From positions 301,650 through 365,649 of the forward strand of contig NZ_JNZO01000014.1 of the NCBI RefSeq assembly GCF_000717595.1: a DNA stretch of 64,000 nucleotides, read 5' to 3'. The notes beneath the pieces are model-generated. The model ran no database searches. It had not been told where the DNA came from and saw only the letters and a list, made by a program, of their open reading frames with translations. Positions 1 through 64,000 of this stretch are shown here, piece by piece. Position 1 is the stretch's first letter, and each line of letters begins with the position of its first letter. The DNA is from Streptomyces flavochromogenes. GTDB lineage: Bacteria > Actinomycetota > Actinomycetes > Streptomycetales > Streptomycetaceae. A program made the translations under genes and the position numbers.

Positions 1-1
1 G

Positions 2-1132
2 CTGTTCTCGGTGGCCGCCGCGGCGGTGGGGGTGCTCGCCGATCGCGTACCGCCGAAATGGCTGCTGCTGACGATGGCCCTCCTCTGGTCGGTGGCCCAG
101 ACCCCGGCCGCGCTCGGCGGCGGCCTGGCGGTGCTGATCGGATCACGTGTCCTGCTCGGCGCCGCGGAAGGCCCCGCCTTCCCCGTCGCCCAACAAGCCG
201 CGCTGTCCTGGTTCCCCAACCACCGGCGCAACCTGCCCGGGGCACTGGTCACCCTGGGCGTCACCCTGGGCGTCATCACCGCGGCTCCCGGTCTGACCTG
301 GGTCATCCACCATCACGGCTGGCGGGCCGCCCTCTGGGTGGTAGCCGCCGTGGGAGCGGTGTGGGCGCTGCTGTGGGCCGTGCTGGGTGCCGACGGGCCG
401 TACCGGACCGACGCCGCAGAGGCACCCCGCGCCGGCTCCCGGCCGGCAACCGACGCCGGAGCGGCGGCCAGACCCCCCTACCGACGCGTCTTCGCCACCC
501 GTACCTGGGTCGGCACCACCACGGCGTACTTCACCAGTTACTGGGCCGTGGCACTGATGCTCATCTGGCTGCCCTCCCACCTGCGCGACGGCCTCGGGCA
601 TTCCGCCTCCGCCTCCGGCGTGCTCGTCGCCGTCCCCTGGGCGATCGGCGCCCTCGCGCTGCTCGGCCAGGCAGCTGTCACCGGATGGCTCATGCGCCGG
701 GGGGTCGGCAGCCGCTGGGCTCGCGGCCGGGTCGGCGCGGTGCTCCTTCTCCTCGCCGCCTCCGCCTGCCTGACCGTGCCGCTCTTCGACGGTGTCGGGG
801 CCAAGACGGCACTCCTGGTCGCGGGGTTCGGCCTCGGCGGTTCCTTCGCGACCGTCGCGGTGACCACGGTCGCCGAACTCGCCCCGCCCGTACGTCGCGG
901 CGGCGCCCTCGGTGCGATGAACGCCGCCGTCACCACCGCCGGGCTCATCGCCCCGGCGGTGGTGGGGCACATGGTCGACACTCAGGGTGCCGCGGGCTAC
1001 CAGAGCGCGGTGGTGATCTCCGGCGCGCTGCTGCTCGCGGGCGGCGTCGCGGCCTGGACCCTGATCGACCCGGCCCGTGACGCCGACGCCCTTCGCCTGA
1101 GCACCCGGGCACCTGAGCACCTGAGCACCTGA
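2..1132 (+). CDS. MFS transporter (5' partial)
   Basis: Major facilitator superfamily permease whose first codons lie outside the window: the frame is open from base 2 with no convincing start. What is present resembles an anion:cation-symporter-type MFS protein from about TM2 onward: a loop motif GVLADRVPPK like the MFS signature between TM2 and TM3, then alternating hydrophobic helices to the end. The C-terminus (APEHLST) is encoded by an 8-bp tandem repeat array that also contains the stop codon. The aldehyde dehydrogenase follows after 70 bp, so it probably belongs to the same transcription unit and may import the substrate. The substrate cannot be read from sequence. Confidence 0.85.
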   Translation: MFSVAAAAVGVLADRVPPKWLLLTMALLWSVAQTPAALGGGLAVLIGSRVLLGAAEGPAFPVAQQAALSWFPNHRRNLPGALVTLGVTLGVITAAPGLTWVIHHHGWRAALWVVAAVGAVWALLWAVLGADGPYRTDAAEAPRAGSRPATDAGAAARPPYRRVFATRTWVGTTTAYFTSYWAVALMLIWLPSHLRDGLGHSASASGVLVAVPWAIGALALLGQAAVTGWLMRRGVGSRWARGRVGAVLLLLAASACLTVPLFDGVGAKTALLVAGFGLGGSFATVAVTTVAELAPPVRRGGALGAMNAAVTTAGLIAPAVVGHMVDTQGAAGYQSAVVISGALLLAGGVAAWTLIDPARDADALRLSTRAPEHLST

Positions 1133-1156
1133 GCACCTGAGCACCTGAGCACCTGA
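1109..1156. repeat. 8-bp tandem repeat (GCACCTGA) x6
   Basis: Six perfect head-to-tail copies of GCACCTGA, with degenerate partial copies just upstream (about 1099-1108). The array covers the last codons and stop of the MFS gene and runs into the spacer before the aldehyde dehydrogenase. Because 8 is not a multiple of 3, a gain or loss of units would change the reading of the transporter C-terminus. Confidence 0.9.
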
Positions 1157-1201
1157 GCGTCGGTTCCCCCCTTACACCCCAGCTGACCGAGGAGTACACC
1201 T

Positions 1202-2911
1202 GTGGCCGTCCCTGCCACCGACACCGCTTTGCTGGATCAATCCCTCGCCACGCTGCGCGAGAGCGCGGATTCATGGACCACGACCCCGGTCGCCGAACGG
1301 ATCACGCTGCTGGAGAACATGCTGCCGCGGGTGGTCGACAGTGCCGCGGCCATGGCCGCCGCCTGCGCCCGCGCCAAGGGGTACGGGCCCGACTCCCCCT
1401 GGGCGGCCGAGGACTGGATCGGAGCGCCGTGGGCGCTCGCCCAGAACGTGAGCGCCACCCTTCATGTGCTGCGCCGGATCGCCGAAGGCAAGGACCCGGT
1501 CGACACCGGGGCCGTACAGGATTCGGCCGGCCGCACGTTCGTCGATGTCTTCCCCGCGACCGGCTGGGACCGCCTGCTGCTCAACGGGTTCACCGCCCGG
1601 GTGTGGATACGCCCGGGAACCGACGCCCAGCAGGTGCGGGACCGGGCGGCAGGCGAATACCGCGGGCGGCCCGGACGCCCGGCCGTCGCGCTGGTGCTCG
1701 GCGCCGGCAACGTCGCCTCCATCACCGCACTCGACATCCTGCACAAGCTGTACGCCGAAGGCCAGGTCGTCGTGGCCAAGATGAACCCGGTCAACGCCTA
1801 CTTGCGTCCGCACTTCGAACGGATCTTCGCCGACTTCACCGACCGCGGCTGGGTGCGGTTCGTCGAAGGCGGTACGGCCGAGGGAGGCTACCTGGCCTCC
1901 CACTCCGACGTCGACGCGATCCACGTCACCGGCAGCAGCAGCACCCACGACGCGATTCTCTGGGGCACCGGCGAACGCGCCGCGCAGCGTCGCCGCGACG
2001 ACACCCCACTCGTCACCAAGCCGTTCACCAGCGAGCTCGGCGGCATCAGCCCGTGCATCGTGGCACCGGGGCCCTGGAGCGAGGCGGACTTCCGCTTCCA
2101 GGCCGAACACATCGTCACCAGCAAGATGAACAACTCCGGTCACAACTGCATCGCCACCCAGATCCTGGTGCTCCCCCGCTCGTGGGACGGCACCGAGCGC
2201 CTCCTGGACGAGATCCGGAGGGTGCTGCGTGAACTTCCGCCGCGCAGCGACTACTACCCCGGCGCCGAGCGGCGTCTCGGAGCCGTCCGCGAGGCGCACC
2301 CGCAGGCCGAGTCGCACGGCGAGGCGGACTCCCGCATCCTGGTCCCCGACATCACCGACCACGATGACCTGATGATCACCGACGAGGTCTTCGGCAGCGC
2401 CCTGGGCGTGGTCCGCCTCCCGGACGCCTCCCCCGCCGAATTCCTGCGCGCCGCGGTGGAATTCGCCAATGACACCCTGCCGGGCACTCTCGGTGCGACT
2501 CTCGTGGTCCACCCCACGACCGAGAGGAAGCACCGCGCTGCGGTGGAGGCCGCCATCACGGACCTCCGCTACGGAACCCTCGGCGTCAACTGCTGGTCCG
2601 GCATGGGATTCCTGCTGGGCTACACCCCCTGGGGTGCCTATCCCGGACACTCCCCGCAGGACATCGGCAGCGGCGTCGGCTTCGTACACAACGCCTTCAT
2701 GCTCGAGGACGTCGAGAAGACCGTGTTGCGCGCCCCCTTCGCGCCCGCACCGCGCGGACTGTTCACCGGCTCCCCCTCGCTGTCCCCGCGCCCGCCCCAT
2801 TTCGTCACCAACCGCACGGGACTCACCACCATCGAGCGGCTCACCCACTTCACCGCTGCCCCGGGTGTGACCAAACTGCCCGCGCTCTTCGCTTCCGCGC
2901 TGCGCGGTTGA
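1202..2911 (+). CDS. Aldehyde dehydrogenase family protein (569 aa)
   Basis: NAD(P)-dependent aldehyde dehydrogenase-fold enzyme, expected to oxidise an aldehyde to the acid. GTG start preceded by GAGGAG at a good distance. Visible features: a Rossmann-like stretch LVLGAGNVAS around residue 165, VTGSSSTHDA (ALDH-type VTGS) near 240, the catalytic Glu in SELGG near 277 and a candidate catalytic Cys in NNSGHNC near 316. At 569 aa it is longer than ordinary ALDHs (about 480-500) and its Cys motif is atypical, so it belongs to a divergent subfamily. It lies 39 bp before an acyl-CoA ligase, suggesting aldehyde to acid to acyl-CoA conversion. The natural substrate is unknown. Confidence 0.85.
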   Translation: MAVPATDTALLDQSLATLRESADSWTTTPVAERITLLENMLPRVVDSAAAMAAACARAKGYGPDSPWAAEDWIGAPWALAQNVSATLHVLRRIAEGKDPVDTGAVQDSAGRTFVDVFPATGWDRLLLNGFTARVWIRPGTDAQQVRDRAAGEYRGRPGRPAVALVLGAGNVASITALDILHKLYAEGQVVVAKMNPVNAYLRPHFERIFADFTDRGWVRFVEGGTAEGGYLASHSDVDAIHVTGSSSTHDAILWGTGERAAQRRRDDTPLVTKPFTSELGGISPCIVAPGPWSEADFRFQAEHIVTSKMNNSGHNCIATQILVLPRSWDGTERLLDEIRRVLRELPPRSDYYPGAERRLGAVREAHPQAESHGEADSRILVPDITDHDDLMITDEVFGSALGVVRLPDASPAEFLRAAVEFANDTLPGTLGATLVVHPTTERKHRAAVEAAITDLRYGTLGVNCWSGMGFLLGYTPWGAYPGHSPQDIGSGVGFVHNAFMLEDVEKTVLRAPFAPAPRGLFTGSPSLSPRPPHFVTNRTGLTTIERLTHFTAAPGVTKLPALFASALRG

Positions 2912-2950
2912 ACCCCCGCCCCTACGTCTCCGAGAACGAGAGGCCCCCAG

Positions 2951-4426
2951 GTGAACCTCGCCGACCTCCTCAGCCGCACCGCCGGCGCCCACGGCCCCCG
3001 CGTCGCCGTCGAACTCGGCGATCGGACGCTGACCTACAGCGAACTGGACACCCTCGCCGGCCGCGTGGCCACGATGCTCGCCGCACGCGGCGTCACGCCG
3101 CGCGACCGTGTCGCCGTGATGATGCCCAACGTCCTGGAGTTTCCCGTCCTGTACTACGGCGCTCTTCGCGCGGGCACGGTCGTCGTCCCGATGAACCCGC
3201 TCCTCAAGGAGCGGGAGATCGCCCACTACCTGCGCGACTCCGGCGCTGTGCTGGTGTTCGCCCACGAGTCCGCCGCCAAGGAAATGATCGCCGGGGCCGA
3301 GGGCACCGACGCCGTGGTGCAGGTCGTGCCAGGCTCGCTCACCGAGCTGCTCTCCGACCACACGCAACCGGCGGCCACGGCGGTCGGGCGAGGAGAGGAC
3401 ACGGCGGTCATCCTCTACACCTCCGGAACCACCGGGGTACCCAAGGGTGCGGAACTCACCCACGCCGGCCTTCTGCGCAACGCCGAGATCACCGCACGTT
3501 CGCTGCTCCGACTCGGTCCGGAGGACACCGTGCTGGGCTGCCTGCCCCTCTTCCACGCGTTCGGTCAGTCCTGCGCGATGAACACCGCCCTCAGTGTGGG
3601 AGCCCGCCTCACGCTGCTGCCCCGCTTCGATCCCGCCCTCGCCCTGGAGACCGTCCGACAGCGGCGGATCACCGTCTTCGAGGGTGTGCCCACGATGTAC
3701 GCGGCCCTCCTCGCCGCCCACGTCCAGGACCCGGACGCGTACGACACGACGTCCCTGCGACTGGGCGTGTCGGGTGGAGCGTCCCTGCCCGTGGAGGTGC
3801 TGCACGGCTTCGAGGCCGCCTTCGAATGCCCCGTTCTTGAAGGCTTCGGCATGTCGGAGACCTCCCCCGTGGCCTCCTTCAACCACCCGGACCGTCCCCG
3901 CAAGGCGGGATCGATCGGCACCCCGATCGAGGGCGTCGCGATGCGCCTGATCGATGTGGAGGACGGCGTCGGCGAGCTCTGCGTCCGCGGGCACAACGTC
4001 ATGAAGGGCTACTGGGGCCGCCCGGAGGCCACCGCTGAGACCGTCCAGGACGGCTGGCTGCGCACCGGCGACCTCGCTCGCGTCGACGAGGAGGGCTACT
4101 ACTACATCGTCGACCGCAAGAAGGACCTGATCATCCGCGGCGGCTACAACGTGTATCCGCGCGAAGTGGAGGAGGTCCTGTACGAGCACCCCGCCGTCGC
4201 AGAGGCGGCGGTGATCGGCCTGCCTCACCCCGCCCTCGGCGAGGAGGTGGCCGCCGCGGTGGCCCTGCGCCCCGGGGCCTCGGCGACGGCCGAGGAGCTG
4301 CGGGAGTTCGTCCGGGTGCGGATCGCCCCGTACAAGTACCCCCGCGAGGTCTGGCTGGTCGAGACGCTCCCCAAGGGGGCCACGGGCAAGATCCTCAAGC
4401 GCGAGATCGCGGCATCGCGTCCCTGA
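2951..4426 (+). CDS. Long-chain fatty acid/aryl acid-CoA ligase (AMP-forming)
   Basis: ANL-superfamily adenylating enzyme (491 aa) that activates a carboxylic acid as acyl-AMP and transfers it to CoA. The P-loop-like motif YTSGTTGVPKG lies near residue 155, the A5-like GFGMSETSP near 300, the hinge/A8 region DRKKDLIIRGGYNVYPREVE near 385-405, and the catalytic A10 Lys in KGATGKILKRE near the C-terminus. All core motifs are intact. GTG start 13 nt after GAGAGG. It follows the aldehyde dehydrogenase closely and probably shares its operon; together they would convert an imported aldehyde to a CoA thioester. Chain-length preference cannot be inferred. Confidence 0.9.
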   Translation: MNLADLLSRTAGAHGPRVAVELGDRTLTYSELDTLAGRVATMLAARGVTPRDRVAVMMPNVLEFPVLYYGALRAGTVVVPMNPLLKEREIAHYLRDSGAVLVFAHESAAKEMIAGAEGTDAVVQVVPGSLTELLSDHTQPAATAVGRGEDTAVILYTSGTTGVPKGAELTHAGLLRNAEITARSLLRLGPEDTVLGCLPLFHAFGQSCAMNTALSVGARLTLLPRFDPALALETVRQRRITVFEGVPTMYAALLAAHVQDPDAYDTTSLRLGVSGGASLPVEVLHGFEAAFECPVLEGFGMSETSPVASFNHPDRPRKAGSIGTPIEGVAMRLIDVEDGVGELCVRGHNVMKGYWGRPEATAETVQDGWLRTGDLARVDEEGYYYIVDRKKDLIIRGGYNVYPREVEEVLYEHPAVAEAAVIGLPHPALGEEVAAAVALRPGASATAEELREFVRVRIAPYKYPREVWLVETLPKGATGKILKREIAASRP

Positions 4427-4499
4427 GGGCGCGCGCAGGGAACGTCCCTGGCACCGGAAGAGGCTGTCCGCCCCGGTACAGGTCGCCGGCGGTCAGGCC

Positions 4500-4800
4500 C
4501 CACGGACCGGCGGGGCAACGCCGAGGCGGGCCGGAAGCTCACCGTCGGTCTGGGCGCGAGACCCGGCACTGGTTCGCCGGGGAGCGGTTCAAGGACCGGA
4601 CGGCGACGCTGTCGGTCTCGTACGACGACGGTGGCACCTGGCGGCAGGTGCCTCCGGCGAAGACGGCGGACGGTCGCTGGACGGCGAGGTTCACCACCCG
4701 GACCGCCCGGGTGCGTTCGTCTCGCCGCGCGCGTCGACGACGGGCACCGACGGCCTCGCCGTCGACCAGGAGATCATCCGGGCCTTCGGGCGAAGCAGTT
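4500..4800 (+). pseudogene. Remnant of a secreted subtilase C-terminus
   Basis: Plus-strand translation gives WFAGERFKDRTATLSV, SYDDGGTWRQVPPAK and DGRWTARF, the beta-sandwich C-terminal region seen in Streptomyces S8 serine proteases. After a frameshift near 4715 another frame continues with TDGLAVDQEIIRAFG, the usual end of that domain. No catalytic domain, start or stop remains. It overlaps nothing functional and ends about 100 bp before the convergent phosphatase gene. Called a decayed fragment by motif recognition only. Confidence 0.55.
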
Positions 4801-4905
4801 CCGCCCCGTCCGGTGCCGAGCGGCCCCTGCTCCTTCGCGACGGGGGCCGTTCCCGGTTCCTCGACACCCGCCGGAGACCCGGCCTCGTGGCGGGTGGCCC
4901 CACCG

Positions 4906-7023
4906 TCATGTCTCGGCGGCGGGGTCGGGGGCGGGGGCCGCGAGGGTTTGTTCGGCCCAGAGCGTCTTGCCTCGTCCGGAGGGTCTCACGCCCCAGCGCT
5001 GGGTGAGGTGGGCGGTGATGAACAGGCCCCGGCCGTTCTCGTCCGTGTCCAGGGCGCGGCGCAGGTGCGGACTGGCGCTGCTGTCGTCGGTGACCTCGCA
5101 CGCGAGCGTGCCGTCGTGGATGAGGCGCAGCTGGATCGGCCCCTTCGCGTAGCGCACGGAGTTGGTGACCAGCTCACTCACGACGAGGGCGGTGTCGTCG
5201 ATGGTGTCCTGGGCCAGTCCCCATTCCGCGAGTTGGGTCACGGCCTTCCTGCGAGCCTGCCCGGCGCTCTCCGGGGTGTTGGGAAAGGTCCACGCCTTCG
5301 TCTTGGAGCCGTCGAGCGTGCGGGTGCGGGCCAGCAAGAGGTAGGCGTCGCGGAGCGGCTGCTCGGGCGCGAGAGCGTCTGCACACGTGTCGCACGCGGC
5401 CTGAAGAGAGGGCTGCGGTTCGGCGAACAGGTCGGTCAACCGGCTCAGCAGCGACTCCCGGCCACCGGCCGCGGTCAGCAGAGCGGCGTTGCAGATCAGC
5501 AGGGTGCTCCCTTCGGGCAGTACGCGTTCCGTGAGCGTGTACTCCGCGAGACCTTGCCCGAGCGGTGGCCCTGCCGCGACATCGAGCGGCTCGACGGCTC
5601 CGCCCGGATGTACCAGGACCGGTGACGGGTGTCCCGCACTCGCCACGGTGCACAGGCGGGAGACCGGATCGTAGACGAGGCAGAGGCAGGTGGCGGCCGT
5701 ACCGTCGCCGACGCCGGGTGCGGCCGTGTCCGGCGGGGTGCTCGGGCGGCTGGCGAGGTCGTGAAGGCGCTGGAGGATGTCGTCCGGCGGCAGGTCGAGG
5801 TCGGCCAGCGCCTCGATCGCCGCGCGAAGCTCGCTCATCGCCGCTGGTCGTGATGTGCCGGACGTGGTGTCCCCGGCCACGAGGGCGACTCTGCATCCGG
5901 ACAGGGAGATGGCATCGGACCAGCCGCCGCCGGTGCCGGCCGGCAGGTGGGTGCGGGCCAGTTCGACGGCCGTGACCACGGATGCCTGCGCCTGGGCGAA
6001 ACCACCGGACAGGATGCGAGCGGCCGAGCGCTCACGGCCGTAGAGGCGAGCGTTGTCGAGGCATTGGCCCGCGTGCGTGGTGAGCTGCTGCGCGAGCCTC
6101 AGGTGCCGGTGGTCGAAGGGGGACGGTTCGCGCCAGCGGTAGAAGCAGGCCAGGCCGAGCACCACCCCTCGCGCGCGGATCGGAACCAGCAGCATGGAAT
6201 GGGTGCGGGCGTCCAGGATCCTGGCATCGCGCCGACGCCGGGGGTCGAGCCATGGGGCGTCCGGGCGCAGTCGTCGGATCAGCTTGGGGGCCAGGGTGTC
6301 CAGGACGGTTCGGTAGGGCGTGCCGGGCGGGTACACGTCCACCTCGCCGACGGCGGGGACGCCCTGCTGGTCCGGTCCGGCGACCGAGCGGTATCCCACG
6401 CGTCGAATGCTCTGGTCCCGGTCGAGAGCGTCCGCGATGGGAGCCCGGCCGCCCAGGACCACGTCGTAGACGTCGACGGTCACGGTGTCGGCCAGAGCCG
6501 GGGAGACGACCTCGCAGAACTCGGCCGCCGTACGGAAGATGTCGAGCGTCGTTCCGATCCGCGCGGCCGCCTCGTTCTGCAGGCGCACCTCCGCTTCGGC
6601 GCGCACCCGGGCGGTGATGTCGGTGAGTGCGGCGGCCAGCCCCAGCACCGTGCCGTCCGCCCGCCGCAGACGGAACGCGGACACCAGAGAGACCACTTCG
6701 TCCGAGGTGGCACGACGTTCACGGAAACGGATCCGCATGTCGAGCTCGGGCTCCCCGGTCTCCAGCACCCGGTGGGCTGCCCGTTCCACCGCCGCGGGGT
6801 CGGTGATGTCGAAGGACCGAAGGATCTCCGGCAGCGTACGGCCGAGCAACTGTTCGACCGGGAACGCCCGCATCAGCCGAGTCGCCCTGCCCACCCGCAC
6901 AAGCCGCAGCTCCCGGTCGTACACGTGCAGACCCACGGGTGACTGGGAGAACAACGCGTCCAGCACGGCGTCCCCCAGCCCCTCGGGAGCGAACCAGCTG
7001 TCCGGATGATCTTCACCGATCAC
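4906..7023 (-). CDS. PAS-GAF-SpoIIE phosphatase with C-terminal HATPase (705 aa)
   Basis: Multidomain signalling protein of the RsbU/SpoIIE type common in Streptomyces. In order: PAS (about 20-140, with SQSPVGLHVYDREL and LTDIT), GAF (about 160-330), PP2C/SpoIIE Ser/Thr phosphatase (about 350-540) and a GHKL ATPase of the anti-sigma kinase type (about 570-695, VVSELVTNSVRYA as N-box, DENGRGLFI as G-box). Such proteins set the phosphorylation of anti-sigma-factor antagonists in stress or development pathways. The GTG at 7023 was chosen because homology begins right there (GEDHPDSWF); the frame stays open far upstream without similarity. It is divergent from the second SpoIIE gene, 220 bp away, so the two may be co-regulated. 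Confidence 0.88.
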   Translation of the reverse strand: MIGEDHPDSWFAPEGLGDAVLDALFSQSPVGLHVYDRELRLVRVGRATRLMRAFPVEQLLGRTLPEILRSFDITDPAAVERAAHRVLETGEPELDMRIRFRERRATSDEVVSLVSAFRLRRADGTVLGLAAALTDITARVRAEAEVRLQNEAAARIGTTLDIFRTAAEFCEVVSPALADTVTVDVYDVVLGGRAPIADALDRDQSIRRVGYRSVAGPDQQGVPAVGEVDVYPPGTPYRTVLDTLAPKLIRRLRPDAPWLDPRRRRDARILDARTHSMLLVPIRARGVVLGLACFYRWREPSPFDHRHLRLAQQLTTHAGQCLDNARLYGRERSAARILSGGFAQAQASVVTAVELARTHLPAGTGGGWSDAISLSGCRVALVAGDTTSGTSRPAAMSELRAAIEALADLDLPPDDILQRLHDLASRPSTPPDTAAPGVGDGTAATCLCLVYDPVSRLCTVASAGHPSPVLVHPGGAVEPLDVAAGPPLGQGLAEYTLTERVLPEGSTLLICNAALLTAAGGRESLLSRLTDLFAEPQPSLQAACDTCADALAPEQPLRDAYLLLARTRTLDGSKTKAWTFPNTPESAGQARRKAVTQLAEWGLAQDTIDDTALVVSELVTNSVRYAKGPIQLRLIHDGTLACEVTDDSSASPHLRRALDTDENGRGLFITAHLTQRWGVRPSGRGKTLWAEQTLAAPAPDPAAET

Positions 7024-7243
7024 TGTGTGAACGTCCCTTCGACGAGACGGTGGACCGCACTGCCTTCCATGCAACGCGCAGCACGCCCACCCGGCCACCG
7101 CGGTGAAGCGGCCGGGTGATGTCACCGGCCGGGCCCGGCGAGCCCGGAGGATCGAGTGACGAGCGGTCCCCGCCGCAGGACGGGCCTCTGCGACGCGGAT
7201 GGCCCGATTGCTGCGTACGCTGGTGACAGGGGCTGTGCTCGGG

Positions 7244-8506
7244 ATGAGGATCGGAAGGTCCGTGACGCCGGACATCGACCACAGCGCGTTGTTCGCCGCG
7301 ACGCCGAGCCCGTATCTGGTGCTGACACCGGATCTGGTCATCGTCGATGTCAACGAGGCGTACCTGCGGGCGACCGGCCGTACCCGGGCGGATCTGATCG
7401 GACAGCAGGTGTTCGACGCGTTCCCCGACAATCCCGCCGACCCGGGCGCGGACGGGGTGAAGAACCTCAGGGCATCGCTGGGGCGGGTGCTGGCCACCGG
7501 CGAGGCGGACACGATGGCGGTGCAGAAGTACGACATCCCCGTGGTCGCGCAGCCCGGTGTGTTCGAGGAACGCTGGTGGTCGCCGGTGAACACTCCGGTC
7601 AAGAACGCGGACGGGCGGGTCGCGTGGATCATCCACCGCGTGGAGGACGTGACCGCGTTCATGCAGTCCCGCCGGTTCCGGAGCCGGGGCGATGGGCGGC
7701 GGATGACCGAGCGTGAGGAGGGGATGGAGGCCGAGCTGTACGCCCGCGCGCGGGAGCTGCAGCGGCTGAACGAGGAGCTGCGGGCCGCGCACGCCCGGGA
7801 GCGGGAGGTCGCCGTCACCTTGCAGGAGGCGATGCTGCACTCTCCCGATCTGGCCCGGCACAGCGACGTGGCGGTGCGCTACCTGCCGGCGATCGGTTCG
7901 CTGAACGTGTGCGGCGACTGGTACGACACCGTCGATCTGACCGAGGGGCGATTCACCGTCGCCGTGGGCGACGTCGTCGGGCACGGGCTGGAAGCGGCGA
8001 CCGTCATGGGCATGCTCCGAAGCGCCCTGTCCGCGGCGAGTCGCGCGATGGCCGGGCCGGCCGGGGCCCTGGAAGTGCTGGGCATGTACGCCCGCTCCGT
8101 CGACGGCGCGCTCGCCGCGACCGCGGTCAGCGTGCTCGTGGACACCCGTTCCAGACTGCTCGTGTACTCCAGCGCCGGGCACCCGCCGCCGGTGCTGCTG
8201 CACAGGGACGGCACGTGCGAGCTGTTGGACCAGGCAACGGACCCGCCGCTGGGGGCCAGACCCGAGCACGTTCCCCGACCGCAGGCCGGCGCCGCCTACC
8301 GGCCGGGCGACACCCTCGTCCTCTACACCGACGGACTGATCGAACGCCGCGACGAGGACATCGACACGGGCCTGGCCCGGCTCACCACCGCCCTGAGCGA
8401 CCTCGCCGGCCTCGGCCCGGCGCGGCTGGCCGACGCGCTGCTCGCCCGGCTCGGCGTCGCCGGCGGAGCCAGCGACGACATCGCCCTGGTCGTCGTCCGC
8501 GTCTGA
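7244..8506 (+). CDS. PAS domain SpoIIE-family phosphatase
   Basis: Two-domain regulator: an N-terminal PAS ([15 protein letters not shown], then [10 protein letters not shown]) over about residues 10-130, a short coiled linker rich in Glu/Arg ([19 protein letters not shown]) and a PP2C-like SpoIIE phosphatase with the metal-binding motifs [14 protein letters not shown] and the C-terminal [11 protein letters not shown]. All acidic metal ligands appear present, so it should be active. Start uncertain: ATG 7244, or GTG 7262 (closer to the conserved region); an earlier ATG at 7199 lacks similarity. It probably dephosphorylates an anti-anti-sigma factor not found in this window. Confidence 0.86.
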
Positions 8507-8808
8507 CCCCGTACAGGGCGGTCCCCGAGCGCCGGACAACGACCCGCTCCGCCCGCCCACAGCGCACGAACGGCCGCACACGGGTCGAGGCGCTGTGCCG
8601 GCCATGGCGCCTCACGGCTCCCGGGCGCACTTGTCTCCGAGCCCGGCCCGCCGGCGGTGGCAGGATCGTGCACGGTGCGGAGGCAGGAGCATGCCAACGG
8701 GGAGTCCTGTGGAGGAGGGGGTTCGCTGCGATGCTTCTGACGTGGTCGGGGATCTCGTCCCGGACACCTCTGAGGACACGGCGCCGGGGCGCCGGGAGGG
8801 GAAGAACC
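8507..8808. other. Intergenic, no gene seen
   Basis: About 300 bp between the phosphatase and the small exported peptide. I see no conserved frame, RNA gene or convincing hairpin; it probably carries the promoter of the peptide gene. Confidence 0.4.
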
Positions 8809-9009
8809 ATGATGCGTACCGCCACCAGCAGAGCCGCCCGAGGGATCGCGGCGGCGATGCTGACCGCGCTGGCGACGGCAGGGGCGTTCACCGCCGTCGC
8901 GGGAAGCGTCACTCCGGCGAGCGGTGACGCTGTCGCCGCGGCGGGCGACTGTCTCGACCCCCAGAACGTGTGCTGGGTCAACGGCTGGCAGGAGAAGCCC
9001 GGCACCTGA
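8809..9009 (+). CDS. Small exported peptide (66 aa), two cysteines
   Basis: Starts with tandem ATG codons after GGAGGGGAAGAACC. The N-terminus is a textbook Sec signal peptide: a positive stretch (RTATSRAAR), a hydrophobic Ala/Leu core and a likely AxA-type cleavage region around residues 30-45 (GDAVAAAG). The predicted mature part is about 20 residues, beginning near GDCLDPQNVCWVNGWQ, with two Cys that could form one disulfide. No family recognised. It sits just upstream of two HTH/TrmB-like regulators, a position that would suit a secreted signal, but that is inference. It lacks the Thr/Ser/Cys pattern of a lanthipeptide core. Confidence 0.6.
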   Translation: MMRTATSRAARGIAAAMLTALATAGAFTAVAGSVTPASGDAVAAAGDCLDPQNVCWVNGWQEKPGT

Positions 9010-9125
9010 TCCTGTGCGGCGAGCCCGCCACGGGGGGGTGGGTCAAGCGGTCCGGGCGCCGAGCACGGCGCGCGGCCCCACCGCCATTCCAGTACCTCGT
9101 CACCGACGACCGTGGAGCACCGCCG

Positions 9126-9923
9126 ATGCACCGCATGCAGATCCTGGGGATCACCCCTGCCGAGGAGCAGACGTACCGCCACCTGTTGAGGCATCCCGGC
9201 AGCTGCGCCGCCGAGATCGTCGCCGCGCCGTGGCACCCGCCCGGGGCCGGTACGGCCGCCGTGGGGCGCCTGAAGGCTCTGGGCGCCGTGGTCGAGAGAG
9301 ACGGAGCGCTGTGGCCGGAGGAGCCGAAGGCGGTCGTGGGCCTACTGGCGGAGCGGCTGCTGGCCGAGCTGCACACCATCACCCGCAGCCTTTCGCAGGT
9401 CTACACGGTGGTGCGCTCCCTGGAGGACGAGGTGGCGGCCGCCGGCCGGCCCGAGGAGGGTGACCCGCCTCCGCCGGGCAGCCGACTGGTGGAGCGGATC
9501 ACCGATCCCGCCGCGTTGCGGGCGAGGGTGGAGGCCCTCGCCCTGAGTACCTGCTCCGAGGTGCTGGTGGGTGGGCTCCGCGAGGAGGTCGACGGCCGGG
9601 TCCTACGGCTGACCTTGCCGCTGGGCCTGCGGATGCTGCGTCGCGGCGTCACCGTGCGGCTCCTGGTGTGGCAGTCGATGCTCGTGGACCCGGTGGTCGT
9701 CGCCCACCTGCGCCTGCTGGCCGACGCGGGCGCCCGAGTGCGGGTGCTGCCTTCCTCGGACAGCCCGATGGCGGTGTGCGACGGCGGGACCGCGCTGGTG
9801 CCGGTCGAGCCTTCGGACATCGCCAAGGGCGCGTTCGTCACGGCCGAACCCGGCATGGTCAGCACGGTCGTCAACCACTTCGAGCGGCTGTGGGCGGACG
9901 CCCGGGACTTCGGGGACGGCTGA
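9126..9923 (+). CDS. TrmB/LuxR-like regulator lacking the C-terminal HTH
   Basis: 265-aa protein paralogous to the minus-strand LuxR-type regulator next to it. Both begin with a winged-helix-like segment (ITPAEEQTYRHLLRHPG here, LTAAEEELYRHLLRNPG there) and share a phospholipase-D-like/TrmB sensor middle ending GMVSTVVNHFERLWADARDF against GIVTTVVNNFERLWAGAEDF. This copy stops right after that motif, so the C-terminal LuxR helix-turn-helix is absent. It could be a sensor, a decoy partner that forms heterodimers, or a DNA binder through its N-terminal winged helix. ATG at 9126 chosen because the paralogous start aligns there. It is convergent with the full-length paralogue (45 bp apart). Confidence 0.75.
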   Translation: MHRMQILGITPAEEQTYRHLLRHPGSCAAEIVAAPWHPPGAGTAAVGRLKALGAVVERDGALWPEEPKAVVGLLAERLLAELHTITRSLSQVYTVVRSLEDEVAAAGRPEEGDPPPPGSRLVERITDPAALRARVEALALSTCSEVLVGGLREEVDGRVLRLTLPLGLRMLRRGVTVRLLVWQSMLVDPVVVAHLRLLADAGARVRVLPSSDSPMAVCDGGTALVPVEPSDIAKGAFVTAEPGMVSTVVNHFERLWADARDFGDG

Positions 9924-9968
9924 CGGCCGGGTCACGCCCGGCTGTCAGCCCCGCTGTCGGACCCGCTG

Positions 9969-10955
9969 TCAGACCCACCCTCGTTCTCGGGCCAGTAACG
10001 CCGCATGGGCGCGGTTCTCCGCACCGAGGAGCCGCATCAGCTCCGAGATGTGGCGTCGGTAGGTCCGCAGTGCGGTGCCCACCTGGCGTGCGCCGGTCTC
10101 GTCCTTGCCGACCGTGCACATCGCCCGCAGCACCTGTACTTGCAGAGGGGTCAGTTCGGGATCGCCCGACGAGTCGTCCCCCTGCCCGACCAGGTCGGTG
10201 AAGTCCTCGGCCCCCGCCCACAGACGCTCGAAGTTGTTGACGACGGTGGTGACGATCCCCTCCTCGCTCGAACAGAGGGCGCCCTTGGAGGTGTTCTTCG
10301 GGTCCACCGGCACCAGCGTGGTGTGGTGGTCGTACACGATCATCAGCTCGCTCAGGTCGTCGACCACCCGGATCCGGGCCCCGGCGGCGGTCAGTTCCTG
10401 CAGGTAGGCCCGTGTGATGTCGTCCGCCACCGCGGAGGCGCGGACCAGGTTGCGCAAGACGACGCCACGGCGCAGGCAGCGCAGGTCGAGCGGGCGGGAG
10501 TGCGTGATGTTCTCCGGGGTGAGCGCGTCGTAGGGCTCGGAGGCCAGGACCTCCGTACGGGCGAAGAACGCCAGTTCGTCCAGGCGCTCACGGATGGCCG
10601 ACAGACCCATCAGCCTCTCCACCGGCGCGTGTTCGGAGTTCGGGCCCTGGTCGCGCGCGTCACGCGTCAGGGAGTCCACGATGGGTTTGAGGTCGGACAG
10701 CGTGCGGATGGTGCTGTAGAACTCCTCCAGACGCTGCTGGGCCAGCCGGTTGACCACGAGGTCCGGCTTGTGCGGCCATGCCTTGCCGTCGTCCTCGCGG
10801 ATGACGTGCAGTTCCCGCAGCCGACGCACCGCGGCATTCAGAACGAAGGGTTCCTGCCGCAACAGGACGTGCACTTCTTCGAGTTCGACGCCGGGGTTGC
10901 GCAGCAGGTGCCGGTAGAGCTCCTCTTCCGCCGCAGTGAGACCAAGGACCGCCAT
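9969..10955 (-). CDS. LuxR-family transcriptional regulator (TrmB-like N-terminus)
   Basis: 328 aa from ATG 10955. N-terminal TrmB-type winged helix (LTAAEEELYRHLL), a sensor-like central domain (DLRCLRRGVVLRNLV, TLVPVDPKNTSKGAL) and a C-terminal LuxR helix-turn-helix starting LTPLQVQVLRAMCTVGKDE and ending TYRRHISELMRLLGAENRAHAAL. Other start candidates lie just upstream (GTG 10964, TTG slightly further). It is divergent from the SARP gene across a 360-bp spacer, and both sit at the edge of the lantibiotic cluster, so it is a candidate cluster regulator. The inducing ligand is unknown. Confidence 0.82.
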   Translation of the reverse strand: MAVLGLTAAEEELYRHLLRNPGVELEEVHVLLRQEPFVLNAAVRRLRELHVIREDDGKAWPHKPDLVVNRLAQQRLEEFYSTIRTLSDLKPIVDSLTRDARDQGPNSEHAPVERLMGLSAIRERLDELAFFARTEVLASEPYDALTPENITHSRPLDLRCLRRGVVLRNLVRASAVADDITRAYLQELTAAGARIRVVDDLSELMIVYDHHTTLVPVDPKNTSKGALCSSEEGIVTTVVNNFERLWAGAEDFTDLVGQGDDSSGDPELTPLQVQVLRAMCTVGKDETGARQVGTALRTYRRHISELMRLLGAENRAHAALLARERGWV

Positions 10956-11315
10956 GTGGTGCACGAGCAAGAGGCACTCCCGTGGGAGAGGACATCGGGA
11001 AGGATCCGGCCGGCGTGTGCTGCGGGAATTGTAGAAGGGCGGTGCCCGAAGGGTAAAGGTTTCCCCACGAGCCCCTGGTGACTCAGCAGTAGGATCTTCG
11101 GCGCCGGAGCGATCAGGCCGGATCCTGCACCGGGTTGGCCGTATCTGGCCAAGAGGCCTTGTTCCTCCCCGCCTTGGGCGCTGCCATATTCGGTCGGGAG
11201 GGAGGTGTGGTGCTGACCACACGACGCGAGGGGGACACGCTGCCGCCGACGGCGGCCCCTGCGGCCCGGGGCCGGTACCTGCCTCAGCACTTCACACGAG
11301 AGGTGGCAGAGCCAG
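10956..11315. promoter_or_regulatory. Divergent regulatory region between LuxR-type and SARP genes
   Basis: 360 bp separating two oppositely transcribed regulators. It must hold both promoters. I could not pick out confident -10/-35 boxes or SARP heptamer repeats by eye; no gene is seen in it. Confidence 0.45.
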
Positions 11316-12101
11316 ATGCTTTTCCGACTGCTGGGGCCTGTGAGGATCGCGGGCGGTGCCGAGACGCAGTCGGCAGCCCGCCGCGCGCTGCTCACCGCGC
11401 TGCTCCTGCGCCGGGGACAGTTCGTCGGCATGGGCGAGCTGACCGAGCTGTTGTGGGACGACCCGCCGAGCTCGGCGGTGGCCAACATCAGGAGCCACCT
11501 CACCGGGCTCCGCCGCGGCCTGGACTCCGCGAAGCCGGGACTGAGCAAACGGCTGACCACCAGCCGCGGCGCGGAGACCGGATACGCCCTCAGCGTCGAC
11601 GCGGACGAACTCGATCTGTCCTGCTTCCTGAAGCTCGCCCGGCAGGGCAGGGAACTGCTCGCCGCGGGCGACCACCGGGCCGCGGTGGGCCACCTGGACG
11701 AGGCCCTCGCCCTCTGGCGCGGCCCGTTCGGCCAACGGCTCCCGGCCACCCGGTGGTTCCACGCGCACACCGTGGGCCTCAGCAACACTCGCTTCGAGGC
11801 CTGCCAGGACTTCTTCACCGCGTGCCTGCTGACGCATCGGACCGAGATGTTGTCGTACCGCATCGAGACCGTGCTGGCCGAGGCCCCCTACCGGCAGCGG
11901 CTGTGGCAGTTACTCGCCGCCACCTACTGCGCGCAGGGCGACGTGGCCGGCGCGCTGGGCGTGATCGAGCGATGTCGGACCGTCTTCGCCGACGAACTGG
12001 GCCTGGACGTCCCTCCCGGCGTCGAAGCCATCCGGGCCGCCGCGCTCACCTGGGACACGGAGCGGGCGCACCGTCTGGTGGCCGAGATGGCACGCCAGTG
12101 A
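11316..12101 (+). CDS. SARP-family transcriptional activator (BTAD)
   Basis: 261-aa Streptomyces antibiotic regulatory protein of the small AfsR/DnrI/RedD type. Residues 1-95 form an OmpR-like winged helix (MLFRLLGPVRIAGG, then RRALLTALLLRRGQFVGMGEL and ELLWDDPPSSA) and residues about 100-250 the bacterial transcriptional activation domain (LDEALALWRG, APYRQRLWQLLAATY, ERCRTVFADELGLDVPPG). No NB-ARC/ATPase extension. ATG preceded by GAGAGG. SARPs usually activate the adjacent secondary-metabolite cluster, so this is a good candidate activator of the lantibiotic genes beginning 0.6 kb away on the other strand. Confidence 0.88.
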   Translation: MLFRLLGPVRIAGGAETQSAARRALLTALLLRRGQFVGMGELTELLWDDPPSSAVANIRSHLTGLRRGLDSAKPGLSKRLTTSRGAETGYALSVDADELDLSCFLKLARQGRELLAAGDHRAAVGHLDEALALWRGPFGQRLPATRWFHAHTVGLSNTRFEACQDFFTACLLTHRTEMLSYRIETVLAEAPYRQRLWQLLAATYCAQGDVAGALGVIERCRTVFADELGLDVPPGVEAIRAAALTWDTERAHRLVAEMARQ

Positions 12102-12643
12102 CGGCGGGCACCCGGTCGGCCGGGGCTCGGGTCCGCCGGCGACTCCGGTCGCTCGCGGTGGGGGAACTGGTCAACGTCCCCTTGCAGACGGCCATCTGGT
12201 TCGGCGTGGTCGGCGTGCCGACGACGGCCGCCAACCTCCTCGGATTCGCACTGGTCGTGCTGCTCCTCCTGGAGGGCGCCGCGTACTGGACGGTCAAGCT
12301 CCGTGCCCTGTCCGCCGACACCGGCGCACCGCTGCCCGGAGCGGCCGTGTTCTCCGCCGCTCGGGTGGTCAACCTGGTGCTGCTCGGGCTCGGCGTGCCG
12401 CTCACCGTTCTCGCGGTGGTCGACGCCCCCGGGACCGGAAGCATCCCCGGCCTGCTCTTCACGCTCTTCGCCGTCACGGAGCACGTCAACTATTTCCACA
12501 CCCAGCTGATGTACGACACTCCCGAGGACCGGCGCAGCCGCCGCAGGAACGGGCGACGCCGGGCCCATCTGGCCCGTGACCTGGAGCGGGCTCGGAAGCT
12601 CGGGACCGGGCGGCCTCCCGCCGATGAGGTCGGTCGCTGCTGA
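12098..12643 (+). CDS. Small integral membrane protein, unknown function
   Basis: 181 aa. The GTG start overlaps the SARP stop by 4 bp (GTGA), so the two are translationally coupled. Four likely membrane segments: near residues 20-40 (LQTAIWFGVVGVPTTAAN), 43-62 (LGFALVVLLLLEGAAYW), 80-105 (VVNLVLLGLGVPLTVLAVV) and 115-135 (IPGLLFTLFAVTEHVNYF), followed by a basic C-terminal tail (DRRSRRRNGRRRAH). No family recognised. Coupling to the cluster-edge SARP hints at a role in signalling, export or self-protection, but nothing in the sequence proves it. Confidence 0.65.
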   Translation: MTAGTRSAGARVRRRLRSLAVGELVNVPLQTAIWFGVVGVPTTAANLLGFALVVLLLLEGAAYWTVKLRALSADTGAPLPGAAVFSAARVVNLVLLGLGVPLTVLAVVDAPGTGSIPGLLFTLFAVTEHVNYFHTQLMYDTPEDRRSRRRNGRRRAHLARDLERARKLGTGRPPADEVGRC

Positions 12644-12650
12644 CGTCCCG

Positions 12651-12685
12651 GGCCGCACCGTGACCGGCCCGGTCACGGTGCGGCC
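12651..12685. terminator. Bidirectional hairpin terminator
   Basis: Near-perfect inverted repeat: left arm 12651-12667 (GGCCGCACCGTGACCGG), one central base, right arm 12669-12685, a 17-bp stem. It sits between the convergent membrane-protein gene and the LLM oxidoreductase, overlaps the stop of the latter, and can terminate both strands. No U-tract, as usual for Streptomyces. Confidence 0.8.
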
Positions 12686-13629
12686 TTCAGGATCTCGAAG
12701 AGGTCGGACGCGGCGGCCCGTGGTCCGTGCACCGCGCCGACCCCGGTGACGTTGAGGACCACCTCGTCCACGCCGAGCGCCCGGTAGGCGTCCAGCCGCT
12801 GGTGGATCTCCTCGGCCGTCCCGTAGAGGAAGATCCCGTGGTCCACCAGGGCCCGGACGTCGTCGGGCCCGCCGTCACCGGTGACCCGGATCCCGGCCCG
12901 CCGCAGGACGGCCTGGTAGTGGGGGAACTGGATGTGCCCCCCGCATGTCGCCCGCAGCAGTTTCGCCATGTCCCGGTCGGGGCCGGCCAGTGCCACCGGA
13001 ACATAGGCGGTGACCTTGACCGGCTGCTCCGGACGCCGCTCCTTCGCGCTCCGCAGAGCCGGGATCAGGAACTCCTCGAGGTACGCGGCCGAGGCCATCC
13101 AGGTGATGGCCACATCGGCGAGTTCCCCCGCGAGTTCGGCCATCCGCTCCCGCAGGACGCCGAGGCCCAGCGACACCTCCGGTTTGTGGAACGGCATGAG
13201 CTGCGCCTTGGCGGAGAAGATCTCCCCCTCGCGGTCGCTGATCCCGCCGTCCAGCAGGTCCCGGACGATGGTGACGTACTCCCGGCAGGCGGTGAGCTGA
13301 CTGGGGTAGGGCCGGCCCATGGCGCAGGTCTGCGCGGCGAGGGAGCCCGGACCGTAGCCGGCCACCACCTCGTGCCCGGTGGCCAGCGCCGTGGACCGGG
13401 CCTCGATCGCCGCGTTGTACGGCGAGCGGTAGGGCATCAGCGACACCCCGAACCCGGCGGGCACCCTGATTCCGGAGCCGGCCAGCCAGCCCACGATCTG
13501 ATGGCTGTCCAGAACGAGACCCTGGCCCTGCCACAGCCGGGCCGCGCCACCCCATTTGACGAGATTGGCGAAGGGGATCACCTGCTCGGGGCGGGTGGCA
13601 TTGACGGGGAGGAGGATCGAGTGCCGCAT
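12673..13629 (-). CDS. LLM-class (F420-type) oxidoreductase; candidate LanJ-type Dha reductase
   Basis: 318-aa TIM-barrel protein of the luciferase-like monooxygenase family, whose actinobacterial members mostly use coenzyme F420. Seen: N-terminal barrel strand MRHSILLPVN, a family-typical segment VAGYGPGSLAAQTCAMGRP near 95-110, PEVSLGLGV near 165, and a C-terminal GTAEEIHQRLDAYRALGVDEVVLN. ATG 13629 was chosen because homology begins there. It is the last gene of the lantibiotic run, 46 bp after the LanM. F420H2-dependent reductases of this superfamily (LanJC, e.g. LxmJ of lexapeptide) turn dehydroalanine into D-Ala in lanthipeptides; that role fits here but is inferred from context. Confidence 0.82.
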   Translation of the reverse strand: MRHSILLPVNATRPEQVIPFANLVKWGGAARLWQGQGLVLDSHQIVGWLAGSGIRVPAGFGVSLMPYRSPYNAAIEARSTALATGHEVVAGYGPGSLAAQTCAMGRPYPSQLTACREYVTIVRDLLDGGISDREGEIFSAKAQLMPFHKPEVSLGLGVLRERMAELAGELADVAITWMASAAYLEEFLIPALRSAKERRPEQPVKVTAYVPVALAGPDRDMAKLLRATCGGHIQFPHYQAVLRRAGIRVTGDGGPDDVRALVDHGIFLYGTAEEIHQRLDAYRALGVDEVVLNVTGVGAVHGPRAAASDLFEILKAAP

Positions 13630-13675
13630 CCCGGCAGCCCTTTCGACGAGTGGTGGAGCGGATGACAGGGGGCGG

Positions 13676-16495
13676 TCAGCTCGGGGAAGGCGCGGACAGT
13701 TCCAGCGGGAGGCGCACACCGGCCGGGTCCGCGCCGCCGAGCAGGGCGCCGAGCATCAGGTCGGTGTCGCCCACGCCGGACCAGCCGAGCATGTAGCCGA
13801 TCAGTGAGGTCCGGCCGGCCGCGCCCGTGAAGTAGCCGTCCTCGCGGATCCGGCCGAGGACCTCGGTCTGATGGGCGGAGGCCCGCTCGAACAGGTCCGC
13901 GCGTCCCAGGGTGCGGCCCGCGCCGATCAGGCACTGGACGACGCCGCTGCTGCCGTGGCAGACGGAGAGGTCCACCGCGCGGCCGGGCGCCAGGGCGGTG
14001 GCCCGCCCGACCAGATCGGCCAGCCGGGACTCGGTCAGCCAGTCCTCCCGGCCCGCCGCTGCGAGGATCTCCGAGCCGGCCAGCAGGAGGCCGGCAGCGC
14101 CCTTGCACCAGCCGTGCTCCGCCGGGACGCCGTCCCGCTCCCATCGGCCGATCAGCCAGTCCGCCGCCTCCTTGGCGGTGCGCTCCAGACCCAGAACGGA
14201 TCCGGTCCGGGCGGCCGCCCAGCGCAGTCCCAGTTCCCCGTGGGCCAGGTCCGACCAGTGGGTGTCCCGCTCCCTGCCCAGGTGGGACAGGGTCAGGTCG
14301 GTGAGCCGCTCGACCGTCGTGGCGTCGGCGGGGAAGGAGGATCCGTCGCGGCGGAGACGGTCGAGCAGGACCATCAGCAGCCCGGCCGGGCCGTTGGAGA
14401 GGTCGGTCTCCAGCACGCCTTCCGCCGCACGGTCCTGGAGAGCCTGGAGCAGCCCGGCCAGCCGGGCGGACGCGGTCTCCGGGTCCTCGGGGCGGACCAG
14501 CAGCAGCGAGGCGGCCCCCGTGAACACCGACTCGGGGCGCTGCAGCAGCGCCTCGCCGTACTCGGCGAGCAGGGAGGTGAGCCCCCGGTCGGCACTGGCG
14601 GCGGGACCGGCCAGGCTCTCGTCACGGGCGGCGGCGCGGTTGAGGAAGGAGACCACGCCGGCCGAGTCGTGGAAGGAGACGAAGTTGCCCGGGGTGATGG
14701 TGGAGGCGTCGCGGTCCGGGCCGATGCCACCGACCCATCCGCACTCCTCCTGCCCGCCGGGAGCGGTGACCGGCACCCGCACCTCGGCGATCCGGCCGGC
14801 GATCGCCCGCCACCAGGCGCCGGGGCGGGCCCCGGCCAGCAGGTGCCCCCCGAAGACCCCGGAGGCCGAGAGCCCGCCGGGCGTGTCCTCGCCGCACAGC
14901 TCGCCGAAGCACTCCTCCAGCAGGAAGTGGTGGTAGGCGTCGGTGCGGGCCGCGTTGTGGGCGACGCCGCGCCGGGCGAAGTCCAGGGCGGTCGCCGAAT
15001 ACACCCCGGGTGTCGACCCGTCGACCGTGCCGAGCGCGTCGGAGTCGCCCCGGGTGACGAAGTACGGCACGTTGCCGCCGTGCAGCGAGGCGCGCTCCGC
15101 GTCCGCCGCGAAGCGCTCCGCCTCCGGGGACAGGTAGTCCTGGTGCATCTTCAGGAGTCCGAACAGCCGCTCGGCCTCCTCGGGGTCCACCAGGTACCTC
15201 GGGTGGGTGGAGGCGTCGATGAAGCGACCGTAGATCATGGTGGAGCGCAGCAGCAGCCGCACCGGCACCCCGGGGTGGGCCTCCAGGACGCGGGTGACGG
15301 CGCCGGCACGCAGGGCCGTCAGGGCCGCGCGGCAGCCGGCCAGGATGGCGTCGAACCACTCGGTGGCGATCAGGTGCGTCTCGCCCAGCCGGGGCACGTT
15401 GTCGCCCTGCCGGTAGTTGAAGGGCTCCCGTGACACCGCGATGGCGTCCGTTCCCGGGTCGCGGATCACGGCGCTGGTCATGGACGACGGCTGGTCGCCC
15501 GCCACCCCGACGCCCGCCATGATGAAGTCGACCGGCGAGGTCGGGTTCACCATCGGCACCAGCATCGTGGAGGCGACGGACAGCTTGGTGTGGTTCATCA
15601 GCGCGTCGGGGAGCGACTCGTCTCCCACCCCGGCGTCCGGCCGGAGCATGGTCTCGGTGTCGATGACGCACGGGTACTCGCCGCAGGCCAGCAGGTTCTC
15701 GTCGTGCAGGTCGGTGGCACCGATGGAGCCGAACAGCACCGCCAGCGCGCCGATCCGGTAGAAGTAGCGGCCGGGCTGGTCCGCCTCCTCCATGGGGGTC
15801 GGCACGGTGAACTCCTGCCAGCCGTGCGTGCCCACGGTGAGTGACCGGGGGACGCAGCGGGACAGCGGGTGCTCCAGGTGCGGGTCGACCGCCCGGTACA
15901 GGTCGCGGACGAAGTCGTCCGCGGTGAGCGGCCGCGGCTTGAACACCAGCCGGGTTCCGTTGGCCAGGTGCAGGATGTGGACCTGGCGGTTGTCGTTGTG
16001 CAGGTCGGAGCCGCTGGGCGAGATCGCGGACAGCAGGCGGCCTTCGTCGTCCGGCTCGCCGAGCAGTCCGGCCTCCGCAAGCAGCGGGCGGTCGTCGGCG
16101 AAGGCGGTGAGGAACTCACTGTAGGCGTCCAGGGAGTGCGACAGCATCGTGGCCAGCCGCCCCCGGAGCACCGGGTACTTCTCCAGCAGGGAGTCCGGGA
16201 AGCCGGGCTCCTCCAGACGGGCCGTGAAGCGGCGCAGAGCGGTGCCGGCCCCGGATTCCATCGGCAGGCCGAGGTGCTCCCGGAAGGTGTGGAACTCGCC
16301 GATGAGCATCCGGTAGGACTGGGTCTCCACCGTTTTCAGCATGGCCTCGTGGGCCTGGTCCAGCACGCTGTCGCGCCGGTCCGGGGCGGCAGCCCGCAGC
16401 AACGGCTCGCGCAGCTCCTGCTCCACCGCGGACCGGGGGACCACATGGGAGTAGAAGGGAAGGAAGGCCTCGATGGCCACCGTGCTCTCGCTCAT
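13676..16495 (-). CDS. lanM: Class II lanthipeptide synthetase LanM (beta unit)
   Basis: 939-aa bifunctional lanthipeptide synthetase. The N-terminal dehydratase/kinase-like domain phosphorylates and eliminates Ser/Thr of the precursor: RLVFKPRPL near residue 185, DLHDENLL near 263 and VIDTETML near 278 are its catalytic and nucleotide-binding signatures. The C-terminal LanC-like cyclase forms the thioether rings, with Zn ligands in WCKGAAG (about 794) and VCHGSSG (about 843). Length is normal for LanM. Its ATG overlaps the upstream transporter stop by 4 bp, so they are co-translated. Proximity suggests it modifies the beta peptide LanA2, but cross-use with LanA1 cannot be excluded. Confidence 0.95.
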   Translation of the reverse strand: MSESTVAIEAFLPFYSHVVPRSAVEQELREPLLRAAAPDRRDSVLDQAHEAMLKTVETQSYRMLIGEFHTFREHLGLPMESGAGTALRRFTARLEEPGFPDSLLEKYPVLRGRLATMLSHSLDAYSEFLTAFADDRPLLAEAGLLGEPDDEGRLLSAISPSGSDLHNDNRQVHILHLANGTRLVFKPRPLTADDFVRDLYRAVDPHLEHPLSRCVPRSLTVGTHGWQEFTVPTPMEEADQPGRYFYRIGALAVLFGSIGATDLHDENLLACGEYPCVIDTETMLRPDAGVGDESLPDALMNHTKLSVASTMLVPMVNPTSPVDFIMAGVGVAGDQPSSMTSAVIRDPGTDAIAVSREPFNYRQGDNVPRLGETHLIATEWFDAILAGCRAALTALRAGAVTRVLEAHPGVPVRLLLRSTMIYGRFIDASTHPRYLVDPEEAERLFGLLKMHQDYLSPEAERFAADAERASLHGGNVPYFVTRGDSDALGTVDGSTPGVYSATALDFARRGVAHNAARTDAYHHFLLEECFGELCGEDTPGGLSASGVFGGHLLAGARPGAWWRAIAGRIAEVRVPVTAPGGQEECGWVGGIGPDRDASTITPGNFVSFHDSAGVVSFLNRAAARDESLAGPAASADRGLTSLLAEYGEALLQRPESVFTGAASLLLVRPEDPETASARLAGLLQALQDRAAEGVLETDLSNGPAGLLMVLLDRLRRDGSSFPADATTVERLTDLTLSHLGRERDTHWSDLAHGELGLRWAAARTGSVLGLERTAKEAADWLIGRWERDGVPAEHGWCKGAAGLLLAGSEILAAAGREDWLTESRLADLVGRATALAPGRAVDLSVCHGSSGVVQCLIGAGRTLGRADLFERASAHQTEVLGRIREDGYFTGAAGRTSLIGYMLGWSGVGDTDLMLGALLGGADPAGVRLPLELSAPSPS

Positions 16496-18696
16496 GCCCC
16501 GGCACCTTCCACCAGCAGTTCGGCCGTCGGGCCGGCCCCATCGGCTGTCGCCGCGTACAGGTCCCGGTACACGCTGCCTCCGTCCATGAGTTCTGAATGT
16601 GTTCCTTGCTCGACGATCCGTCCCTGGTCGAACACGTAGATGAGGTCGGCGGTCTCGATCGTCGACAGTCGGTGCGCGATGACGATCTGGGTGGCGCCGA
16701 TTCCCTCGATCAGCCGGGTCACCCGGCGTTCGTTGACCGTGTCCAGGGAGGCGGTGGCCTCGTCCATGACGAGGATGGACGGCCGTTGCAGGAGGGTGCG
16801 CACGATCGCCAGCCGCTGCCGCTGCCCCCCGGAGAAGTTGGAGCCCATCTCGGCGACCAGGGTCTGCAGCCCCATCGGCAGGTCGTCGAGGAAGTCCAGG
16901 ATGCCGGCCTCGCGGCAGAACTCCCGGACGGTCTCCTCGGGGATGTCCTGGCCCAGGGTGAGGTTCTCCAGGATCGACCGGTTGTGCAGGTGGACCTCCT
17001 GCGGGATGTAGCCGATCACTCGGCGCAGGGAGTCCCGGTCGTACTCGGCGGCGTCCCGGTCGCCGAAACGGACCGAGCCGGAGGTGGGTTCGTGCAGGCC
17101 GCAGACGATCCGGGCCAGGGTGCTCTTGCCCGACCCGGAGGCGCCCACCAGGGCGACCCGGGCGCCGGCCGGGATGTTCATGGTGACGTCGCGGACGACC
17201 GCCTCGCTGTGCCGGGTGTAGCGGAAGGACACCTGGTCCAGTCGGACGGAAGCGGACGTCAGCTGCTTGCGCTCGCCGCCGGGGCCCTCGGGCTCGGTGC
17301 GGGTGATGTCGCTCAGGCGGGACATGTAGCGGCTGGTCTCGGTGAACTCCGCGTACGCCTGGAACACCGAGGTGGAGATGGCGAAGTAGGTGGCGGCGAC
17401 GGTCTGTACCGCGATCGCCCCGCCGATGCTGATGGTCCCCCGGCCGACGAAGTAGAGGCTGGCGAGCAGCAGGAGCAGCGGCCCGAACATCTGGACGGTG
17501 GCCGCCACACCGGTCACCTGGCCCTGCTGCAGCCGCATCCGCGCCTTCATCGCGTCGAGGGAGGCGGCGTAGGTTTCGCGCCAGGTGTCCAGGTACTGGT
17601 CGGCGTAGCCCCCCATCTTGATGGTCGGGATGGAGACGATGGCGTCCAGCTGCAGTGACTGGCTCCTGCCCAGGTGGGTGATCTCCATGTCGACCGCCTC
17701 CAGCACCCGCAGTCGGGTGGCGGCCAGATAGCCGGCGTTGGCCAGCACCAGGGCGAGCGCCATCAGCCCGAGCCGCCATTCCACGTACAGCAGGTAGCCG
17801 CTGACGCAGACCATGGTGCCGACGTCCAGCACGCCCTGGGCGACCCGGGAGGAGAGCATGTCGCGGACGGCGTTGACGCTGCCGAGCCGGAAGAGCAGCT
17901 CGCCGGGCTGACGGGTGGTGAAGAACCGGTACGGCAGCGACAGCAGCCGGGTGAAGGCGTGGTCCATCAGATGCCGCCCGAGCACCGACACCAGCGAGGA
18001 CAGCAGCAGGATCCTCAGAAGATGCAGCAGGTAGTAGCCGACGGCGGCGCCGGCCACCATGCCGATGACCCACAGATGGTCGCCGAGTTCCGTCCAGCCC
18101 GAGAACCGGTCCACGGACCATTCGGTGAGCAACGGGATCCCCAGCACCGCGGCGTAGGCGCCCATCGACAGCGCGCCGACACCGGCCATCCGGCGCCCCG
18201 CGCCGGCGGGCAGCAGGGGCATCGTCCGCCAGTCGGCGAAAGGCCGGCGACGCACCCGGCGGAACGCGGGCCCGGGCTCGGCGGTGAGGACCACGCCGCT
18301 GAAGTGCTGGGAGAGTTCGTCCGAGGTCATCCGGCGGCGCCCGACGGCCGGGTCCATGACGACGGCCTGTTCGCCGTCGAAGCTCTCCAGGACCACGAAG
18401 TGGTGGTCGTCCCAGAAGAGGATCACGGGCGCGTCGAACCGGGTGAGCGCGGCGACGCCCCGGGCGCTCAGCAGCCGGCTCCGCATGCCGCGGGACTCCA
18501 GGAACCGCGCGAGCTGCCGGGCGCTCAGGCCGTCCCGTCCCGCGTCCATGTCCTCGCGGACCTCTGAGAGGCCTTCGTCCCGCCCGTAGTAACGGAGCAG
18601 GGACACGCAGCAGCACAGACCGCACTCGGTCTGGGCGACCTGGGTGACGGCCGGCACGCGTCGCGCGGTCCGACGTGATTCCGGGCGAGCGCCCAT
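16492..18696 (-). CDS. lanT: C39-peptidase ABC transporter LanT (beta unit)
   Basis: 734-aa peptidase-containing ABC exporter. N-terminal C39 protease (about 1-145): catalytic Cys25 in QTECGLCC, His in DDHHFVVLE near 96, Asp in VVMDPAVGRR. Membrane domain about 165-440. Nucleotide-binding domain with Walker A GASGSGKST near 515, signature FSGGQRQR and Walker B ILVMDEATASLD. It should cut the leader after the Gly-Gly of LanA2 and export the mature peptide. ATG follows GGAGG at about 10 nt. Located 193 bp after lanA2 and overlapping lanM. It is a clear paralogue of the second LanT at 21003-23141. Confidence 0.95.
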   Translation of the reverse strand: MGARPESRRTARRVPAVTQVAQTECGLCCCVSLLRYYGRDEGLSEVREDMDAGRDGLSARQLARFLESRGMRSRLLSARGVAALTRFDAPVILFWDDHHFVVLESFDGEQAVVMDPAVGRRRMTSDELSQHFSGVVLTAEPGPAFRRVRRRPFADWRTMPLLPAGAGRRMAGVGALSMGAYAAVLGIPLLTEWSVDRFSGWTELGDHLWVIGMVAGAAVGYYLLHLLRILLLSSLVSVLGRHLMDHAFTRLLSLPYRFFTTRQPGELLFRLGSVNAVRDMLSSRVAQGVLDVGTMVCVSGYLLYVEWRLGLMALALVLANAGYLAATRLRVLEAVDMEITHLGRSQSLQLDAIVSIPTIKMGGYADQYLDTWRETYAASLDAMKARMRLQQGQVTGVAATVQMFGPLLLLLASLYFVGRGTISIGGAIAVQTVAATYFAISTSVFQAYAEFTETSRYMSRLSDITRTEPEGPGGERKQLTSASVRLDQVSFRYTRHSEAVVRDVTMNIPAGARVALVGASGSGKSTLARIVCGLHEPTSGSVRFGDRDAAEYDRDSLRRVIGYIPQEVHLHNRSILENLTLGQDIPEETVREFCREAGILDFLDDLPMGLQTLVAEMGSNFSGGQRQRLAIVRTLLQRPSILVMDEATASLDTVNERRVTRLIEGIGATQIVIAHRLSTIETADLIYVFDQGRIVEQGTHSELMDGGSVYRDLYAATADGAGPTAELLVEGAGA

Positions 18697-18889
18697 GGCT
18701 ACCGCACCTCCGGGTTGTGGGACGTCGGGCAGGGAGAGGGGCTTGCGTTGACGGGGCGTCGGACGGGGCGGGAGACCGGGAAGCCCGGCGCGGGCGTCGG
18801 ACCTCGGTCCGGCCCACCCCACCCCGTCCGTCGTGACCGGCGCGGCGGTCCGGTTCAGCGGGCCGCGCGTATCAGAGCCGTCAAGGGCT

Positions 18890-19063
18890 TCAGCACTGGC
18901 TGGTGCACTTGGTGGTCGGGCAGGCGGAGGCGGACACCAGGGTCGCCACGGCGGTGACGATGGCGCAGCTCCAGGTGGTACCGCCGTACACGTCCGCCTC
19001 GCCCATCTCGACGAGCTCGAACTCGTCGTAGCCGCCGAGGACGTCGGCCTGCATCTTCTCCAT
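18890..19063 (-). CDS. lanA2: Class II lantibiotic precursor, beta peptide (57 aa)
   Basis: 57-aa precursor. The 28-residue acidic leader (MEKMQADVLGGYDEF, then ELVEMGEADVYGG) ends in a canonical double-Gly cleavage site. The 29-residue core begins TTWSCAIV and ends CPTTKCTSQC, with four Cys and ten Ser/Thr available for dehydration and ring formation. The ending is, from memory, identical to haloduracin beta (CPTTKCTSQC) and close to lichenicidin beta, and the opening TTW-x-CA is shared too: the pore-forming partner of a two-component lantibiotic. Ser at core positions 16 and 18 would give Dha and possibly D-Ala. Start chosen by AAGGAG 7 nt upstream; longer in-frame starts lack similarity. 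A second GG (residues 10-11) is unlikely to be the cut site. Confidence 0.95.
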   Translation of the reverse strand: MEKMQADVLGGYDEFELVEMGEADVYGGTTWSCAIVTAVATLVSASACPTTKCTSQC

Positions 19064-19234
19064 GGTCTTCTCCTTCTCGTTTTTCTCCCGATACGCGCCC
19101 GGAAATCGTCCGGCGAAATACAGAACGCGTATCCTCCGCCTTCGGAGGACGACTCCCAGTCTGTCCGCATCCCATTCGTCGAACGCATAGACCTGACGCC
19201 CTCGTACGCACACGCTGAAATGCACCGTGAAATT
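19064..19234 (-). promoter_or_regulatory. Promoter and leader region of lanA2
   Basis: 170 bp between the terminator hairpin and lanA2, distinctly richer in A/T than its neighbours. It carries the strong lanA2 Shine-Dalgarno AAGGAG, and presumably a separate promoter, since the upstream transcript should end at the hairpin. No confident -35/-10 assignment. Confidence 0.5.
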
Positions 19235-19270
19235 CGACGGGCCCCCACACATTCGTGTGGGGGCCCGTCG
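19235..19270. terminator. Strong hairpin terminator between alpha and beta units
   Basis: Perfect 16-bp inverted repeat: left arm CGACGGGCCCCCACAC (19235-19250), loop ATTC, right arm 19255-19270. It lies 25 bp past the stop of the ABC permease in the direction of transcription, so the alpha-unit transcript should end here and the beta unit should have its own promoter. Confidence 0.88.
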
Positions 19271-19295
19271 ACGCGATGTGAGGTGCGGAGAGCCC

Positions 19296-20033
19296 TCAGA
19301 CGTCCCGCCGCACCGTCATCCAGTGTCCGAGTGCCACCGACCCCACCGTCCACGCGGCGAGCACGCCCAGCCCGGACCACGCTCCGAGCACCTCGTCGGC
19401 GCCCGGGCCGCGCAGCACCGTCCCCCCCGCCACATCCGGCAGGAACCGGGCCACCTCCCCGACCCCCGGTATGTTGCTCAGGATCGTGGAGACCATGAAG
19501 AACAGCGGAAGCAGAACGGACAGCGCCGCCGCGCCCGACCGCAGCAGCGTCGCCACTCCCATGGAGAACGCCACCAGCAGCGCCGTGTAGAGCACCGCCC
19601 CCGCCACATGCCCCGCCGTGGCGAGTCCCGTCGACACCCGGTGCTCCCCGATACCGCTCTGCACGATCAGGAAGGCCGGCACCACCCCCACCACCGCCAG
19701 CCCTCCGCTGACCAGGCTGACCAGACCCACCTTGGCGTAGTAGAACCGGACCCGGTCGGGGACCGCCAGCAGACTGCTCCTGATCGACCCCGACGCGTAC
19801 TCGCCCGTCACCGCGAGAATCCCCATGATCACCAGAACGATCATCCCGAGCGGTACGACCGAGAGGCCGAGCCCGACCGGGTCGAACCCCGGCGCCGTCA
19901 GCTGCCTTTCGCCGGGAACCGTCCCGTAGACGAAGGCAAGTCCGATCATCAGGACGAGATAGACCGCCTGGGACCATTTCGGAGACCGCAGCGTCGTCAA
20001 TTTGACCCATTCCGCGGCCACGGCGTGCTTCAT
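19296..20033 (-). CDS. ABC transporter permease, LanE/G-type immunity
   Basis: 245-aa ABC-2-type permease with about six membrane helices (VYLVLMIGLAFVYGTV; VVPLGMIVLVIMGILAVTG; the ending AAWTVGSVALGHWM). The central TGEYASGSIRSSLLAVPDR is the conserved cytoplasmic segment of the ABC-2 permeases found next to lantibiotic clusters. Its ATG shares one base with the ATPase stop (TGATG), so the two are coupled. With that ATPase it would form a LanFE-like exporter expelling the lantibiotic from the producer membrane. Only one permease gene is present, so it may work as a homodimer. It could be an unrelated exporter, but the position within the cluster favours immunity. Confidence 0.82.
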   Translation of the reverse strand: MKHAVAAEWVKLTTLRSPKWSQAVYLVLMIGLAFVYGTVPGERQLTAPGFDPVGLGLSVVPLGMIVLVIMGILAVTGEYASGSIRSSLLAVPDRVRFYYAKVGLVSLVSGGLAVVGVVPAFLIVQSGIGEHRVSTGLATAGHVAGAVLYTALLVAFSMGVATLLRSGAAALSVLLPLFFMVSTILSNIPGVGEVARFLPDVAGGTVLRGPGADEVLGAWSGLGVLAAWTVGSVALGHWMTVRRDV

Positions 20034-20947
20034 CAGAACCCTCCCGTCGAAGCCCGGTATTCGGCGTATTCCTGGGTCAGTTTCATAAACGCCTCCTCCA
20101 GGGAACCCGAAGAAGCGGTCAGCTCGAAGACGGCGATGTTCTCCGCGCTCGCGACAAGCCCGACCTTCTCCACGGACACCCCGCTCACCGCCAGCGTCGC
20201 GTCGTCCTCCCGCACGCAATCGATGCCCTGCTCCCGCAGTGCCCGCCGCATCCCCTCCGGATCGGACACCCGGGCCACCACGGTCCTGTCCGCGTGCGCG
20301 GCGACGAACGCGTCCACGGGTGTGTCCGCGAGCAGCCGGCCCCGGGCGACGACCACCAGATGGTCGGCGGTCACCGCCATCTCGTTCATCAGGTGGGAGG
20401 AGACCAGCACCGTCCGCCCCTCCGCGGCCAGCCCCCGCATCAGCTCCCGGATCCACCGCACACCCTCGGGGTCGAGCCCGTTGACCGGCTCGTCGAACAG
20501 CAGCACCTCGGGGTCGCCGAGCAACGCCGCCGCGACGCCGAGCCGCTGCCCCATGCCGAGGGAGAATCCGCGCACCCTCTGCCGGGCCACCGCAAGCAGG
20601 CCGACCCGGTCCAGGACCTCCTCGGCCCGGGTGGCGGGCAGGCCGTGGGAGGCGGCCAGCACCCTCAGGTGGTCCCTGGCACTGCGGCCCGGGTGCACGG
20701 TCCTGGTGTCGAGCAGCGCTCCCACCCGGGTCAGCGGGCGCGTCAGGCTCCGGTAGGGGACGCCGAACACGGTGGCCCGGCCCGCGGTGGGCTCGTCCAG
20801 GCCGAGAATCATGCGCAGGGTGGTGGACTTGCCGGCGCCGTTGGGGCCGAGGAATCCGGTGACCTTCCCCGGGGTCACGGAGAACGACAGACCGTCGACG
20901 GCGACCTTCGCGCCGTACCGTTTGGTGAGGTTCTCGACCTCGATCAT
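20033..20947 (-). CDS. ABC transporter ATP-binding protein, LanF-type immunity
   Basis: 304-aa ATPase. Walker A GPNGAGKST near residue 38, signature FSLGMGQRLGVAAALL near 130, Walker B EVLLFDEPVNGLDPEG near 150, H-loop VLVSSHLMNEM near 190, then a roughly 90-residue C-terminal extension as in BcrA/LanF-like drug-resistance ATPases. ATG 20947 is favoured over the preceding GTG (20950) because GAGAGG lies 7 nt ahead. It starts 55 bp after the alpha-unit LanT and is coupled to the permease. Predicted role: powering self-protection against the two-component lantibiotic. Confidence 0.87.
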   Translation of the reverse strand: MIEVENLTKRYGAKVAVDGLSFSVTPGKVTGFLGPNGAGKSTTLRMILGLDEPTAGRATVFGVPYRSLTRPLTRVGALLDTRTVHPGRSARDHLRVLAASHGLPATRAEEVLDRVGLLAVARQRVRGFSLGMGQRLGVAAALLGDPEVLLFDEPVNGLDPEGVRWIRELMRGLAAEGRTVLVSSHLMNEMAVTADHLVVVARGRLLADTPVDAFVAAHADRTVVARVSDPEGMRRALREQGIDCVREDDATLAVSGVSVEKVGLVASAENIAVFELTASSGSLEEAFMKLTQEYAEYRASTGGF

Positions 20948-21002
20948 CACAGCACCTCTCGTCCATGGACGGTCATGACCGGACGGCCATGCCCACCGGC
21001 CC

Positions 21003-23141
21003 TCATACGGCTCCCGCCACCGGCTCCGCGTACAGCCCCGCGTACACGCCGCCCAGGGTCAGCAACTCCTCGTGCGTCCCTCGCTCCACGATCCGGCCGC
21101 GGTCCAGGACGTGGATCAGGTCCGCGTCCTGGATCGTCGCCAGCCGGTGCGCGATGACGATCTGCGTGGCACCGGTCTCCGCGATGATCCGGGAGACCCG
21201 CCGCTCGTTGGCGGTGTCCAGGGAGGCGGTCGCCTCGTCCAGGACGATGACCCGCGGCCGCTGCAGCAGTGTCCGCACGATGGCCAGCCGCTGCCGCTGC
21301 CCGCCGGAGAAGTTCGAGCCCATCTCGGACACCAGGGTCCGCAGCCCCATCGGCAGCTCCTCGACGAAGTCGAGGATCCCCACGGCCGCGCAGTACTCCC
21401 TGACCGTGGCCTCGTCGATGTCCTGGCCCAGGGTCAGGTTCTCGAGGATGGTCCGGTTGTGCAGGTGCACCTCCTGCGGGACGTACCCGATCTGCCCGCG
21501 CAGGAAGTCGGTCCGGTAGGCGCTCATGGGGCGGCCGCAGAACTCCACCGCCCCTCCGGTCGGCTGGTGGAGCCCGCAGACGACGCGCCCGACGGTGGAC
21601 TTGCCCGAACCCGACGCGCCGACGAACGCCACCTTCGCGCCGGCCGGGATCTCCAGCGACACGCCCTCCAGCACCGGTCTGCTGTGCCGGGTGTAGCGGA
21701 ACGACACCTCCCTCAGCCGTATCGAGGTGTCGGGGAGTTCCGTGAGGGACCCGCCCTCCGGCTCGCTCTCGTGCTCCGTGATGTCGCTCAGCCGGCTCAC
21801 GTAGCGGGAGGTCTCGGTGATCTCCGTCAGCATCTGGAAGACGGACGTGCTCAGGGCGAAGAAGGTGCCCGCCACGGCCTGCACCGCGATGGCCGAGCCG
21901 ATGGTCACCGTCCCCCGCGACACGAAGTGCAGGCCGGCCAGCAGCAGGGCCAGCGGGCCGAACATCTGCGTGGTGGCGGCGATTCCGGAGATCCAGCCCT
22001 GCTGGATCCGCATCCGGGTGCGCATCGCATCCAGCGAGGCGCTGTAGGTCGCCTCCCATTCGTCGGCGAACCGGCCGGCGTAGCCGCCCATCTTGATGGT
22101 GGGGACGGACACGATGGCATCGAGCTGCGTGGACTGGGAACGGGAGAGCAGCGCGAGCTCGGTGTCCGTCACCTCTTTCACCCGGTGCCGGCTCAGCCAC
22201 AGGAAGCCGCCGTTCAGCAGGAACAGCGCGAGCGCCAGCAGGCCGATGCGCCACTCGGTGACGAACAGGTAGACGCCGATGCAGGCAAGGGTCCCCACGT
22301 CCAGGACGCCCTGGGCGATCCGGGAGGAGAGCAGGTCCCGGACGCTGTTGACGGTGTTCAGGCGGAACAGCAGCTCGCCGGGCTGCCGGGTGGCGAAGAA
22401 CTTGAAGGGCAGGGAGAGCAGTCTCCTGAAGACATGGCTCATCAGGTGATGGCCCGTCACGGCGATCAGGCCGGCCAGCGCGGCGGTGCGCAGCATCCAC
22501 AGCAGCAGGTAGCCGATCGCGGCGGCCGCCACCGCCCCCGCGATCAGCCCCGTCTGGGACAGGTCACTCCAGGCGTCGTCCCGGTCGACGGCCCATTTGG
22601 TCAGCGCCGGTATGCCCAGCACCGCCGCGTAGGAGCCCAGCGACAGCAGGGCGACCAGCGCGATCCGGCGCCCTGCCCGGGCCGGGACCAGCGGCAGCGA
22701 CCTCCAGTGCCGGAAGGCGGGGAGGGACTGCCGGGTGAAGTCCGGGCCGGGGGAGGCCGCGATCACCACCTGGGAGAAGCCGGCCTCCAGCTCCTCGCGG
22801 GTGAGGCGCTTGCGGCCCACGGCCGGGTCCATCACCCAGGCCGTCGTGCCGTCGAAGCGCTCCAGGACCAGGAAGTGGTAGTCCTCCCAGAAGAGGATCA
22901 CCGGCTCGGTGAAACCCCGCAGGGCCTCCACGCTCCGGGCCCGGAACGCCTTGACCTCCATGCCCCTCGATCGCAGGAACTCCGCGAGCTGCTTGGCGCC
23001 GAGACCGTCCCGGCCGGCTTCGAGGTCCTCCCGCACGGTCCGGAAGTCCTCGGTGCGCCCGTGATACTCCATCACCGCGACGCAGCAGCAGAGCCCGCAC
23101 TCCGTCTGGGTGACCTGGGTGACGGAGGGAACCCGGCCCAT
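21003..23141 (-). CDS. lanT: C39-peptidase ABC transporter LanT (alpha unit)
   Basis: 712-aa peptidase-containing ABC exporter. C39 protease at the N-terminus with Cys15 in QTECGLCC, His in EDYHFLVLE and Asp in VMDPAVGRK; membrane domain about 155-430; NBD with Walker A GASGSGKST near 505, signature FSGGQRQR and Walker B VIVLDEATASLD. Much of the chain matches the beta-unit LanT word for word (RQPGELLFRL, VPQEVHLHNR, ENLTLGQDI), marking a duplication. The ATG shares one base with the lanM stop (TGATG). Expected to process and export LanA1 at its Gly-Ala site. Having a second dedicated LanT is unusual. Confidence 0.95.
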   Translation of the reverse strand: MGRVPSVTQVTQTECGLCCCVAVMEYHGRTEDFRTVREDLEAGRDGLGAKQLAEFLRSRGMEVKAFRARSVEALRGFTEPVILFWEDYHFLVLERFDGTTAWVMDPAVGRKRLTREELEAGFSQVVIAASPGPDFTRQSLPAFRHWRSLPLVPARAGRRIALVALLSLGSYAAVLGIPALTKWAVDRDDAWSDLSQTGLIAGAVAAAAIGYLLLWMLRTAALAGLIAVTGHHLMSHVFRRLLSLPFKFFATRQPGELLFRLNTVNSVRDLLSSRIAQGVLDVGTLACIGVYLFVTEWRIGLLALALFLLNGGFLWLSRHRVKEVTDTELALLSRSQSTQLDAIVSVPTIKMGGYAGRFADEWEATYSASLDAMRTRMRIQQGWISGIAATTQMFGPLALLLAGLHFVSRGTVTIGSAIAVQAVAGTFFALSTSVFQMLTEITETSRYVSRLSDITEHESEPEGGSLTELPDTSIRLREVSFRYTRHSRPVLEGVSLEIPAGAKVAFVGASGSGKSTVGRVVCGLHQPTGGAVEFCGRPMSAYRTDFLRGQIGYVPQEVHLHNRTILENLTLGQDIDEATVREYCAAVGILDFVEELPMGLRTLVSEMGSNFSGGQRQRLAIVRTLLQRPRVIVLDEATASLDTANERRVSRIIAETGATQIVIAHRLATIQDADLIHVLDRGRIVERGTHEELLTLGGVYAGLYAEPVAGAV

Positions 23142-26077
23142 CAGAGGGCTCCGTGCCAGATCGGCGACACCCGGGGGCGCGCGTCGTCGAGGCGGCCGAG
23201 CAGGTGCAGCAGCACGCCCGAGGAGCCCACCATGGCGCTGTCGGTGTGCGCGTAGCGGGAGCCTGTGTCGGCGAGTTTCTCCGCGACCACGTCGGGACCC
23301 AGCCTGCGCGCCTCGACGGCGGCGGCCCGCTCCAGCAGCTCCTGGTCGTCGCCGGCGATCCGGCGGACCACGTCGATGTTTCCGAGGTCGCCGTGGCACC
23401 AGGTGAGGTTGCGTCCGAAGCCCTGCCGGAAGGTGTTGTCGAGAGCCCCCTCCAGGCGCTCGGCGGCCCGTTCGTCCGCTGTCCGGGCGGTCACGGCGGA
23501 CAGTGCCATGGCGATGCCGGCGGCGCCGTGGCACCAGCCGGTCGAGAACCGGCCCGGGAAGGCGGAGTTGGTGGACCAGTTCCGCTCCTGCGGCACGTGG
23601 AAGAACTCCAGGCGGTCCATCAGGACGCCGATGGCGGCGTCGACGCCTCCGGTGTGGCCGGGCAGCGTGGCGAGGGCGTGCAGGACGCCCGCGACGCCGT
23701 GCGCGAAGCCCGACTGCTCCCACCAGGAGCCCGACGGCTCCTCCACATGGCGCAGCAGCCGGCCGGTGAGCCCGTCGAGGGCCTTGAGGCTGTGGTCGCC
23801 GCCGATCGAGGCGATCATCGTGGCGATCCCGGAGATCCCGGAGATCACCTCCGGGGTGTTCTCGGGGCCGAGCTGTTCCACGACCAGCGGCACGGCGTCC
23901 TGTGCCGCCTTGACCCAGCCCGGCTCCCGCAGGATTCGCCCGGCCTCGCACAGGGCGAACAGCAGGCCGGTGGTACCGGTGTAGGCGCCGGCGCCGCTCT
24001 GCCGGATGCTGCGCAGCTCGTAGACGCCGTCGGTGAGGATGCCGGCGCTGCGCTCGAAGACCTGGCGTGCCACCCGCTCGTAGCGTTCGTCTCCGAAGTG
24101 GGCCGCGGCCGCGGCAAGGGCCAGCGCGGGGCCGGTGCGTCCGGTGTACAGGTCGTACCCCAGCACGCCGGAGGGCCAGGGCCGGGCGGCCTGCGCGGAG
24201 GCGAGCGGGCCGATCCAGGTGGCGGGAAGATGACCGTACTGGTCGGGGAGGCTGCCTGCGGTCAGGGCGTCGGCCAGCGACCGGGCGAGCCGCTCCAGGC
24301 CGGTGCGCTCCCCGGTGGCGGCTCGGCCGTTCCAGGCGGCCCCGCCGGAGAGGTGGTTGTCGGGGAAGCGGGAGCAGAAGGCCGAGTGGAGCAGCCGTAG
24401 CTGCCGCCTCACCGCCTGCTCGTCGAGCGCCCCGGCCTTGGCGAGCGCCCGGGAGAGCGGGGTGCGCTCGAGCCGGACCCCGGTGTCCTCGCCGTCGCAG
24501 TCGTGGACGGTGGTGCCGGTGGCGGGCACGGTGAAGTAGGGGACGTCGCGTTCGGCCATCTGCCGCAGCTCCGAGCCGACCAGCCTGCGGTCGGAGAACC
24601 GGGAGGGGATGGCGATCCTGTGGAGCAGGGCCTGGGCGAGCGCCGGGTCGGCCATCGCGGCGGCGGAGGCTGCCATCCGCAGGATCTGTGCGTACTGCGA
24701 CGTCGGGTTGTGGATGTAGCGCAGGCGCATGGCCGGGGCGAGCCGCTCCAGCAGGGTGGTCCACCAGGAGGGCCGGCGCATCACCGCCTCGCAGACCTGC
24801 CGGAACCCGTCGGCCATCTGTCCGGCGAGCCCGTGGATCTCCTGTTCGGTGCTCTCCCGGACCACGGTGGAGCGCTGCCCGGACGGGCGCGCCTGGAGGT
24901 GTACCCGGATCCGGTCGGTGAAGGGGTGCTCGAAGACCATGGTCTTGAAGGGGGAGACGCCCTGGTTGTCGCCGCCGAGGAATCCGAGGTCGACGTAGCC
25001 GGAGTCCTCGCTCTTGCCGGCCAGGACCAACGGGAGGATCCCGATGCCGTAGACGCTGCGGCCGATCTCGTCGTACGCGTTGCCCTCGGCCTCCGGGGTG
25101 GGGCCGGTGTGCACCCGGGAGGGGTGCAGCAGCGTCTCGAGATCGATGGCCACCGGGCCCAGGCGGGTGGGCAGGATGTTCTCGAAGTGCATGTCGCGCG
25201 CGTCCAGCAGGTAGAACACGGCGGCCAGTTGTCCGCAGGCCCGCATGAACGGGACGCTGAATCCGCCGATGTCCTCCTGTTCGACGTACTCGACGTACCC
25301 GTACCCGTCGCGCACCAGGGTGCGGGCGGCCGGCAGTGCGCAGTCGGCCTCCGCGTTGACGCGCTCGACGACCGTCTCGAAGGCCGCCTCGCAGGAGACG
25401 TCCCGCGGCTTGTAGACCAGGCGGGCCCCGGAGGCGAACGTCAGGATGCTCACCGCCCTGCCATGGGCGTGCGCGTCGCCGTCGGCCCCGCCGATGGACA
25501 GCAGCGGGTCGCCGGGGGCGATGCCGGAGAACCGGAAGACCTCGTCCCGGTCGGCGTGGAGGCGCCGGACCAGTTCGCGCGCGGCCTCGCGGGTGTTGCG
25601 CACCAGATGGCCGGCCGCGGAGCGGAGCACCGGGAACGGTTCCAGGGCGTCGCTCCACGCCCGGGTGACGAAGTCCTGGTAGCGCTCATGCGGGGTCGCT
25701 CCCCGCAGCAGCCCGTCGGTGGAGGCCTTGTTGACCGCGGCGACCAGGGTGCGGGTCGCCACGTCGCGGAGCCGGGCCTCGGCCCGGCCGAGTACCTGGA
25801 GCGCGAAGGCGTCCAGGTCGGCGACGGCCTCCGTGAGGTCCTCGGGGAGGAGCCTGCCGGCCGCCGGCAGCGCCAGGCGTCGGATCACGCGCTGGAACGG
25901 ATACTCCTCCGGCTCCTGCGACCAGGCGAGCGCGGCCGGCGAGGGGGCCTCTGGAGCGACGTCGGACAGCGCCGAGAGCTTGACGTGGACGGCGGGCGCG
26001 AAAACGCCGAGGGGCTCGATGGTTTCGCGGATTTCGACGCTGTCGAGTTCTGGGTAGAGATTCGCGGGCGAGATCAA
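23141..26077 (-). CDS. lanM: Class II lanthipeptide synthetase LanM (alpha unit)
   Basis: 978-aa LanM. Dehydratase domain with HADRDEVFRF near 190, RLVYKPRDV near 220, DMHFENILPT near 294 and VAIDLETLLHPS near 308; C-terminal LanC-like cyclase with Zn motifs GWCHGAAG near 847 and TWCHGDLG near 893. It installs dehydro residues and (methyl)lanthionine rings, presumably in LanA1, 100 bp upstream. It starts with TTG at 26077 (GGGAG 8 nt ahead); no better ATG/GTG exists nearby. It is only distantly similar to the other LanM of the cluster, so the two halves did not arise by simple recent duplication of everything. Confidence 0.95.
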   Translation of the reverse strand: MISPANLYPELDSVEIRETIEPLGVFAPAVHVKLSALSDVAPEAPSPAALAWSQEPEEYPFQRVIRRLALPAAGRLLPEDLTEAVADLDAFALQVLGRAEARLRDVATRTLVAAVNKASTDGLLRGATPHERYQDFVTRAWSDALEPFPVLRSAAGHLVRNTREAARELVRRLHADRDEVFRFSGIAPGDPLLSIGGADGDAHAHGRAVSILTFASGARLVYKPRDVSCEAAFETVVERVNAEADCALPAARTLVRDGYGYVEYVEQEDIGGFSVPFMRACGQLAAVFYLLDARDMHFENILPTRLGPVAIDLETLLHPSRVHTGPTPEAEGNAYDEIGRSVYGIGILPLVLAGKSEDSGYVDLGFLGGDNQGVSPFKTMVFEHPFTDRIRVHLQARPSGQRSTVVRESTEQEIHGLAGQMADGFRQVCEAVMRRPSWWTTLLERLAPAMRLRYIHNPTSQYAQILRMAASAAAMADPALAQALLHRIAIPSRFSDRRLVGSELRQMAERDVPYFTVPATGTTVHDCDGEDTGVRLERTPLSRALAKAGALDEQAVRRQLRLLHSAFCSRFPDNHLSGGAAWNGRAATGERTGLERLARSLADALTAGSLPDQYGHLPATWIGPLASAQAARPWPSGVLGYDLYTGRTGPALALAAAAAHFGDERYERVARQVFERSAGILTDGVYELRSIRQSGAGAYTGTTGLLFALCEAGRILREPGWVKAAQDAVPLVVEQLGPENTPEVISGISGIATMIASIGGDHSLKALDGLTGRLLRHVEEPSGSWWEQSGFAHGVAGVLHALATLPGHTGGVDAAIGVLMDRLEFFHVPQERNWSTNSAFPGRFSTGWCHGAAGIAMALSAVTARTADERAAERLEGALDNTFRQGFGRNLTWCHGDLGNIDVVRRIAGDDQELLERAAAVEARRLGPDVVAEKLADTGSRYAHTDSAMVGSSGVLLHLLGRLDDARPRVSPIWHGAL

Positions 26078-26121
26078 TGCTCCGGCTCCCTGCGCGGAAG
26101 ATGATAGATTTCCACGTTGCG

Positions 26122-26158
26122 CCGGGGGCGGGGAGCATGAGCCGCTCCCCGCCCCCGG
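26122..26158. terminator. Attenuating hairpin between lanA1 and lanM
   Basis: 15-bp perfect stem: CCGGGGGCGGGGAGC (26122-26136), 7-nt loop, complementary arm 26144-26158. It sits 21 bp after the lanA1 stop and 44 bp before the lanM start. Such partial terminators are common after lanA genes and keep the precursor transcript in excess over the enzymes while allowing read-through. Confidence 0.85.
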
Positions 26159-26179
26159 TCCGTGCCAAGCCCTTGGGGC

Positions 26180-26350
26180 TCAGTTGCAGTTGGGCTGGCA
26201 CTCCTTGGTCAGCGTGCACCAGCCGCCCTGGTTGCCGAGGAAGTCGGAAAGCGAGAACGTGTTGGTCGAGCACGCGCCGTAGGCGACGCCGTCGAAGTCC
26301 TGCTCCGCGATCTCCTCGATGAGCGAGATGTCACCGTCGTAGTTGTTCAT
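26180..26350 (-). CDS. lanA1: Class II lantibiotic precursor, alpha peptide (56 aa)
   Basis: 56-aa ORF below common length cut-offs. The 26-residue acidic leader (MNNYDGDISLIEEIAEQDF, then DGVAYGA) ends in Gly-Ala like the lacticin 3147 A1 leader. The 30-residue core begins CSTNTFSLSDFLGN and ends WCTLTKECQPNCN, with four Cys. CTLTxEC is the mersacidin-type lipid II-binding ring motif. From memory about 21 of 30 core residues equal lacticin 3147 A1, including CSTNTFSLSD and Ser7, which is D-Ala there. This makes it the lipid II-binding partner of LanA2. The Shine-Dalgarno is weak (GGAT); a 14-bp palindrome overlaps the start codon. First gene of the minus-strand cluster. Confidence 0.95.
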   Translation of the reverse strand: MNNYDGDISLIEEIAEQDFDGVAYGACSTNTFSLSDFLGNQGGWCTLTKECQPNCN

Positions 26351-26362
26351 GTGAATTCACAT
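26349..26362. promoter_or_regulatory. 14-bp perfect palindrome at the lanA1 start
   Basis: ATGTGAATTCACAT reads identically on both strands and abuts the lanA1 initiation codon. It could be an operator or an mRNA hairpin covering the ribosome site. No function can be assigned from sequence alone. Confidence 0.5.
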
Positions 26363-26759
26363 CCAATCCGGCCGCATATATCCGATGGGCCATTCTGCGG
26401 AAGACTTCGACCCATCCCTCGTCGCCCGGCTGAGCGACGAGGGAAAGCTATGCGTGCCGATAGTCCGTCCACAACCCATCGGTTGCCCACGGGATCACTG
26501 AAATGCGTTTTCCGCGATGCCGATGGAGCGCGCACCGATGCCACTGACCTGCGACTTCGATGCCATATGGCCGAATCCTGCCAGGGTGCTGGCAACTTGG
26601 TGCAGTTCATTTCCCAGGGGATTCGCGCGCGGTCGTATGCGCGACCGGATGCAATGGATATGCGCGGCGAATAGGGGGTCGAATGCGATCGGCCAATTTC
26701 TGCTCGGCGATACTTTCACGGTCGTGGATCGTCCCCGCTTCGCCCTCGCCGTCCCGAGG
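26351..26759 (-). promoter_or_regulatory. lanA1 upstream region, no gene seen
   Basis: About 410 bp of relatively AT-richer DNA between lanA1 and the PucR-type gene. Reading toward lanA1 there is a TATA-like stretch (GGATATATG, about 26376-26384) that could be a -10 region. Open frames here show poor codon bias and no family features, so I call none. The cluster promoter must lie here. Confidence 0.5.
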
Positions 26760-27977
26760 TCAGTCGGGCGGTGGTGCCAGATCGCCGCGCAGCCGCCGGG
26801 CGCGGAGCGCCAGCTCCAGTTCGAAGCGGCGGTCCGGGTCGTCCAGGTCGTCGCCCCACAACTCACGGAGCTGCCTCAGGCGGTAGCGCACGGTCTGCGG
26901 GTGGACTCCCAGCCGGGCGGCCACCTCGGGCGCACCACCCCGCGTCTCCAGCCAGGCCAGCAGCGTCTCGGCGAGTCGATGGGCGTGCGCCGGGCCGCCG
27001 GCCTCGTCCAGCTGCGCCAGCCGGCGCCGCGCCAGATCATCGATCAGCTCACCCGCGGGCAGCAGCACCAGGGCTTCGACGTGCTCGCCGCAGTGCAGGA
27101 GCCGCCCCCGCGGCAGCAGCCCCTGCTCGATCATCCCGACAGCGGCCTCCGCCCAGCGCAGTGACGTGACGGCCTCCGCCAGGGGGACCGACGGGCCGAT
27201 CGCCCCGGACCAGCCGGTCACCGCCCGGTCCAGCAGCTCCGCGCGCCCGGGGGCGTCCGGGTCCGGTACCACCAGACGCGGCTGCGCGCCTTCCATGTCG
27301 AGCAGCATCTCGTCGCCCACGGCAGGGGCGACGGCCTCCTGTGCGGGGCGGAGCAGCACCGCCACCGCGACCTTCCCGGGCAGCTGCCAGCCCAGGCCGG
27401 CCGCGCGGTCGGCGAGCAGGGCGGTCGGATCCGTGCGGTGTTCGGTGAGCAGGAGATCGACGAGAAGCCGTTGCAGGCGCAGGCGCTCCCCGGCCCGGCG
27501 GGCGACGGCTTCGGCGTAGCCGCGTACCGACTGGGCCACCATGACGTCGAGGTACTCGAAGGCCGACTCGGCCAGTTCGTACATGGCCGAAGGCGGGATG
27601 TCGACCTGCTGGCCGACCTCCGCCATGCGCCGCCAGGAGAGGCGGACGCCCAGCCGGTAGATCCCCTGCAGGGAGTCCAGGCTGCGCCCTTGGGAGACCT
27701 CGCCGCGGCCGAAGTCCCGGAACAGCTCCGGGAGGGCACGCGGCCGGTCCGACCCCGTGGTCATCTGTTCCACGAAGAGCTCGAGGGCGTGCCGGATGGC
27801 CACCAGGGCCTTCGGTTCGCCGGACTCGTCGGGGAGGAGCACCAGGCCCGGATACTCCCGCCGGATCTCGGCGAGGATGTCCTGGGCCAGTTCGGGGACC
27901 TGCTCCAGGGCGCGGTCGGCGAACTGCTGAATCCGTTCTCGTGGCACGTCGTGCCACGCTGACGACGTTTCCACCAC
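26760..27977 (-). CDS. PucR/CdaR-type transcriptional regulator
   Basis: 405-aa helix-turn-helix regulator of the actinobacterial PucR type. The N-terminal RsbRD-like region (about 1-170, RIQQFADRALEQVPELAQDI and SLDSLQGIYRLGVRLSWRRM) precedes a central GGDEF-like region and a C-terminal HTH with the family signature PEVAARLGVHPQTVRYRLRQ near 360. Start: GTG 27977 or 27974, both after AGGAG; an ATG at 28025 lacks an RBS. It is transcribed toward the lantibiotic genes but separated from lanA1 by 400 bp. Effector unknown; it may or may not control the cluster. Confidence 0.82.
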   Translation of the reverse strand: MVETSSAWHDVPRERIQQFADRALEQVPELAQDILAEIRREYPGLVLLPDESGEPKALVAIRHALELFVEQMTTGSDRPRALPELFRDFGRGEVSQGRSLDSLQGIYRLGVRLSWRRMAEVGQQVDIPPSAMYELAESAFEYLDVMVAQSVRGYAEAVARRAGERLRLQRLLVDLLLTEHRTDPTALLADRAAGLGWQLPGKVAVAVLLRPAQEAVAPAVGDEMLLDMEGAQPRLVVPDPDAPGRAELLDRAVTGWSGAIGPSVPLAEAVTSLRWAEAAVGMIEQGLLPRGRLLHCGEHVEALVLLPAGELIDDLARRRLAQLDEAGGPAHAHRLAETLLAWLETRGGAPEVAARLGVHPQTVRYRLRQLRELWGDDLDDPDRRFELELALRARRLRGDLAPPPD

Positions 27978-28033
27978 ACCGCTCCTGGGCGTCCGGTCCG
28001 TACGCGCTCGGTCTGCGGGCCGCATGTTCCACG

Positions 28034-28240
28034 CTAGCCCGCGCCGGAGCCGGCCGTGCGGGATGTGTCGCCCGTGGGCGGTTCGGGGAACGTGACGAGC
28101 GGCACATTGCGCTGCTCGGGTGTGGCGTCGAGTGCGGCGACGATTCCGAAGGCGGCGCCCGCGGCCAGGAGGACGGCGGCGACGCAGGTCAGGAAGGCGG
28201 CAAGCAGTCTGGGCATGGGGATGATCGGCCTCTCGGTCAT
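28034..28240 (-). CDS. DUF2613 family small membrane protein
   Basis: 68 aa with one N-terminal membrane helix (LLAAFLTCVAAVLLAAG, then AAFGIVAAL) followed by a short conserved extracytoplasmic tail with TPEQRNVPLVTF. This pattern matches the actinobacterial DUF2613 family of unknown function. The start could be ATG 28240 or the internal ATG at 28216, nearer the helix. It lies upstream of the PucR-type gene on the same strand and divergent from the DUF3068 gene. Confidence 0.7.
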   Translation of the reverse strand: MTERPIIPMPRLLAAFLTCVAAVLLAAGAAFGIVAALDATPEQRNVPLVTFPEPPTGDTSRTAGSGAG

Positions 28241-28454
28241 CGAGGTCTGTCACCCAGCGCGCCGGCCCGGTCCGGCGCCGCCAGTATGAGAGGCGCATTG
28301 ACAGGTGGTCAAGAGCCGCCTAATTTCGCCGCCACAGGACTGTTACTCCCGGGTACGCATTCTCGCCCCGGTCAGGCTGCACCCCTTGTGTGCGCCTCCT
28401 TCCCCCACGGCCCACGAGCCCCCTCGCACGTCGCGCCCGTATTGGAGTACCTGC

Positions 28455-29411
28455 ATGCGCCGTTCAATATCACCTTTGTCCCTGATTCTGCTGGGTGCCG
28501 GAGTCTTCCTGCTGGTGCTCACCCAGCTGCTGGTCCGGTACGTGGAGCCGCGCGCCAAGCGCACACCGACCGATGTGGACTCCACGACGGTCTTCAGCGG
28601 TCAGGGCAGCTACTTCGACACCGGGTCCGTCGCCGAGGTGGACGGCCAGACGCTCACGATCACCCGTCATGTCCTGGGGGACGTCGCCGCCGGTGAAGAC
28701 AGTGGGCACGCGATCTGGGACGTGTCGACCCAGATCGACTCGCCGAAGACGCTCGCGCTGGGCGACCCGCGCAAGTCCTTGCAGTGGACCACCGAACGCT
28801 GGGTGACCGACCGCCGGACGAACCTGCCGGTGCGCTGCTGCGAGGAGAGGCCCGAGTTCGAGGGCGAGGCCTATCTGAAGTTCCCGTTCGACGTCGAGAA
28901 GCGCACTTACTCCTGGTGGGACAGCACCCTGGGCGCCACCGTGCCGCTGGAGTTCGAGAAGGTCGCGAAGGTCGACGGGCACGAGGGCTACCGCTTCGTC
29001 GGCAGGGTCGAAGCCACCCCGACCGGCACCCGTCTGGTGCCCGGCGTGCTGGTGGGCAGCTCGAAGGGGGGTCAGGTCCTGGCGGAGGAGTGGTACTCCA
29101 ACGCGAGGATCGAGCTGACCGTGGACCAGCGCACAGGCCGGATCATGAACGCGCTGATCGCGCCGAAGAAGACGCTGCGGGCCCCGGGTTCGACGACGGA
29201 CGCGGTCACCCTGCTGGCCAGTGAGGGGTTGGAGTTCACGGACGCGACCCGGCGCGAGCAGGTCGCGCTGGCCTCCGACGACGGCGGCCGGCTGGAGCTG
29301 CTCGGCGAGACCGCGCCGCTCGGGGGCGGCGTGGCGGGCGGTCTGCTGGCGGTCGTCGGCGCCGTGCTGCTGATCCGCGGTCCCCGACGGGGCCAGCACT
29401 CAACAGAGTGA
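28455..29411 (+). CDS. DUF3068 family membrane-anchored protein
   Basis: 318 aa with an N-terminal membrane helix (SPLSLILLGAGVFLLVLTQL), a large extracytoplasmic domain, and a C-terminal helix (GVAGGLLAVVGAVLLI) before a basic tail. The motif RCCEERPEFEG and the downstream FPFDVEKRTYSWWD are typical of the actinobacterial DUF3068 family (Pfam PF11271). ATG 28455 was chosen for TTGGAG about 10 nt upstream. It stands alone ahead of the glycan operon with the same orientation. In other actinobacteria the family accompanies cell-envelope genes; its biochemical role here is unknown. Confidence 0.78.
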   Translation: MRRSISPLSLILLGAGVFLLVLTQLLVRYVEPRAKRTPTDVDSTTVFSGQGSYFDTGSVAEVDGQTLTITRHVLGDVAAGEDSGHAIWDVSTQIDSPKTLALGDPRKSLQWTTERWVTDRRTNLPVRCCEERPEFEGEAYLKFPFDVEKRTYSWWDSTLGATVPLEFEKVAKVDGHEGYRFVGRVEATPTGTRLVPGVLVGSSKGGQVLAEEWYSNARIELTVDQRTGRIMNALIAPKKTLRAPGSTTDAVTLLASEGLEFTDATRREQVALASDDGGRLELLGETAPLGGGVAGGLLAVVGAVLLIRGPRRGQHSTE

Positions 29412-29715
29412 GCGAAACGGGCCCGTCCAAAGTCCCGAAATTGTCATCTGCGTGAGTAGCCGGAACGAATGCTTGAACGAACACTGATGTTACCCCGCGG
29501 TAGGGCCACCGTGTCCGCTTGAACCGGCCGCCACCCTCGGCCGCCTGCCACCGCGGTGCCCGCAGTACCCGTACCCACAGCTCCTGTACCTGCAGCTCCT
29601 GTACCCACAGCACGCCGTACGAGCCAGCCCAGCGCTTCATCCCCGGAAGCCCGGCACACCCTCATGCGTATCCCCCTGCGCATCCCACCCACAGCCGCCG
29701 AGTTGGAGCACCCCT
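29412..29715. other. Promoter region of the glycan operon with short direct repeats
   Basis: 300 bp without a gene. The first 90 bp are unusually AT-rich for this window and probably carry the promoter of the downstream operon. At about 29568-29613 the words GTACCCACAGCTCCT and GTACCTGCAGCTCCT alternate as short direct repeats. No RNA gene is seen. Confidence 0.4.
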
Positions 29716-30939
29716 ATGCCCCAGCGCTCGTCCGCACTGGCCCCCGGCCAGGAGGACTCCCCTCCCGTCCCCGCTCACGCACGCACCGGCAGCGTCACCG
29801 ACCCGCTCGCCCCCGCCCCGCACACCGCGTCCTCCGGGGCGCCCGTGCCGCGTCGGATCACCTTCCTCGCCCGCCGCGACCTGGCCAACCGGGCCGCCGG
29901 CGGATCGGAACTGCTCATCGACCGGATAGCCGACGGTCTGACCGCCGACGGCCACGATGTCACGCTCGTGTGCGGAGGCCCGGCCGCCGCACGCGACTAC
30001 CGGGTGGTCTCCGCGGGAGGCGACGCGAGTCACTTCCTGCACGCCAGGTCGACCGTCGCCCGCGAGGTCGGCACGTGCGACCTGCTGGTCGAAGTCTGCA
30101 ACGGCATGCCGTACCTGGCACCGCTGTGGCACCGCGGACCCACGTTGTGCCTGGTCAACCACGTACACACCGATCTCTGGCAGATGCGTTACCCGGGCCC
30201 GGCGGCACGGCTCGGACGCAGACTGGAGCACTGGGCACTGGCCGGCACCCATCGCGACAACCTGATGGTGGCCGTCTCCGAGTCGACCGCCGCCGAGCTG
30301 CGCGCCATCGGCGTGGCACCGGACCGCATCCGGATCGTCAACAACGGCGTCGAAGAACCCGCCCCCCTGCTGCCCGAGGCGAAGGAACCGCTGTTCCTGG
30401 CCGTCGGCCGACTCGTGGAGTACAAGCGAGTCGACCTGCTCCTACGGCTCTGGGAGCGGGTGCGCCCCATCACCGGCGGCAGGCTCGTCATCGTGGGGGA
30501 CGGCCCCGAACGGGAGCGCCTCGAAGCCATGGCCGGCCCCTCCGTGACGTTCGCCGGCCGGGTGTCGGAAGCCGAGAAACACCGGCTGATGTGCGAGGCG
30601 TGGCTGCTGCTGCACCCCTCCCTCGTCGAGGGCTGGGGCCTGGTCGTCACCGAGGCGGCCGCGCGGGGCACCCCCGCGATCGGATTCGACATACCCGGCC
30701 TGCGCGACTCCATCGAGGACGGGGAGACCGGGGTGCTCGCCCGCGGCGAGAGTTCGTTCGCCGCCGCGTGGTGTGCCCTGTCCCTCAGTGCCGAGCGGCG
30801 CGCGGCCATGGGGCGTGCCACGGTGCTGCGTGCCAAGCGCTTCCGATGGAGCGCGACGGTCCGTCAGTTCCGGGCGGTCGCGGCCGAGGCCGTGGCCCGC
30901 ACCGCGTCCCCCGGACACGGCAGGAGCGTCCATGGCTGA
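29716..30939 (+). CDS. Family 4 glycosyltransferase
   Basis: 407-aa GT-B fold retaining glycosyltransferase. N-terminal Rossmann half with RITFLARRDLANRAAGGSE around residue 47, and a GT4 nucleotide-sugar half with LFLAVGRLVEYKRVDLLLR near 230, then LVIVGDGPERE and the catalytic EX7E region EGWGLVVTEAAARG near 310. ATG preceded by TTGGAG. First gene of an eight-gene run whose members overlap or nearly touch; it overlaps the methyltransferase by 8 bp. It likely adds a sugar to an envelope glycan or lipid; donor and acceptor unknown. Confidence 0.88.
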   Translation: MPQRSSALAPGQEDSPPVPAHARTGSVTDPLAPAPHTASSGAPVPRRITFLARRDLANRAAGGSELLIDRIADGLTADGHDVTLVCGGPAAARDYRVVSAGGDASHFLHARSTVAREVGTCDLLVEVCNGMPYLAPLWHRGPTLCLVNHVHTDLWQMRYPGPAARLGRRLEHWALAGTHRDNLMVAVSESTAAELRAIGVAPDRIRIVNNGVEEPAPLLPEAKEPLFLAVGRLVEYKRVDLLLRLWERVRPITGGRLVIVGDGPERERLEAMAGPSVTFAGRVSEAEKHRLMCEAWLLLHPSLVEGWGLVVTEAAARGTPAIGFDIPGLRDSIEDGETGVLARGESSFAAAWCALSLSAERRAAMGRATVLRAKRFRWSATVRQFRAVAAEAVARTASPGHGRSVHG

Positions 30940-31753
30940 GACCACCGAACGCGAGCCCGGAGCTCCACCGGCCGACGAGACCGCGCACGGCCGAAAGGAC
31001 CCGTCGGCGGGCACCCCCGAACAAGGCTTCAAAGACCCGTCGTTGAGGCGGTCGGCCGCGCTCTTCCGAGCGTTCATGCGCGAACCCAGCGACCCCGAGC
31101 GGTGCTACACCCTGCTCGCACGTGACTCGGTCGCCCAGGTGGCACGCCATGTCGACCTGGCCGGCAAGATCGTCGTCGACGTCGGCGGCGGCAGCGGCCA
31201 CTTCACCGAGGAGTTCCGCCGCCGGGGCGCACAGAGCTACCTCTTCGAGCCCGACCCGCGGGAGCTGAACGCCCGCGGCCGTACGACCGAGGACGCGGTC
31301 CTCGCCGACGGATACCTGCTGCCGCTCGCCGACGGCGTCGCGGACGTGTGCTTCTCGTCCAACGTGCTCGAGCACGTGTCGGATCCGCAGACGTTCATCA
31401 GCGAGATGGCGCGGGTCACCCGACCCGGCGGACTGATCTACCTGTCGTTCACCAACTGGCTCTCGCCCTGGGGAGGTCACGAGACCGCGCCGTGGCACTA
31501 CCTCGGAGCGGAGCGGGCCCGCGCGCGCTACGAACGCCGCACCGGCCGCGCGGCCAAGCACACGCTCGGGGAGAACCTCTTCCCCGTCCACATCGGCTCC
31601 ACCCTGCGGCACGTCCGCGGTCGCGACGACGTGCGGGTCGTGACAGCGCGGTCACGCTACTGGCCGTTCCTCGCGAGCACGATCACCCGGGTGCCGGGAC
31701 TCCGCGAGATCGCCACCTGGAATCTGCTGCTGATTCTCAGGCGAAGCCCATGA
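30932..31753 (+). CDS. Class I SAM-dependent methyltransferase
   Basis: 273 aa. SAM-binding motif I IVVDVGGGSGHFTEEF near residue 80, motif II YLFEPDPRELN, motif IV-like DVCFSSNVLEHVSDP near 145 and post-motif VTRPGGLIYLSFTNW. The long C-terminal part (HYLGAERARARYERR) resembles sugar or lipid methyltransferases of glycan clusters. Its start lies within the end of the glycosyltransferase gene, so they are coupled. Probably methylates the glycan made by the operon. Confidence 0.87.
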   Translation: MAETTEREPGAPPADETAHGRKDPSAGTPEQGFKDPSLRRSAALFRAFMREPSDPERCYTLLARDSVAQVARHVDLAGKIVVDVGGGSGHFTEEFRRRGAQSYLFEPDPRELNARGRTTEDAVLADGYLLPLADGVADVCFSSNVLEHVSDPQTFISEMARVTRPGGLIYLSFTNWLSPWGGHETAPWHYLGAERARARYERRTGRAAKHTLGENLFPVHIGSTLRHVRGRDDVRVVTARSRYWPFLASTITRVPGLREIATWNLLLILRRSP

Positions 31754-31775
31754 GCATGCGAAGCGAGGAACGGTC

Positions 31776-34700
31776 ATGACCACTACGGTCCAGGCGCCCA
31801 CCCGGGTGCCGCAGCCCGGCCCCACGCCGACGGAGGCGTCCGGCGAACCACGCGGACGCCGCCTGCTGTTCGGCTTCTGGGCCCTCGTCCTGGTGGCGTT
31901 CCTCTCGGTGTCACCGGGGAAGACGACGTTCGAGACCAAACTCGGCGTCGCCCTCGACCCCTGGCGCTTCCTCGGCGACCTCGGGTCGCTGTGGAACGGG
32001 AACGTCGGCCTCGGCGGCATAGCGAACCAGTACGTCGGCTACGCCTTCCCCGCACTCCCCTACTACGGCCTCATGGACCTGCTGCAGGTGCCGGTCTGGC
32101 TGGCCCAACGGCTCTGGCTCTCGGTCATCGTGACCGCCGCCTTCTGGGGCGCGCTCCGGCTCGCCGAGCGGCTGCGCGTGGGGACGCCCTCGTCCCGGGT
32201 CCTCGGCGCCGTCGCCTACGCGCTGTGGCCCACCTTCACGATCGTCATCGGCTCCACCTCCGCCGCCGCGCTGCCGGGTGCCCTGCTGCCCTGGGTGCTG
32301 CTGCCGCTGACCTCCGCGGCGTACAGCCCCCGGAAGGCCGCCGCACGGTCGGCCCTTCTGATCCCCTTCATGGGCGGCGTGAACGCCGCCTCGACTCTGG
32401 CCGCGCTGCTGCCCGTGGGCCTGTACCTCCTCAGCCGCCCGCCCGGCCGGCGCCGGCGCGCGCTGCTCGGATGGTGGATTCCGGGCGTCGCGCTCGCCAC
32501 CGTGTGGTGGGTGGTGCCGCTGCTCCTGCTCGGCGCGTACGGCGAGAACTTCATGCCGTACGTCGAGCAGGCCGACACCACCACCGCCACCATGTCCGCG
32601 ACCGAGCTGCTCCGCGGCGCCGGCAACTGGGTCGCCTATCTGAACTTCGGTGAGGCGTGGCTGCCCGCCGGCTGGACCGTCGCGACCTCCGTCGTCACCG
32701 TCCTCGGCTCGGCGTTCGCCGCGGCACTCGGCCTCGCCGGCCTGGCGCGGCGGGACCTCCCGGAGCGCCGCTGGCTGGTCCTGACCGTCCTGGCCGTCGC
32801 CCTCATCACGCTCGCCGGGTACGGCGGATCCTTCGGCGGTCCCTTCCACGGCGCCGTCCAGGACTGGCTGAACGGGCCGCTGAAGCCGTTCCGCAACATC
32901 TACAAGTTCCAGCCGGGACTGGCCCTGGCGCTCGTCCTCGGCCTCGCTCATCTGGCAGCCGTGCTGCCCGAGAGCAGAGGCTCTCACGCACTCCGCGGCC
33001 GCCGCTGGGTGACCGCCACCGCGGCCGTGCTCGTACTGCCCGGTCTGGTGCTCCCGTACGTCAACGGCTCGATCCTCCAGCCCGGGGCGTTCACCAAGCT
33101 GCCCACCCACTGGGAGAAGGCCGCCGGCTGGCTCAAGGACAACGCCCGGGACAGCAGGGCCCTGGTCGTCCCCGCGACGGCGCACGGCATCTACACCTGG
33201 GGCTCCCCCATCGACCAGCCGTTCGACGTGCTGGCCGAGACCCCCTGGGCACAGCGTGACTTCGTCCCCTTCGGCACCCCCGGAGCACGCCGTATGACGG
33301 ACGCCGTCGAGCAGGCGCTGCTGTCCGGCGCCGAGGTCCCGGGCCTCCGGGCGTACCTTGCCCGGGCCGGCATGCACGAGGTGGTCGTCCGCAACGACCT
33401 CGACCCCGACCAGATCGGCTACGTCCCCCCGCAGACGGTGAAGCGGACCCTGGAGTCGTCCGGCTACCGCAAGGTCACCGGATTCGGCCCGCTGGTGACC
33501 GGCGGACGCATCGCCGCCGGCACCCCGCTGCAGGTGCAGGGGCTCTACCCCCGGCTCCAGGCCGTGGAGATCTACCAGCCGCGGGACGCCGGGCGGCCCG
33601 GCAGAGTCGGTGTCTCGGCCGTGGCCGACACGGCCGTGGTCAGTGGCGGACCCGAGGCGCTGCTCCAGCTGTCCGCCGATCCCTCGATGACCGGCCGTCC
33701 GGCCGTACTGGCCGGGGACACGCTTCCCAAGGGCGTCGTCGCACCGGTGAAGGCGGTCGCGGACGGGCTGCGCCGGGCCGACACCCGGTTCGGCCTGGTC
33801 AACAACAACACCTCGTACACCTACACCGCGGACGAGCGCAATCACTCCGGCAGCCTGCAGAACCCGGGCGAGAGCCCGAAGCAGATCCTGCCGTCGGAGG
33901 GCGCCGGTCACCAGACGACGGCGGTGCTGCGCGGCGCACGGGCCGTGACGGCCTCCAGCAGCGGCAACTGGCTGTTCCACCTGCCGCAGTACGACCCGGT
34001 GAACGCCTTCGACGGGAACCCGGACACCGCGTGGGCCGAGGGCAGCCCGGGCGAGCCGGTCGGACAGTGGCTCCGGGTGGACTTCTCCCGGCCGACCGAC
34101 CTCCCGGCCTCCCTCCGGCTGACGCCCCTGCCGGGCGACGCGATGCGCGCGGCGCCCACCCAGGTGCGGATCGAGACCGACCGCGGTTCGGCCGACAGCC
34201 CCCTGCGGACGGACGGCCTGCCGCAGACCGTCAGGGCTCCCGCCGGCGAGGCCTCCTGGATGAAGATCACCGTCCTCGCCGCGCAGCAGGCGCGCCCGGG
34301 GCTCTCCGGCGTCGGATTCTCCGAGGTGTCGATCCCGGACGTGCAGGTGACGCGTCTGCTGGAGCTGCCCGCCGACGCGGAGAACACCGACGCGGAGGCG
34401 ACCGTGTACTCCCTGCACCGCGGTACCGACGCGGGCGGCCTGTCGCCCGCCTCCGCCGAGGTGGGACTGCACCGGCGGTTCAGCACCGAGGAGCCGGGCG
34501 AGTACCGGGTGTCCGCGCGAGCCGTCGCCGTGCCCGGCGGCGCGCTGGACGAACTGCTCGACCGTGCGGCCCCCGGATCGAAGAACCGGCTGACGGCCGC
34601 CGTGGACTCCACCGGCCGCAACGGCACGTCATTCGGTGCCCGCAACCTGGTCGACGGCGATCTGACGACCGCCTGGATCGCCGGCGACCGGCCGGTCGTC

Positions 34701-36092
34701 CATCTGAGCTGGCCCGCGATGAAGAGGATCGACGAGATCGTCCTCGCGCCGGCGGGCGGGGTGTCCACCCGGCCCGAGCAGGTGATGATCAGCTCCCCGC
34801 ACGGCGCCGCGGTGGCCGACGTGGACGAGAACGGGCGGGTCCGCTTCCCGGCGATCGAGACGAACCGGCTCGACATCTCCCTCACCAGGGTCGCGCCGCT
34901 CACCGTTCACAACCCGGTGGCGAACGCGCAGTTGCAACTGCCCGTCGGGCTGAGCGAGGTGCACGTTCCCGCGCTGGCCGATCTGCGGGTGCCGCGGCCG
35001 AAGCCGTCCGCCCGCTTCTCACTGCCGTGCGGTGAGGGCCCGGACCTCGCCGTGGGCGGTGTCCTGCACAAGACGAAGGCCTCCGGGCTCGTCCGGGACC
35101 TCACCGAGCGACGCCCCGTCACCGTGACCCTCTGCGCGGGCGAGGAGAGGGACGGCACCCTGGAGCTTCCGTCCGGCGATCACGAGGTGGAGGCGGATGA
35201 CGCGGGCCCGCTGGCGATCACCGACGTCACACTGACCCGCGGCACCCCGCGGGCCATGGACGGAGCGGCGGGCCGTGAGGCCACCGTCACCAGGTGGTCC
35301 GACGACAGCCGGACCGTCTCGCTGTCGGCGGGTACGGGCGAGGCCGTCTACCTGCGGACCCACGAGAACGCCAACGACGGCTGGAAGGCCACCCTGGACG
35401 GCACGGCCCTCGAGCCGGTGCGCCTCGACGGCTGGCAGCAGGCCTGGGTGATCCCGGCCGGTGCCTCCGGCACGGTGACCATGGAGTTCGAGCCCTCCGG
35501 TTCGTACCGGACAGCCCTGGTCGGCGGTGCGCTCGCGCTCGTCGCCCTGGCCGCCCTGGCCTTCGTGGGTCGTCGGCGCGACGACGGTGGCACCGACGAC
35601 AAGCTGCCCGAACCGGCGGCCTCGGGGATGCTCCTCGGAACGCTGGTGCTGACCGCGGTCGTCGCGGTGGCGGCGGGGCCCCTTGCCCTGGTCGTGCCCG
35701 TGCTCGCCGTGGCGGCGCGGTTCCGGCCGGATGTGCTGGTGCGGACCGCGGCGGTGGCGATGGGCGGCGCCGGCGTCGTCGCGGCCCTGAGCGCCGGGGA
35801 TCCGGTCGCCGACGGGACCGGCGCGTTCAGCGGCCTGGCGCAGGTGCTCACGCTGGTGGCCCTGTCTGCCGCGCTGGTGACGGCCGTACGGCCGACGGCA
35901 GCCGCCGGGCACGGGGACGACGACGGGCACGGAGGCGACGACGGAGGGGCAGACGGCCACGGGCATGAGGACGACGGCGGGTCCGCCGCGCCGGAGGCCG
36001 GACCGGTGGTCACGGCCAGGCCGCGAAGCACCGGCCACGGGCACCGGCCGGAGCAGCCCCTCCGGCGGCCGGAGGGCGGTGGCCCCTCGTGA
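31776..36092 (+). CDS. AftD-like GT-C arabinofuranosyltransferase (DUF3367), 1438 aa
   Basis: Very large membrane glycosyltransferase. The N-terminal half has about a dozen membrane helices in GT-C arrangement with conserved loop motifs (WNGNVGLGGIANQYVGYAFP near 75; NGPLKPFRNIYKFQPGLALA near 365-385). Residues about 720-830 form a discoidin/F5-8C-like carbohydrate-binding domain (NAFDGNPDTAWAEG), with a second such region near 950 (LVDGDLTTAWIAG), and helices return after about 1240. This is the architecture of mycobacterial AftD, which adds alpha-1,3-linked arabinose from a polyprenyl-phosphate donor. The C-terminus is His/Asp/Gly-rich. It overlaps the next gene by 4 bp. Confidence 0.87.
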   Translation: MTTTVQAPTRVPQPGPTPTEASGEPRGRRLLFGFWALVLVAFLSVSPGKTTFETKLGVALDPWRFLGDLGSLWNGNVGLGGIANQYVGYAFPALPYYGLMDLLQVPVWLAQRLWLSVIVTAAFWGALRLAERLRVGTPSSRVLGAVAYALWPTFTIVIGSTSAAALPGALLPWVLLPLTSAAYSPRKAAARSALLIPFMGGVNAASTLAALLPVGLYLLSRPPGRRRRALLGWWIPGVALATVWWVVPLLLLGAYGENFMPYVEQADTTTATMSATELLRGAGNWVAYLNFGEAWLPAGWTVATSVVTVLGSAFAAALGLAGLARRDLPERRWLVLTVLAVALITLAGYGGSFGGPFHGAVQDWLNGPLKPFRNIYKFQPGLALALVLGLAHLAAVLPESRGSHALRGRRWVTATAAVLVLPGLVLPYVNGSILQPGAFTKLPTHWEKAAGWLKDNARDSRALVVPATAHGIYTWGSPIDQPFDVLAETPWAQRDFVPFGTPGARRMTDAVEQALLSGAEVPGLRAYLARAGMHEVVVRNDLDPDQIGYVPPQTVKRTLESSGYRKVTGFGPLVTGGRIAAGTPLQVQGLYPRLQAVEIYQPRDAGRPGRVGVSAVADTAVVSGGPEALLQLSADPSMTGRPAVLAGDTLPKGVVAPVKAVADGLRRADTRFGLVNNNTSYTYTADERNHSGSLQNPGESPKQILPSEGAGHQTTAVLRGARAVTASSSGNWLFHLPQYDPVNAFDGNPDTAWAEGSPGEPVGQWLRVDFSRPTDLPASLRLTPLPGDAMRAAPTQVRIETDRGSADSPLRTDGLPQTVRAPAGEASWMKITVLAAQQARPGLSGVGFSEVSIPDVQVTRLLELPADAENTDAEATVYSLHRGTDAGGLSPASAEVGLHRRFSTEEPGEYRVSARAVAVPGGALDELLDRAAPGSKNRLTAAVDSTGRNGTSFGARNLVDGDLTTAWIAGDRPVVHLSWPAMKRIDEIVLAPAGGVSTRPEQVMISSPHGAAVADVDENGRVRFPAIETNRLDISLTRVAPLTVHNPVANAQLQLPVGLSEVHVPALADLRVPRPKPSARFSLPCGEGPDLAVGGVLHKTKASGLVRDLTERRPVTVTLCAGEERDGTLELPSGDHEVEADDAGPLAITDVTLTRGTPRAMDGAAGREATVTRWSDDSRTVSLSAGTGEAVYLRTHENANDGWKATLDGTALEPVRLDGWQQAWVIPAGASGTVTMEFEPSGSYRTALVGGALALVALAALAFVGRRRDDGGTDDKLPEPAASGMLLGTLVLTAVVAVAAGPLALVVPVLAVAARFRPDVLVRTAAVAMGGAGVVAALSAGDPVADGTGAFSGLAQVLTLVALSAALVTAVRPTAAAGHGDDDGHGGDDGGADGHGHEDDGGSAAPEAGPVVTARPRSTGHGHRPEQPLRRPEGGGPS

Positions 36093-37612
36093 CCGATCCG
36101 TGCACCGCGGCCGGGCGGGGGACCGCCGCCGAGAAGGCGACCGCCGCCGGGAGAGGGGCCGCCCCTGAGAAGGCGACCGCCGCCGGGAGAGGGGCCGCCG
36201 CCCCTCCCGGCAGGGTCCGGATTCCCTTTCCGACCGTCGACGAGGTGTCGCGGCACTGCCTCAGCGACGACGAACCGGAGAGCGTGCACATCGAGGTCCA
36301 CCTGCCCGGCAGACTGGACCCGGTACGGCTGCGGGCCGCGTTCCAGCAGGCCCTCCTCACCCACCCCCGGGTGCTGGCACGCGAAGTGCCCGGACGTGGG
36401 CACCGGCGGTCCTTCGCGTGGGAGCTGACCGGTCGACCGGACGGCGATCCGGTGGGTTTCGCGGGGCCGGGACCCGACGCCTTGGCGCGGGCACGGGTCC
36501 GCGCCCTGACGGAATGCCCACCGCTCACCCTGGTGCCGCCGATGCGCCTGGAAGTCGTCCAAGTGGAACAGAGCGGGACCGTACTGCTGCTGACGTTGCA
36601 TCACACCGCTCTCGACGCCCCGTCGGGGCTGCGGGTGCTCGCCACGACCGCCGAACAGTACGGCGGCACGGCAGCCCTGTCGGTTCCCGGTCGGGTCCGG
36701 CCGCAGCGCTCGGGGCCGGCTCCCAGCGGGTCCGGTGCCACCGGCCGCACCGTACGGGCGCGGCCCGTACGGGTCGCGCCGGACTCCCGCCCCGGGCCGG
36801 TACGCGCGCGTGCCGTGGGCAACGGCATGGTCCAGGCGGACCTGCCCGTTCCGCGGCGCGCGCCACGAAACGGAGGCCTCCCGCCCTGGACCGTCAACGA
36901 CCAGCTCCTCGTCGCCACCTCACTGATGGTGGGGCGCTGGAACGTCTCTCGGGGCCGGCCGGCCGGTCCCGTACGGCTCACGATGCCCGTGGACGACCGT
37001 CCGCGCGGCACGGACATGCCGATGGGCAACGGAACCCGGCTCGTCGAGGTGGCCATGACCTCCGAGGACCCGCGCGACACGGAGCTGCTGCTCGGTGAGC
37101 GGCCGGACCCGGAGGCCGTCGCCCGGCTGCTGCGCACCACCGCACGGCGCACCCGCGCGCTGAAGTCGGCCGACGGCGCCCCCATGGGCGCGGGGGCGGG
37201 CCTGCTGACCGCACCGCTGCTGCCGGTCGGCGTCCGGGGCGTGCTCACCCGTGGCGCACGGCGGGCGGCGGCGCCCTGGACGTCGACGGCGCTGGTCACC
37301 AACATCGGACGCGTGCCGTACGCGCTGGACTTCGGCGACGCGGGACGGGCGACGGCCGTGTGGTTCTCCGCACCGGCGCGGATGCCGCGGGGACTCAGCG
37401 TGGCGGCCGCCTCCACCGACGGGCGACTGCATGTGACGTTGCGCTGGTCGCGGGCGCTGCTCGGTGACGCGGCGGGCGCGGAACTGGCGGGCCTGTTCGC
37501 GGAGTCGCTGTCGGCGACCTCCCTCCCCCGGACCGGGGACGACACCCCGCGTCCGGACACGACACCGGTGGGAACCCGCTCCACCCCGGACAACCACAAG
37601 AGGCCGTCATGA
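36089..37612 (+). CDS. Condensation-domain-like acyltransferase
   Basis: 507 aa, GTG start overlapping the AftD-like stop (GTGA). After a repetitive Ala/Gly N-terminus, the chain shows a chloramphenicol-acetyltransferase/condensation fold: HIEVHLPGRLDPVRLRAAFQ near 60-80 and the catalytic HHTALDAPSG near 172, a variant of HHxxxDG in which Gly is shifted by one or replaced, then NDQLLVATSLMVGRWN near 270. Such standalone domains acylate polyketides, lipids or sugars (PapA-like). In this operon it could add a fatty acyl group to the glycan. The donor is unknown. Confidence 0.75.
   Translation: MTDPCTAAGRGTAAEKATAAGRGAAPEKATAAGRGAAAPPGRVRIPFPTVDEVSRHCLSDDEPESVHIEVHLPGRLDPVRLRAAFQQALLTHPRVLAREVPGRGHRRSFAWELTGRPDGDPVGFAGPGPDALARARVRALTECPPLTLVPPMRLEVVQVEQSGTVLLLTLHHTALDAPSGLRVLATTAEQYGGTAALSVPGRVRPQRSGPAPSGSGATGRTVRARPVRVAPDSRPGPVRARAVGNGMVQADLPVPRRAPRNGGLPPWTVNDQLLVATSLMVGRWNVSRGRPAGPVRLTMPVDDRPRGTDMPMGNGTRLVEVAMTSEDPRDTELLLGERPDPEAVARLLRTTARRTRALKSADGAPMGAGAGLLTAPLLPVGVRGVLTRGARRAAAPWTSTALVTNIGRVPYALDFGDAGRATAVWFSAPARMPRGLSVAAASTDGRLHVTLRWSRALLGDAAGAELAGLFAESLSATSLPRTGDDTPRPDTTPVGTRSTPDNHKRPS
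36131..36202. repeat. 36-bp direct repeat in the acyltransferase N-terminus
   Basis: Two adjacent 36-bp units starting at 36131 and 36167 (GAGAAGGCGACCGCC...), encoding two copies of an EKATAAGRGAAP-like segment, with a partial third copy upstream. In frame, so a length change would only alter a disordered N-terminus. Confidence 0.8.
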
Positions 37613-38502
37613 CCACCTCAGCCAACGTCGCGGCAGCCACCGACTCGGCGGTGGCCGAGCCGGAAGCAGCCGACTCGGAAGCCGCGTCTCAAGTAGCCGG
37701 GCCGGAAGCCGCGTCGGACGTAGCCGAGTCGGAGGAAGCCGGTAAGTCGTCCGCCACGGAGGCGACTTCGCCGGCCCCGCGCGCCCCCGGGCTCCGCGAC
37801 TTCTACGAGAACCCCACCGTTCCCGTCGCCTCCGGGGAGGCCCGGACCCTGCGACAGGCCCGGATGCTGGCCGACGCGCTCGGCTCCGTGGGACCCGGCC
37901 GCCCGGCCGCGACCGTGCTCGACGTGGGCTGCGGGGACGGTTCGGCGGGCGCGATCGCGGCCCGCGTACTCGGCGGGCACCGCGTCGTGGGGATCGACTG
38001 GTCGCAGGACGCCCTGCGCCGGGCGGCCCCGCGCCTGAGCCAGGTGGTCCGCGGCGAACTGACCGGCTGCGGGCTGCCGTTCGCCTCCGGAAGTGCCGAC
38101 GCCGTCCTGTTCAGCGAGGTCGTCGAGCACCTTGTCGACCCCGACAGCGCCCTCGACGAACTGCGCAGGGTCCTGCGCCCCGGCGGGCATCTCATGCTCT
38201 CCACACCGAACCTCGGCGCCTGGTACAACCGCGCTCTGCTGCTCGCCGGAGTCCAGCCGGTGTTCTCCGAGGTGAGTCTGCGGGGCATCCACGGCAGACC
38301 GGGCAGCGAGGTCGTGGGCCATCTGCGGCTGTACACGGCACGCGCGTTGCGCGCGTTCGTGGCCGCTTCCGGGTTCGAGGTGGTGAAGCTCGCCGGCGCG
38401 CCGTTCCACGGAGTCCCGCGCCCGCTCCGGCCGCTGGACCGGCTGGCCTGCGGGGCGCCGTCGCTCGCGTCCATCCTCCTCGTGCATGCGAGAAAGGTGT
38501 AG
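37609..38502 (+). CDS. Class I SAM-dependent methyltransferase with acidic N-terminal extension
   Basis: 297 aa, ATG overlapping the previous stop (ATGA). The first 60 residues are a low-complexity Ala/Glu/Ser tract (EPEAADSEAAS, GPEAASDVAESEEAG). The methyltransferase domain then shows motif I TVLDVGCGDGSAG near 103, VVGIDWSQDALRR, FSEVVEHLVDPDSALDEL near 165 and RVLRPGGHLMLSTPN. Closest in style to the UbiG/Coq5-type small-molecule methyltransferases. Second methyltransferase of the glycan operon; probably acts on a sugar or lipid intermediate. Confidence 0.85.
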   Translation: MTTSANVAAATDSAVAEPEAADSEAASQVAGPEAASDVAESEEAGKSSATEATSPAPRAPGLRDFYENPTVPVASGEARTLRQARMLADALGSVGPGRPAATVLDVGCGDGSAGAIAARVLGGHRVVGIDWSQDALRRAAPRLSQVVRGELTGCGLPFASGSADAVLFSEVVEHLVDPDSALDELRRVLRPGGHLMLSTPNLGAWYNRALLLAGVQPVFSEVSLRGIHGRPGSEVVGHLRLYTARALRAFVAASGFEVVKLAGAPFHGVPRPLRPLDRLACGAPSLASILLVHARKV

Positions 38503-38505
38503 ACC

Positions 38506-39411
38506 GTGGTGTGGGGTGTGGCCGCCGCGCTGGTGGCGAACGTCCTGTACAGCACCGGCTTCGTCCTGGAGAAGCGGGCGCTGGCCGGCATGCCGCCGTT
38601 GAGCGCCGCACGGCCGGGCCGGGCCCTCCTGCTGCTGGCCGGCCGGCCCTTGTGGATCTGCGGGGCCGTGGCGCTCGCCCTGGGCTTCGCCGCGCAGCTG
38701 GCCGTCTACCGCACCCTGCCGATCGCCGCCGCCCAGGGCCTGTTCCTGTCCGGTCTCGTCCTCCTGCTCGTGCTCTCGTCGCTGGTGCTCGGCGAGCGGC
38801 CCTCCGGCCGCGAGCGGCGTGCGGTCGCCGTCATCGGTCTGGCGCTCGTGATGGTGGTGGCCTCGCTGTACGAGACCAGCGAGGAGATCAGTCGTACCGC
38901 TCCCACCGGAATCCTGCTGGCCCTGTGCCTGCCGACCCTCGCGGCCGGCCTCGTGCTCTACACGGCCGCGGAGCGGCGCGCCCGCCGGCGGCATCGGCAG
39001 CCGACCACCGGAGTGGCCTACGCGGTCGCCGTCGGCCTGATCTACGGCGTCAGCTCGCTCGCGATCAAGGGCGTCTCCGGGCATCTGGACACCGAGGACC
39101 TCATGGGCTCCGTGCCCGCCGTGCTGGCCTCCCCGTACCCGTACCTCCTGCTGTCGACAGGCGTCAGCGGACTGGTGCTGTCGCAGACCGCCCTGCAGCG
39201 CTGCCGGGCGTCGCTGATCGTCCCGGTGTGCTCGACGGTGAGCTGCGTGTTCTCCATCGTGAGCGGCACGATCGCGTTCGACGAGCCGCTGCCCGAAGAC
39301 CCGTTGCGGCTGTTACTGCGTCTCGGCGGCACCGTACTGGCACTGACGGTCCTGCTCACCCTGCCGAGACACGAGACGCACACCCCCACTCCCGAAGGAA
39401 CCCGGTCATGA
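38506..39411 (+). CDS. DMT/EamA-like multispan membrane protein
   Basis: About 301 aa with nine or ten hydrophobic helices and internal similarity of the two halves typical of drug/metabolite transporters: GVAAALVANVLYSTGFVLEK at the start, GLFLSGLVLLLVLSSLVLGE near 85, VAYAVAVGLIYGVSSLAIKG near 170 and CSTVSCVFSIVSGTIAFDEP near 245. GTG start 3 bp after the methyltransferase stop, AAAGG upstream. In the operon it may flip a lipid-linked sugar or export a precursor, as EamA-like proteins do for undecaprenyl-phosphate sugars. Substrate unknown. Confidence 0.8.
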   Translation: MVWGVAAALVANVLYSTGFVLEKRALAGMPPLSAARPGRALLLLAGRPLWICGAVALALGFAAQLAVYRTLPIAAAQGLFLSGLVLLLVLSSLVLGERPSGRERRAVAVIGLALVMVVASLYETSEEISRTAPTGILLALCLPTLAAGLVLYTAAERRARRRHRQPTTGVAYAVAVGLIYGVSSLAIKGVSGHLDTEDLMGSVPAVLASPYPYLLLSTGVSGLVLSQTALQRCRASLIVPVCSTVSCVFSIVSGTIAFDEPLPEDPLRLLLRLGGTVLALTVLLTLPRHETHTPTPEGTRS

Positions 39412-39614
39412 AGCCCGACAGCCCCCTGCTGAAGATCCTCGCCTGCCCGCTCGACAAAGGGCCGCTGATCCTGGACGAGATCGGGGGCGCGCTCTACAAC
39501 CCGCGCCTGCGCCGGAGCTACCCGATCGTCGACGGCATCCCGCAGCTGCTGCCCTCCTCCGGCGTGACCACCGCCGCCGAGGAACCCGCCGCCGGGAGCG
39601 ACCACGGGGTGTGA
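39408..39614 (+). CDS. Trm112-family small protein
   Basis: 68 aa, ATG overlapping the previous stop by 4 bp. The sequence LLKILACPLDKGPLILD and RRSYPIVDGIPQLLPSS is the Trm112/YcaR signature. Only one Cys of the zinc-knuckle positions remains, as in many bacterial members. Trm112-like proteins act as partners that stabilise methyltransferases; two methyltransferases lie in the same operon, which makes that role plausible here. Confidence 0.85.
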   Translation: MKPDSPLLKILACPLDKGPLILDEIGGALYNPRLRRSYPIVDGIPQLLPSSGVTTAAEEPAAGSDHGV

Positions 39615-39655
39615 GGTTCCCGGGGCGCGATGCGCGCACCGGTCGCGGCGGCCCT

Positions 39656-39941
39656 TCACGCCGCGGCCTCGATGCCGAGTTCGGCCGGCAGACCGCGGAT
39701 GCGGCGTTCGATCTCGTCGCGGATCGGCCGGACCGCGGCGACGCCCTGTCCGGCGGGGTCCTCCAGCTTCCGGTCCAGGTACCGCTTGCCGGGGAAGTAG
39801 GGGCAGGCGTCGCCGCAGCCCATGGTGATCACGACGTCCGAGGCCTGCACCGCCTCGGTGGTGAGGACCTTCGGCGTCTCGGCCGAGATGTCGATGCCCG
39901 ACTCCTTCGAACAGCACGGACGGGGCGGCGGAGGTGCTCAT
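39656..39941 (-). pseudogene. arsC: Arsenate reductase ArsC with catalytic segment deleted
   Basis: The minus strand starts MSTSAAPSVLF as in low-molecular-weight phosphatase-type ArsC, then jumps out of frame directly to ESGIDISAETPKVLTTEA and continues through QASDVVITMGCGDACPYF to a normal C-terminus. About 45-50 residues, including the CX5R catalytic loop, are missing at about 39910-39915. The start overlaps the stop of the aquaporin-like gene (ATGA), an ars operon arrangement known in Streptomyces. It cannot be active. Confidence 0.85.
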
Positions 39942-40431
39942 CGGGACAGGACGCATTCTTCGGCGGAACGGGCGGCGGGCTGCTGCCCGCCGAAGGGGTC
40001 GGCGGCCTCGTCCTCGCCCGCGGCGGCCGGGCGGCCGAAGCAGACGGCGACCAGGCCGAGACCGGCAAGGGCGCCGATCAGCTGGGCCGCGAGGAAGGGC
40101 GGCACGGAGGTGGGGGCGATACCGGCGAAGGTGTCGGTGAACGCCCGGCCGATCGTGACGGCCGGGTCGGCGAAGGACGTGGAGGAGGTGAACCAGTACG
40201 CCGCGCCGATGCAGGAGGCGACCAGCAGCGGCGCCAGGTGCGCGCGGCCGGCGCGGGCCAGGCCGAAGACGAGCCAGACCAGCCCGGCGGTGGCCACGAC
40301 CTCCGACGCGTGCTGCGGAACCACCGCCTGCTGCACCTCTGAGGAGCGGGCCGCGGACCCGGCGAAGGCCCCGGCCGAGGCCAGGGCCGCAGCAGGATGC
40401 GCCTGCGGAAGCTGACCTGGGCGCTCCTCAT
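39938..40431 (-). pseudogene. Aquaporin/MIP family protein with internal deletion
   Basis: Starts MRSAQVSFRRRIL like arsenic-operon MIP channels, then loses frame and most of the first half; the other frame resumes at HASEVVATAGLVWLVFG and runs to the end. The second pore motif is present as FADPAVTIGRAF (NPA degenerated to DPA); the first NPA is gone. It would have moved arsenite out of the cell together with ArsC. Deletion and frameshift make it non-functional. Confidence 0.82.
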
Positions 40432-40584
40432 CTCCACCCCGCCGGCCGCAGGACCTCGGGAGCGTCTGCCGGAGCTGTCCCGGGTGGTGGTCAATGGGGG
40501 GCAGGAGCCGGTCATTTCCGCGGCAGGGTTCCCGCTCGCTCCGCCCGTCGGTGCCCGGCCGACATCGCGTCGCGCGGCGGGCGC

Positions 40585-41148
40585 TCAGCGCCTCGTCTCG
40601 TACCTGGTCAGGATCACTCCGCAGGGAAGCGTCCTCGTCTCCACCAGGTTCAGGTTCACCCAGCTGTCCAGCGCGGTGAAGAACGGCGTGCCGCCGCCCA
40701 CCAGGACCGGCGCGGTGGCCAGCACGTACTCGTCGATCAGCCCGGCCCGCATGGCCGCCCCGGCGAGCGTCGCGCCGCCGATGTCCATCGGGCCGCCGTC
40801 ATCGGCCTTGAGCCGGGTGATCTCGGCGACCGCGTCGCCGGTGACCAGGCGGGAGTTCCAGTCGACCTTGTCGATCGTCGAGGAGAACACCACCTTCGAC
40901 ATGTCCCGCCAGCGGCGCGCGAACTCGACCTCCGCCGGGGTGGCGTCGGGCTGCTGGTCGCCGGTGGGCCAGTAGGAGCTCATCGTCTGCCACAGCTTGC
41001 GCCCGTACAGCGTCAGCTCGGTCGCCTGCAACTGGTCCGACCAGAACTGGAACATCTCGTCGCTCGGCACGCTCCAGCCGATGTCGTCGCCGGGCGCGGC
41101 GATGTAGCCGTCCAGGCTCAGGTTCATGCCGTAGATCAGTTTCCGCAT
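40585..41148 (-). CDS. Dihydrofolate reductase family protein (RibD C-terminal-like)
   Basis: 187 aa. N-terminal strand MRKLIYGMNLSLDGYIAAPG is the DHFR/RibD_C family signature; TLYGRKLWQTMSSYWP near 48 and the nucleotide-binding GGATLAGAAMRAGLIDEY near 125 also fit. Complete and well-preserved among neighbouring pseudogenes. An NADPH-dependent reductase of unknown substrate; these proteins are rarely true DHFRs. Confidence 0.85.
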   Translation of the reverse strand: MRKLIYGMNLSLDGYIAAPGDDIGWSVPSDEMFQFWSDQLQATELTLYGRKLWQTMSSYWPTGDQQPDATPAEVEFARRWRDMSKVVFSSTIDKVDWNSRLVTGDAVAEITRLKADDGGPMDIGGATLAGAAMRAGLIDEYVLATAPVLVGGGTPFFTALDSWVNLNLVETRTLPCGVILTRYETRR

Positions 41149-41280
41149 GGTGCCAGCCTTCCGTGAGTCGGTCTCGCGGGTACAGACCGGCGCGCCGCGG
41201 GAAACGCATCGGTGCGCGATCTCATGCTCGTACGGGGCCGGCTCGCGTCCGGTCGATCCCGGAGGCGCGCGATGGCCACG

Positions 41281-42034
41281 TCAGAGGACGAGGGCGATCT
41301 TGCCGCCCGGGTGCCCGGTGGCCACCAGGGCCATCGCGTCGGGGCCTGCTCGAAGGGGAACGTCCGGCTGACCGGCACCTCCAGGCCGCACGCGGCGGCC
41401 AGCTCGACCAGACGCCGGCGCGCGGCAGAGCGGTAGGCGGCGCTGTCGGGCATGTTGCCCGCGATGAACGCCAGCGGCCGGGTGACCGCGCGTGGGAAAG
41501 CGGCGATCGTCAGGAAGCGGTCCGTCCGCCGAGCAGTTCGACGGAGGTGTCGACGGCCTCGTCCGTGCCGGCGCAGTCCACCGCGGCGGTGATCCCCTCG
41601 GGGGCCAGCGCGCGCACCCGGTCGGCCGGGCCGTCGCCGTAGGCGACGTGCTCGGCGCCGAAGCGGGCCAGGAGTGCGGCGTTCTCCTCGGACGCCGTGC
41701 CGATCACGGTGGCACCCGGCCTGCTGGAGGAGACTGACCCCGACCGCACCGGAGGCGCCGTGGACGAGGACGACGCCCCCCGGGTCCCGCGCCGATGACG
41801 TGCAGGGCCTCTGCGGCTGTCGTGCCCGCCGCCGACGGATCGGCGGCGGCCGGGAAGTCGAGATCCTCCGGCTTGTGGACGAGCGCTTCGCCGGGCACGG
41901 TCAGCTCCTCGGCGCACGCACCCTGCAGCGGGCGGTAGACGATCACCTCGTCCCCGACGACCACAGGTCCCGACTCCGCCCGCGCCCCCTCACCGACAGC
42001 GGTGACGACGCCCGCGGCCTCCTGCCCGACCGAC
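41281..42034 (-). pseudogene. Zinc-type alcohol dehydrogenase/quinone oxidoreductase, frameshifted and truncated
   Basis: Minus-strand fragments in three frames reassemble into an MDR-family reductase: SVGQEAAGVVTAVGEGARAE, then VVGDEVIVYRPLQGACAEEL, a broken nucleotide-binding region, GATVIGTASEENAALLARFG, GITAAVDCAGTDEAVDTS, and a C-terminus FPFEQAP that continues after a one-base loss as DAMALVATGHPGGKIALVL. At least three frameshifts; the N-terminus is missing and replaced by a repeated sequence at 42035. Confidence 0.8.
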
Positions 42035-42092
42035 GACACCGAATCGTCCCCGCACCTGCCCGGAAGGGGTGCACATGACCGCCGCAACAACC
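42035..42092. repeat. 58-bp repeat, copy 1
   Basis: Starts GACACCGAATCGTCC and contains GGTGCACATG. About 50 positions match the copy at 51797-51853. It abuts the truncated end of the alcohol dehydrogenase pseudogene. Possibly a trace of a mobile element or a deletion junction. Confidence 0.7.
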
Positions 42093-42105
42093 TCCACGAC
42101 CCCGC

Positions 42106-42165
42106 CCTGTCCCCTCTAGCGGATCGTCACCGCCAGTCTCATCGGCACCATCATCGGGCGGTACG
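42106..42165 (+). pseudogene. N-terminal scrap of an MFS (metabolite:H+ symporter) gene
   Basis: The plus strand encodes RIVTASLIGTIIGRYDN, recognisably the start of TM1 of MHS-type MFS transporters (VVTASLIGTTIEWYDFF in typical members). Nothing further of the gene remains before the flavoprotein gene. Confidence 0.5.
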
Positions 42166-42289
42166 ACAACTCATCCCGGCGCGCAGCCCCACCGACGAGC
42201 TCATGCACGGAGGCGGTGAGACGTCGAGCCGTCGATGACCGGGCCCGCACCGAACGGACACGGACAGAGTCGTCCGGCGGGGAAGACGC

Positions 42290-43321
42290 TCAGGCGAGGG
42301 CGTTCACCGCGAGGGCGAAGGCGCGAGGAAGCCGAGCGGCGGTCGGCACGATCTTGTCGGCCAGTCGAGGGCGTTGCCGAGCTCGCAACAGACAGTCGGT
42401 CAGAAGCCGGTGCCGGAGGGTCGCCTGCTTCCATGCGCCCTCGTACGCGCCGGGTGAGCCACGACGCAGCTGATCGACGAGTACCCTGGCACCGGCGAGA
42501 GCCAGTGAGACGCCCTCGCCGGTCAGCGCGTCGATGTAGCCGGCGGCATCACCCACCAGCAGGACCCGCCCTCGGACGCGCGACCGGACCCTCTGGCGGA
42601 GGGGACCCGCACCACGCACGGCGCCGACCGCGGCCTGGCGGGGCAGAGCCGCCGCGAGTTCGGGGAAGCCGGCCAGCTGCTCGTCGAACGGCGCACGCAG
42701 TGAGGTCAGGAGTGCGACGCCCAGGAGCTGCGACCCGAGTGGAGTCACGTACGCCTCGCCGTGGAGACCCCAATGGACCTCGACGTACGAGGAAGGCGAG
42801 GCCACGGCGTAATGCCGGCGCAGCCCGTAGCGCGGGACCCCCACGCCGGGCATGCCGAGCCCCAGCGAACGTCGCACCGGCGAGTGCAGTCCGTCCGCGG
42901 CGACGAGCCACCTGGCGCGCACACCCGTGGCACTGTCGGAGACGCCCGCGGCGTCCTGACGCACGTCCCTCACACGTACCGGCAGGACAGGGACTCCGGC
43001 GGCGACGACGGCCGCGTGCAGGGCGGCGTGCAGGACGGTGCGCCTCACCCCGAGGCCGGGGCCTTGCCGGAACTCCGCCTGGGCGTGGTGAGGGCCCTGC
43101 CGGTAGCGGATGCCGACGATCGGCCGGCCTGGCACCTCCAGTCCCAGCGCGCGCAGTTCCCTGACGGCCCCAGGCATCAGCCCCTCTCCGCATGCCTTGT
43201 CGACGGGCAGGCCCCGCGGCTCCGCCAGGACGACGTCCAACCCCGCCCGCACCGCGTACAGCGCGGTGGCCAGCCCCGCGGGGCCGCCGCCCGCGATCAG
43301 CAGATCGTGCGTGCGGCTCAC
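42290..43321 (-). CDS. FAD-dependent monooxygenase/oxidoreductase of the type III PKS operon
   Basis: 343-aa flavoprotein of the geranylgeranyl-reductase/PHBH-like group. FAD-binding GxGxxG motif DLLIAGGGPAGLATALYAVR at residues 6-25, ACGEGLMPGAVREL near 43, the DG-like motif WLVAADGLHSPVRRSLGL near 140, and GRVLLVGDAAGYIDALTGEG near 255. The GTG start overlaps the methyltransferase stop by 4 bp. By analogy with Streptomyces alkylresorcinol operons (SrsC), it would hydroxylate or oxidise the PKS product to a quinone. Confidence 0.87.
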   Translation of the reverse strand: MSRTHDLLIAGGGPAGLATALYAVRAGLDVVLAEPRGLPVDKACGEGLMPGAVRELRALGLEVPGRPIVGIRYRQGPHHAQAEFRQGPGLGVRRTVLHAALHAAVVAAGVPVLPVRVRDVRQDAAGVSDSATGVRARWLVAADGLHSPVRRSLGLGMPGVGVPRYGLRRHYAVASPSSYVEVHWGLHGEAYVTPLGSQLLGVALLTSLRAPFDEQLAGFPELAAALPRQAAVGAVRGAGPLRQRVRSRVRGRVLLVGDAAGYIDALTGEGVSLALAGARVLVDQLRRGSPGAYEGAWKQATLRHRLLTDCLLRARQRPRLADKIVPTAARLPRAFALAVNALA

Positions 43322-43833
43322 GCCACGCTCACCCGCCCCAGGGCGGTGTTCTCACACCGGATGCGGACGGCGAGCAGCGCCGCGTTGGCCACGGTGAAGA
43401 CGGCCGCGGTCAGCCACGCGGAGTGCACCAGAGGCAGCGCCGCGATCTCGGCCACGACAGCGACGTAGTTCGGGTGGCGCGCGAAGCGGTACGGACCGGC
43501 CCGCACGAGCCGGGCGCCGGGGACCACGATGACGCGCGTGTTCCAGTACGGGCCCAGGGTCGTGACGCACCACCAGCGCAGCGCCTGGGCCAGGACGACG
43601 ACGGTCACCATGGTCCAGCCGAGTACGGGCAGGAACGGCCGGTGGGCCAGCCAGGCCTCGGTCAGACAGCTCGCGAGCAGAGCCGTGTGCAGGGCCACCA
43701 TGACCGGGTAGTGACCGCTGCCGTACTCGACCCCGAGACGGGCCAGGGTCCAGGCCGCGTTGCGTCTCGCCACGGCGAGTTCGACGAGGCGTTCCGCGGC
43801 GACGGCCGCCAGGAGGAGCGTGTACCAGAGCAT
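43318..43833 (-). CDS. Isoprenylcysteine carboxyl methyltransferase-family protein
   Basis: 171-aa membrane methyltransferase with about four helices. The conserved C-terminal segment VVPGARLVRAGPYRFARHPN is the ICMT/PEMT SAM-binding signature, followed by YVAVVAEIAALPLV. Start ATG 43833 is preceded by GAGGAA and lies 13 bp after the PKS stop. The homologous genes of type III PKS operons (SrsB-like) methylate the phenolic hydroxyl of the alkylresorcinol, which is the likely role here. Confidence 0.88.
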   Translation of the reverse strand: MLWYTLLLAAVAAERLVELAVARRNAAWTLARLGVEYGSGHYPVMVALHTALLASCLTEAWLAHRPFLPVLGWTMVTVVVLAQALRWWCVTTLGPYWNTRVIVVPGARLVRAGPYRFARHPNYVAVVAEIAALPLVHSAWLTAAVFTVANAALLAVRIRCENTALGRVSVA

Positions 43834-43846
43834 GATCCGTGATTCC

Positions 43847-45004
43847 TCACCAGCGCAGGAGGACGAACTCGACACAGAAGCCGGGGCCCATGGCCATCAT
43901 CAGGCCCCACGAGCCCGGCGAGGGAGGGGCGTTGGTGGTGACGTCCTCCAGGATCCGCAGTACCGAGGCGGAGGACATGTTCCCTGACACGGCCAGGGCC
44001 CGGTGGGCCGATTCGAGGGCACCGTCGGGAAGGTCCAGGGCGTGTGCCACCGCCGTGAGGATCCGCGGTCCCCCGGGGTGGCAGATCCAGGTCCCGATGT
44101 CGTCCGGATCCAGGCCGTGGACGGCCAGGAAGCCCCGGAGGTCGGGACCGATCCGGGCTCCCACGACATCGGGGATGGCGGCGTCCACCACCGGTCGGAA
44201 ACCTCCGGCACCGATCGTCCAGCCCAGCAGGTGCTCGGTGTCCGGGTAGAGGAGACTGCGGGTGGCCACCACCGCCGGGCGACCGGACCGGTGGTCGGCG
44301 GCCCGCGCGGCATGCGCGACGACCGCCGCCGCACCATCGCCGAACAGGGCGCCGGCGACGAGGTTGGCCGGCGAGTCGTCACGCTGCTGCAGGGTGAGTG
44401 AGCACAGTTCCACGCTGAGCAGCGCGGCCACCTCGCCCTGGTGGCCGCGCAGATAGTCGTGGATCCGGGCCAGACCGGCCGCTCCCGCCACGCAGCCGAG
44501 CCCGAACACGGGAATCCGCTTCACATCCGGCCGCATGCCCATGCGCGAGGCGAGCCGGGCGTCCAGCGACGGAGCGGCGATACCGGTGATGGAGGTGCAC
44601 ACCACCAGATCCACGTCCGGGGGCGTCAGCCCGGCGGCTTCGAGCGCAGAGGTCAGGGCTCGTTCCCCGAGTTCCAGACCGGCGGCCATCCAGGCCGCGT
44701 TCGTCTGGCCGAAGTCCTCCAGGGCCGCGTACTGGTCGAGCGGCAGGGCGAGATGACGGGTCCGCACCCCGGCGGCCCCGTGCAGTCGGCGCAGCACCGT
44801 CCGGTCCGCTCCGGGGGCCAGACAGAGGTCGCCGATCAGCTCGGTGAGTTCGTCCTGGGCGTACCGATGCTCCGGCAGGGCCGTACGGACGGCGGCGACG
44901 ACGGTCTGCCACCCGTCGGGATCGGGCCGCACATCGCCGGCGCCGCCGGCCTGCGCGCCCGGAGGCGTGACGGGGGCGAGCCGGTCGACTGTGGGGACAC
45001 GCAT
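43847..45004 (-). CDS. Type III polyketide synthase (alkylresorcinol/pyrone type)
   Basis: 385-aa chalcone-synthase-fold enzyme. Catalytic triad intact: Cys in FGLGCVAGAAGLAR near 172, His in WICHPGGPRIL near 310, Asn in VSGNMSSASVL near 343. CTSITGIAAPSLDARLASRM near 140 is typical of bacterial type III PKS. ATG 45004 lies after GAGGAG. The three-gene operon PKS, methyltransferase and flavoprotein matches the SrsABC arrangement known for phenolic lipids in Streptomyces; a divergent UbiA gene may prenylate the product. Confidence 0.93.
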   Translation of the reverse strand: MRVPTVDRLAPVTPPGAQAGGAGDVRPDPDGWQTVVAAVRTALPEHRYAQDELTELIGDLCLAPGADRTVLRRLHGAAGVRTRHLALPLDQYAALEDFGQTNAAWMAAGLELGERALTSALEAAGLTPPDVDLVVCTSITGIAAPSLDARLASRMGMRPDVKRIPVFGLGCVAGAAGLARIHDYLRGHQGEVAALLSVELCSLTLQQRDDSPANLVAGALFGDGAAAVVAHAARAADHRSGRPAVVATRSLLYPDTEHLLGWTIGAGGFRPVVDAAIPDVVGARIGPDLRGFLAVHGLDPDDIGTWICHPGGPRILTAVAHALDLPDGALESAHRALAVSGNMSSASVLRILEDVTTNAPPSPGSWGLMMAMGPGFCVEFVLLRW

Positions 45005-45049
45005 TCCGGGATGTCTCCTCACGACCGACGGCGCGATTACCTTTCTCCC

Positions 45050-45913
45050 GTGTCTCTATACCTCCCTGGTCTTCCGGTGCGAGCGACACACCGGCTCGCG
45101 ACGCTGCTCCACTCGTGCCACCCGGAGCCGACGCTTGCGGTGACGGTGTTCGTCACCGCTCTGGCCGCCACGTCGGGGCGGGGACCGGGGGATGTCGTGG
45201 CGCTCGGAGCGGCGGTGCTCGCCGGTCAGCTCTCGATCGGATGGTGCAACGACGCGGTGGACGCGGGCCGGGACACCGCCAGCGGCCGGCGCGACAAACC
45301 GATCGCGACCGGGGCGATGCGCCCACGGACGGCCGCCATGGCCGCCGTAGTGGCGCTCGTCGCCTGTGTGCCGCTCTCCTTGCTCAGCGGCGTTGCCGCC
45401 GCGGCTGTCCACCTCACGGGTGTGATCGCCGGCGGGTGGGCGTACAACCTGGCCCTGAAGAGAACTCCGATCTCCCCCGTGCCGTACGCCGTCGGGTTCG
45501 CGTCCCTGCCCGCGTTCGTGACGCTCGGCCCGCCGACGCACACCTGGCCTGCCTGGTGGGCCGTGGTCACGAGTGCCCTCCTCGGTGTCGGCGCCCACTG
45601 GGTGAACGCGCTGCCGGACATCGCGGACGATCTCGCGACGGGCGTTCGTGGTCTGCCTCAACGCCTCGGCCCAGTGGCCTGTCGCCGGCTCTCACTGGTC
45701 ACGATGCTGGCCGCGGTCGCGATCGTCACCGTGTGCCCGCCCGGGACGGCAGGTGCACCAGGCTGGATGTGTGCGACGGCAGCGGGATGCATCGCGGCCA
45801 TCGGTACTCTCCCGAGGTGGCGCGAGGGTAGCCGATGGCCGTTCCGGGCGGCGATCGCGGTTGCGGGGCTGGCCGTCGCGCAGCTCCTGGCGCGGGGTTC
45901 TGTCGTCGCCTGA
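45050..45913 (+). CDS. UbiA-family prenyltransferase
   Basis: About 287 aa, seven to nine membrane helices. The first Asp-rich motif is NDAVDAGRDTASGRRDKP near residue 65; the second is NALPDIADDLATGVRG near 190. Both are needed for Mg-diphosphate binding, so it should be an active aromatic prenyltransferase. Divergent from the type III PKS gene with a very short spacer. Start uncertain: GTG 45050, GTG 45077, or ATG 45011, the last nearly overlapping the PKS start. Likely prenylates the phenolic product. Confidence 0.85.
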   Translation: MSLYLPGLPVRATHRLATLLHSCHPEPTLAVTVFVTALAATSGRGPGDVVALGAAVLAGQLSIGWCNDAVDAGRDTASGRRDKPIATGAMRPRTAAMAAVVALVACVPLSLLSGVAAAAVHLTGVIAGGWAYNLALKRTPISPVPYAVGFASLPAFVTLGPPTHTWPAWWAVVTSALLGVGAHWVNALPDIADDLATGVRGLPQRLGPVACRRLSLVTMLAAVAIVTVCPPGTAGAPGWMCATAAGCIAAIGTLPRWREGSRWPFRAAIAVAGLAVAQLLARGSVVA

Positions 45914-46460
45914 GGCCGGAGCGCAGATCGATGTTCTGGACCCGGCAGGACGCGGTGGACGCGGGAGGGCACAGGATCGGGCTTTCGGAGGCCGTCTCGG
46001 TGGGCACCAGCACCGACGAGCCGGCCATGGCCACGGTTCAGAGGGGCCGATCCGCCGCTCGTTCCCGACAGTCCGATCACGCGGGTCTGGGGGCCGTCGG
46101 GAAACACCGTGCAACCCCGTCGCTGGGTCGTCGAAAGGAGCCCTCGGCCGGCTCGTGCACCACTGCCGCCTGGCCCACGACTACGGGGCCCACCCACACA
46201 GACCGGCCCGCTGGACCTGCCCTCACCTCAGATGGTGACGACATGAAAACTGATCACGCTCCCCATCGGCACCTGCCTGATCGAGCCCGGCATGAACCGG
46301 TTCCACCGGCTCATGGCCCAGCGCGCCGAACGGCGAATCACACCGTCACAAGTCCTTTTCCCGCCGCCCGACACAGGCGGCACGGCGCATGATCAAAAGC
46401 CGGTGGTCCATGCCACCCTGCTCGGACACGAAGTAGCTTGGAGCCGGAGGTACACCGCCC
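45914..46460. other. Intergenic region without a recognisable gene
   Basis: 550 bp between UbiA and the XRE regulator. Several frames are open but none has a recognisable motif or a convincing ribosome site, except the GGAGG directly ahead of the XRE gene at about 46446-46450. Possibly degenerate sequence. Confidence 0.4.
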
Positions 46461-47315
46461 ATGGCGGCGAACAACAACCCCACCGTCACAGGGCGACGAC
46501 TGGGAACGGAGCTGCGTCGGCTCCGCAAGGACAGCGGCCTGACCGGCGCGCAGGTGGCGGCGCGACTGCTGATCTCCCAGGCCAAGGTCAGTCACATGGA
46601 GACCGGCCGTCGTGCCGTCAGCCCCCGCGACGTGCGCGACCTCTGCCGGCTCTACGGCGTTGCCGACCGGCATGTCGTCGACAGCCTGACAGCGCTGGCG
46701 AGGGAATCGAGCCGGAAGGGCTGGTGGCGCGCTTACGGCGACATCCCCCACAGCGTCTATCTCGACCTGGAGGCGGCCGCCGCGTCCATCCTCGCGTACG
46801 GCTCCATGGTGATTCCCGGCCTGCTGCAGACCCCCTCCTATGCTGCCTCGATCCTCGACGAAACGATCCCTCTGCCTACGGTCGGCCAGGCGGCCGCGCA
46901 GCTGAGGGTGCGGCTTCGCCGTCAGCACCGGATCTACGATCTGGACCGCCGGTTGCACCTTCGGGTCGTCCTGGACGAATCAGCCCTGCGACGTGTCGTC
47001 GGCAGCCGGGAGATCATGCGCGAGCAACTGGAGCACCTGCACGCCCTCAGCACCGAGCCACACATCACCGTGCAAGTCCTTCCTCACAGCGCGGGCGCTC
47101 ACCCAGGCCTGTCAGGACAGTTCTCCGTACTGGAGTTCCCCGACAGCCGCGAGACAGTGGTGTACCTGAAGAGGTTCACCAGCGGCCTCTGCCTGGACAA
47201 GCCGTCCGACGTGCAGCAGTACAGCGTGACGCACGCCCATCTGCGCGCCCGGGCCCTCACCCCGAGGCACAGCCGCCACCTCATCACCGACGCCATCAAG
47301 GTCTACACGTCATGA
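46461..47315 (+). CDS. XRE-family regulator with DUF5753 domain
   Basis: 284 aa. Helix-turn-helix at residues 13-65 (LGTELRRLRKDSGLTGAQVA, LLISQAKVSHMETGRR), then a DUF5753 domain (MVIPGLLQTPSYAASI, HITVQVLPHSAGAHPGLSGQ, FSVLEFPDS). GGAGG 9 nt before the ATG. In Streptomyces such genes normally pair with a small DUF397 gene just downstream; here only a three-codon ORF (ATGAACTTCTGA) overlaps the stop, so the partner is lost. It probably controls a developmental or antibiotic process in trans. Confidence 0.9.
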   Translation: MAANNNPTVTGRRLGTELRRLRKDSGLTGAQVAARLLISQAKVSHMETGRRAVSPRDVRDLCRLYGVADRHVVDSLTALARESSRKGWWRAYGDIPHSVYLDLEAAAASILAYGSMVIPGLLQTPSYAASILDETIPLPTVGQAAAQLRVRLRRQHRIYDLDRRLHLRVVLDESALRRVVGSREIMREQLEHLHALSTEPHITVQVLPHSAGAHPGLSGQFSVLEFPDSRETVVYLKRFTSGLCLDKPSDVQQYSVTHAHLRARALTPRHSRHLITDAIKVYTS

Positions 47316-47756
47316 ACTTCTGAGGGCGACGCCACCAGTCCGCGACGACGACCACCACGCCACCAGGCGGAATCAGAGGCAACGCGCTTCGGCACGCATC
47401 CACTCGCAGCAGTGCGCGCCACGCCCACTCTGCGGGATTCCTGATTTAACCCGGCCGGCCGTACATCCGCGTTCACATCAAGGCCGACTTTATGGACGGA
47501 TGTACGGAGCCAGTTCGTGCGTGCCGACCGAGCCCCACTCATCCAGTGACGATCGGGCTCACCGAAGGCAAAAGGCTGCATATTTTCATCCCGCCCCGCA
47601 AATTTGAATGTGCTTATATTAATCCCCCCCTCCCTGCACTTACTCGGCGTTGGCGCGTGGATTTTCCTGCGTAATATGCGGCGACAGCTAGAAGGCATCC
47701 CGGGCGATCGATAGGGCCCGGTACGCCATGGCCCCCCCACAGAAATTGGCCTCTTG
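47316..47756. other. AT-richer upstream region of the adhesin gene
   Basis: 440 bp with no gene. From about 47578 to 47680 it is strikingly AT-rich for this window (GCATATTTTC, TGCTTATATTAATCC), as expected of a strong or regulated promoter of the following secreted-protein gene. The C-run at 47627-47633 is notable. No RNA gene recognised. Confidence 0.4.
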
Positions 47757-49025
47757 ATGAAGCTGCACATCCATCGAAGGACTCAGCGCCGTCTTCTGTC
47801 AGGCGGATTGGCTTCGGCTCTCGCCGCAACGCTTGCCGGCGTCATGGTCGCCGTGACGTCGACACAGGCACTGGCCATCGCAACACCCGTACCTCTGGGC
47901 ACAACAGCCAGCTACTCCGTTCTGGCAGGTCAGGGAGTCACCAACACCGGCAACTCGGTGCTCGACCACGACCTCGGGACGCACCCGAACGGGTCCATCA
48001 CCGGATTCCCGCCCGGCCTCGTGCTCGGCGCGGTGCATCCCGCGGACGCCCAGGCCCTCCAGGCCAAGAGCGATCTGGTCGTGGCGTACAACCAAGCGGC
48101 CGGCCAACTGACGGGCCAGGCGCCTGACTTCCCGCTCGCCGCGGGAATCGGCGGGGGCCAGGAGCTGCTTCCTGGCGTCCACCGGGCCACCTCTGGTGTC
48201 GGGCTCACCGGCGATCTGATCCTGAACGCCGGCGGAAACCCCAACGCGGTCTGGGTGTTCCAGATCCCTGAAGCCCTGACGACGGCGTCCAGCAGCCGGA
48301 TCCTGCTCACGAACGGCGCTTCGCCGTGCAACGTGTACTGGCAGATCGGGAGTTCGGCGACCCTCGGCACCACCTCCACCTTCGTCGGCACCATCATGGC
48401 TCTGACCTCCATCTTCGTGAACCAGGGGGCGAGCATCGAGGGCCGGGCCCTGGCCCGTAACGGCGCGGTGACGCTCAACAACAACAGGATCTTCCTCGGC
48501 GGGTGCGCCACCGGTGGAACGACGACCGGCACGACGACCGGCACGACCACCGGAACGACCACCGGAACGACCACCGGCACCACGACCGGCGCCACGACCG
48601 GGGTGACGACGGGCACGACACTGGGGCTGATCGGCGGCAGTCTGATCGGTGGACCGAGCGTCGGCCTCGTGAGCGGCGGCACCTCGGGGAACATCTCCGG
48701 CAACACGTCCGGGAACACCGCGGGCAACACCGCGGGCAACACCACGGGCGGGAACACCTCGGGCATCACCGCCGGGAACACGACCGGCGGGGCCGTCACC
48801 GGCGGGCACGGCGGCAAGCCGGACCACGGCGGACCGCACCACGGCGGACCGCACCACGGCGGGCCGGACCACGGCGGGCCGGAGCAGGGCGGGCCGGACC
48901 ACGGCGGGCCGGACCACGGGGACCACGAGGGACCCGGTAAGCCGGGTCACGGCCACGACGGCCACGGCGAGCAGCCGGACGGGCACTTCGGCTACGGCAA
49001 CAAGCCCGCGGGCCACAAGGGCTAG
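47757..49025 (+). CDS. Ice-binding-like (DUF3494) secreted adhesin with repeat tails
   Basis: 422 aa. Signal peptide at residues 1-40 (basic start, hydrophobic core LASALAATLAGVMVAVTS, cleavage near ALA). Residues about 45-250 form the DUF3494 beta-helix: LGTTASYSVLAGQGVTNTGN, GDLILNAGGNPNAVWVFQIP, NVYWQIGSSATLGTTSTFVG and the ending NGAVTLNNNRIFLGGC. Then a GTTT repeat tract, an N/T/G-rich tract and a DHGGP tract follow, both low in complexity and probably disordered, glycosylated or wall-associated. No LPXTG or membrane anchor is seen. It likely serves surface adhesion rather than ice binding. Confidence 0.85.
   Translation: MKLHIHRRTQRRLLSGGLASALAATLAGVMVAVTSTQALAIATPVPLGTTASYSVLAGQGVTNTGNSVLDHDLGTHPNGSITGFPPGLVLGAVHPADAQALQAKSDLVVAYNQAAGQLTGQAPDFPLAAGIGGGQELLPGVHRATSGVGLTGDLILNAGGNPNAVWVFQIPEALTTASSSRILLTNGASPCNVYWQIGSSATLGTTSTFVGTIMALTSIFVNQGASIEGRALARNGAVTLNNNRIFLGGCATGGTTTGTTTGTTTGTTTGTTTGTTTGATTGVTTGTTLGLIGGSLIGGPSVGLVSGGTSGNISGNTSGNTAGNTAGNTTGGNTSGITAGNTTGGAVTGGHGGKPDHGGPHHGGPHHGGPDHGGPEQGGPDHGGPDHGDHEGPGKPGHGHDGHGEQPDGHFGYGNKPAGHKG
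48515..48620. repeat. Tandem 12-bp repeat encoding (GTTT)n
   Basis: Eight or so copies of a 12-bp unit like GGCACGACGACC that code for Gly-Thr-Thr-Thr in the adhesin. In frame. Confidence 0.85.
48828..48920. repeat. Tandem 15-bp repeat encoding (DHGGP)n
   Basis: Six copies of a 15-bp unit such as GACCACGGCGGGCCG code for Asp/His-His-Gly-Gly-Pro in the adhesin tail. In-frame length variation would change the number of His-rich units. Confidence 0.85.
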
Positions 49026-49167
49026 GCAGCAGCCTGTACGAAACCCGTTCATCAGATGACGGCGCGCGGCGGAGTCCTCACCGAATCCGCCGTGCGCCGT
49101 GCGCCGTCGGTGAGAGTCGCGGCGGCCTCAGGCGCGATCAACACATACGAGAAAGCCAGGGTGGGCG

Positions 49168-49887
49168 GTGTCGAGCGGAATTGAATCAGCGGCCGTGAAG
49201 GAACATCAGCAGTACGATTCCGATCCGGCCTCCCCGCCACGTCATGACGAAGCGGGCGCGCCGGACAAATCGCCGACGAGTGCCCGGGCCCTGAAGGCGG
49301 GGCTGTACACCGCCGTAACCCTCTGTCTGATGACGACCCTGGTCCACGTCGTCATGGTGTTCCTGCACGTGGCTCCCCCCAACCCCGTGTCGAAGCGGTA
49401 CAGCACACAGGTCAATGGTTGGGTCTACCCCCTCTTCGAACAGAATTGGCGGCTCTTCGCCCCGGACCCCGACTCCTTCAACCGGCAAGTCCTGGCGAGA
49501 ACCGCGCACACCGATTCCGACGGATCGGTACGGGTGAGCCCCTGGTTCGATCTCGCCGCCGTGGACAATTCTGCGGTCGAGCACAGTCCCTTTCCGAGCC
49601 ACACGACCCAGAACCTTGTGCGCCGCGCCTGGAGCTCCTACGTCGAAACCCATGGAGGCAGCGACACGGCACGCTCGGACCGGGCCGTGATGCTGCAGAA
49701 GTATCTGAGCAACATCGCCGCGGACCGCGTCGCCGCCCACAACGACGGCGGCACCTTCGAATTCATTCAGCTCCGGGTCATCACGCTGCCCATCGCGCCG
49801 CCCGGCACACCCGTCGACAGCCTCCCGCCGACGCCCACCGAGAACCGACTCCTGCCCTGGTGGAAGGTGACCCCCCGTGGGAACTGA
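49168..49887 (+). CDS. DUF5819 family membrane protein
   Basis: 239 aa. One membrane helix near 45-70 (LKAGLYTAVTLCLMTTLVHV), then an extracytoplasmic domain with the family hallmark NGWVYPLFEQNWRLFAPDP near 90 and RVSPWFDLAAVD near 125. GTG start. It overlaps the HTTM gene by 11 bp, the usual pairing of these families in Streptomyces, so the products likely work together at the membrane. Function unknown. Confidence 0.85.
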   Translation: MSSGIESAAVKEHQQYDSDPASPPRHDEAGAPDKSPTSARALKAGLYTAVTLCLMTTLVHVVMVFLHVAPPNPVSKRYSTQVNGWVYPLFEQNWRLFAPDPDSFNRQVLARTAHTDSDGSVRVSPWFDLAAVDNSAVEHSPFPSHTTQNLVRRAWSSYVETHGGSDTARSDRAVMLQKYLSNIAADRVAAHNDGGTFEFIQLRVITLPIAPPGTPVDSLPPTPTENRLLPWWKVTPRGN

Positions 49888-51070
49888 GCAGACTCCCTAC
49901 TCCCCCCCGCCGGCCGCCGCACCACATCGCCCCGTGGACCGGGAGACATCGCTCGTCACCACCGTCCACCGATGGCTTCTCGACCGGGTCGGCGCTCTGT
50001 GGGCACTTCTCACCGCCCGGCCGCTGTCGCTGTACGCCGCCTCGGTCCTGCGTATCGGATATGGGCTGCTCTACCTGATCTTCCTGCTCCGCGAGTTCCC
50101 GTACCGTGACGAGATCTGGGGCCCCGGCTCCCCCTGGACACCCGCACTGGCAGCACAGCTCTTCGATCAGACGGGCTGGAACAGCATCCTGCTCATCTCC
50201 GAGAGCCGTGCGTACTTCGAACTCTGCTACGTGATGGCCCTCGTCACGGCCACGCTGTTCACGCTGGGTTGGCGGACCCGCGTCATGTCCGTCCTCTTCG
50301 CTGTCGTGGTGATCTCGTTCCACGCGAGAGCGATCTTCATGACGGACGGGGGCGACAACCTGGTCCTGCTGATGGTGCTGTATCTCGTTCTCACCGCATG
50401 CGGTCGGCGATGGTCCCTGGACGCACGCCGAGACCGGCTCAGGAAGGCTCGCGCGGCCCACGCACCGCAACCGGTGAAGAGTTTCCACGCGCAGCAACTC
50501 AAGGAAGCCCGCGTCACCTTGACCACGGTGGTGCACAACTGCGGCATGTTCGTCATCGCCGCACAGGTCTGCTTCCTCTACGGGTCGGCCGGCCTGTACA
50601 AGGTCCAGGGGGCCACCTGGGGCGGCGGCACCGCTCTCCACTACGCGCTCAACCTCGAACTGTTCCAGCCCTGGCCCGCGCTCTCCCAACTCGTGAACGA
50701 GTTCCCGATGGTGATCGCGATGGTCGGCTACCTGACGGTCCTCGTGCAGGTCGCCTTCCCGTTCGTGCTCTTCGGCAGGCTCAAGTATCCCGTTCTGACC
50801 GTACTGCTCGGCATGCACATGGGTATCGCCGTGCTCATGGGGCTGCCCCTCTTCTCCGGCGCGATGATCATCGCGGACGCCGTGTTCCTCCCCGACCGCT
50901 TCTACACCTTCCTGCCTCTCCTGTGGCGGCGTGCGGCACAGCACATCGGAATGCGGTCCGAACGCCGCCAGACGGCAGGATCGGGATCCGTACCCGCACA
51001 GGCGAGACCAGAGGTACCCGCCTCGGACCACCCTCGGGCCGTTCGGGGCGGACAGACCGCTCCTCCGTAG
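49877..51070 (+). CDS. HTTM-domain membrane protein (gamma-carboxylase-like)
   Basis: 397-aa multi-helix membrane protein of the HTTM family, related to the membrane part of vitamin K-dependent gamma-glutamyl carboxylases. Motifs: SLYAASVLRIGYGLLYLIFL near 50-70, WRTRVMSVLFAVVVISFHAR near 135, QVCFLYGSAGLYKVQGATW near 235 and the late segment HMGIAVLMGLPLFSGAMIIA near 315. GTG start within the end of the DUF5819 gene. The C-terminal 40 residues are hydrophilic. A redox or carboxylation role is possible, but active-site residues cannot be judged by eye. Confidence 0.87.
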   Translation: MGTEQTPYSPPPAAAPHRPVDRETSLVTTVHRWLLDRVGALWALLTARPLSLYAASVLRIGYGLLYLIFLLREFPYRDEIWGPGSPWTPALAAQLFDQTGWNSILLISESRAYFELCYVMALVTATLFTLGWRTRVMSVLFAVVVISFHARAIFMTDGGDNLVLLMVLYLVLTACGRRWSLDARRDRLRKARAAHAPQPVKSFHAQQLKEARVTLTTVVHNCGMFVIAAQVCFLYGSAGLYKVQGATWGGGTALHYALNLELFQPWPALSQLVNEFPMVIAMVGYLTVLVQVAFPFVLFGRLKYPVLTVLLGMHMGIAVLMGLPLFSGAMIIADAVFLPDRFYTFLPLLWRRAAQHIGMRSERRQTAGSGSVPAQARPEVPASDHPRAVRGGQTAPP

Positions 51071-51269
51071 GCCGGTTACCGGTCTGAATGGTCAAGTTCG
51101 ACGCACCATTCGACGCACCTTCCCGGCCCCGATACCAGCAGCAGCAGCCCAGGCAACGGAGGTCCGGTGTCCCGGCCAACCGGAAGCCGCCTTTGCCCGA
51201 AGGGCGATGCTGAAGGGCCCGCAGCCTCTGTGTCAGCAGGACCACTCCGTTGCCCACGGCACCCCCGCC

Positions 51270-51595
51270 GAACGCGTCGGCGGCCTGGTCGAAGCCCCCA
51301 GCCCACCACGGTCTGGAGGTAGTCCGGCAGCCAGGTGGGTTTGACGCTCATCACCCCATAGGCGGCGAACGCGCCCAGTGCCGCCGTGATGAAAGCACCG
51401 GAGAGAAAGACGGCGCGCAGCGGTACGTCCGCAGCACCCGAGCTCCCCTCCGTAGAACCCGCGTCACGTCCCACCGGCGGGGCCAACGACACCTCCTCGC
51501 CCGTGACCTCCACGACCCTCCACACCACCGCCCACAGCAGGCCCGCGAGCCCGGCCGCCCCGAACGCCCAGCGCCGGCCGAAGTGGGCCTTCAGT
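51270..51595 (-). pseudogene. MFS transporter remnant
   Basis: Minus-strand translation: HFGRRWAFGAAGLAGLLWAV, then WRVVEVTGEEV, LRAVFLSGAFITAALGAFAA and YGVMSVKPTWLPDYLQTVVG, an internal part of an MFS transporter (end of TM6, loop, TM7). After that the frame breaks and similarity ends. No start or stop. A loose fragment of a deleted gene. Confidence 0.6.
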
Positions 51596-51796
51596 CAGCA
51601 CGAAACCAGCACCGTGACCGGCACGCCACTCCTGAAAAGTGCGCTACCAGGGCGACTTGGACGACCGCTTTCGCTACCCGTTCAGACCCCTCAGCCAGCC
51701 GTGCCCAGCAGCCATGACTGCTGGGCGCACTCGACGGACCCGAACTATGGTGTTCCACCACATACGCCCCTGACCTGCCACTTCCTACGGTATGGC

Positions 51797-51853
51797 GACA
51801 CCGAATCGTCCCCCCGCTTGCCTGGAAGTGGTGCACATGGCCGCCGCAACACC
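51797..51853. repeat. 58-bp repeat, copy 2
   Basis: Imperfect copy of 42035-42092, same orientation (GACACCGAATCGTCC, GGTGCACATG). It again lies next to degenerate sequence, 200 bp beyond the MFS remnant. Confidence 0.7.
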
Positions 51854-52094
51854 GCACCGAACCAGCACGGGAAAATGCCGTGCTGATCGCGGGTACGAAG
51901 GCGAGCTGGTCGGCGCCGCCGGACATCGAGTATTGACCCATCAGATGGTCACTCACAGTAAGCAGAGGGCCAGGGTGTTGACCGCTGCTCGCTCGCCACC
52001 GGTCTCACCGCAACCTAACGCGCACCGCGCGCCCGCAACAGGCGGACACATGGTGCCGAGAGCCAGCCGGCCGAGCCACCACGCACTCGCGATG

Positions 52095-52976
52095 TCAGTT
52101 GGACTCGAGCACTGACTCGAACTCCAACGGCAGGTGCAACTCAGCCTCCATGGCGAAGACGGCATCCATCAGCAAGCGCAACCGCTCCGGAGCGTCCGGC
52201 ATCACATGCGCATAGGTCTGGTGCGTGATCCTCGGATCCCGGTGACCAAGCCATTCCGCCATGTCTGTGACCGGTACGCCCTTCGAGAGGCCAGCGGAGG
52301 CAAAGAAATGGCGAAGCCAGTGCGGGGTGATCTTCCGCGCGATGCCCGCCGCCTTCTTCGCATTGCGCCAGAGCCGGTCGACGAGGGCGTACATGAGGAT
52401 GTTGGTCCGCCCGACATTGCAGAAGAGGTAATCCCCTTCCAGACGATTGAGCCCGTCCTCCACCCGAAATGTGCCGTAGAGCCGGATGTGCTCCGTCACC
52501 TTCGCCGCGATCGTAGGAGGCAGCGGAACCGTGCGACGACCCTCGTCAAGATCACGCCACTTCAGCTGGCGGATGCAGTGAAATCTCCCACGCCCCTTGG
52601 TTCTGGCCTTCTGGACAGCGGTCACGGGCTCCTCGTTCTCGCCGTCCTGCGTGATCTGGCGGTCCACATAGAGGGTTCCCTCTTCCAAATCGAACTGCTG
52701 CAGCGTGACAGCGCACGCCTCCCCGATGCGCAATCCGCAGCCGGCCATCAGCCACACGAGCAGCTTTTACGGCCCCGGCAGATGCCGCTCGATCACCTCG
52801 ATTTCTGCCAGGGTTGGGAGGCGGATCGTCTTCTCAACCCTCCGCTTGACCCGTTGGCGTCCGGTGCGGACATGGCTGCACGGATTCTTGGTTGTGTACT
52901 CGTTGGCCACGGCGAAGCTGAAGACGCCCGCGAGCGTCTCGCAGCGGTTGATCGCCGTGCTCTCCTCGTAGCCAAC
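52095..52976 (-). pseudogene. Tyrosine recombinase/integrase, truncated with in-frame stop
   Basis: The C-terminal 220 residues carry the phage-integrase catalytic domain: LMAGCGLRIGEACAVTLQQF with Arg of the R box, HWLRHFFASAGLSKGV (HxxR), WLGHRDPRITHQTYAHV with the nucleophile Tyr in QTYAHV. Upstream, the SAM-like/core-binding part (FSFAVANEYTTKNPCSHVR) remains but is separated by a TAA at about 52770 (HLPGP-stop-KLLVW). The N-terminal third is missing: at about 52980 the sequence switches to a phosphatase fragment. Non-functional. Confidence 0.88.
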
Positions 52977-52984
52977 CTGGTACC

Positions 52985-53745
52985 CCCAGGGAGTTGCGGC
53001 TTCGCGGGGGTGCTCGGCGGCGGTGTCGTGGATGATGCCGGGCAGGTCCACGTTGCCGGCTCGGCGTTCTTGCATGCCGTCGGTGTAGAGCACGATGCGG
53101 TCGCCGGGGCGCAGGTCGATGTCCTGTACCTGGTAGGGGCCCTGTGCGGGGGCGCCGAAGGGGAGGTTGATGCGCAGCGTGATTTCGCTGACGGTGCCGT
53201 CGCGCAGTCGCAGGGGCCAGAGATGGCCGGCGTTGACAAGCTGGGCGCCGGACCCGTCCAGGGCGACGCGCAGGAGCTGTCCGGTGGCGAAGGTGCGGCG
53301 CCCGTGGTCGAGGAGGGCCTGGTGGGTCCGGCGGGCCTGCTCGGCCAGGTCGGTGCCGGCGCGGCGGGCGCCGCGGGAGGCGTTGACCGGGAGGGTGGCG
53401 ATGAGTGAGGCGTCGAGGTCGTGGCCCATGGCGTCGGTGATGGACAGGTGCAGGGTGTCGTGATCGAGGCTCTAGTCGTAGGTGTCGCCGGCAATGTCGG
53501 AGGCCGGGACCAGGGCATGGGCGAGAGCGAACTCGTCGGCATCGCAGGAGGGCGCCGAGGGCAGGAGCTGGCGCTGGATCTCCGCGGCCAGGCTCACCGT
53601 GGCCGTGCGGTTGCCCCATTAGTAGCGGTCGGTGAAACGGCGGTCGGTGACGTGATGTACGCCAGCGCGTGCGCAACCTCTTCCACCTGCTCCAGCACGT
53701 CCTGGGTGACCGTGTGAGCGGGCCGCCGAGGGCGACCCGGACACC
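52985..53745 (-). pseudogene. SpoIIE-type phosphatase remnant with stops, joined to the integrase
   Basis: Minus-strand pieces: DVLEQVEEVAHALAYI, then EIQRQLLPSAPSCDADEFAL, SDIAGDTYD followed by a TAG (about 53471), SLDHDTLHLSITDAMGHDLD and on to GDRIVLYTDGMQERR and EHPREA, a RsbU-like PP2C domain. At least one in-frame stop and a frameshift, and the last part (SDD motif) is replaced by integrase sequence at about 52980-53003. Clearly dead. Confidence 0.85.
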
Positions 53746-53765
53746 ATTCGTGGACACGCGCGCCG

Positions 53766-55571
53766 CTACCTCGTGGCGCCGCCGTGGCGGCGTTGGCGTC
53801 GGCTGTATTCGGTGATGGCCTGCCATAGATCACGCCGGTCGACATCGGGCCAGTAGTCGGAGGTGAAGCACAGCTCAGCGTAGCTGGTGTGCCAGGGAAG
53901 GAAGTTGGAGATGCGCTGTTCGTTGCCTGTGCGCCACAGCAGGTCGACGTCCGGCATGTCGGGGTGGGGCAGGTGGCGGGCGAAGTCGTCTTGACCGATG
54001 AGGTGGGGGTCGATGTCGCCTGCGTGGGCTGCCTGGGCGAGGGCCGCGGCTGTTCGGGTGATCTCGTCGCGGCCGCCGTAGTTGATGCAGACGGTGAGGG
54101 TCAGCCCGGTGCGGGTGCTGGTGCGGCGCTCCTCGCGCAGGAGAGCCTGGACGAGTTCCTGGGGTAGTTTGTCGGGGTGGCCCAACCAGCGCTGGCGTAC
54201 GTCGAGGTCACGGATGGGTCCCTCGTCGAGGTCGCGTCGGATCGCTTCCAGGATCGTGGTGATCTCCTCGGTGTCGCGTTTCCAGTTCTCGGTGGAGAAC
54301 GCGTAGAGGGTCAGGTGGCGCAGGCCGATCTCCAGGGCACCATGGACCATCTCGTGGGCGGCGGCGGTGCCGGCGCGGTGGCCTTCCGGGCGGGGCAGGC
54401 CACGCTGCTCGGCCCAGCGGCCGTTGCCGTCCATGATGACCGCCACGTGGGCGGGCATCCGGTCGGCCGCGATCTGCGGGGGCCGCACGCCGTCACGGTG
54501 CGGTGGCGGAGGCCGCAGTGCGGTGTCGTCGGCCTCCGGGCTCGGCTCGCTCGCGGCCACGGTGGGGCGTCGAGGTCCGGGGGCGGTCAGGGGCGTCAGG
54601 CTCCAGGCCAGTTTCGAGCGGATGCGGGCCGGGGCGAGGATGCGCGTGCGGGCCGCGAGAGACGGGCGCGGGGCGCGCTTGAGCAGGGCGTGGCCGGCCG
54701 CGTCGACGGCGTCGAGCTGGGCGCGCATCAGGCTGGCGGCCGTGTTGAGCACGGTGGCAGCGCCCGGGTGCATACCTGTGGTCATTGCGGGCCTGGTCAC
54801 CCATTGACGGGCCAGAGCCGTCAGCTCCCGGACCAAAGCCGCTGCGGCCTGGCTCCAGCTCCCTTGCCGCAGATCGTCCTCGGCGCCAGGGAAAGCGTCC
54901 AGGGCCTCTTGCGGCAGGAACAGGTCGCCCTGGGCGAGGTCGGCGCTGAGGTCGGTGAGGGTGTCGGTGAGCCGGGCGCCGTCGATGAACCACTGGTAGT
55001 CCTGCTGCCGGTCCAGCCGGAGCGTCATCGGCGCTCCGGCCCGTTCGAACAGGTGCCGTACCTGGTCGACCCAGGGTGTGATTGCCCCGTTGCACCAGGC
55101 CCGCCACGCGGCCCAGTCGGCGAAGTGCCGACCGCGGGTGTCATCGCGCGTGCTGATCATGGCGCCTCGTAGGCTGGACAGGTCCAGGCGCCATCGCAGG
55201 GCGCTGTCCACCAGAGCGTGCCGTACCGGATCCCTGCTCGTGCCGGCCGCCAGCTCGCAGTGCAGGGCCTGGGTCCACGCTTCGACGCGGGCCGCACGTT
55301 CGGCCGGCTCCGCATCCCGCTGGTCGGCCAAGTCGTCCAGGACAGTCGCTGCGGCCCATAAGGCCCACCCGGCCGGGCGCAGCACGGTCGGCATCAGCTG
55401 GATGAGGGCGTAGATCCCGGGATCGTGCACTCGTGTGGTGCGCCGACACAGCCGGTACGCCGCCCGCAGAGACGGGTCTTCGCCGGTGGGCGAGCGGTGG
55501 GTGGGTCGCCCACGTTGTGCGGGCAAAGCGGCACCGAGGTCTGCCGCAGTGGAGTACGTGGTGGTGCGCAT
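53766..55571 (-). CDS. Fusion: squalene/phytoene-synthase-like domain + cis-prenyltransferase (UppS)
   Basis: 601-aa two-domain isoprenoid enzyme. Residues about 35-330: all-alpha squalene/phytoene synthase fold with both Asp-rich Mg sites, D79-D80-L-A-D83 (VLDDLADQRD) and D207-L-S-A-D211 (LTDLSADLAQGDLFLP). Residues about 336-366: Pro-rich linker. Residues about 367-601: cis-prenyltransferase with HVAVIMDGNGRWAEQRG (catalytic D381), GHRAGTAAAHE, LTLYAFSTENWKR, DLLWRTGNEQRISNF and YAELCFTSDYWPDV. Both active sites look intact. Such a protein could build a Z-polyprenyl chain and join it head-to-head (or head-to-middle) to another. Last gene of an ABC-transporter operon (15-bp gap). Product unknown. 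Confidence 0.88.
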   Translation of the reverse strand: MRTTTYSTAADLGAALPAQRGRPTHRSPTGEDPSLRAAYRLCRRTTRVHDPGIYALIQLMPTVLRPAGWALWAAATVLDDLADQRDAEPAERAARVEAWTQALHCELAAGTSRDPVRHALVDSALRWRLDLSSLRGAMISTRDDTRGRHFADWAAWRAWCNGAITPWVDQVRHLFERAGAPMTLRLDRQQDYQWFIDGARLTDTLTDLSADLAQGDLFLPQEALDAFPGAEDDLRQGSWSQAAAALVRELTALARQWVTRPAMTTGMHPGAATVLNTAASLMRAQLDAVDAAGHALLKRAPRPSLAARTRILAPARIRSKLAWSLTPLTAPGPRRPTVAASEPSPEADDTALRPPPPHRDGVRPPQIAADRMPAHVAVIMDGNGRWAEQRGLPRPEGHRAGTAAAHEMVHGALEIGLRHLTLYAFSTENWKRDTEEITTILEAIRRDLDEGPIRDLDVRQRWLGHPDKLPQELVQALLREERRTSTRTGLTLTVCINYGGRDEITRTAAALAQAAHAGDIDPHLIGQDDFARHLPHPDMPDVDLLWRTGNEQRISNFLPWHTSYAELCFTSDYWPDVDRRDLWQAITEYSRRQRRHGGATR

Positions 55572-55586
55572 GTCGGGAGCCGGACC

Positions 55587-56441
55587 TCAGTGTGCTTCCG
55601 TGGCTGATGGCGTGGCGGCTTGGGGCGGTGCGGGAATGCCGGCCGTCCTGTTTTCCGGCCCGGGCGGAGGAGTGGAGACGGTCGGGAGGCAGTTGCGGGT
55701 GCTGTGGCGGAAGCCCAACAGGGCGACAAGGGCGGCCAGCCCGAACCAGGTGAGCTGGAGGGCCAGATGCCCGGGGACCGGGCTGGTGGAGAATCCGGCC
55801 GCCGTACTGGCCTGCATGGCCCCATACGAGGGCAGATAGCGCATGACGGGGTTGTCCGCCCCGGAACTCGTGATGGGGTTCTGCAGGGCGAGGTCGATGA
55901 TGCTGGTCATCACGATGGCGAACATCCCCTCGACTTCCCGGCGCAGCAGGGACCCGAAGACGACTCCCAGAGCGCCGTAAGTGAGTCCGGCGCAGAACAG
56001 GGAGGCGGCGAGCAGGAGGGGCTGGCGGGGGGTCCAGGCCAGGCAGATGACCGCGGTGGCATACGTGGCCACCGCCGCCGAGACCAGAGCCAGAGCGGTG
56101 ACTTTCGCCAGGACGAGGTGGGCGCGGGGGTAGCCGGCCATCGCCAGGCGGCGGTCGAAGCCGCTGCCGGAGAAGGTGGCGGCGAACATCATGAAACCGG
56201 CGATCAGGGTGACGGCGTTGAGCGCGCCGCTGATCGCGGTCAGTTCATTGCCGTGCGGGGCCAGTGCTTCCCCGGTGGCGCGAAGCCGCATCCGGGCCGG
56301 GGTGTCGGGCATCGCCAGGTACGCCAGCGAGGTCCATACCGGGACGAACAGGACCACCAGAATCATGGCGAACCGGTTGCGGCCGTGTTCGATGAGCGTG
56401 AACCTGGCGGCGACGGCGAAGCAGGTCAGGTGAGACCTCAT
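55587..56441 (-). CDS. ABC transporter permease of the prenyl operon
   Basis: 284 aa with about six helices: [80 protein letters not shown], an [14 protein letters not shown] segment and a last helix [23 protein letters not shown]-2-type permease. Its ATG overlaps the ATPase stop by 4 bp (ATGA); a longer in-frame start at 56492 would run into the ATPase gene and is rejected. Presumably exports the isoprenoid product or protects against it. Confidence 0.85.
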
Positions 56442-57046
56442 GCGGCGGCCCCCGCCTTGTCCGCGCGCAGCGTTCCGCTGTCCAGGCGCCACAGCTCGTC
56501 CAGGCGCTCGGTGTCGTACGCCAGGTGAGAGACGACCAGGACCGAGCGTCCCGCATCCCGCAGCCGCGCGGCCAGGTCCCAGAACCGCTGGTAGGTGTCC
56601 CAGTCGAAGCCCTGATACGGCTCGTCCAGCAACAGGACCTGCGGATCGTGCATGAGCGCAAGCGTCACGTTCAGCTTCTGCCGCGTGCCGCCGCTGAGTA
56701 CCCCGGTCTGCTCGTCGATGTACCCGGTGAAGCCCAGCACGTCCATGATCTCTTCGGCGTACCGCACATCGGAGAGGCGGTAGGCCGTCTGGAAGAACGT
56801 CAGGTGCTGCCGGACAGTCAGCGCGTCATTGAGGACCACGTGCTGTGGGCAGTAGCCGAACCGGCCGCTATGCCGCACCGATCCATGCGTGGGTCGCAGT
56901 TCGCCGGACAGAATTCTCAGCAGGGTGGACTTGCCGGCGCCGTTCTCCCCGACGATCCCGCACAGAGTTCCGGCCCGAAGGCGCAGGTCCACGCCCCGCA
57001 AGACCGCACGCCGACGGTAGGCGTGATAGACGCCTTCGACCTCCAC
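56438..57046 (-). CDS. ABC transporter ATP-binding protein of the prenyl operon
   Basis: 202 aa from GTG 57046. Walker [10 protein letters not shown] near 39, Q-loop [10 protein letters not shown], signature [16 protein letters not shown] near 125, Walker [16 protein letters not shown] near 140, H-loop [10 protein letters not shown] near 175. Compact, with no C-terminal extension. First gene of the three-gene operon ATPase, permease, fusion synthase. Nothing in the sequence states the substrate. Confidence 0.9.
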
Positions 57047-57484
57047 GCCCGCCTCCTGCTGTCGACTTCACACGACCGTGCCCGAACGGCCTAACGATCA
57101 GAAGGTGGAACAGACACGGGCCTCACGTCCCCGGCGTAGCCGTTTGATCACAGCCCGCGCGCCCAGCCCACCGCACGATCACGCATGGGATGTCGCTGAA
57201 CCACACCGCGCCCGCACCAGCCGCTCCGCTACCTCCTGTGATGGACCCCTTCTCGCGGGAACAACCTGCCAACCAGTCTTCCGAGTGGTGATGGGGCTTA
57301 CCTCATGGGCCGAGGATGCTTCGCCCTCAAGGTGTGGATGACCCTGTCGCCTTCGCGGGCGAAGCCCACCGTCCAGTCCGGGTCGAGGTCGTCGACACGC
57401 GCCCAGCTCTCCGGTGCAGGCGGCGGCCAGGCGACGCGTCACTCCGAAGCACCCCGGCCGGTCTATGAGGGACGACACCCCTGT
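57047..57484. other. Intergenic, no gene seen
   Basis: 440 bp upstream of the ABC operon and next to the GNAT pseudogene. Should contain the promoter of the prenyl operon. Open frames here show no recognisable protein features. Confidence 0.4.
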
Positions 57485-57999
57485 TCACCGATGGCTTGGT
57501 CCTGTCGAGGGCGAGTGCGGCCTCGCCGTGTAGATCCAGTCGAGGCCGTCGTATCCGATGGCGTCGAGGTGTTCCGCCCGGATCAGGCCGGCACGGATCG
57601 CCACGCACTGGGAGGCGATGTTGGCCGGCCGAACCCGCGCCATCAGTGGGAGATCGGGCACGTGGCGGGAGGCCCAGTCCGTGACCTCCCTTGCGGCTTC
57701 GCCGGCGAAACCCTGGCCCCAGGCCGAGGTGGCGAAGCGGTAGAAGAGGTTGAGGATCCTCATGTTGTTCAGTTCCATGGGCTTGATCCCGCAGAACCCC
57801 AAATGCTGGTCAGAGTCGCGCGCCGGATGACCCAGTACCCGTAGCCGTACCGCTGCCACTGGTCGTTCCAGCGTCGATAGAGCTCACAGGTCCGGGGACC
57901 GCGGTGGATTTCAAAGATCGCTTCGATATCACCTTCGGTCGGACGCAGCAGCGACAGCCGGGCTGTTCGCAGCTCCTCGGCTGCTGGGCTCCAGCTCAT
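57485..57999 (-). pseudogene. GNAT acetyltransferase with a frameshift
   Basis: From ATG 57999 the minus strand reads MSWSPAAEELRTARLSLLRP and HRGPRTCELYRRWNDQWQRY to YGYWVIRRATL, then loses frame near 57815; the next frame continues LGFCGIKPMELNNMRILNLF, AWGQGFAGEAAREVTDWA and CVAIRAGLIRAEHLDAIG to the end. That is a complete RimJ/RimL-type GNAT apart from the one shift. Likely dead unless this is a sequencing error. Confidence 0.8.
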
Positions 58000-58019
58000 G
58001 GGAAGAAGAATCGCACGTC

Positions 58020-58160
58020 GTCTGTCAGGCGAGGAGGCCATGAAGTCCAGCATCCTGCGGTTGCCCTCCTCCGCGTGATCGATCTGCGGTCCGTGGCCGG
58101 TGCCGGAGATGATCTCGGCCCGGGCGCCCGGCATCAGGCGCGGCACGCGCTCCACTTGCC
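58020..58160 (-). pseudogene. C-terminal scrap of an alpha/beta hydrolase
   Basis: Encodes VPRLMPGARAEIISGTGHGP and QIDHAEEGNRRMLDFMAS, the end of an alpha/beta hydrolase with its catalytic His (GTGHGPQ). The rest is gone: at a run of seven G (58163-58169 region) the sequence changes to a plus-strand DM13 fragment. Confidence 0.6.
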
Positions 58161-58509
58161 GCTGGGGGGGCACGGGCACGTTCATCAGCCATGCGCACGA
58201 GACCACCGGCACGGTGAGGGTGGTCCGTCTCGCCGACGGCACCCACACGCTGCGGCTGGAAGGACTCGACACGAGCAACGGCCCCGATCTGCGCGTCTGG
58301 TTGAGCGACGCGCCGGTCAAGGAGGGCAAGGCCGGGTGGGGAGTCTTCGACGACGGCCAGTACGTCAGCCTCGCCAAGCTCAAGGGAACAAGGGCGACCA
58401 GAACTATCCCCTGCCCACGGACGTCGACTGGCCGAAGTACCCCAGCGTCAGCATCTGGTGCGACCGGTTCGACGTCTCCTTCGGAGCCGCCGCCCTCGCC
58501 CGCGTCTGA
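58161..58509 (+). pseudogene. DM13-domain protein, truncated and frameshifted
   Basis: Plus strand: GTFISHAHETTGTVRVVRLA, DGTHTLRLEGLDTSNGPDLR, VWLSDAPVKEGKAGWGVFDD and GQYVSLAKLKG, then a frameshift at about 58385 and in the next frame GDQNYPLPTDVDWPKYPSVS, WCDRFDVSFGAAAL. This is a DM13 (electron-transfer-like) domain without its signal peptide or N-terminus. Two lesions, so non-functional. Confidence 0.75.
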
Positions 58510-59601
58510 CCGGTCGCAATCCCCGGGAGCCGACCCGCGGCGCCATGCGCGCCCGGGGGCTCCCCCACACTGACGCCGCGGTGAGCGCGCGGAGGGCGTC
58601 CCCCACGGTGCCGAGCAGCTGATCATGATGGGCGCCGACGCATGAACGCAGCTAATGCCGTGCGCGAGCACGGATGGGCCTTGCGCGCCGCCTGTCGGGC
58701 GGGGAACCCATCGGGGAGCCGAAGACCCGTGGGGCCGCACGTGAGACACCGGACGGGGCGGGATCTTTCACGTACTCCGGAAGCCCCTCCTCGCCCTCGG
58801 GCAAGCCGACCGGGCTGGATGTGGGCATTCCTGGGCATCCCTGTGCCACCGGGTGACCTGGGCCGAAGTCGTACACGAGGCGGATTTCGGGGCAGGGCGC
58901 GCCCCGACTGCCCGGCATCTCCGAACCACGAGCCGACGATCTCAGGCCCTTTCCTGGGCACTGGGGTCCTACGGCCCCTGACACGACACGCACCGGACAC
59001 CCGCCGTGGCGTCACGGAACGTCACTACCGGAGAAACAGCAGGTCAGCGTCCTTTTCGGCGGGCTCAAGGATCGCAACACACTCGACATAATGAGTCACA
59101 AGAAACAGATCTACACAGAACATGTGAAAGAAAATCGCAGTTCAGCGGCGCGCGAGACTCAAAAGGTGCACAAAGGTCAATGTGTATTACGTGCACGATG
59201 GGCGCTACGCGCGGCCTCTGACGCACGACCGGGCAACAATTGTCGAGGGGAGGGCGCCTGCCGCCCTGGGGATCCCAGCGGAAGAGAGGTCACTCGCTCG
59301 CAGGCGAGTGACCGTTTTCTTCGATCGGGTTGCGATGACGCCCACGCCATGAACACGGCGCCCAGCCAGCAATAGGGCCTACGCCTCGTACAGCAAGGCC
59401 GAGGTCGCCTCCCGCGACGAGGCCGGGACTCGCTTCCAGCTCGTGGAGACCGTTGAGTACGCCCCGGCATGACCCCAGCCAGCAGAAGCAGCACATACGC
59501 CATGAGAACGGCCGAAACCGAGCGGCGGTTTCGGGTACACCCGACCTGGGGCCTTGCCGCAAGCCCCATAACCGCAGGTCAGAGCCCTCGCACGGAAGCA
59601 G
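58510..59601. other. 1.1-kb stretch without a supported gene
   Basis: No frame shows family motifs. The part 59030-59200 is clearly lower in GC than the rest and looks foreign. A terminator-like hairpin with a T-run lies at 59288-59313, implying a plus-strand transcript ending there, perhaps a small RNA or a vanished gene. Confidence 0.45.
59288..59319 (+). terminator. Intrinsic terminator with T-run
   Basis: 10-bp stem GGTCACTCGC (59288-59297) / 59304-59313 with a 6-nt loop, followed by GTTTTCT. One of the few hairpins here with a T-tract. No gene is recognised directly upstream on the plus strand. Confidence 0.7.
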
Positions 59602-60555
59602 GTGAACGTCAGCATCCCGCTCGACGCGGACGGGTTCTTCGGACGCCAGTGCCCCGAGTGCTCGATGCTCTTCCGCGTCCACGGCGACGACTACGCGGCT
59701 CTGCCCGACGAGCTTCGGCTCTGGTGTGTGTGCTGCGGCCACAGCGCGGATCACGGGGACTTCTGGACCGACCAGCAACGCGAACGAGCCCTGGAAGCGG
59801 CGCGGGCTCTGGGCGCGCAGATCGTGCAGCAGGGGTTCGCGAGGGTGGCACGCAAGGCGCGGACCTCCACACGTCGTGGCCATGTCTCGGTGTCGTTCCG
59901 CAGCCCCGCCCCCGGTACCCCCGCCCCTCCCCGAGATCGACGAAGAGCGTCTCGCTCGTACGTGGCGATGCGCGGGATGCGCGATCCGCTACGGCGTCTT
60001 CGGCGAGCTCCGATACTGTGCCCCTCGTGCGGTCGGCTGCCTGCGGCCACCGTCGCCTTCGACGCGCTGCAGGCGGAGACGGCCCGGCTCGACGCACTGT
60101 CCTCGCTGCCCGACGCGATCCGGGCCGCGCTGCGCGAGCAAGGGGTTTCTACCCGCAGTTGGGTCGACACGATCGAGAACGTCGTGGGTGTCGTGGAGGC
60201 ACTCGGCTCCTCGGTGTTCCACGAGCACGTCACGGACGCGGAAGAGCGGCTGCGTGGCACGGGGAGCATCTTCCAGCGACTCGACGACATGGCAGTCCTC
60301 TTCGCCTCGGCCGGCTTCCCTGACGTACGCGGTTCGGTGAGGTCGCCCGCCTGGCAGCGGCTGCTCCGGACCTGGGCGGCGCGCCATGTCTTCACCCACA
60401 ACGACGGTGCCGTCCACGAGAAGTACCTGCGTCGAGTCCCCACTTCTCGCGCCTCCGTTGGCCAACGGCTCGTCATCTCGGACGCCGACTGCAGGGAGGC
60501 GATCGAAGACGCCGCCGCTCTGTGCCGAGCACTGGTGGACGTCAGGCCCCTGTAG
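59602..60555 (+). CDS. Zinc-ribbon protein, unknown function, with an apparent double frameshift
   Basis: GTG start; 317 codons. N-terminal Cys-rich segment FGRQCPECSMLFRVHGDD and WCVCCGHSAD (two CxxC pairs) resembles a zinc ribbon. The middle reads poorly in this frame (about 59900-60020), whereas the +1 frame there gives PEIDEERLARTWRCAGCAIR and YGVFGELRYC, which joins perfectly to CPSCGRLPAATVAFDALQAE downstream: a second zinc ribbon. So two compensating frameshifts, or sequencing errors in C-runs, separate the real protein into frames. The C-terminal half (SWVDTIENVVGVVEALGSSV, FTHNDGAVHEKYLRR) looks like a nucleic-acid or abortive-infection-type alpha-helical domain, not assigned. Confidence 0.6.
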   Translation: MNVSIPLDADGFFGRQCPECSMLFRVHGDDYAALPDELRLWCVCCGHSADHGDFWTDQQRERALEAARALGAQIVQQGFARVARKARTSTRRGHVSVSFRSPAPGTPAPPRDRRRASRSYVAMRGMRDPLRRLRRAPILCPSCGRLPAATVAFDALQAETARLDALSSLPDAIRAALREQGVSTRSWVDTIENVVGVVEALGSSVFHEHVTDAEERLRGTGSIFQRLDDMAVLFASAGFPDVRGSVRSPAWQRLLRTWAARHVFTHNDGAVHEKYLRRVPTSRASVGQRLVISDADCREAIEDAAALCRALVDVRPL

Positions 60556-60639
60556 ACCCGGCCTTCTCTCACGGGGCCGTTCTCATCGCCAGGAAGACTG
60601 TCGCGAAGGAGGCCCCCGCCAAGACCGAGGGTCCACGCG

Positions 60640-60800
60640 CTGGTTGTCGGGCTTCCCGCAGACCACCGCCAGCAGCGCCGTCCACGAGCGGGCCGGCTTC
60701 CGGGTCATCGGCACCCGCGAGCGGATTCGACTGCCACCACGGTCGCTGGCGCGACACGGCCCCCGTCGAACGCCGCAGCGGCACAGCGACTGGCCTTTCG
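60640..60800 (+). pseudogene. GNAT acetyltransferase C-terminal scrap
   Basis: GFPQTTASSAVHERAGFRVI and GTRERI followed, after a frameshift, by CHHGRWRDTAPVERRS: the tail of a phosphinothricin-acetyltransferase-like GNAT. No N-terminus remains. Confidence 0.6.
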
Positions 60801-60877
60801 GGAGCACGGCTCTATACCGCGGCAGGCGTAGGATCGGATGCCGATATCGGTTTCGTCACTGCCGGAGGTGGGCTGCG

Positions 60878-61183
60878 GTGCGGGAGTTCCAGCGGGGTGC
60901 GGTGCGGCTGCATATCCTGCATCATGCCGCCGCGGAGGAGATCCACGGCGCGTGGATGACCGAGGAGCTGGCGCGCCACGGTTACCAGATCAGCCCGGGG
61001 ACCTTGTATCCGACGCTGCACCGGCTGGAGGCGGACGGCCTGCTGACCTCCGAGCAGCGAGTGGTCGACGGCCGGACCCGGCGCGTCTACAGGGCGACGG
61101 AGGCCGGCAAGCAGGCGCTGGCCGAGGACCGTAGGGCTCTGGCGGAGCTGGCCCGTGAAGTCCTTGGCGGGGAAGCCCCGTAA
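60878..61183 (+). CDS. PadR-family transcriptional regulator
   Basis: 101 aa, GTG start with GGAGG about 9 nt upstream. Winged helix: REFQRGAVRLHILHHAAAEE, IHGAWMTEELARHGYQISPG, then the PadR signature TLYPTLHRLEADGLLTSEQR and GRTRRVYRATEAGKQAL. Complete short PadR (PadR-s2-like) without the C-terminal dimerisation domain of longer forms. Convergent with the DoxX gene. Target unknown. Confidence 0.9.
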   Translation: MREFQRGAVRLHILHHAAAEEIHGAWMTEELARHGYQISPGTLYPTLHRLEADGLLTSEQRVVDGRTRRVYRATEAGKQALAEDRRALAELAREVLGGEAP

Positions 61184-61190
61184 GGGCTGG

Positions 61191-61685
61191 TCAGCGGTCC
61201 ACCGCGCTGACGACGACGGCGGCACGACTCAGGCGCGCGTCCGGTGAGTACGCACCCGCGCCGAGCATGAGCAGGAAGAGACCGCCACACAGCTGGGCCA
61301 GATCGGTGCGGGACTCGTGGACGAGGTCCCACCATCCGGACTCGCCGTCGAAGAGCAGGGCCTCGCCCCACAGGATGGGCAGCTTGGTGATCAGCAACGC
61401 GCCGAGCATGTTCACGATCATCGGGATCGTGGCCAGCCGGGTGAGCAGCCCCGCCAGGATCAGCAGGCCGCAGGCGATCTCGACGACGGCGTCGAGCGGT
61501 GCCAAGAACCCGGGGGCGGGAATGCCGGCCTTGTCGAAGCGGCCAGTGCCGAGTTGGTCGGGGCAGAGGAACTTCTGGATGCCCTCGGAGAAGAAGACCG
61601 CCCCGGCGTACAGGCGGATGAGGACGGTCGCGGCGGGGGCGTCGGTGGGGGCCGGCTTCGCCTGCCACGTGTCGAGCTGCGCCAT
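61191..61685 (-). CDS. DoxX-family membrane protein
   Basis: 164 aa, four helices. ATVLIRLYAGAVFFSEGIQK near 20-40 is the DoxX signature start; LVEIACGLLILAG-type segment (AVVEIACGLLILAGLLTRLA near 75) and IPMIVNMLGALLITKLPILW follow; the last helix is DLAQLCGGLFLLMLGAG. ATG 61685 preceded by GAGGGG. DoxX proteins are small quinone- or redox-linked membrane proteins; role not defined. Confidence 0.87.
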   Translation of the reverse strand: MAQLDTWQAKPAPTDAPAATVLIRLYAGAVFFSEGIQKFLCPDQLGTGRFDKAGIPAPGFLAPLDAVVEIACGLLILAGLLTRLATIPMIVNMLGALLITKLPILWGEALLFDGESGWWDLVHESRTDLAQLCGGLFLLMLGAGAYSPDARLSRAAVVVSAVDR

Positions 61686-61795
61686 GTGCGGGTGCCCCTC
61701 TTCCATCGACCGGCGTATCGGGGTACCGATTCGTCCTGCGTGCCAGAGGGTCACCGGCGGATTCCCGACCCGCCCGGGTCGGCGCGTCGCGGGTG

Positions 61796-63070
61796 CTATG
61801 AGGCGCGGACTGTCGCGGCGCGGCGGATCCCGTAGACGGCGGCCCCGAAGGCCAGCACCGCGGCGCCCGTGACCACCGAGGTCAGGGGCAGGGCGAAGGC
61901 CAGCACCAGGCAGCCTGCCAGTCCGAGGGCGGGGACGAAGCGGGGCGGGCGGCCCTCGTCGGGGCCGAGGGTCCAGGCGGAGGCGTTGGCGATGGCGTAG
62001 TACGCCAGGACGCCGAAGGAGGAGAATCCGATGGCCCCGCGTACGTCCACCGTGGCGGCCAGCACCGCGACCACGGCGCCCACGACCAGCTCGGCCCGGT
62101 GGGGCATCTTGAAGCGCGGGTGGACGGCGGCGAGGGCGTGGGGCAGGTGGCGGTCACGGGCCATGGCCAGCGTCGTGCGGGAGACGCCGAGGATCAGCGC
62201 GAGCAGCGAGCCGAGCGCGGCCACGGCGGCGCCGACGCGCACGACGGGGGCCAGCCAGTCGGCGCCCGCCGCCCTGGCCGCGTCCGACAACGGTGCAGTG
62301 GCCTTGGCCAGTCCCTCCGGGCCCAGGACCGTCAGGACGGCGACGGCGACGAAGGCGTAGACGACCAGGGTGATACCGAGCGCGACCGGGATGGCCCGCG
62401 GGACGGTGCGCTGCGGGTCGCGGACCTCCTCGCCAAGGGTGGCGATACGCGCGTATCCGGCGAAGGCGAAGAAGAGCAGGCCGGCGGCCTGGAGCACCCC
62501 GCCGAAGCCGGCATCCGAGCCGATGTCCAGACGGGCCGCGTCCGCAGCGTCGGAGGTGAAGGCGGCGACCACCACGGCGGCGAGGACTGCCAGGACCACT
62601 GCGACGATCAGGCGGGTGAGAAGCGCGGACTTCTGGACCCCGGCGTAGTTCACCACGGTCAGCGCCACCACGGCGGCCACCGCGACCGCGTGGGCCTGTC
62701 CGGGCCAGATGTAGGAGCCGACCGTGAGCGCCATCGCGGCGCAGGAGGCGGTCTTGCCGACGACGAATCCCCAGCCGGCGAGATAGCCCCAGAAGTCGCC
62801 GAGGCGCTCGCGCCCGTAGACATACGTGCCGCCCGAGGCCGGATAGCGGGCCGCGAGCCGGGCGGACGAGGCGGCGTTGCAGTAGGCAACCACAGCAGCG
62901 AGCGCCAGCCCCAGCAGCAGGCCGGAGCCGGCGGCGCGCGCGGCGGGGGCGAGCGCGGCGAAGATCCCGGCACCGATCATCGAGCCCAGGCCGATCAGCA
63001 CGGCGTCGGACACCCCGAGCCGGCGGCTCAGCTCGTCCGGCGTCCCGGTGGCGGGTTGCTGCTTGCTCAT
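61796..63070 (-). CDS. APC-family amino acid permease
   Basis: 424 aa, about twelve helices. The N-terminal signature LIGLGSMIGAGIFAALAPAA near 25-45 is the APC TM1 substrate-binding motif; GTYVYGRERLGDFWGYLAGW near 80 and FFAFAGYARIATLGEEVRDP near 205 are also typical. Complete. Probably imports amino acids or polyamines as a proton symporter. It stands alone between the DoxX gene and the monooxygenase pseudogene. Confidence 0.92.
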   Translation of the reverse strand: MSKQQPATGTPDELSRRLGVSDAVLIGLGSMIGAGIFAALAPAARAAGSGLLLGLALAAVVAYCNAASSARLAARYPASGGTYVYGRERLGDFWGYLAGWGFVVGKTASCAAMALTVGSYIWPGQAHAVAVAAVVALTVVNYAGVQKSALLTRLIVAVVLAVLAAVVVAAFTSDAADAARLDIGSDAGFGGVLQAAGLLFFAFAGYARIATLGEEVRDPQRTVPRAIPVALGITLVVYAFVAVAVLTVLGPEGLAKATAPLSDAARAAGADWLAPVVRVGAAVAALGSLLALILGVSRTTLAMARDRHLPHALAAVHPRFKMPHRAELVVGAVVAVLAATVDVRGAIGFSSFGVLAYYAIANASAWTLGPDEGRPPRFVPALGLAGCLVLAFALPLTSVVTGAAVLAFGAAVYGIRRAATVRAS

Positions 63071-63192
63071 CGCTCACTCCTCGGCGACACAGATATCTAT
63101 TACGGAATCCGATATCGGAGGACGATACGTGAGCACGAGCCGCCCTCCGCACCCTGGCCGTCGGATCGCCTTCTCCGGCAGGCGCCGGAAGG

Positions 63193-63898
63193 TCAGCGCA
63201 ACACCGCCGCGATGACGCGGGCCGCCTCGCGGGCAGGCCGGCCGACGCCGATGAGGGTGGCGGAGGCGGGGCCGGTCCAGTCGCCGTAGCCGAGAAAATG
63301 GAGACGAGGCTCGTCGAGTGCCTGGGCGCCGACCGTAGGGATGTGGCCTCGGGGGTCGCGCAGGCCGAGTGGGGCGAGATGAGAAAGGGCGGGGCGGAGA
63401 CCGGTACACCAGATGATCGCGCCCGCCTCCGGCGATCGCACCGTCGACCCGGACCACCCCGGTGGGCGTGATGCGGTCGAACGTCGGCTGGGCCTTGAGC
63501 AGTCCCGCGGCGCGAACGGGCGGTATGGCGACGATGTCGCCGAGGGAGGCGACGCCGCCGGTGTCGGTGCGGCCTTCGTCGAGGGCGCGGCGGCGTGCGG
63601 TCGCCTCGGCGAAGAGAGCACGGCCATCGACGTCGTCGGCGAGGTAGCTCGGTTCGCGCAGCATGACCCAGGCCAGATCGGCGTCACACGCGCGATCGGC
63701 GGCGATCTGCACACCGGAATTGCCGACCCCGACCACGATCACCCGCTGTCCGACGAAGTCGGCGGGACGGCGGTACTCGACCGTGTGGAGCTGGGTGCCC
63801 TGGAAGTTCGTACGCCCGGGGACCGCGGGGACGAAGGGGCGGGACCAGGTGTCGGTGGCCCTGATGACGGCCCCGGCCCGCCACGTACCGGAGTCGCT
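63193..63898 (-). pseudogene. Flavin-containing monooxygenase (ArsO-like), truncated by an IS element
   Basis: Minus-strand reading: WRAGAVIRATDTWSRPFVPA, GRTNFQGTQLHTVEYRRPAD, the NADPH motif RVIVVGVGNSGVQIAADRAC, then a frameshift around 63420-63440 and in the next frame GAIIWCTGLRPALSHLAPLG, HFLGYGDWTGPASATLIGVG to the stop. This is the C-terminal two thirds of an ArsO-type NAD(P)/FAD monooxygenase; the FAD-binding N-terminus is cut off at 63898 where IS sequence begins. Confidence 0.8.
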
Positions 63899-63941
63899 CT
63901 AAGAGGCCATCTCATTTGGGGAGCCGGTAGGGTGCGGGCTC
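63899..63941. mobile_element. Left end of an IS5-type insertion sequence
   Basis: From about 63900 the sequence AAGAGGCCATCTCATTTGGG looks like the terminal inverted repeat and untranslated lead of an actinobacterial IS5-family element, and it ends the monooxygenase gene abruptly. The exact boundary and the target duplication cannot be fixed because the other end is outside the window. Confidence 0.65.
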
Positions 63942-64000
63942 GTGGCGGGGATTGTTGAGCGGCTGGTGCCGGACGAGTTGTGGGAACTGTTCCAGCGAGT
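63942..64000 (+). CDS. IS5-family transposase (3' partial)
   Basis: GTG start, reading MAGIVERLVPDELWELFQRV to the window end: the conserved N-terminus of IS5-family transposases of Streptomyces. The catalytic DDE domain lies beyond the window. Confidence 0.85.
   Translation, partial: MAGIVERLVPDELWELFQR

Follow-up and report, generated by a model that had tools for sequence, protein, structure and literature searches.

Analysis of a 64,000-nucleotide stretch of Streptomyces flavochromogenes DNA (hereafter the window) revealed a two-component class II lantibiotic cluster whose organization is best explained, as a whole, by two complete clusters of the same family that were set side by side with complementary gene loss, leaving a birimositide-type product encoded in two lines of genes. 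We put the probability of this explanation at roughly 80%. Judged from its sequence, the window adds another member to the birimositide kind, a product type that is already known; the merged two-line architecture is the noteworthy part. The literature searched on two-LanT precedents yielded no description of this merged gene order, which does not prove its absence.

All genes named in the original prediction were found on the minus strand between 12673 and 26350 (Table 1), with third-position GC of 0.89-0.97, in the transcription order alpha, LanM1, LanT1, ABC ATPase, ABC permease, beta, LanT2, LanM2 and luciferase-like oxidoreductase. The families of the precursors, LanM and LanT uphold the assignment as an actinomycete cluster for a two-component class II lantibiotic. 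Both LanM proteins contain DUF4135 and LANC_like domains (Pfam), i.e., a dehydratase and a LanC-like part, and score 483 (LanM1) and 322 bits (LanM2) against a TIGR03897 cut-off of 304; LanM1 resembles the LicM2 structure 6st5, and cyclase motifs are present in LanM1 and LanM2 alike. Peptidase_C39, ABC membrane and ABC ATPase domains (Pfam) are present in LanT1 and in LanT2, each of which retains the peptidase Q-x-x-C-G motif and Walker A, a combination seen in 35 of 41 LanT rows. The top NCBIfam model for the ABC ATPase is a lantibiotic protection ATPase, with a score below that model's cut-off. A start of the oxidoreductase at 13629 appears more likely than one at 13719, because in our judgement the longer reading frame would overlap LanM2. 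A profile search of genome contigs, run with an alpha alignment of 32 rows, retrieved 31 loci; as seven of these share its gene content and order, the cluster is more than a chance assembly. The window's order (alpha-M1-T1-ABC followed by beta-T2-M2-LanJC) is designated type A; its eight members are the window and loci L001-L007.

Table 1. Features of the cluster and its surroundings (window positions). L010, L045 and L052 are compact relatives described in the text; paired numbers are tree support.
Feature	Position	Strand	Evidence and remarks
Alpha precursor	26180..26350	-	56 aa; PF14867 and NF000539 over cut-off; conserved across 31 loci
Hairpin between alpha and LanM1	26122..26158		15-16 pairs in window; kept in 8/8 type-A members
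LanM1, presumed alpha synthetase	23141..26077	-	TTG start; TIGR03897 over cut-off; cyclase motifs
LanT1, alpha-half C39 peptidase/ABC exporter	21003..23141	-	Pfam; Q-x-x-C-G and Walker A; tree with L045/L052
ABC ATPase, presumed immunity	20033..20950	-	Pfam ABC_tran
ABC permease, presumed immunity	19296..20033	-	weak ABC2_membrane_2 match below cut-off; adjoins ATPase; tree with L052
Joint hairpin between permease and beta	19234..19271		17 pairs; kept in 8/8 type-A members
Beta precursor	18890..19063	-	57 aa; NF038161 LchA2/BrtA2 over cut-off
LanT2, beta-half C39 peptidase/ABC exporter	16492..18696	-	Pfam; motifs; tree with L010, 93/94
LanM2, presumed beta synthetase	13676..16495	-	TIGR03897 over cut-off; LicM2-like; tree with L010, 98/98
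LanJC-like luciferase-family oxidoreductase, presumed Dha reductase	12673..13629	-	PF00296 over cut-off
Small hydrophobic protein	12131..12643	+	start uncertain; 85-92% identical in type-A relatives; no Pfam family
SARP-type activator	11316..12101	+	BTAD and Trans_reg_C exceed their cut-offs
Putative regulator, LuxR-like by eye only	9969..10955	-	82-96% identical in relatives; no Pfam family
Related putative regulator	8970..9923	+	about 41% identical to relatives of the 9969..10955 regulator; no Pfam family

Both precursors are already named by NCBI's own models. The alpha peptide matches PF14867 (Lantibiotic alpha; E 4e-10) and NF000539 (plantaricin C family; 52.2 bits, cut-off 29), and the beta peptide matches NF038161 (LchA2/BrtA2; 71.8 bits, cut-off 26). 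The alpha leader ends in VAYGA and precedes a predicted core of 30 residues of the lacticin 3147 A1 type; the beta leader ends in DVYGG and precedes a predicted core of 29 residues. Leaders ending in GA and GG, together with C39 exporters, place the system in the double-glycine-type class II group, and one cluster contains both an alpha and a beta precursor of recognized type, as in two-component lantibiotics. Compared with lacticin 3147 A1, 21 of 30 positions of the alpha core are alike, and the beta core has the TTW start and CPTTKCTSQC end of haloduracin beta. Pairing of such an alpha with such a beta is customary in this actinobacterial family. Only one alpha match was found in the whole genome of the window.

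Birimositide, of S. rimosus subsp. rimosus WC3908, has a lacticin-3147-like alpha, a family II 19 beta and a luciferase-like enzyme for which Walker et al. 2020 proposed the name LanJC (PMC7268733). Its alpha resembles that of lacticin 3147, D-Ala position included; its reported masses fit the conversion of a single Ser to D-Ala in each peptide, and the two peptides were reported to act in synergy (PMC7268733). The window has a similar lacticin-type alpha, an LchA2/BrtA2-family beta, a luciferase-like LanJC and a Streptomyces host; this likeness is one of description. For birimositide beta, 6 dehydrations were reported (PMC7268733); the beta core of the window contains 11 Ser/Thr. The BrtA2 in the family name presumably refers to birimositide. 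An S. rimosus locus was absent among the 31 loci from the alpha profile search. Birimositide thus removes the claim of a new alpha/beta pairing, which is further rejected by the adjacency of both precursor types in 18 of 31 loci, and supersedes roseocin as the actinomycete precedent (PMC7268733). What is hybrid is not the peptide pair but the gene cluster, the halves of which come from two sub-lineages of the family according to the trees described below.

Roseocin (Streptomyces roseosporus) is, like the window, an actinomycete two-peptide lantibiotic, but the available part of its description gives a single LanM acting on both precursors, which themselves fall into other families (PMC10027976). 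With two LanM in the window and precursors of the NF000539 and NF038161 families, we rejected roseocin as the closest relative. Lacticin 3147 and haloduracin have Firmicutes hosts, in contrast to the window. The reductase of lacticin 3147 is of the unrelated class LanJA (PMC7268733, PMC11519912). Two-LanM clusters were already listed in Streptomyces in a 2014 mining paper, including that of S. viridochromogenes DSM 40736, in which a single LanT separates the two LanM (PMC3951391). Romsacin likewise has a two-peptide cluster with two LanM and an LchA2/BrtA2-family beta, but one LanTP between the LanM genes (PMC10715183). The two-peptide, two-LanM cluster of paralichenicidin (Bacillus paralicheniformis MDJK30) was annotated with LanT1, LanT2 and LanT3, the part of the report available not stating a C39 peptidase in the extra LanT, and a Streptococcus pneumoniae cluster with two putative LanT is mentioned as well (PMC6458615). 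Because that report annotates several LanT, the presence of two LanT is not in itself presented here as new (PMC6458615). The B. paralicheniformis locus in our own set (L030) had one LanT match.

Type-A order occurred in seven of the 31 loci (L001-L007), with LanM1 84-97% and LanT1 92-98% identical to the window and LanJC adjoining LanM2 in all seven. Type-A members include S. wedmorensis NRRL 3426, S. griseoluteus NRRL ISP-5360 and S. exfoliatus NRRL B-2924. Another 18 loci (actinobacterial L008-L021 and L024-L027) were compact, with alpha next to beta and just one LanT in the DNA examined, and the remaining six (L022, L023 and L028-L031) were more distant. Loci L001-L008 are the same as the longer L038-L045, so that L045 is L008. 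The beta peptide was detected in 5 of 199 Streptomyces-group genomes, the window's own among them.

Three compact clusters bear on the origin of type A. Those of Streptomyces sp. NRRL F-5630 (L045/L008) and of Streptomyces sp. NBC_01431 (L052; 737-kb linear plasmid, NZ_CP109497.1 348864-359879) have the order alpha-beta-M1-T-M2-JC-ATP-perm with one LanT, and that of Streptomyces regalis NRRL 3151 (L010) has alpha-beta-M1-T-M2-JC, with one LanT in the DNA examined. L052 is close to the window in alpha (85% identical), LanT1 (80%), ATPase (67%), LanM1 (65%) and permease (63%), but not in LanM2 (48%) or LanJC (51%), and has one LanT. Conversely, the S. regalis cluster, although compact and with one LanT, is close in LanJC (72%), LanT2 (71%), beta (63-65%) and LanM2 (58-59%), whereas its LanM1 is only 50% identical. 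The L045/L052 order minus beta-M2-JC, plus the L010 order minus alpha-M1, gives the window's order exactly.

Several other arrangements were observed among the loci. In L023 (Paenibacillus faecalis), a LanM-LanT-LanM-LanT-like order spans 13362-20131; both LanT-like matches are weak (30% and 24%), and the end of the locus truncates the second. The LanT frame continues to 1677 aa in L026 (from 13695) and 1671 aa in L027 (from 13641), which suggests a LanT-LanM fusion like that described for S. bingchenggensis (PMC3951391). L012, L014 and L015 have a tandem pair of beta precursors beside one alpha at about 10200-10550.

Gene-by-gene trees, unrooted and rebuilt after addition of the plasmid-borne L052, separated the two halves. 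Type-A LanM1 and LanT1 each grouped with L045 and L052 (both 100/100) and the permease with L052 (100/99). LanJC and LanM2 grouped with L010 (100/100 and 98/98), as did, less firmly, LanT2 (93/94). In AU tests, whose groups were chosen with the trees already known, placement of LanM1 with L010 (p 1e-80) and of LanJC with L045 and L052 (p 6e-5) was rejected; placement of LanM2 with L052 alone was rejected (p 2e-8), and with L045 and L052 together it was not (p 0.11). The ATPase tree gave no resolved placement. No ABC pair was found in the S. regalis DNA examined, and the ABC trees, having no S. regalis row, cannot test that donor. The donor lineages are sampled by two clusters (L045/L052) and by one (L010). 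The six distant loci were included in the first LanT tree and omitted from the later LanT trees and from those of LanM1 and LanM2; the LanJC trees cover loci with LanJC, and the ATPase trees omit hits of 45% identity or less, minus-strand hits in non-type-A loci, and L019, L026 and L027. When the gaps were searched for remnants of genes since lost, tblastn gave weak matches only (best E 0.004), and we took these as chance.

The merger would have proceeded by an L052/L045-like cluster keeping alpha-LanM1-LanT1-ABC and an S. regalis-like cluster keeping beta-LanT2-LanM2-LanJC, with the outcome of two lines, each having one LanM and one LanT and probably forming its own transcription unit. Internal duplication, by which one compact cluster doubled its LanT and was rearranged so that LanT1 and LanT2 are in-cluster paralogues, would be a single and simpler event, and the two genes are 72% alike in DNA over about 2.1 kb. 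It also drew on the LanT tree without L052, in which LanT2 had a different, weak placement and the two LanT groups came together with L045 inside (73/71). However, a single clade of LanT1 and LanT2 was rejected both before (p 6e-6) and after (p 1e-14) L052 was added, which disfavors duplication within the cluster, and in the trees the remaining genes of either half go with the LanT of that half; we consider this account highly improbable. The reverse history, in which the two-line order is ancestral and compact clusters arose by loss of one LanT, profits from the fact that unrooted trees alone do not prove direction. Nevertheless, type-A LanM2 and LanJC are nested within compact-cluster diversity beside S. 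regalis, with LanM1 and LanT1 falling with L045/L052, and several parallel losses would have had to converge on the same compact order, making an ancestral type A improbable.

A more specific version of the merger, in which complementary loss joined two whole birimositide-type clusters, either peptide of the synergistic pair is served by a synthetase, a leader-cutting exporter and a promoter of its own, the LanTs are specialized for one leader each, and the cassette then spread among Streptomyces, is offered tentatively, at somewhat less than even odds. Another reading, also somewhat less likely than not, takes the two lines as a historical accident without specialization, one LanT serving both peptides and its counterpart being redundant: in the DNA examined, compact relatives carry a single LanT for their two precursors, and both leaders have a double-glycine-type end. 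Against redundancy, both LanT are full length in all eight type-A members, each in its own half, and both are under purifying selection, with dN/dS against three type-A relatives of 0.12-0.17 for LanT1 and 0.20-0.31 for LanT2 (0.10-0.34 for the remaining cluster enzymes and transporters). Such conservation and selection show maintenance of both genes, not their specificity.

Separate transcription of the two lines would fit the positions of two hairpins. That between permease and beta, at the joint of the halves, covaries among type-A members, 3 of 12 compared pairs being altered on both sides, and is likely a terminator. That between alpha and LanM1 had no covariation (13 compared pairs invariant in the eight members) and is likely a partial terminator. 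In the four compact clusters that were folded (L009, L010, L011 and L045), a hairpin likewise stands between beta and LanM1. A scan of 18600-26800, ill-suited to high-GC Streptomyces, found no sigma-70 promoters and one terminator-like site, not above shuffles.

The oxidoreductase is LanJC-like by PF00296 and its position next to LanM2; the NCBIfam models and the solved structures nearest to it are those of F420-dependent enzymes, all below curated cut-offs. LanJC and an alpha FSLS/FSFS motif were both present in 22 of 26 actinobacterial loci and both missing in the other four, which represent few lineages (three in one clade, L025-L027) and were searched within the DNA examined; this tally omits the window and L052, both of which have LanJC and FSLS. 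The Ser position of alpha that yields D-Ala is presumably that of lacticin 3147. In L024 (S. viridochromogenes DSM 40736), a second, diverged LanJC-like gene lies upstream of alpha (8643-9584, minus strand) and groups with that of L045.

The original prediction named the cluster correctly but omitted regulators, and leftward the conserved unit reaches about 8.6 kb. Similarity of the DNA to that of type-A relatives ended at 8608-8658 in all six loci extended leftward (all but L006) and at 26700-26737 on the right in five of seven; L002 and L006 are collinear with the window to about 36.2 kb, and L003 retains a PucR gene fragment. The common cassette, about 8.6-26.7 kb, includes the SARP, two related putative regulators and the small hydrophobic protein. 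A SARP 58-66% identical also occurs near several compact clusters. Because flanks change and a compact relative resides on a plasmid, lateral movement of the cassette is suggested. Flanking PucR and SpoIIE-type proteins were found in 72 and 106 of 199 genomes (strict cut-offs), and through flanking proteins no pre-insertion site was established among these genomes. Adjoining alpha, outside the cassette, a PucR-type regulator (26760-27980, minus strand) is intact in two of the seven type-A loci (L002 and L006).

Elsewhere in the window, a type III polyketide synthase, an ICMT-type methyltransferase and a FAD-dependent oxidoreductase in a row (42290-45022, minus strand) form a probable second small biosynthetic cluster. 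A 1438-aa protein with an AftD-type arabinofuranosyltransferase domain is encoded at 31776-36092 (plus strand); the only tRNA that ARAGORN called in the window, tRNA-Gly (35980-36071, minus strand), lies inside the end of this gene, on the opposite strand, and is possibly a false call. The same contig of this genome encodes, outside the window, a third LanM-type dehydratase domain (G000:C14, 155290-156414).

In relatives that have been characterized, lipid II is bound by alpha, which beta then joins in forming pores, according to the portions of the reports available (PMC7268733, PMC10027976, PMC10715183). Given such pores in relatives, antibacterial activity against Gram-positive bacteria is the most likely role. 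LanM1 would dehydrate and cyclize alpha, and LanM2 would do likewise for beta. LanJC would convert dehydroalanine from alpha Ser7, and possibly from one beta residue, to D-Ala; C39 LanT would cut each leader after GA or GG and export the core. The mature alpha would then have a computed monoisotopic mass of 3143.31 (seven dehydrations plus 2 H), and for beta masses were computed for 6-11 dehydrations, with or without 2 H. Outside the cell, alpha may bind lipid II and recruit beta into pores in Gram-positive competitors, with the ABC pair shielding the producer.

The family extends well past the single characterized birimositide. Type-A clusters provide a natural setting in which to ask whether two-peptide lantibiotics are built of interchangeable alpha and beta lines, and whether a LanT faced with two double-glycine-type leaders can be specific for one of them; the compact relatives L045, L052 and L010 are ready controls for swapping halves. 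The SARP regulator of the cassette might serve to wake a silent cluster. If the more specific version of the merger is true, it would be a natural case of a two-peptide antibiotic assembled from two lineages in mix-and-match fashion.
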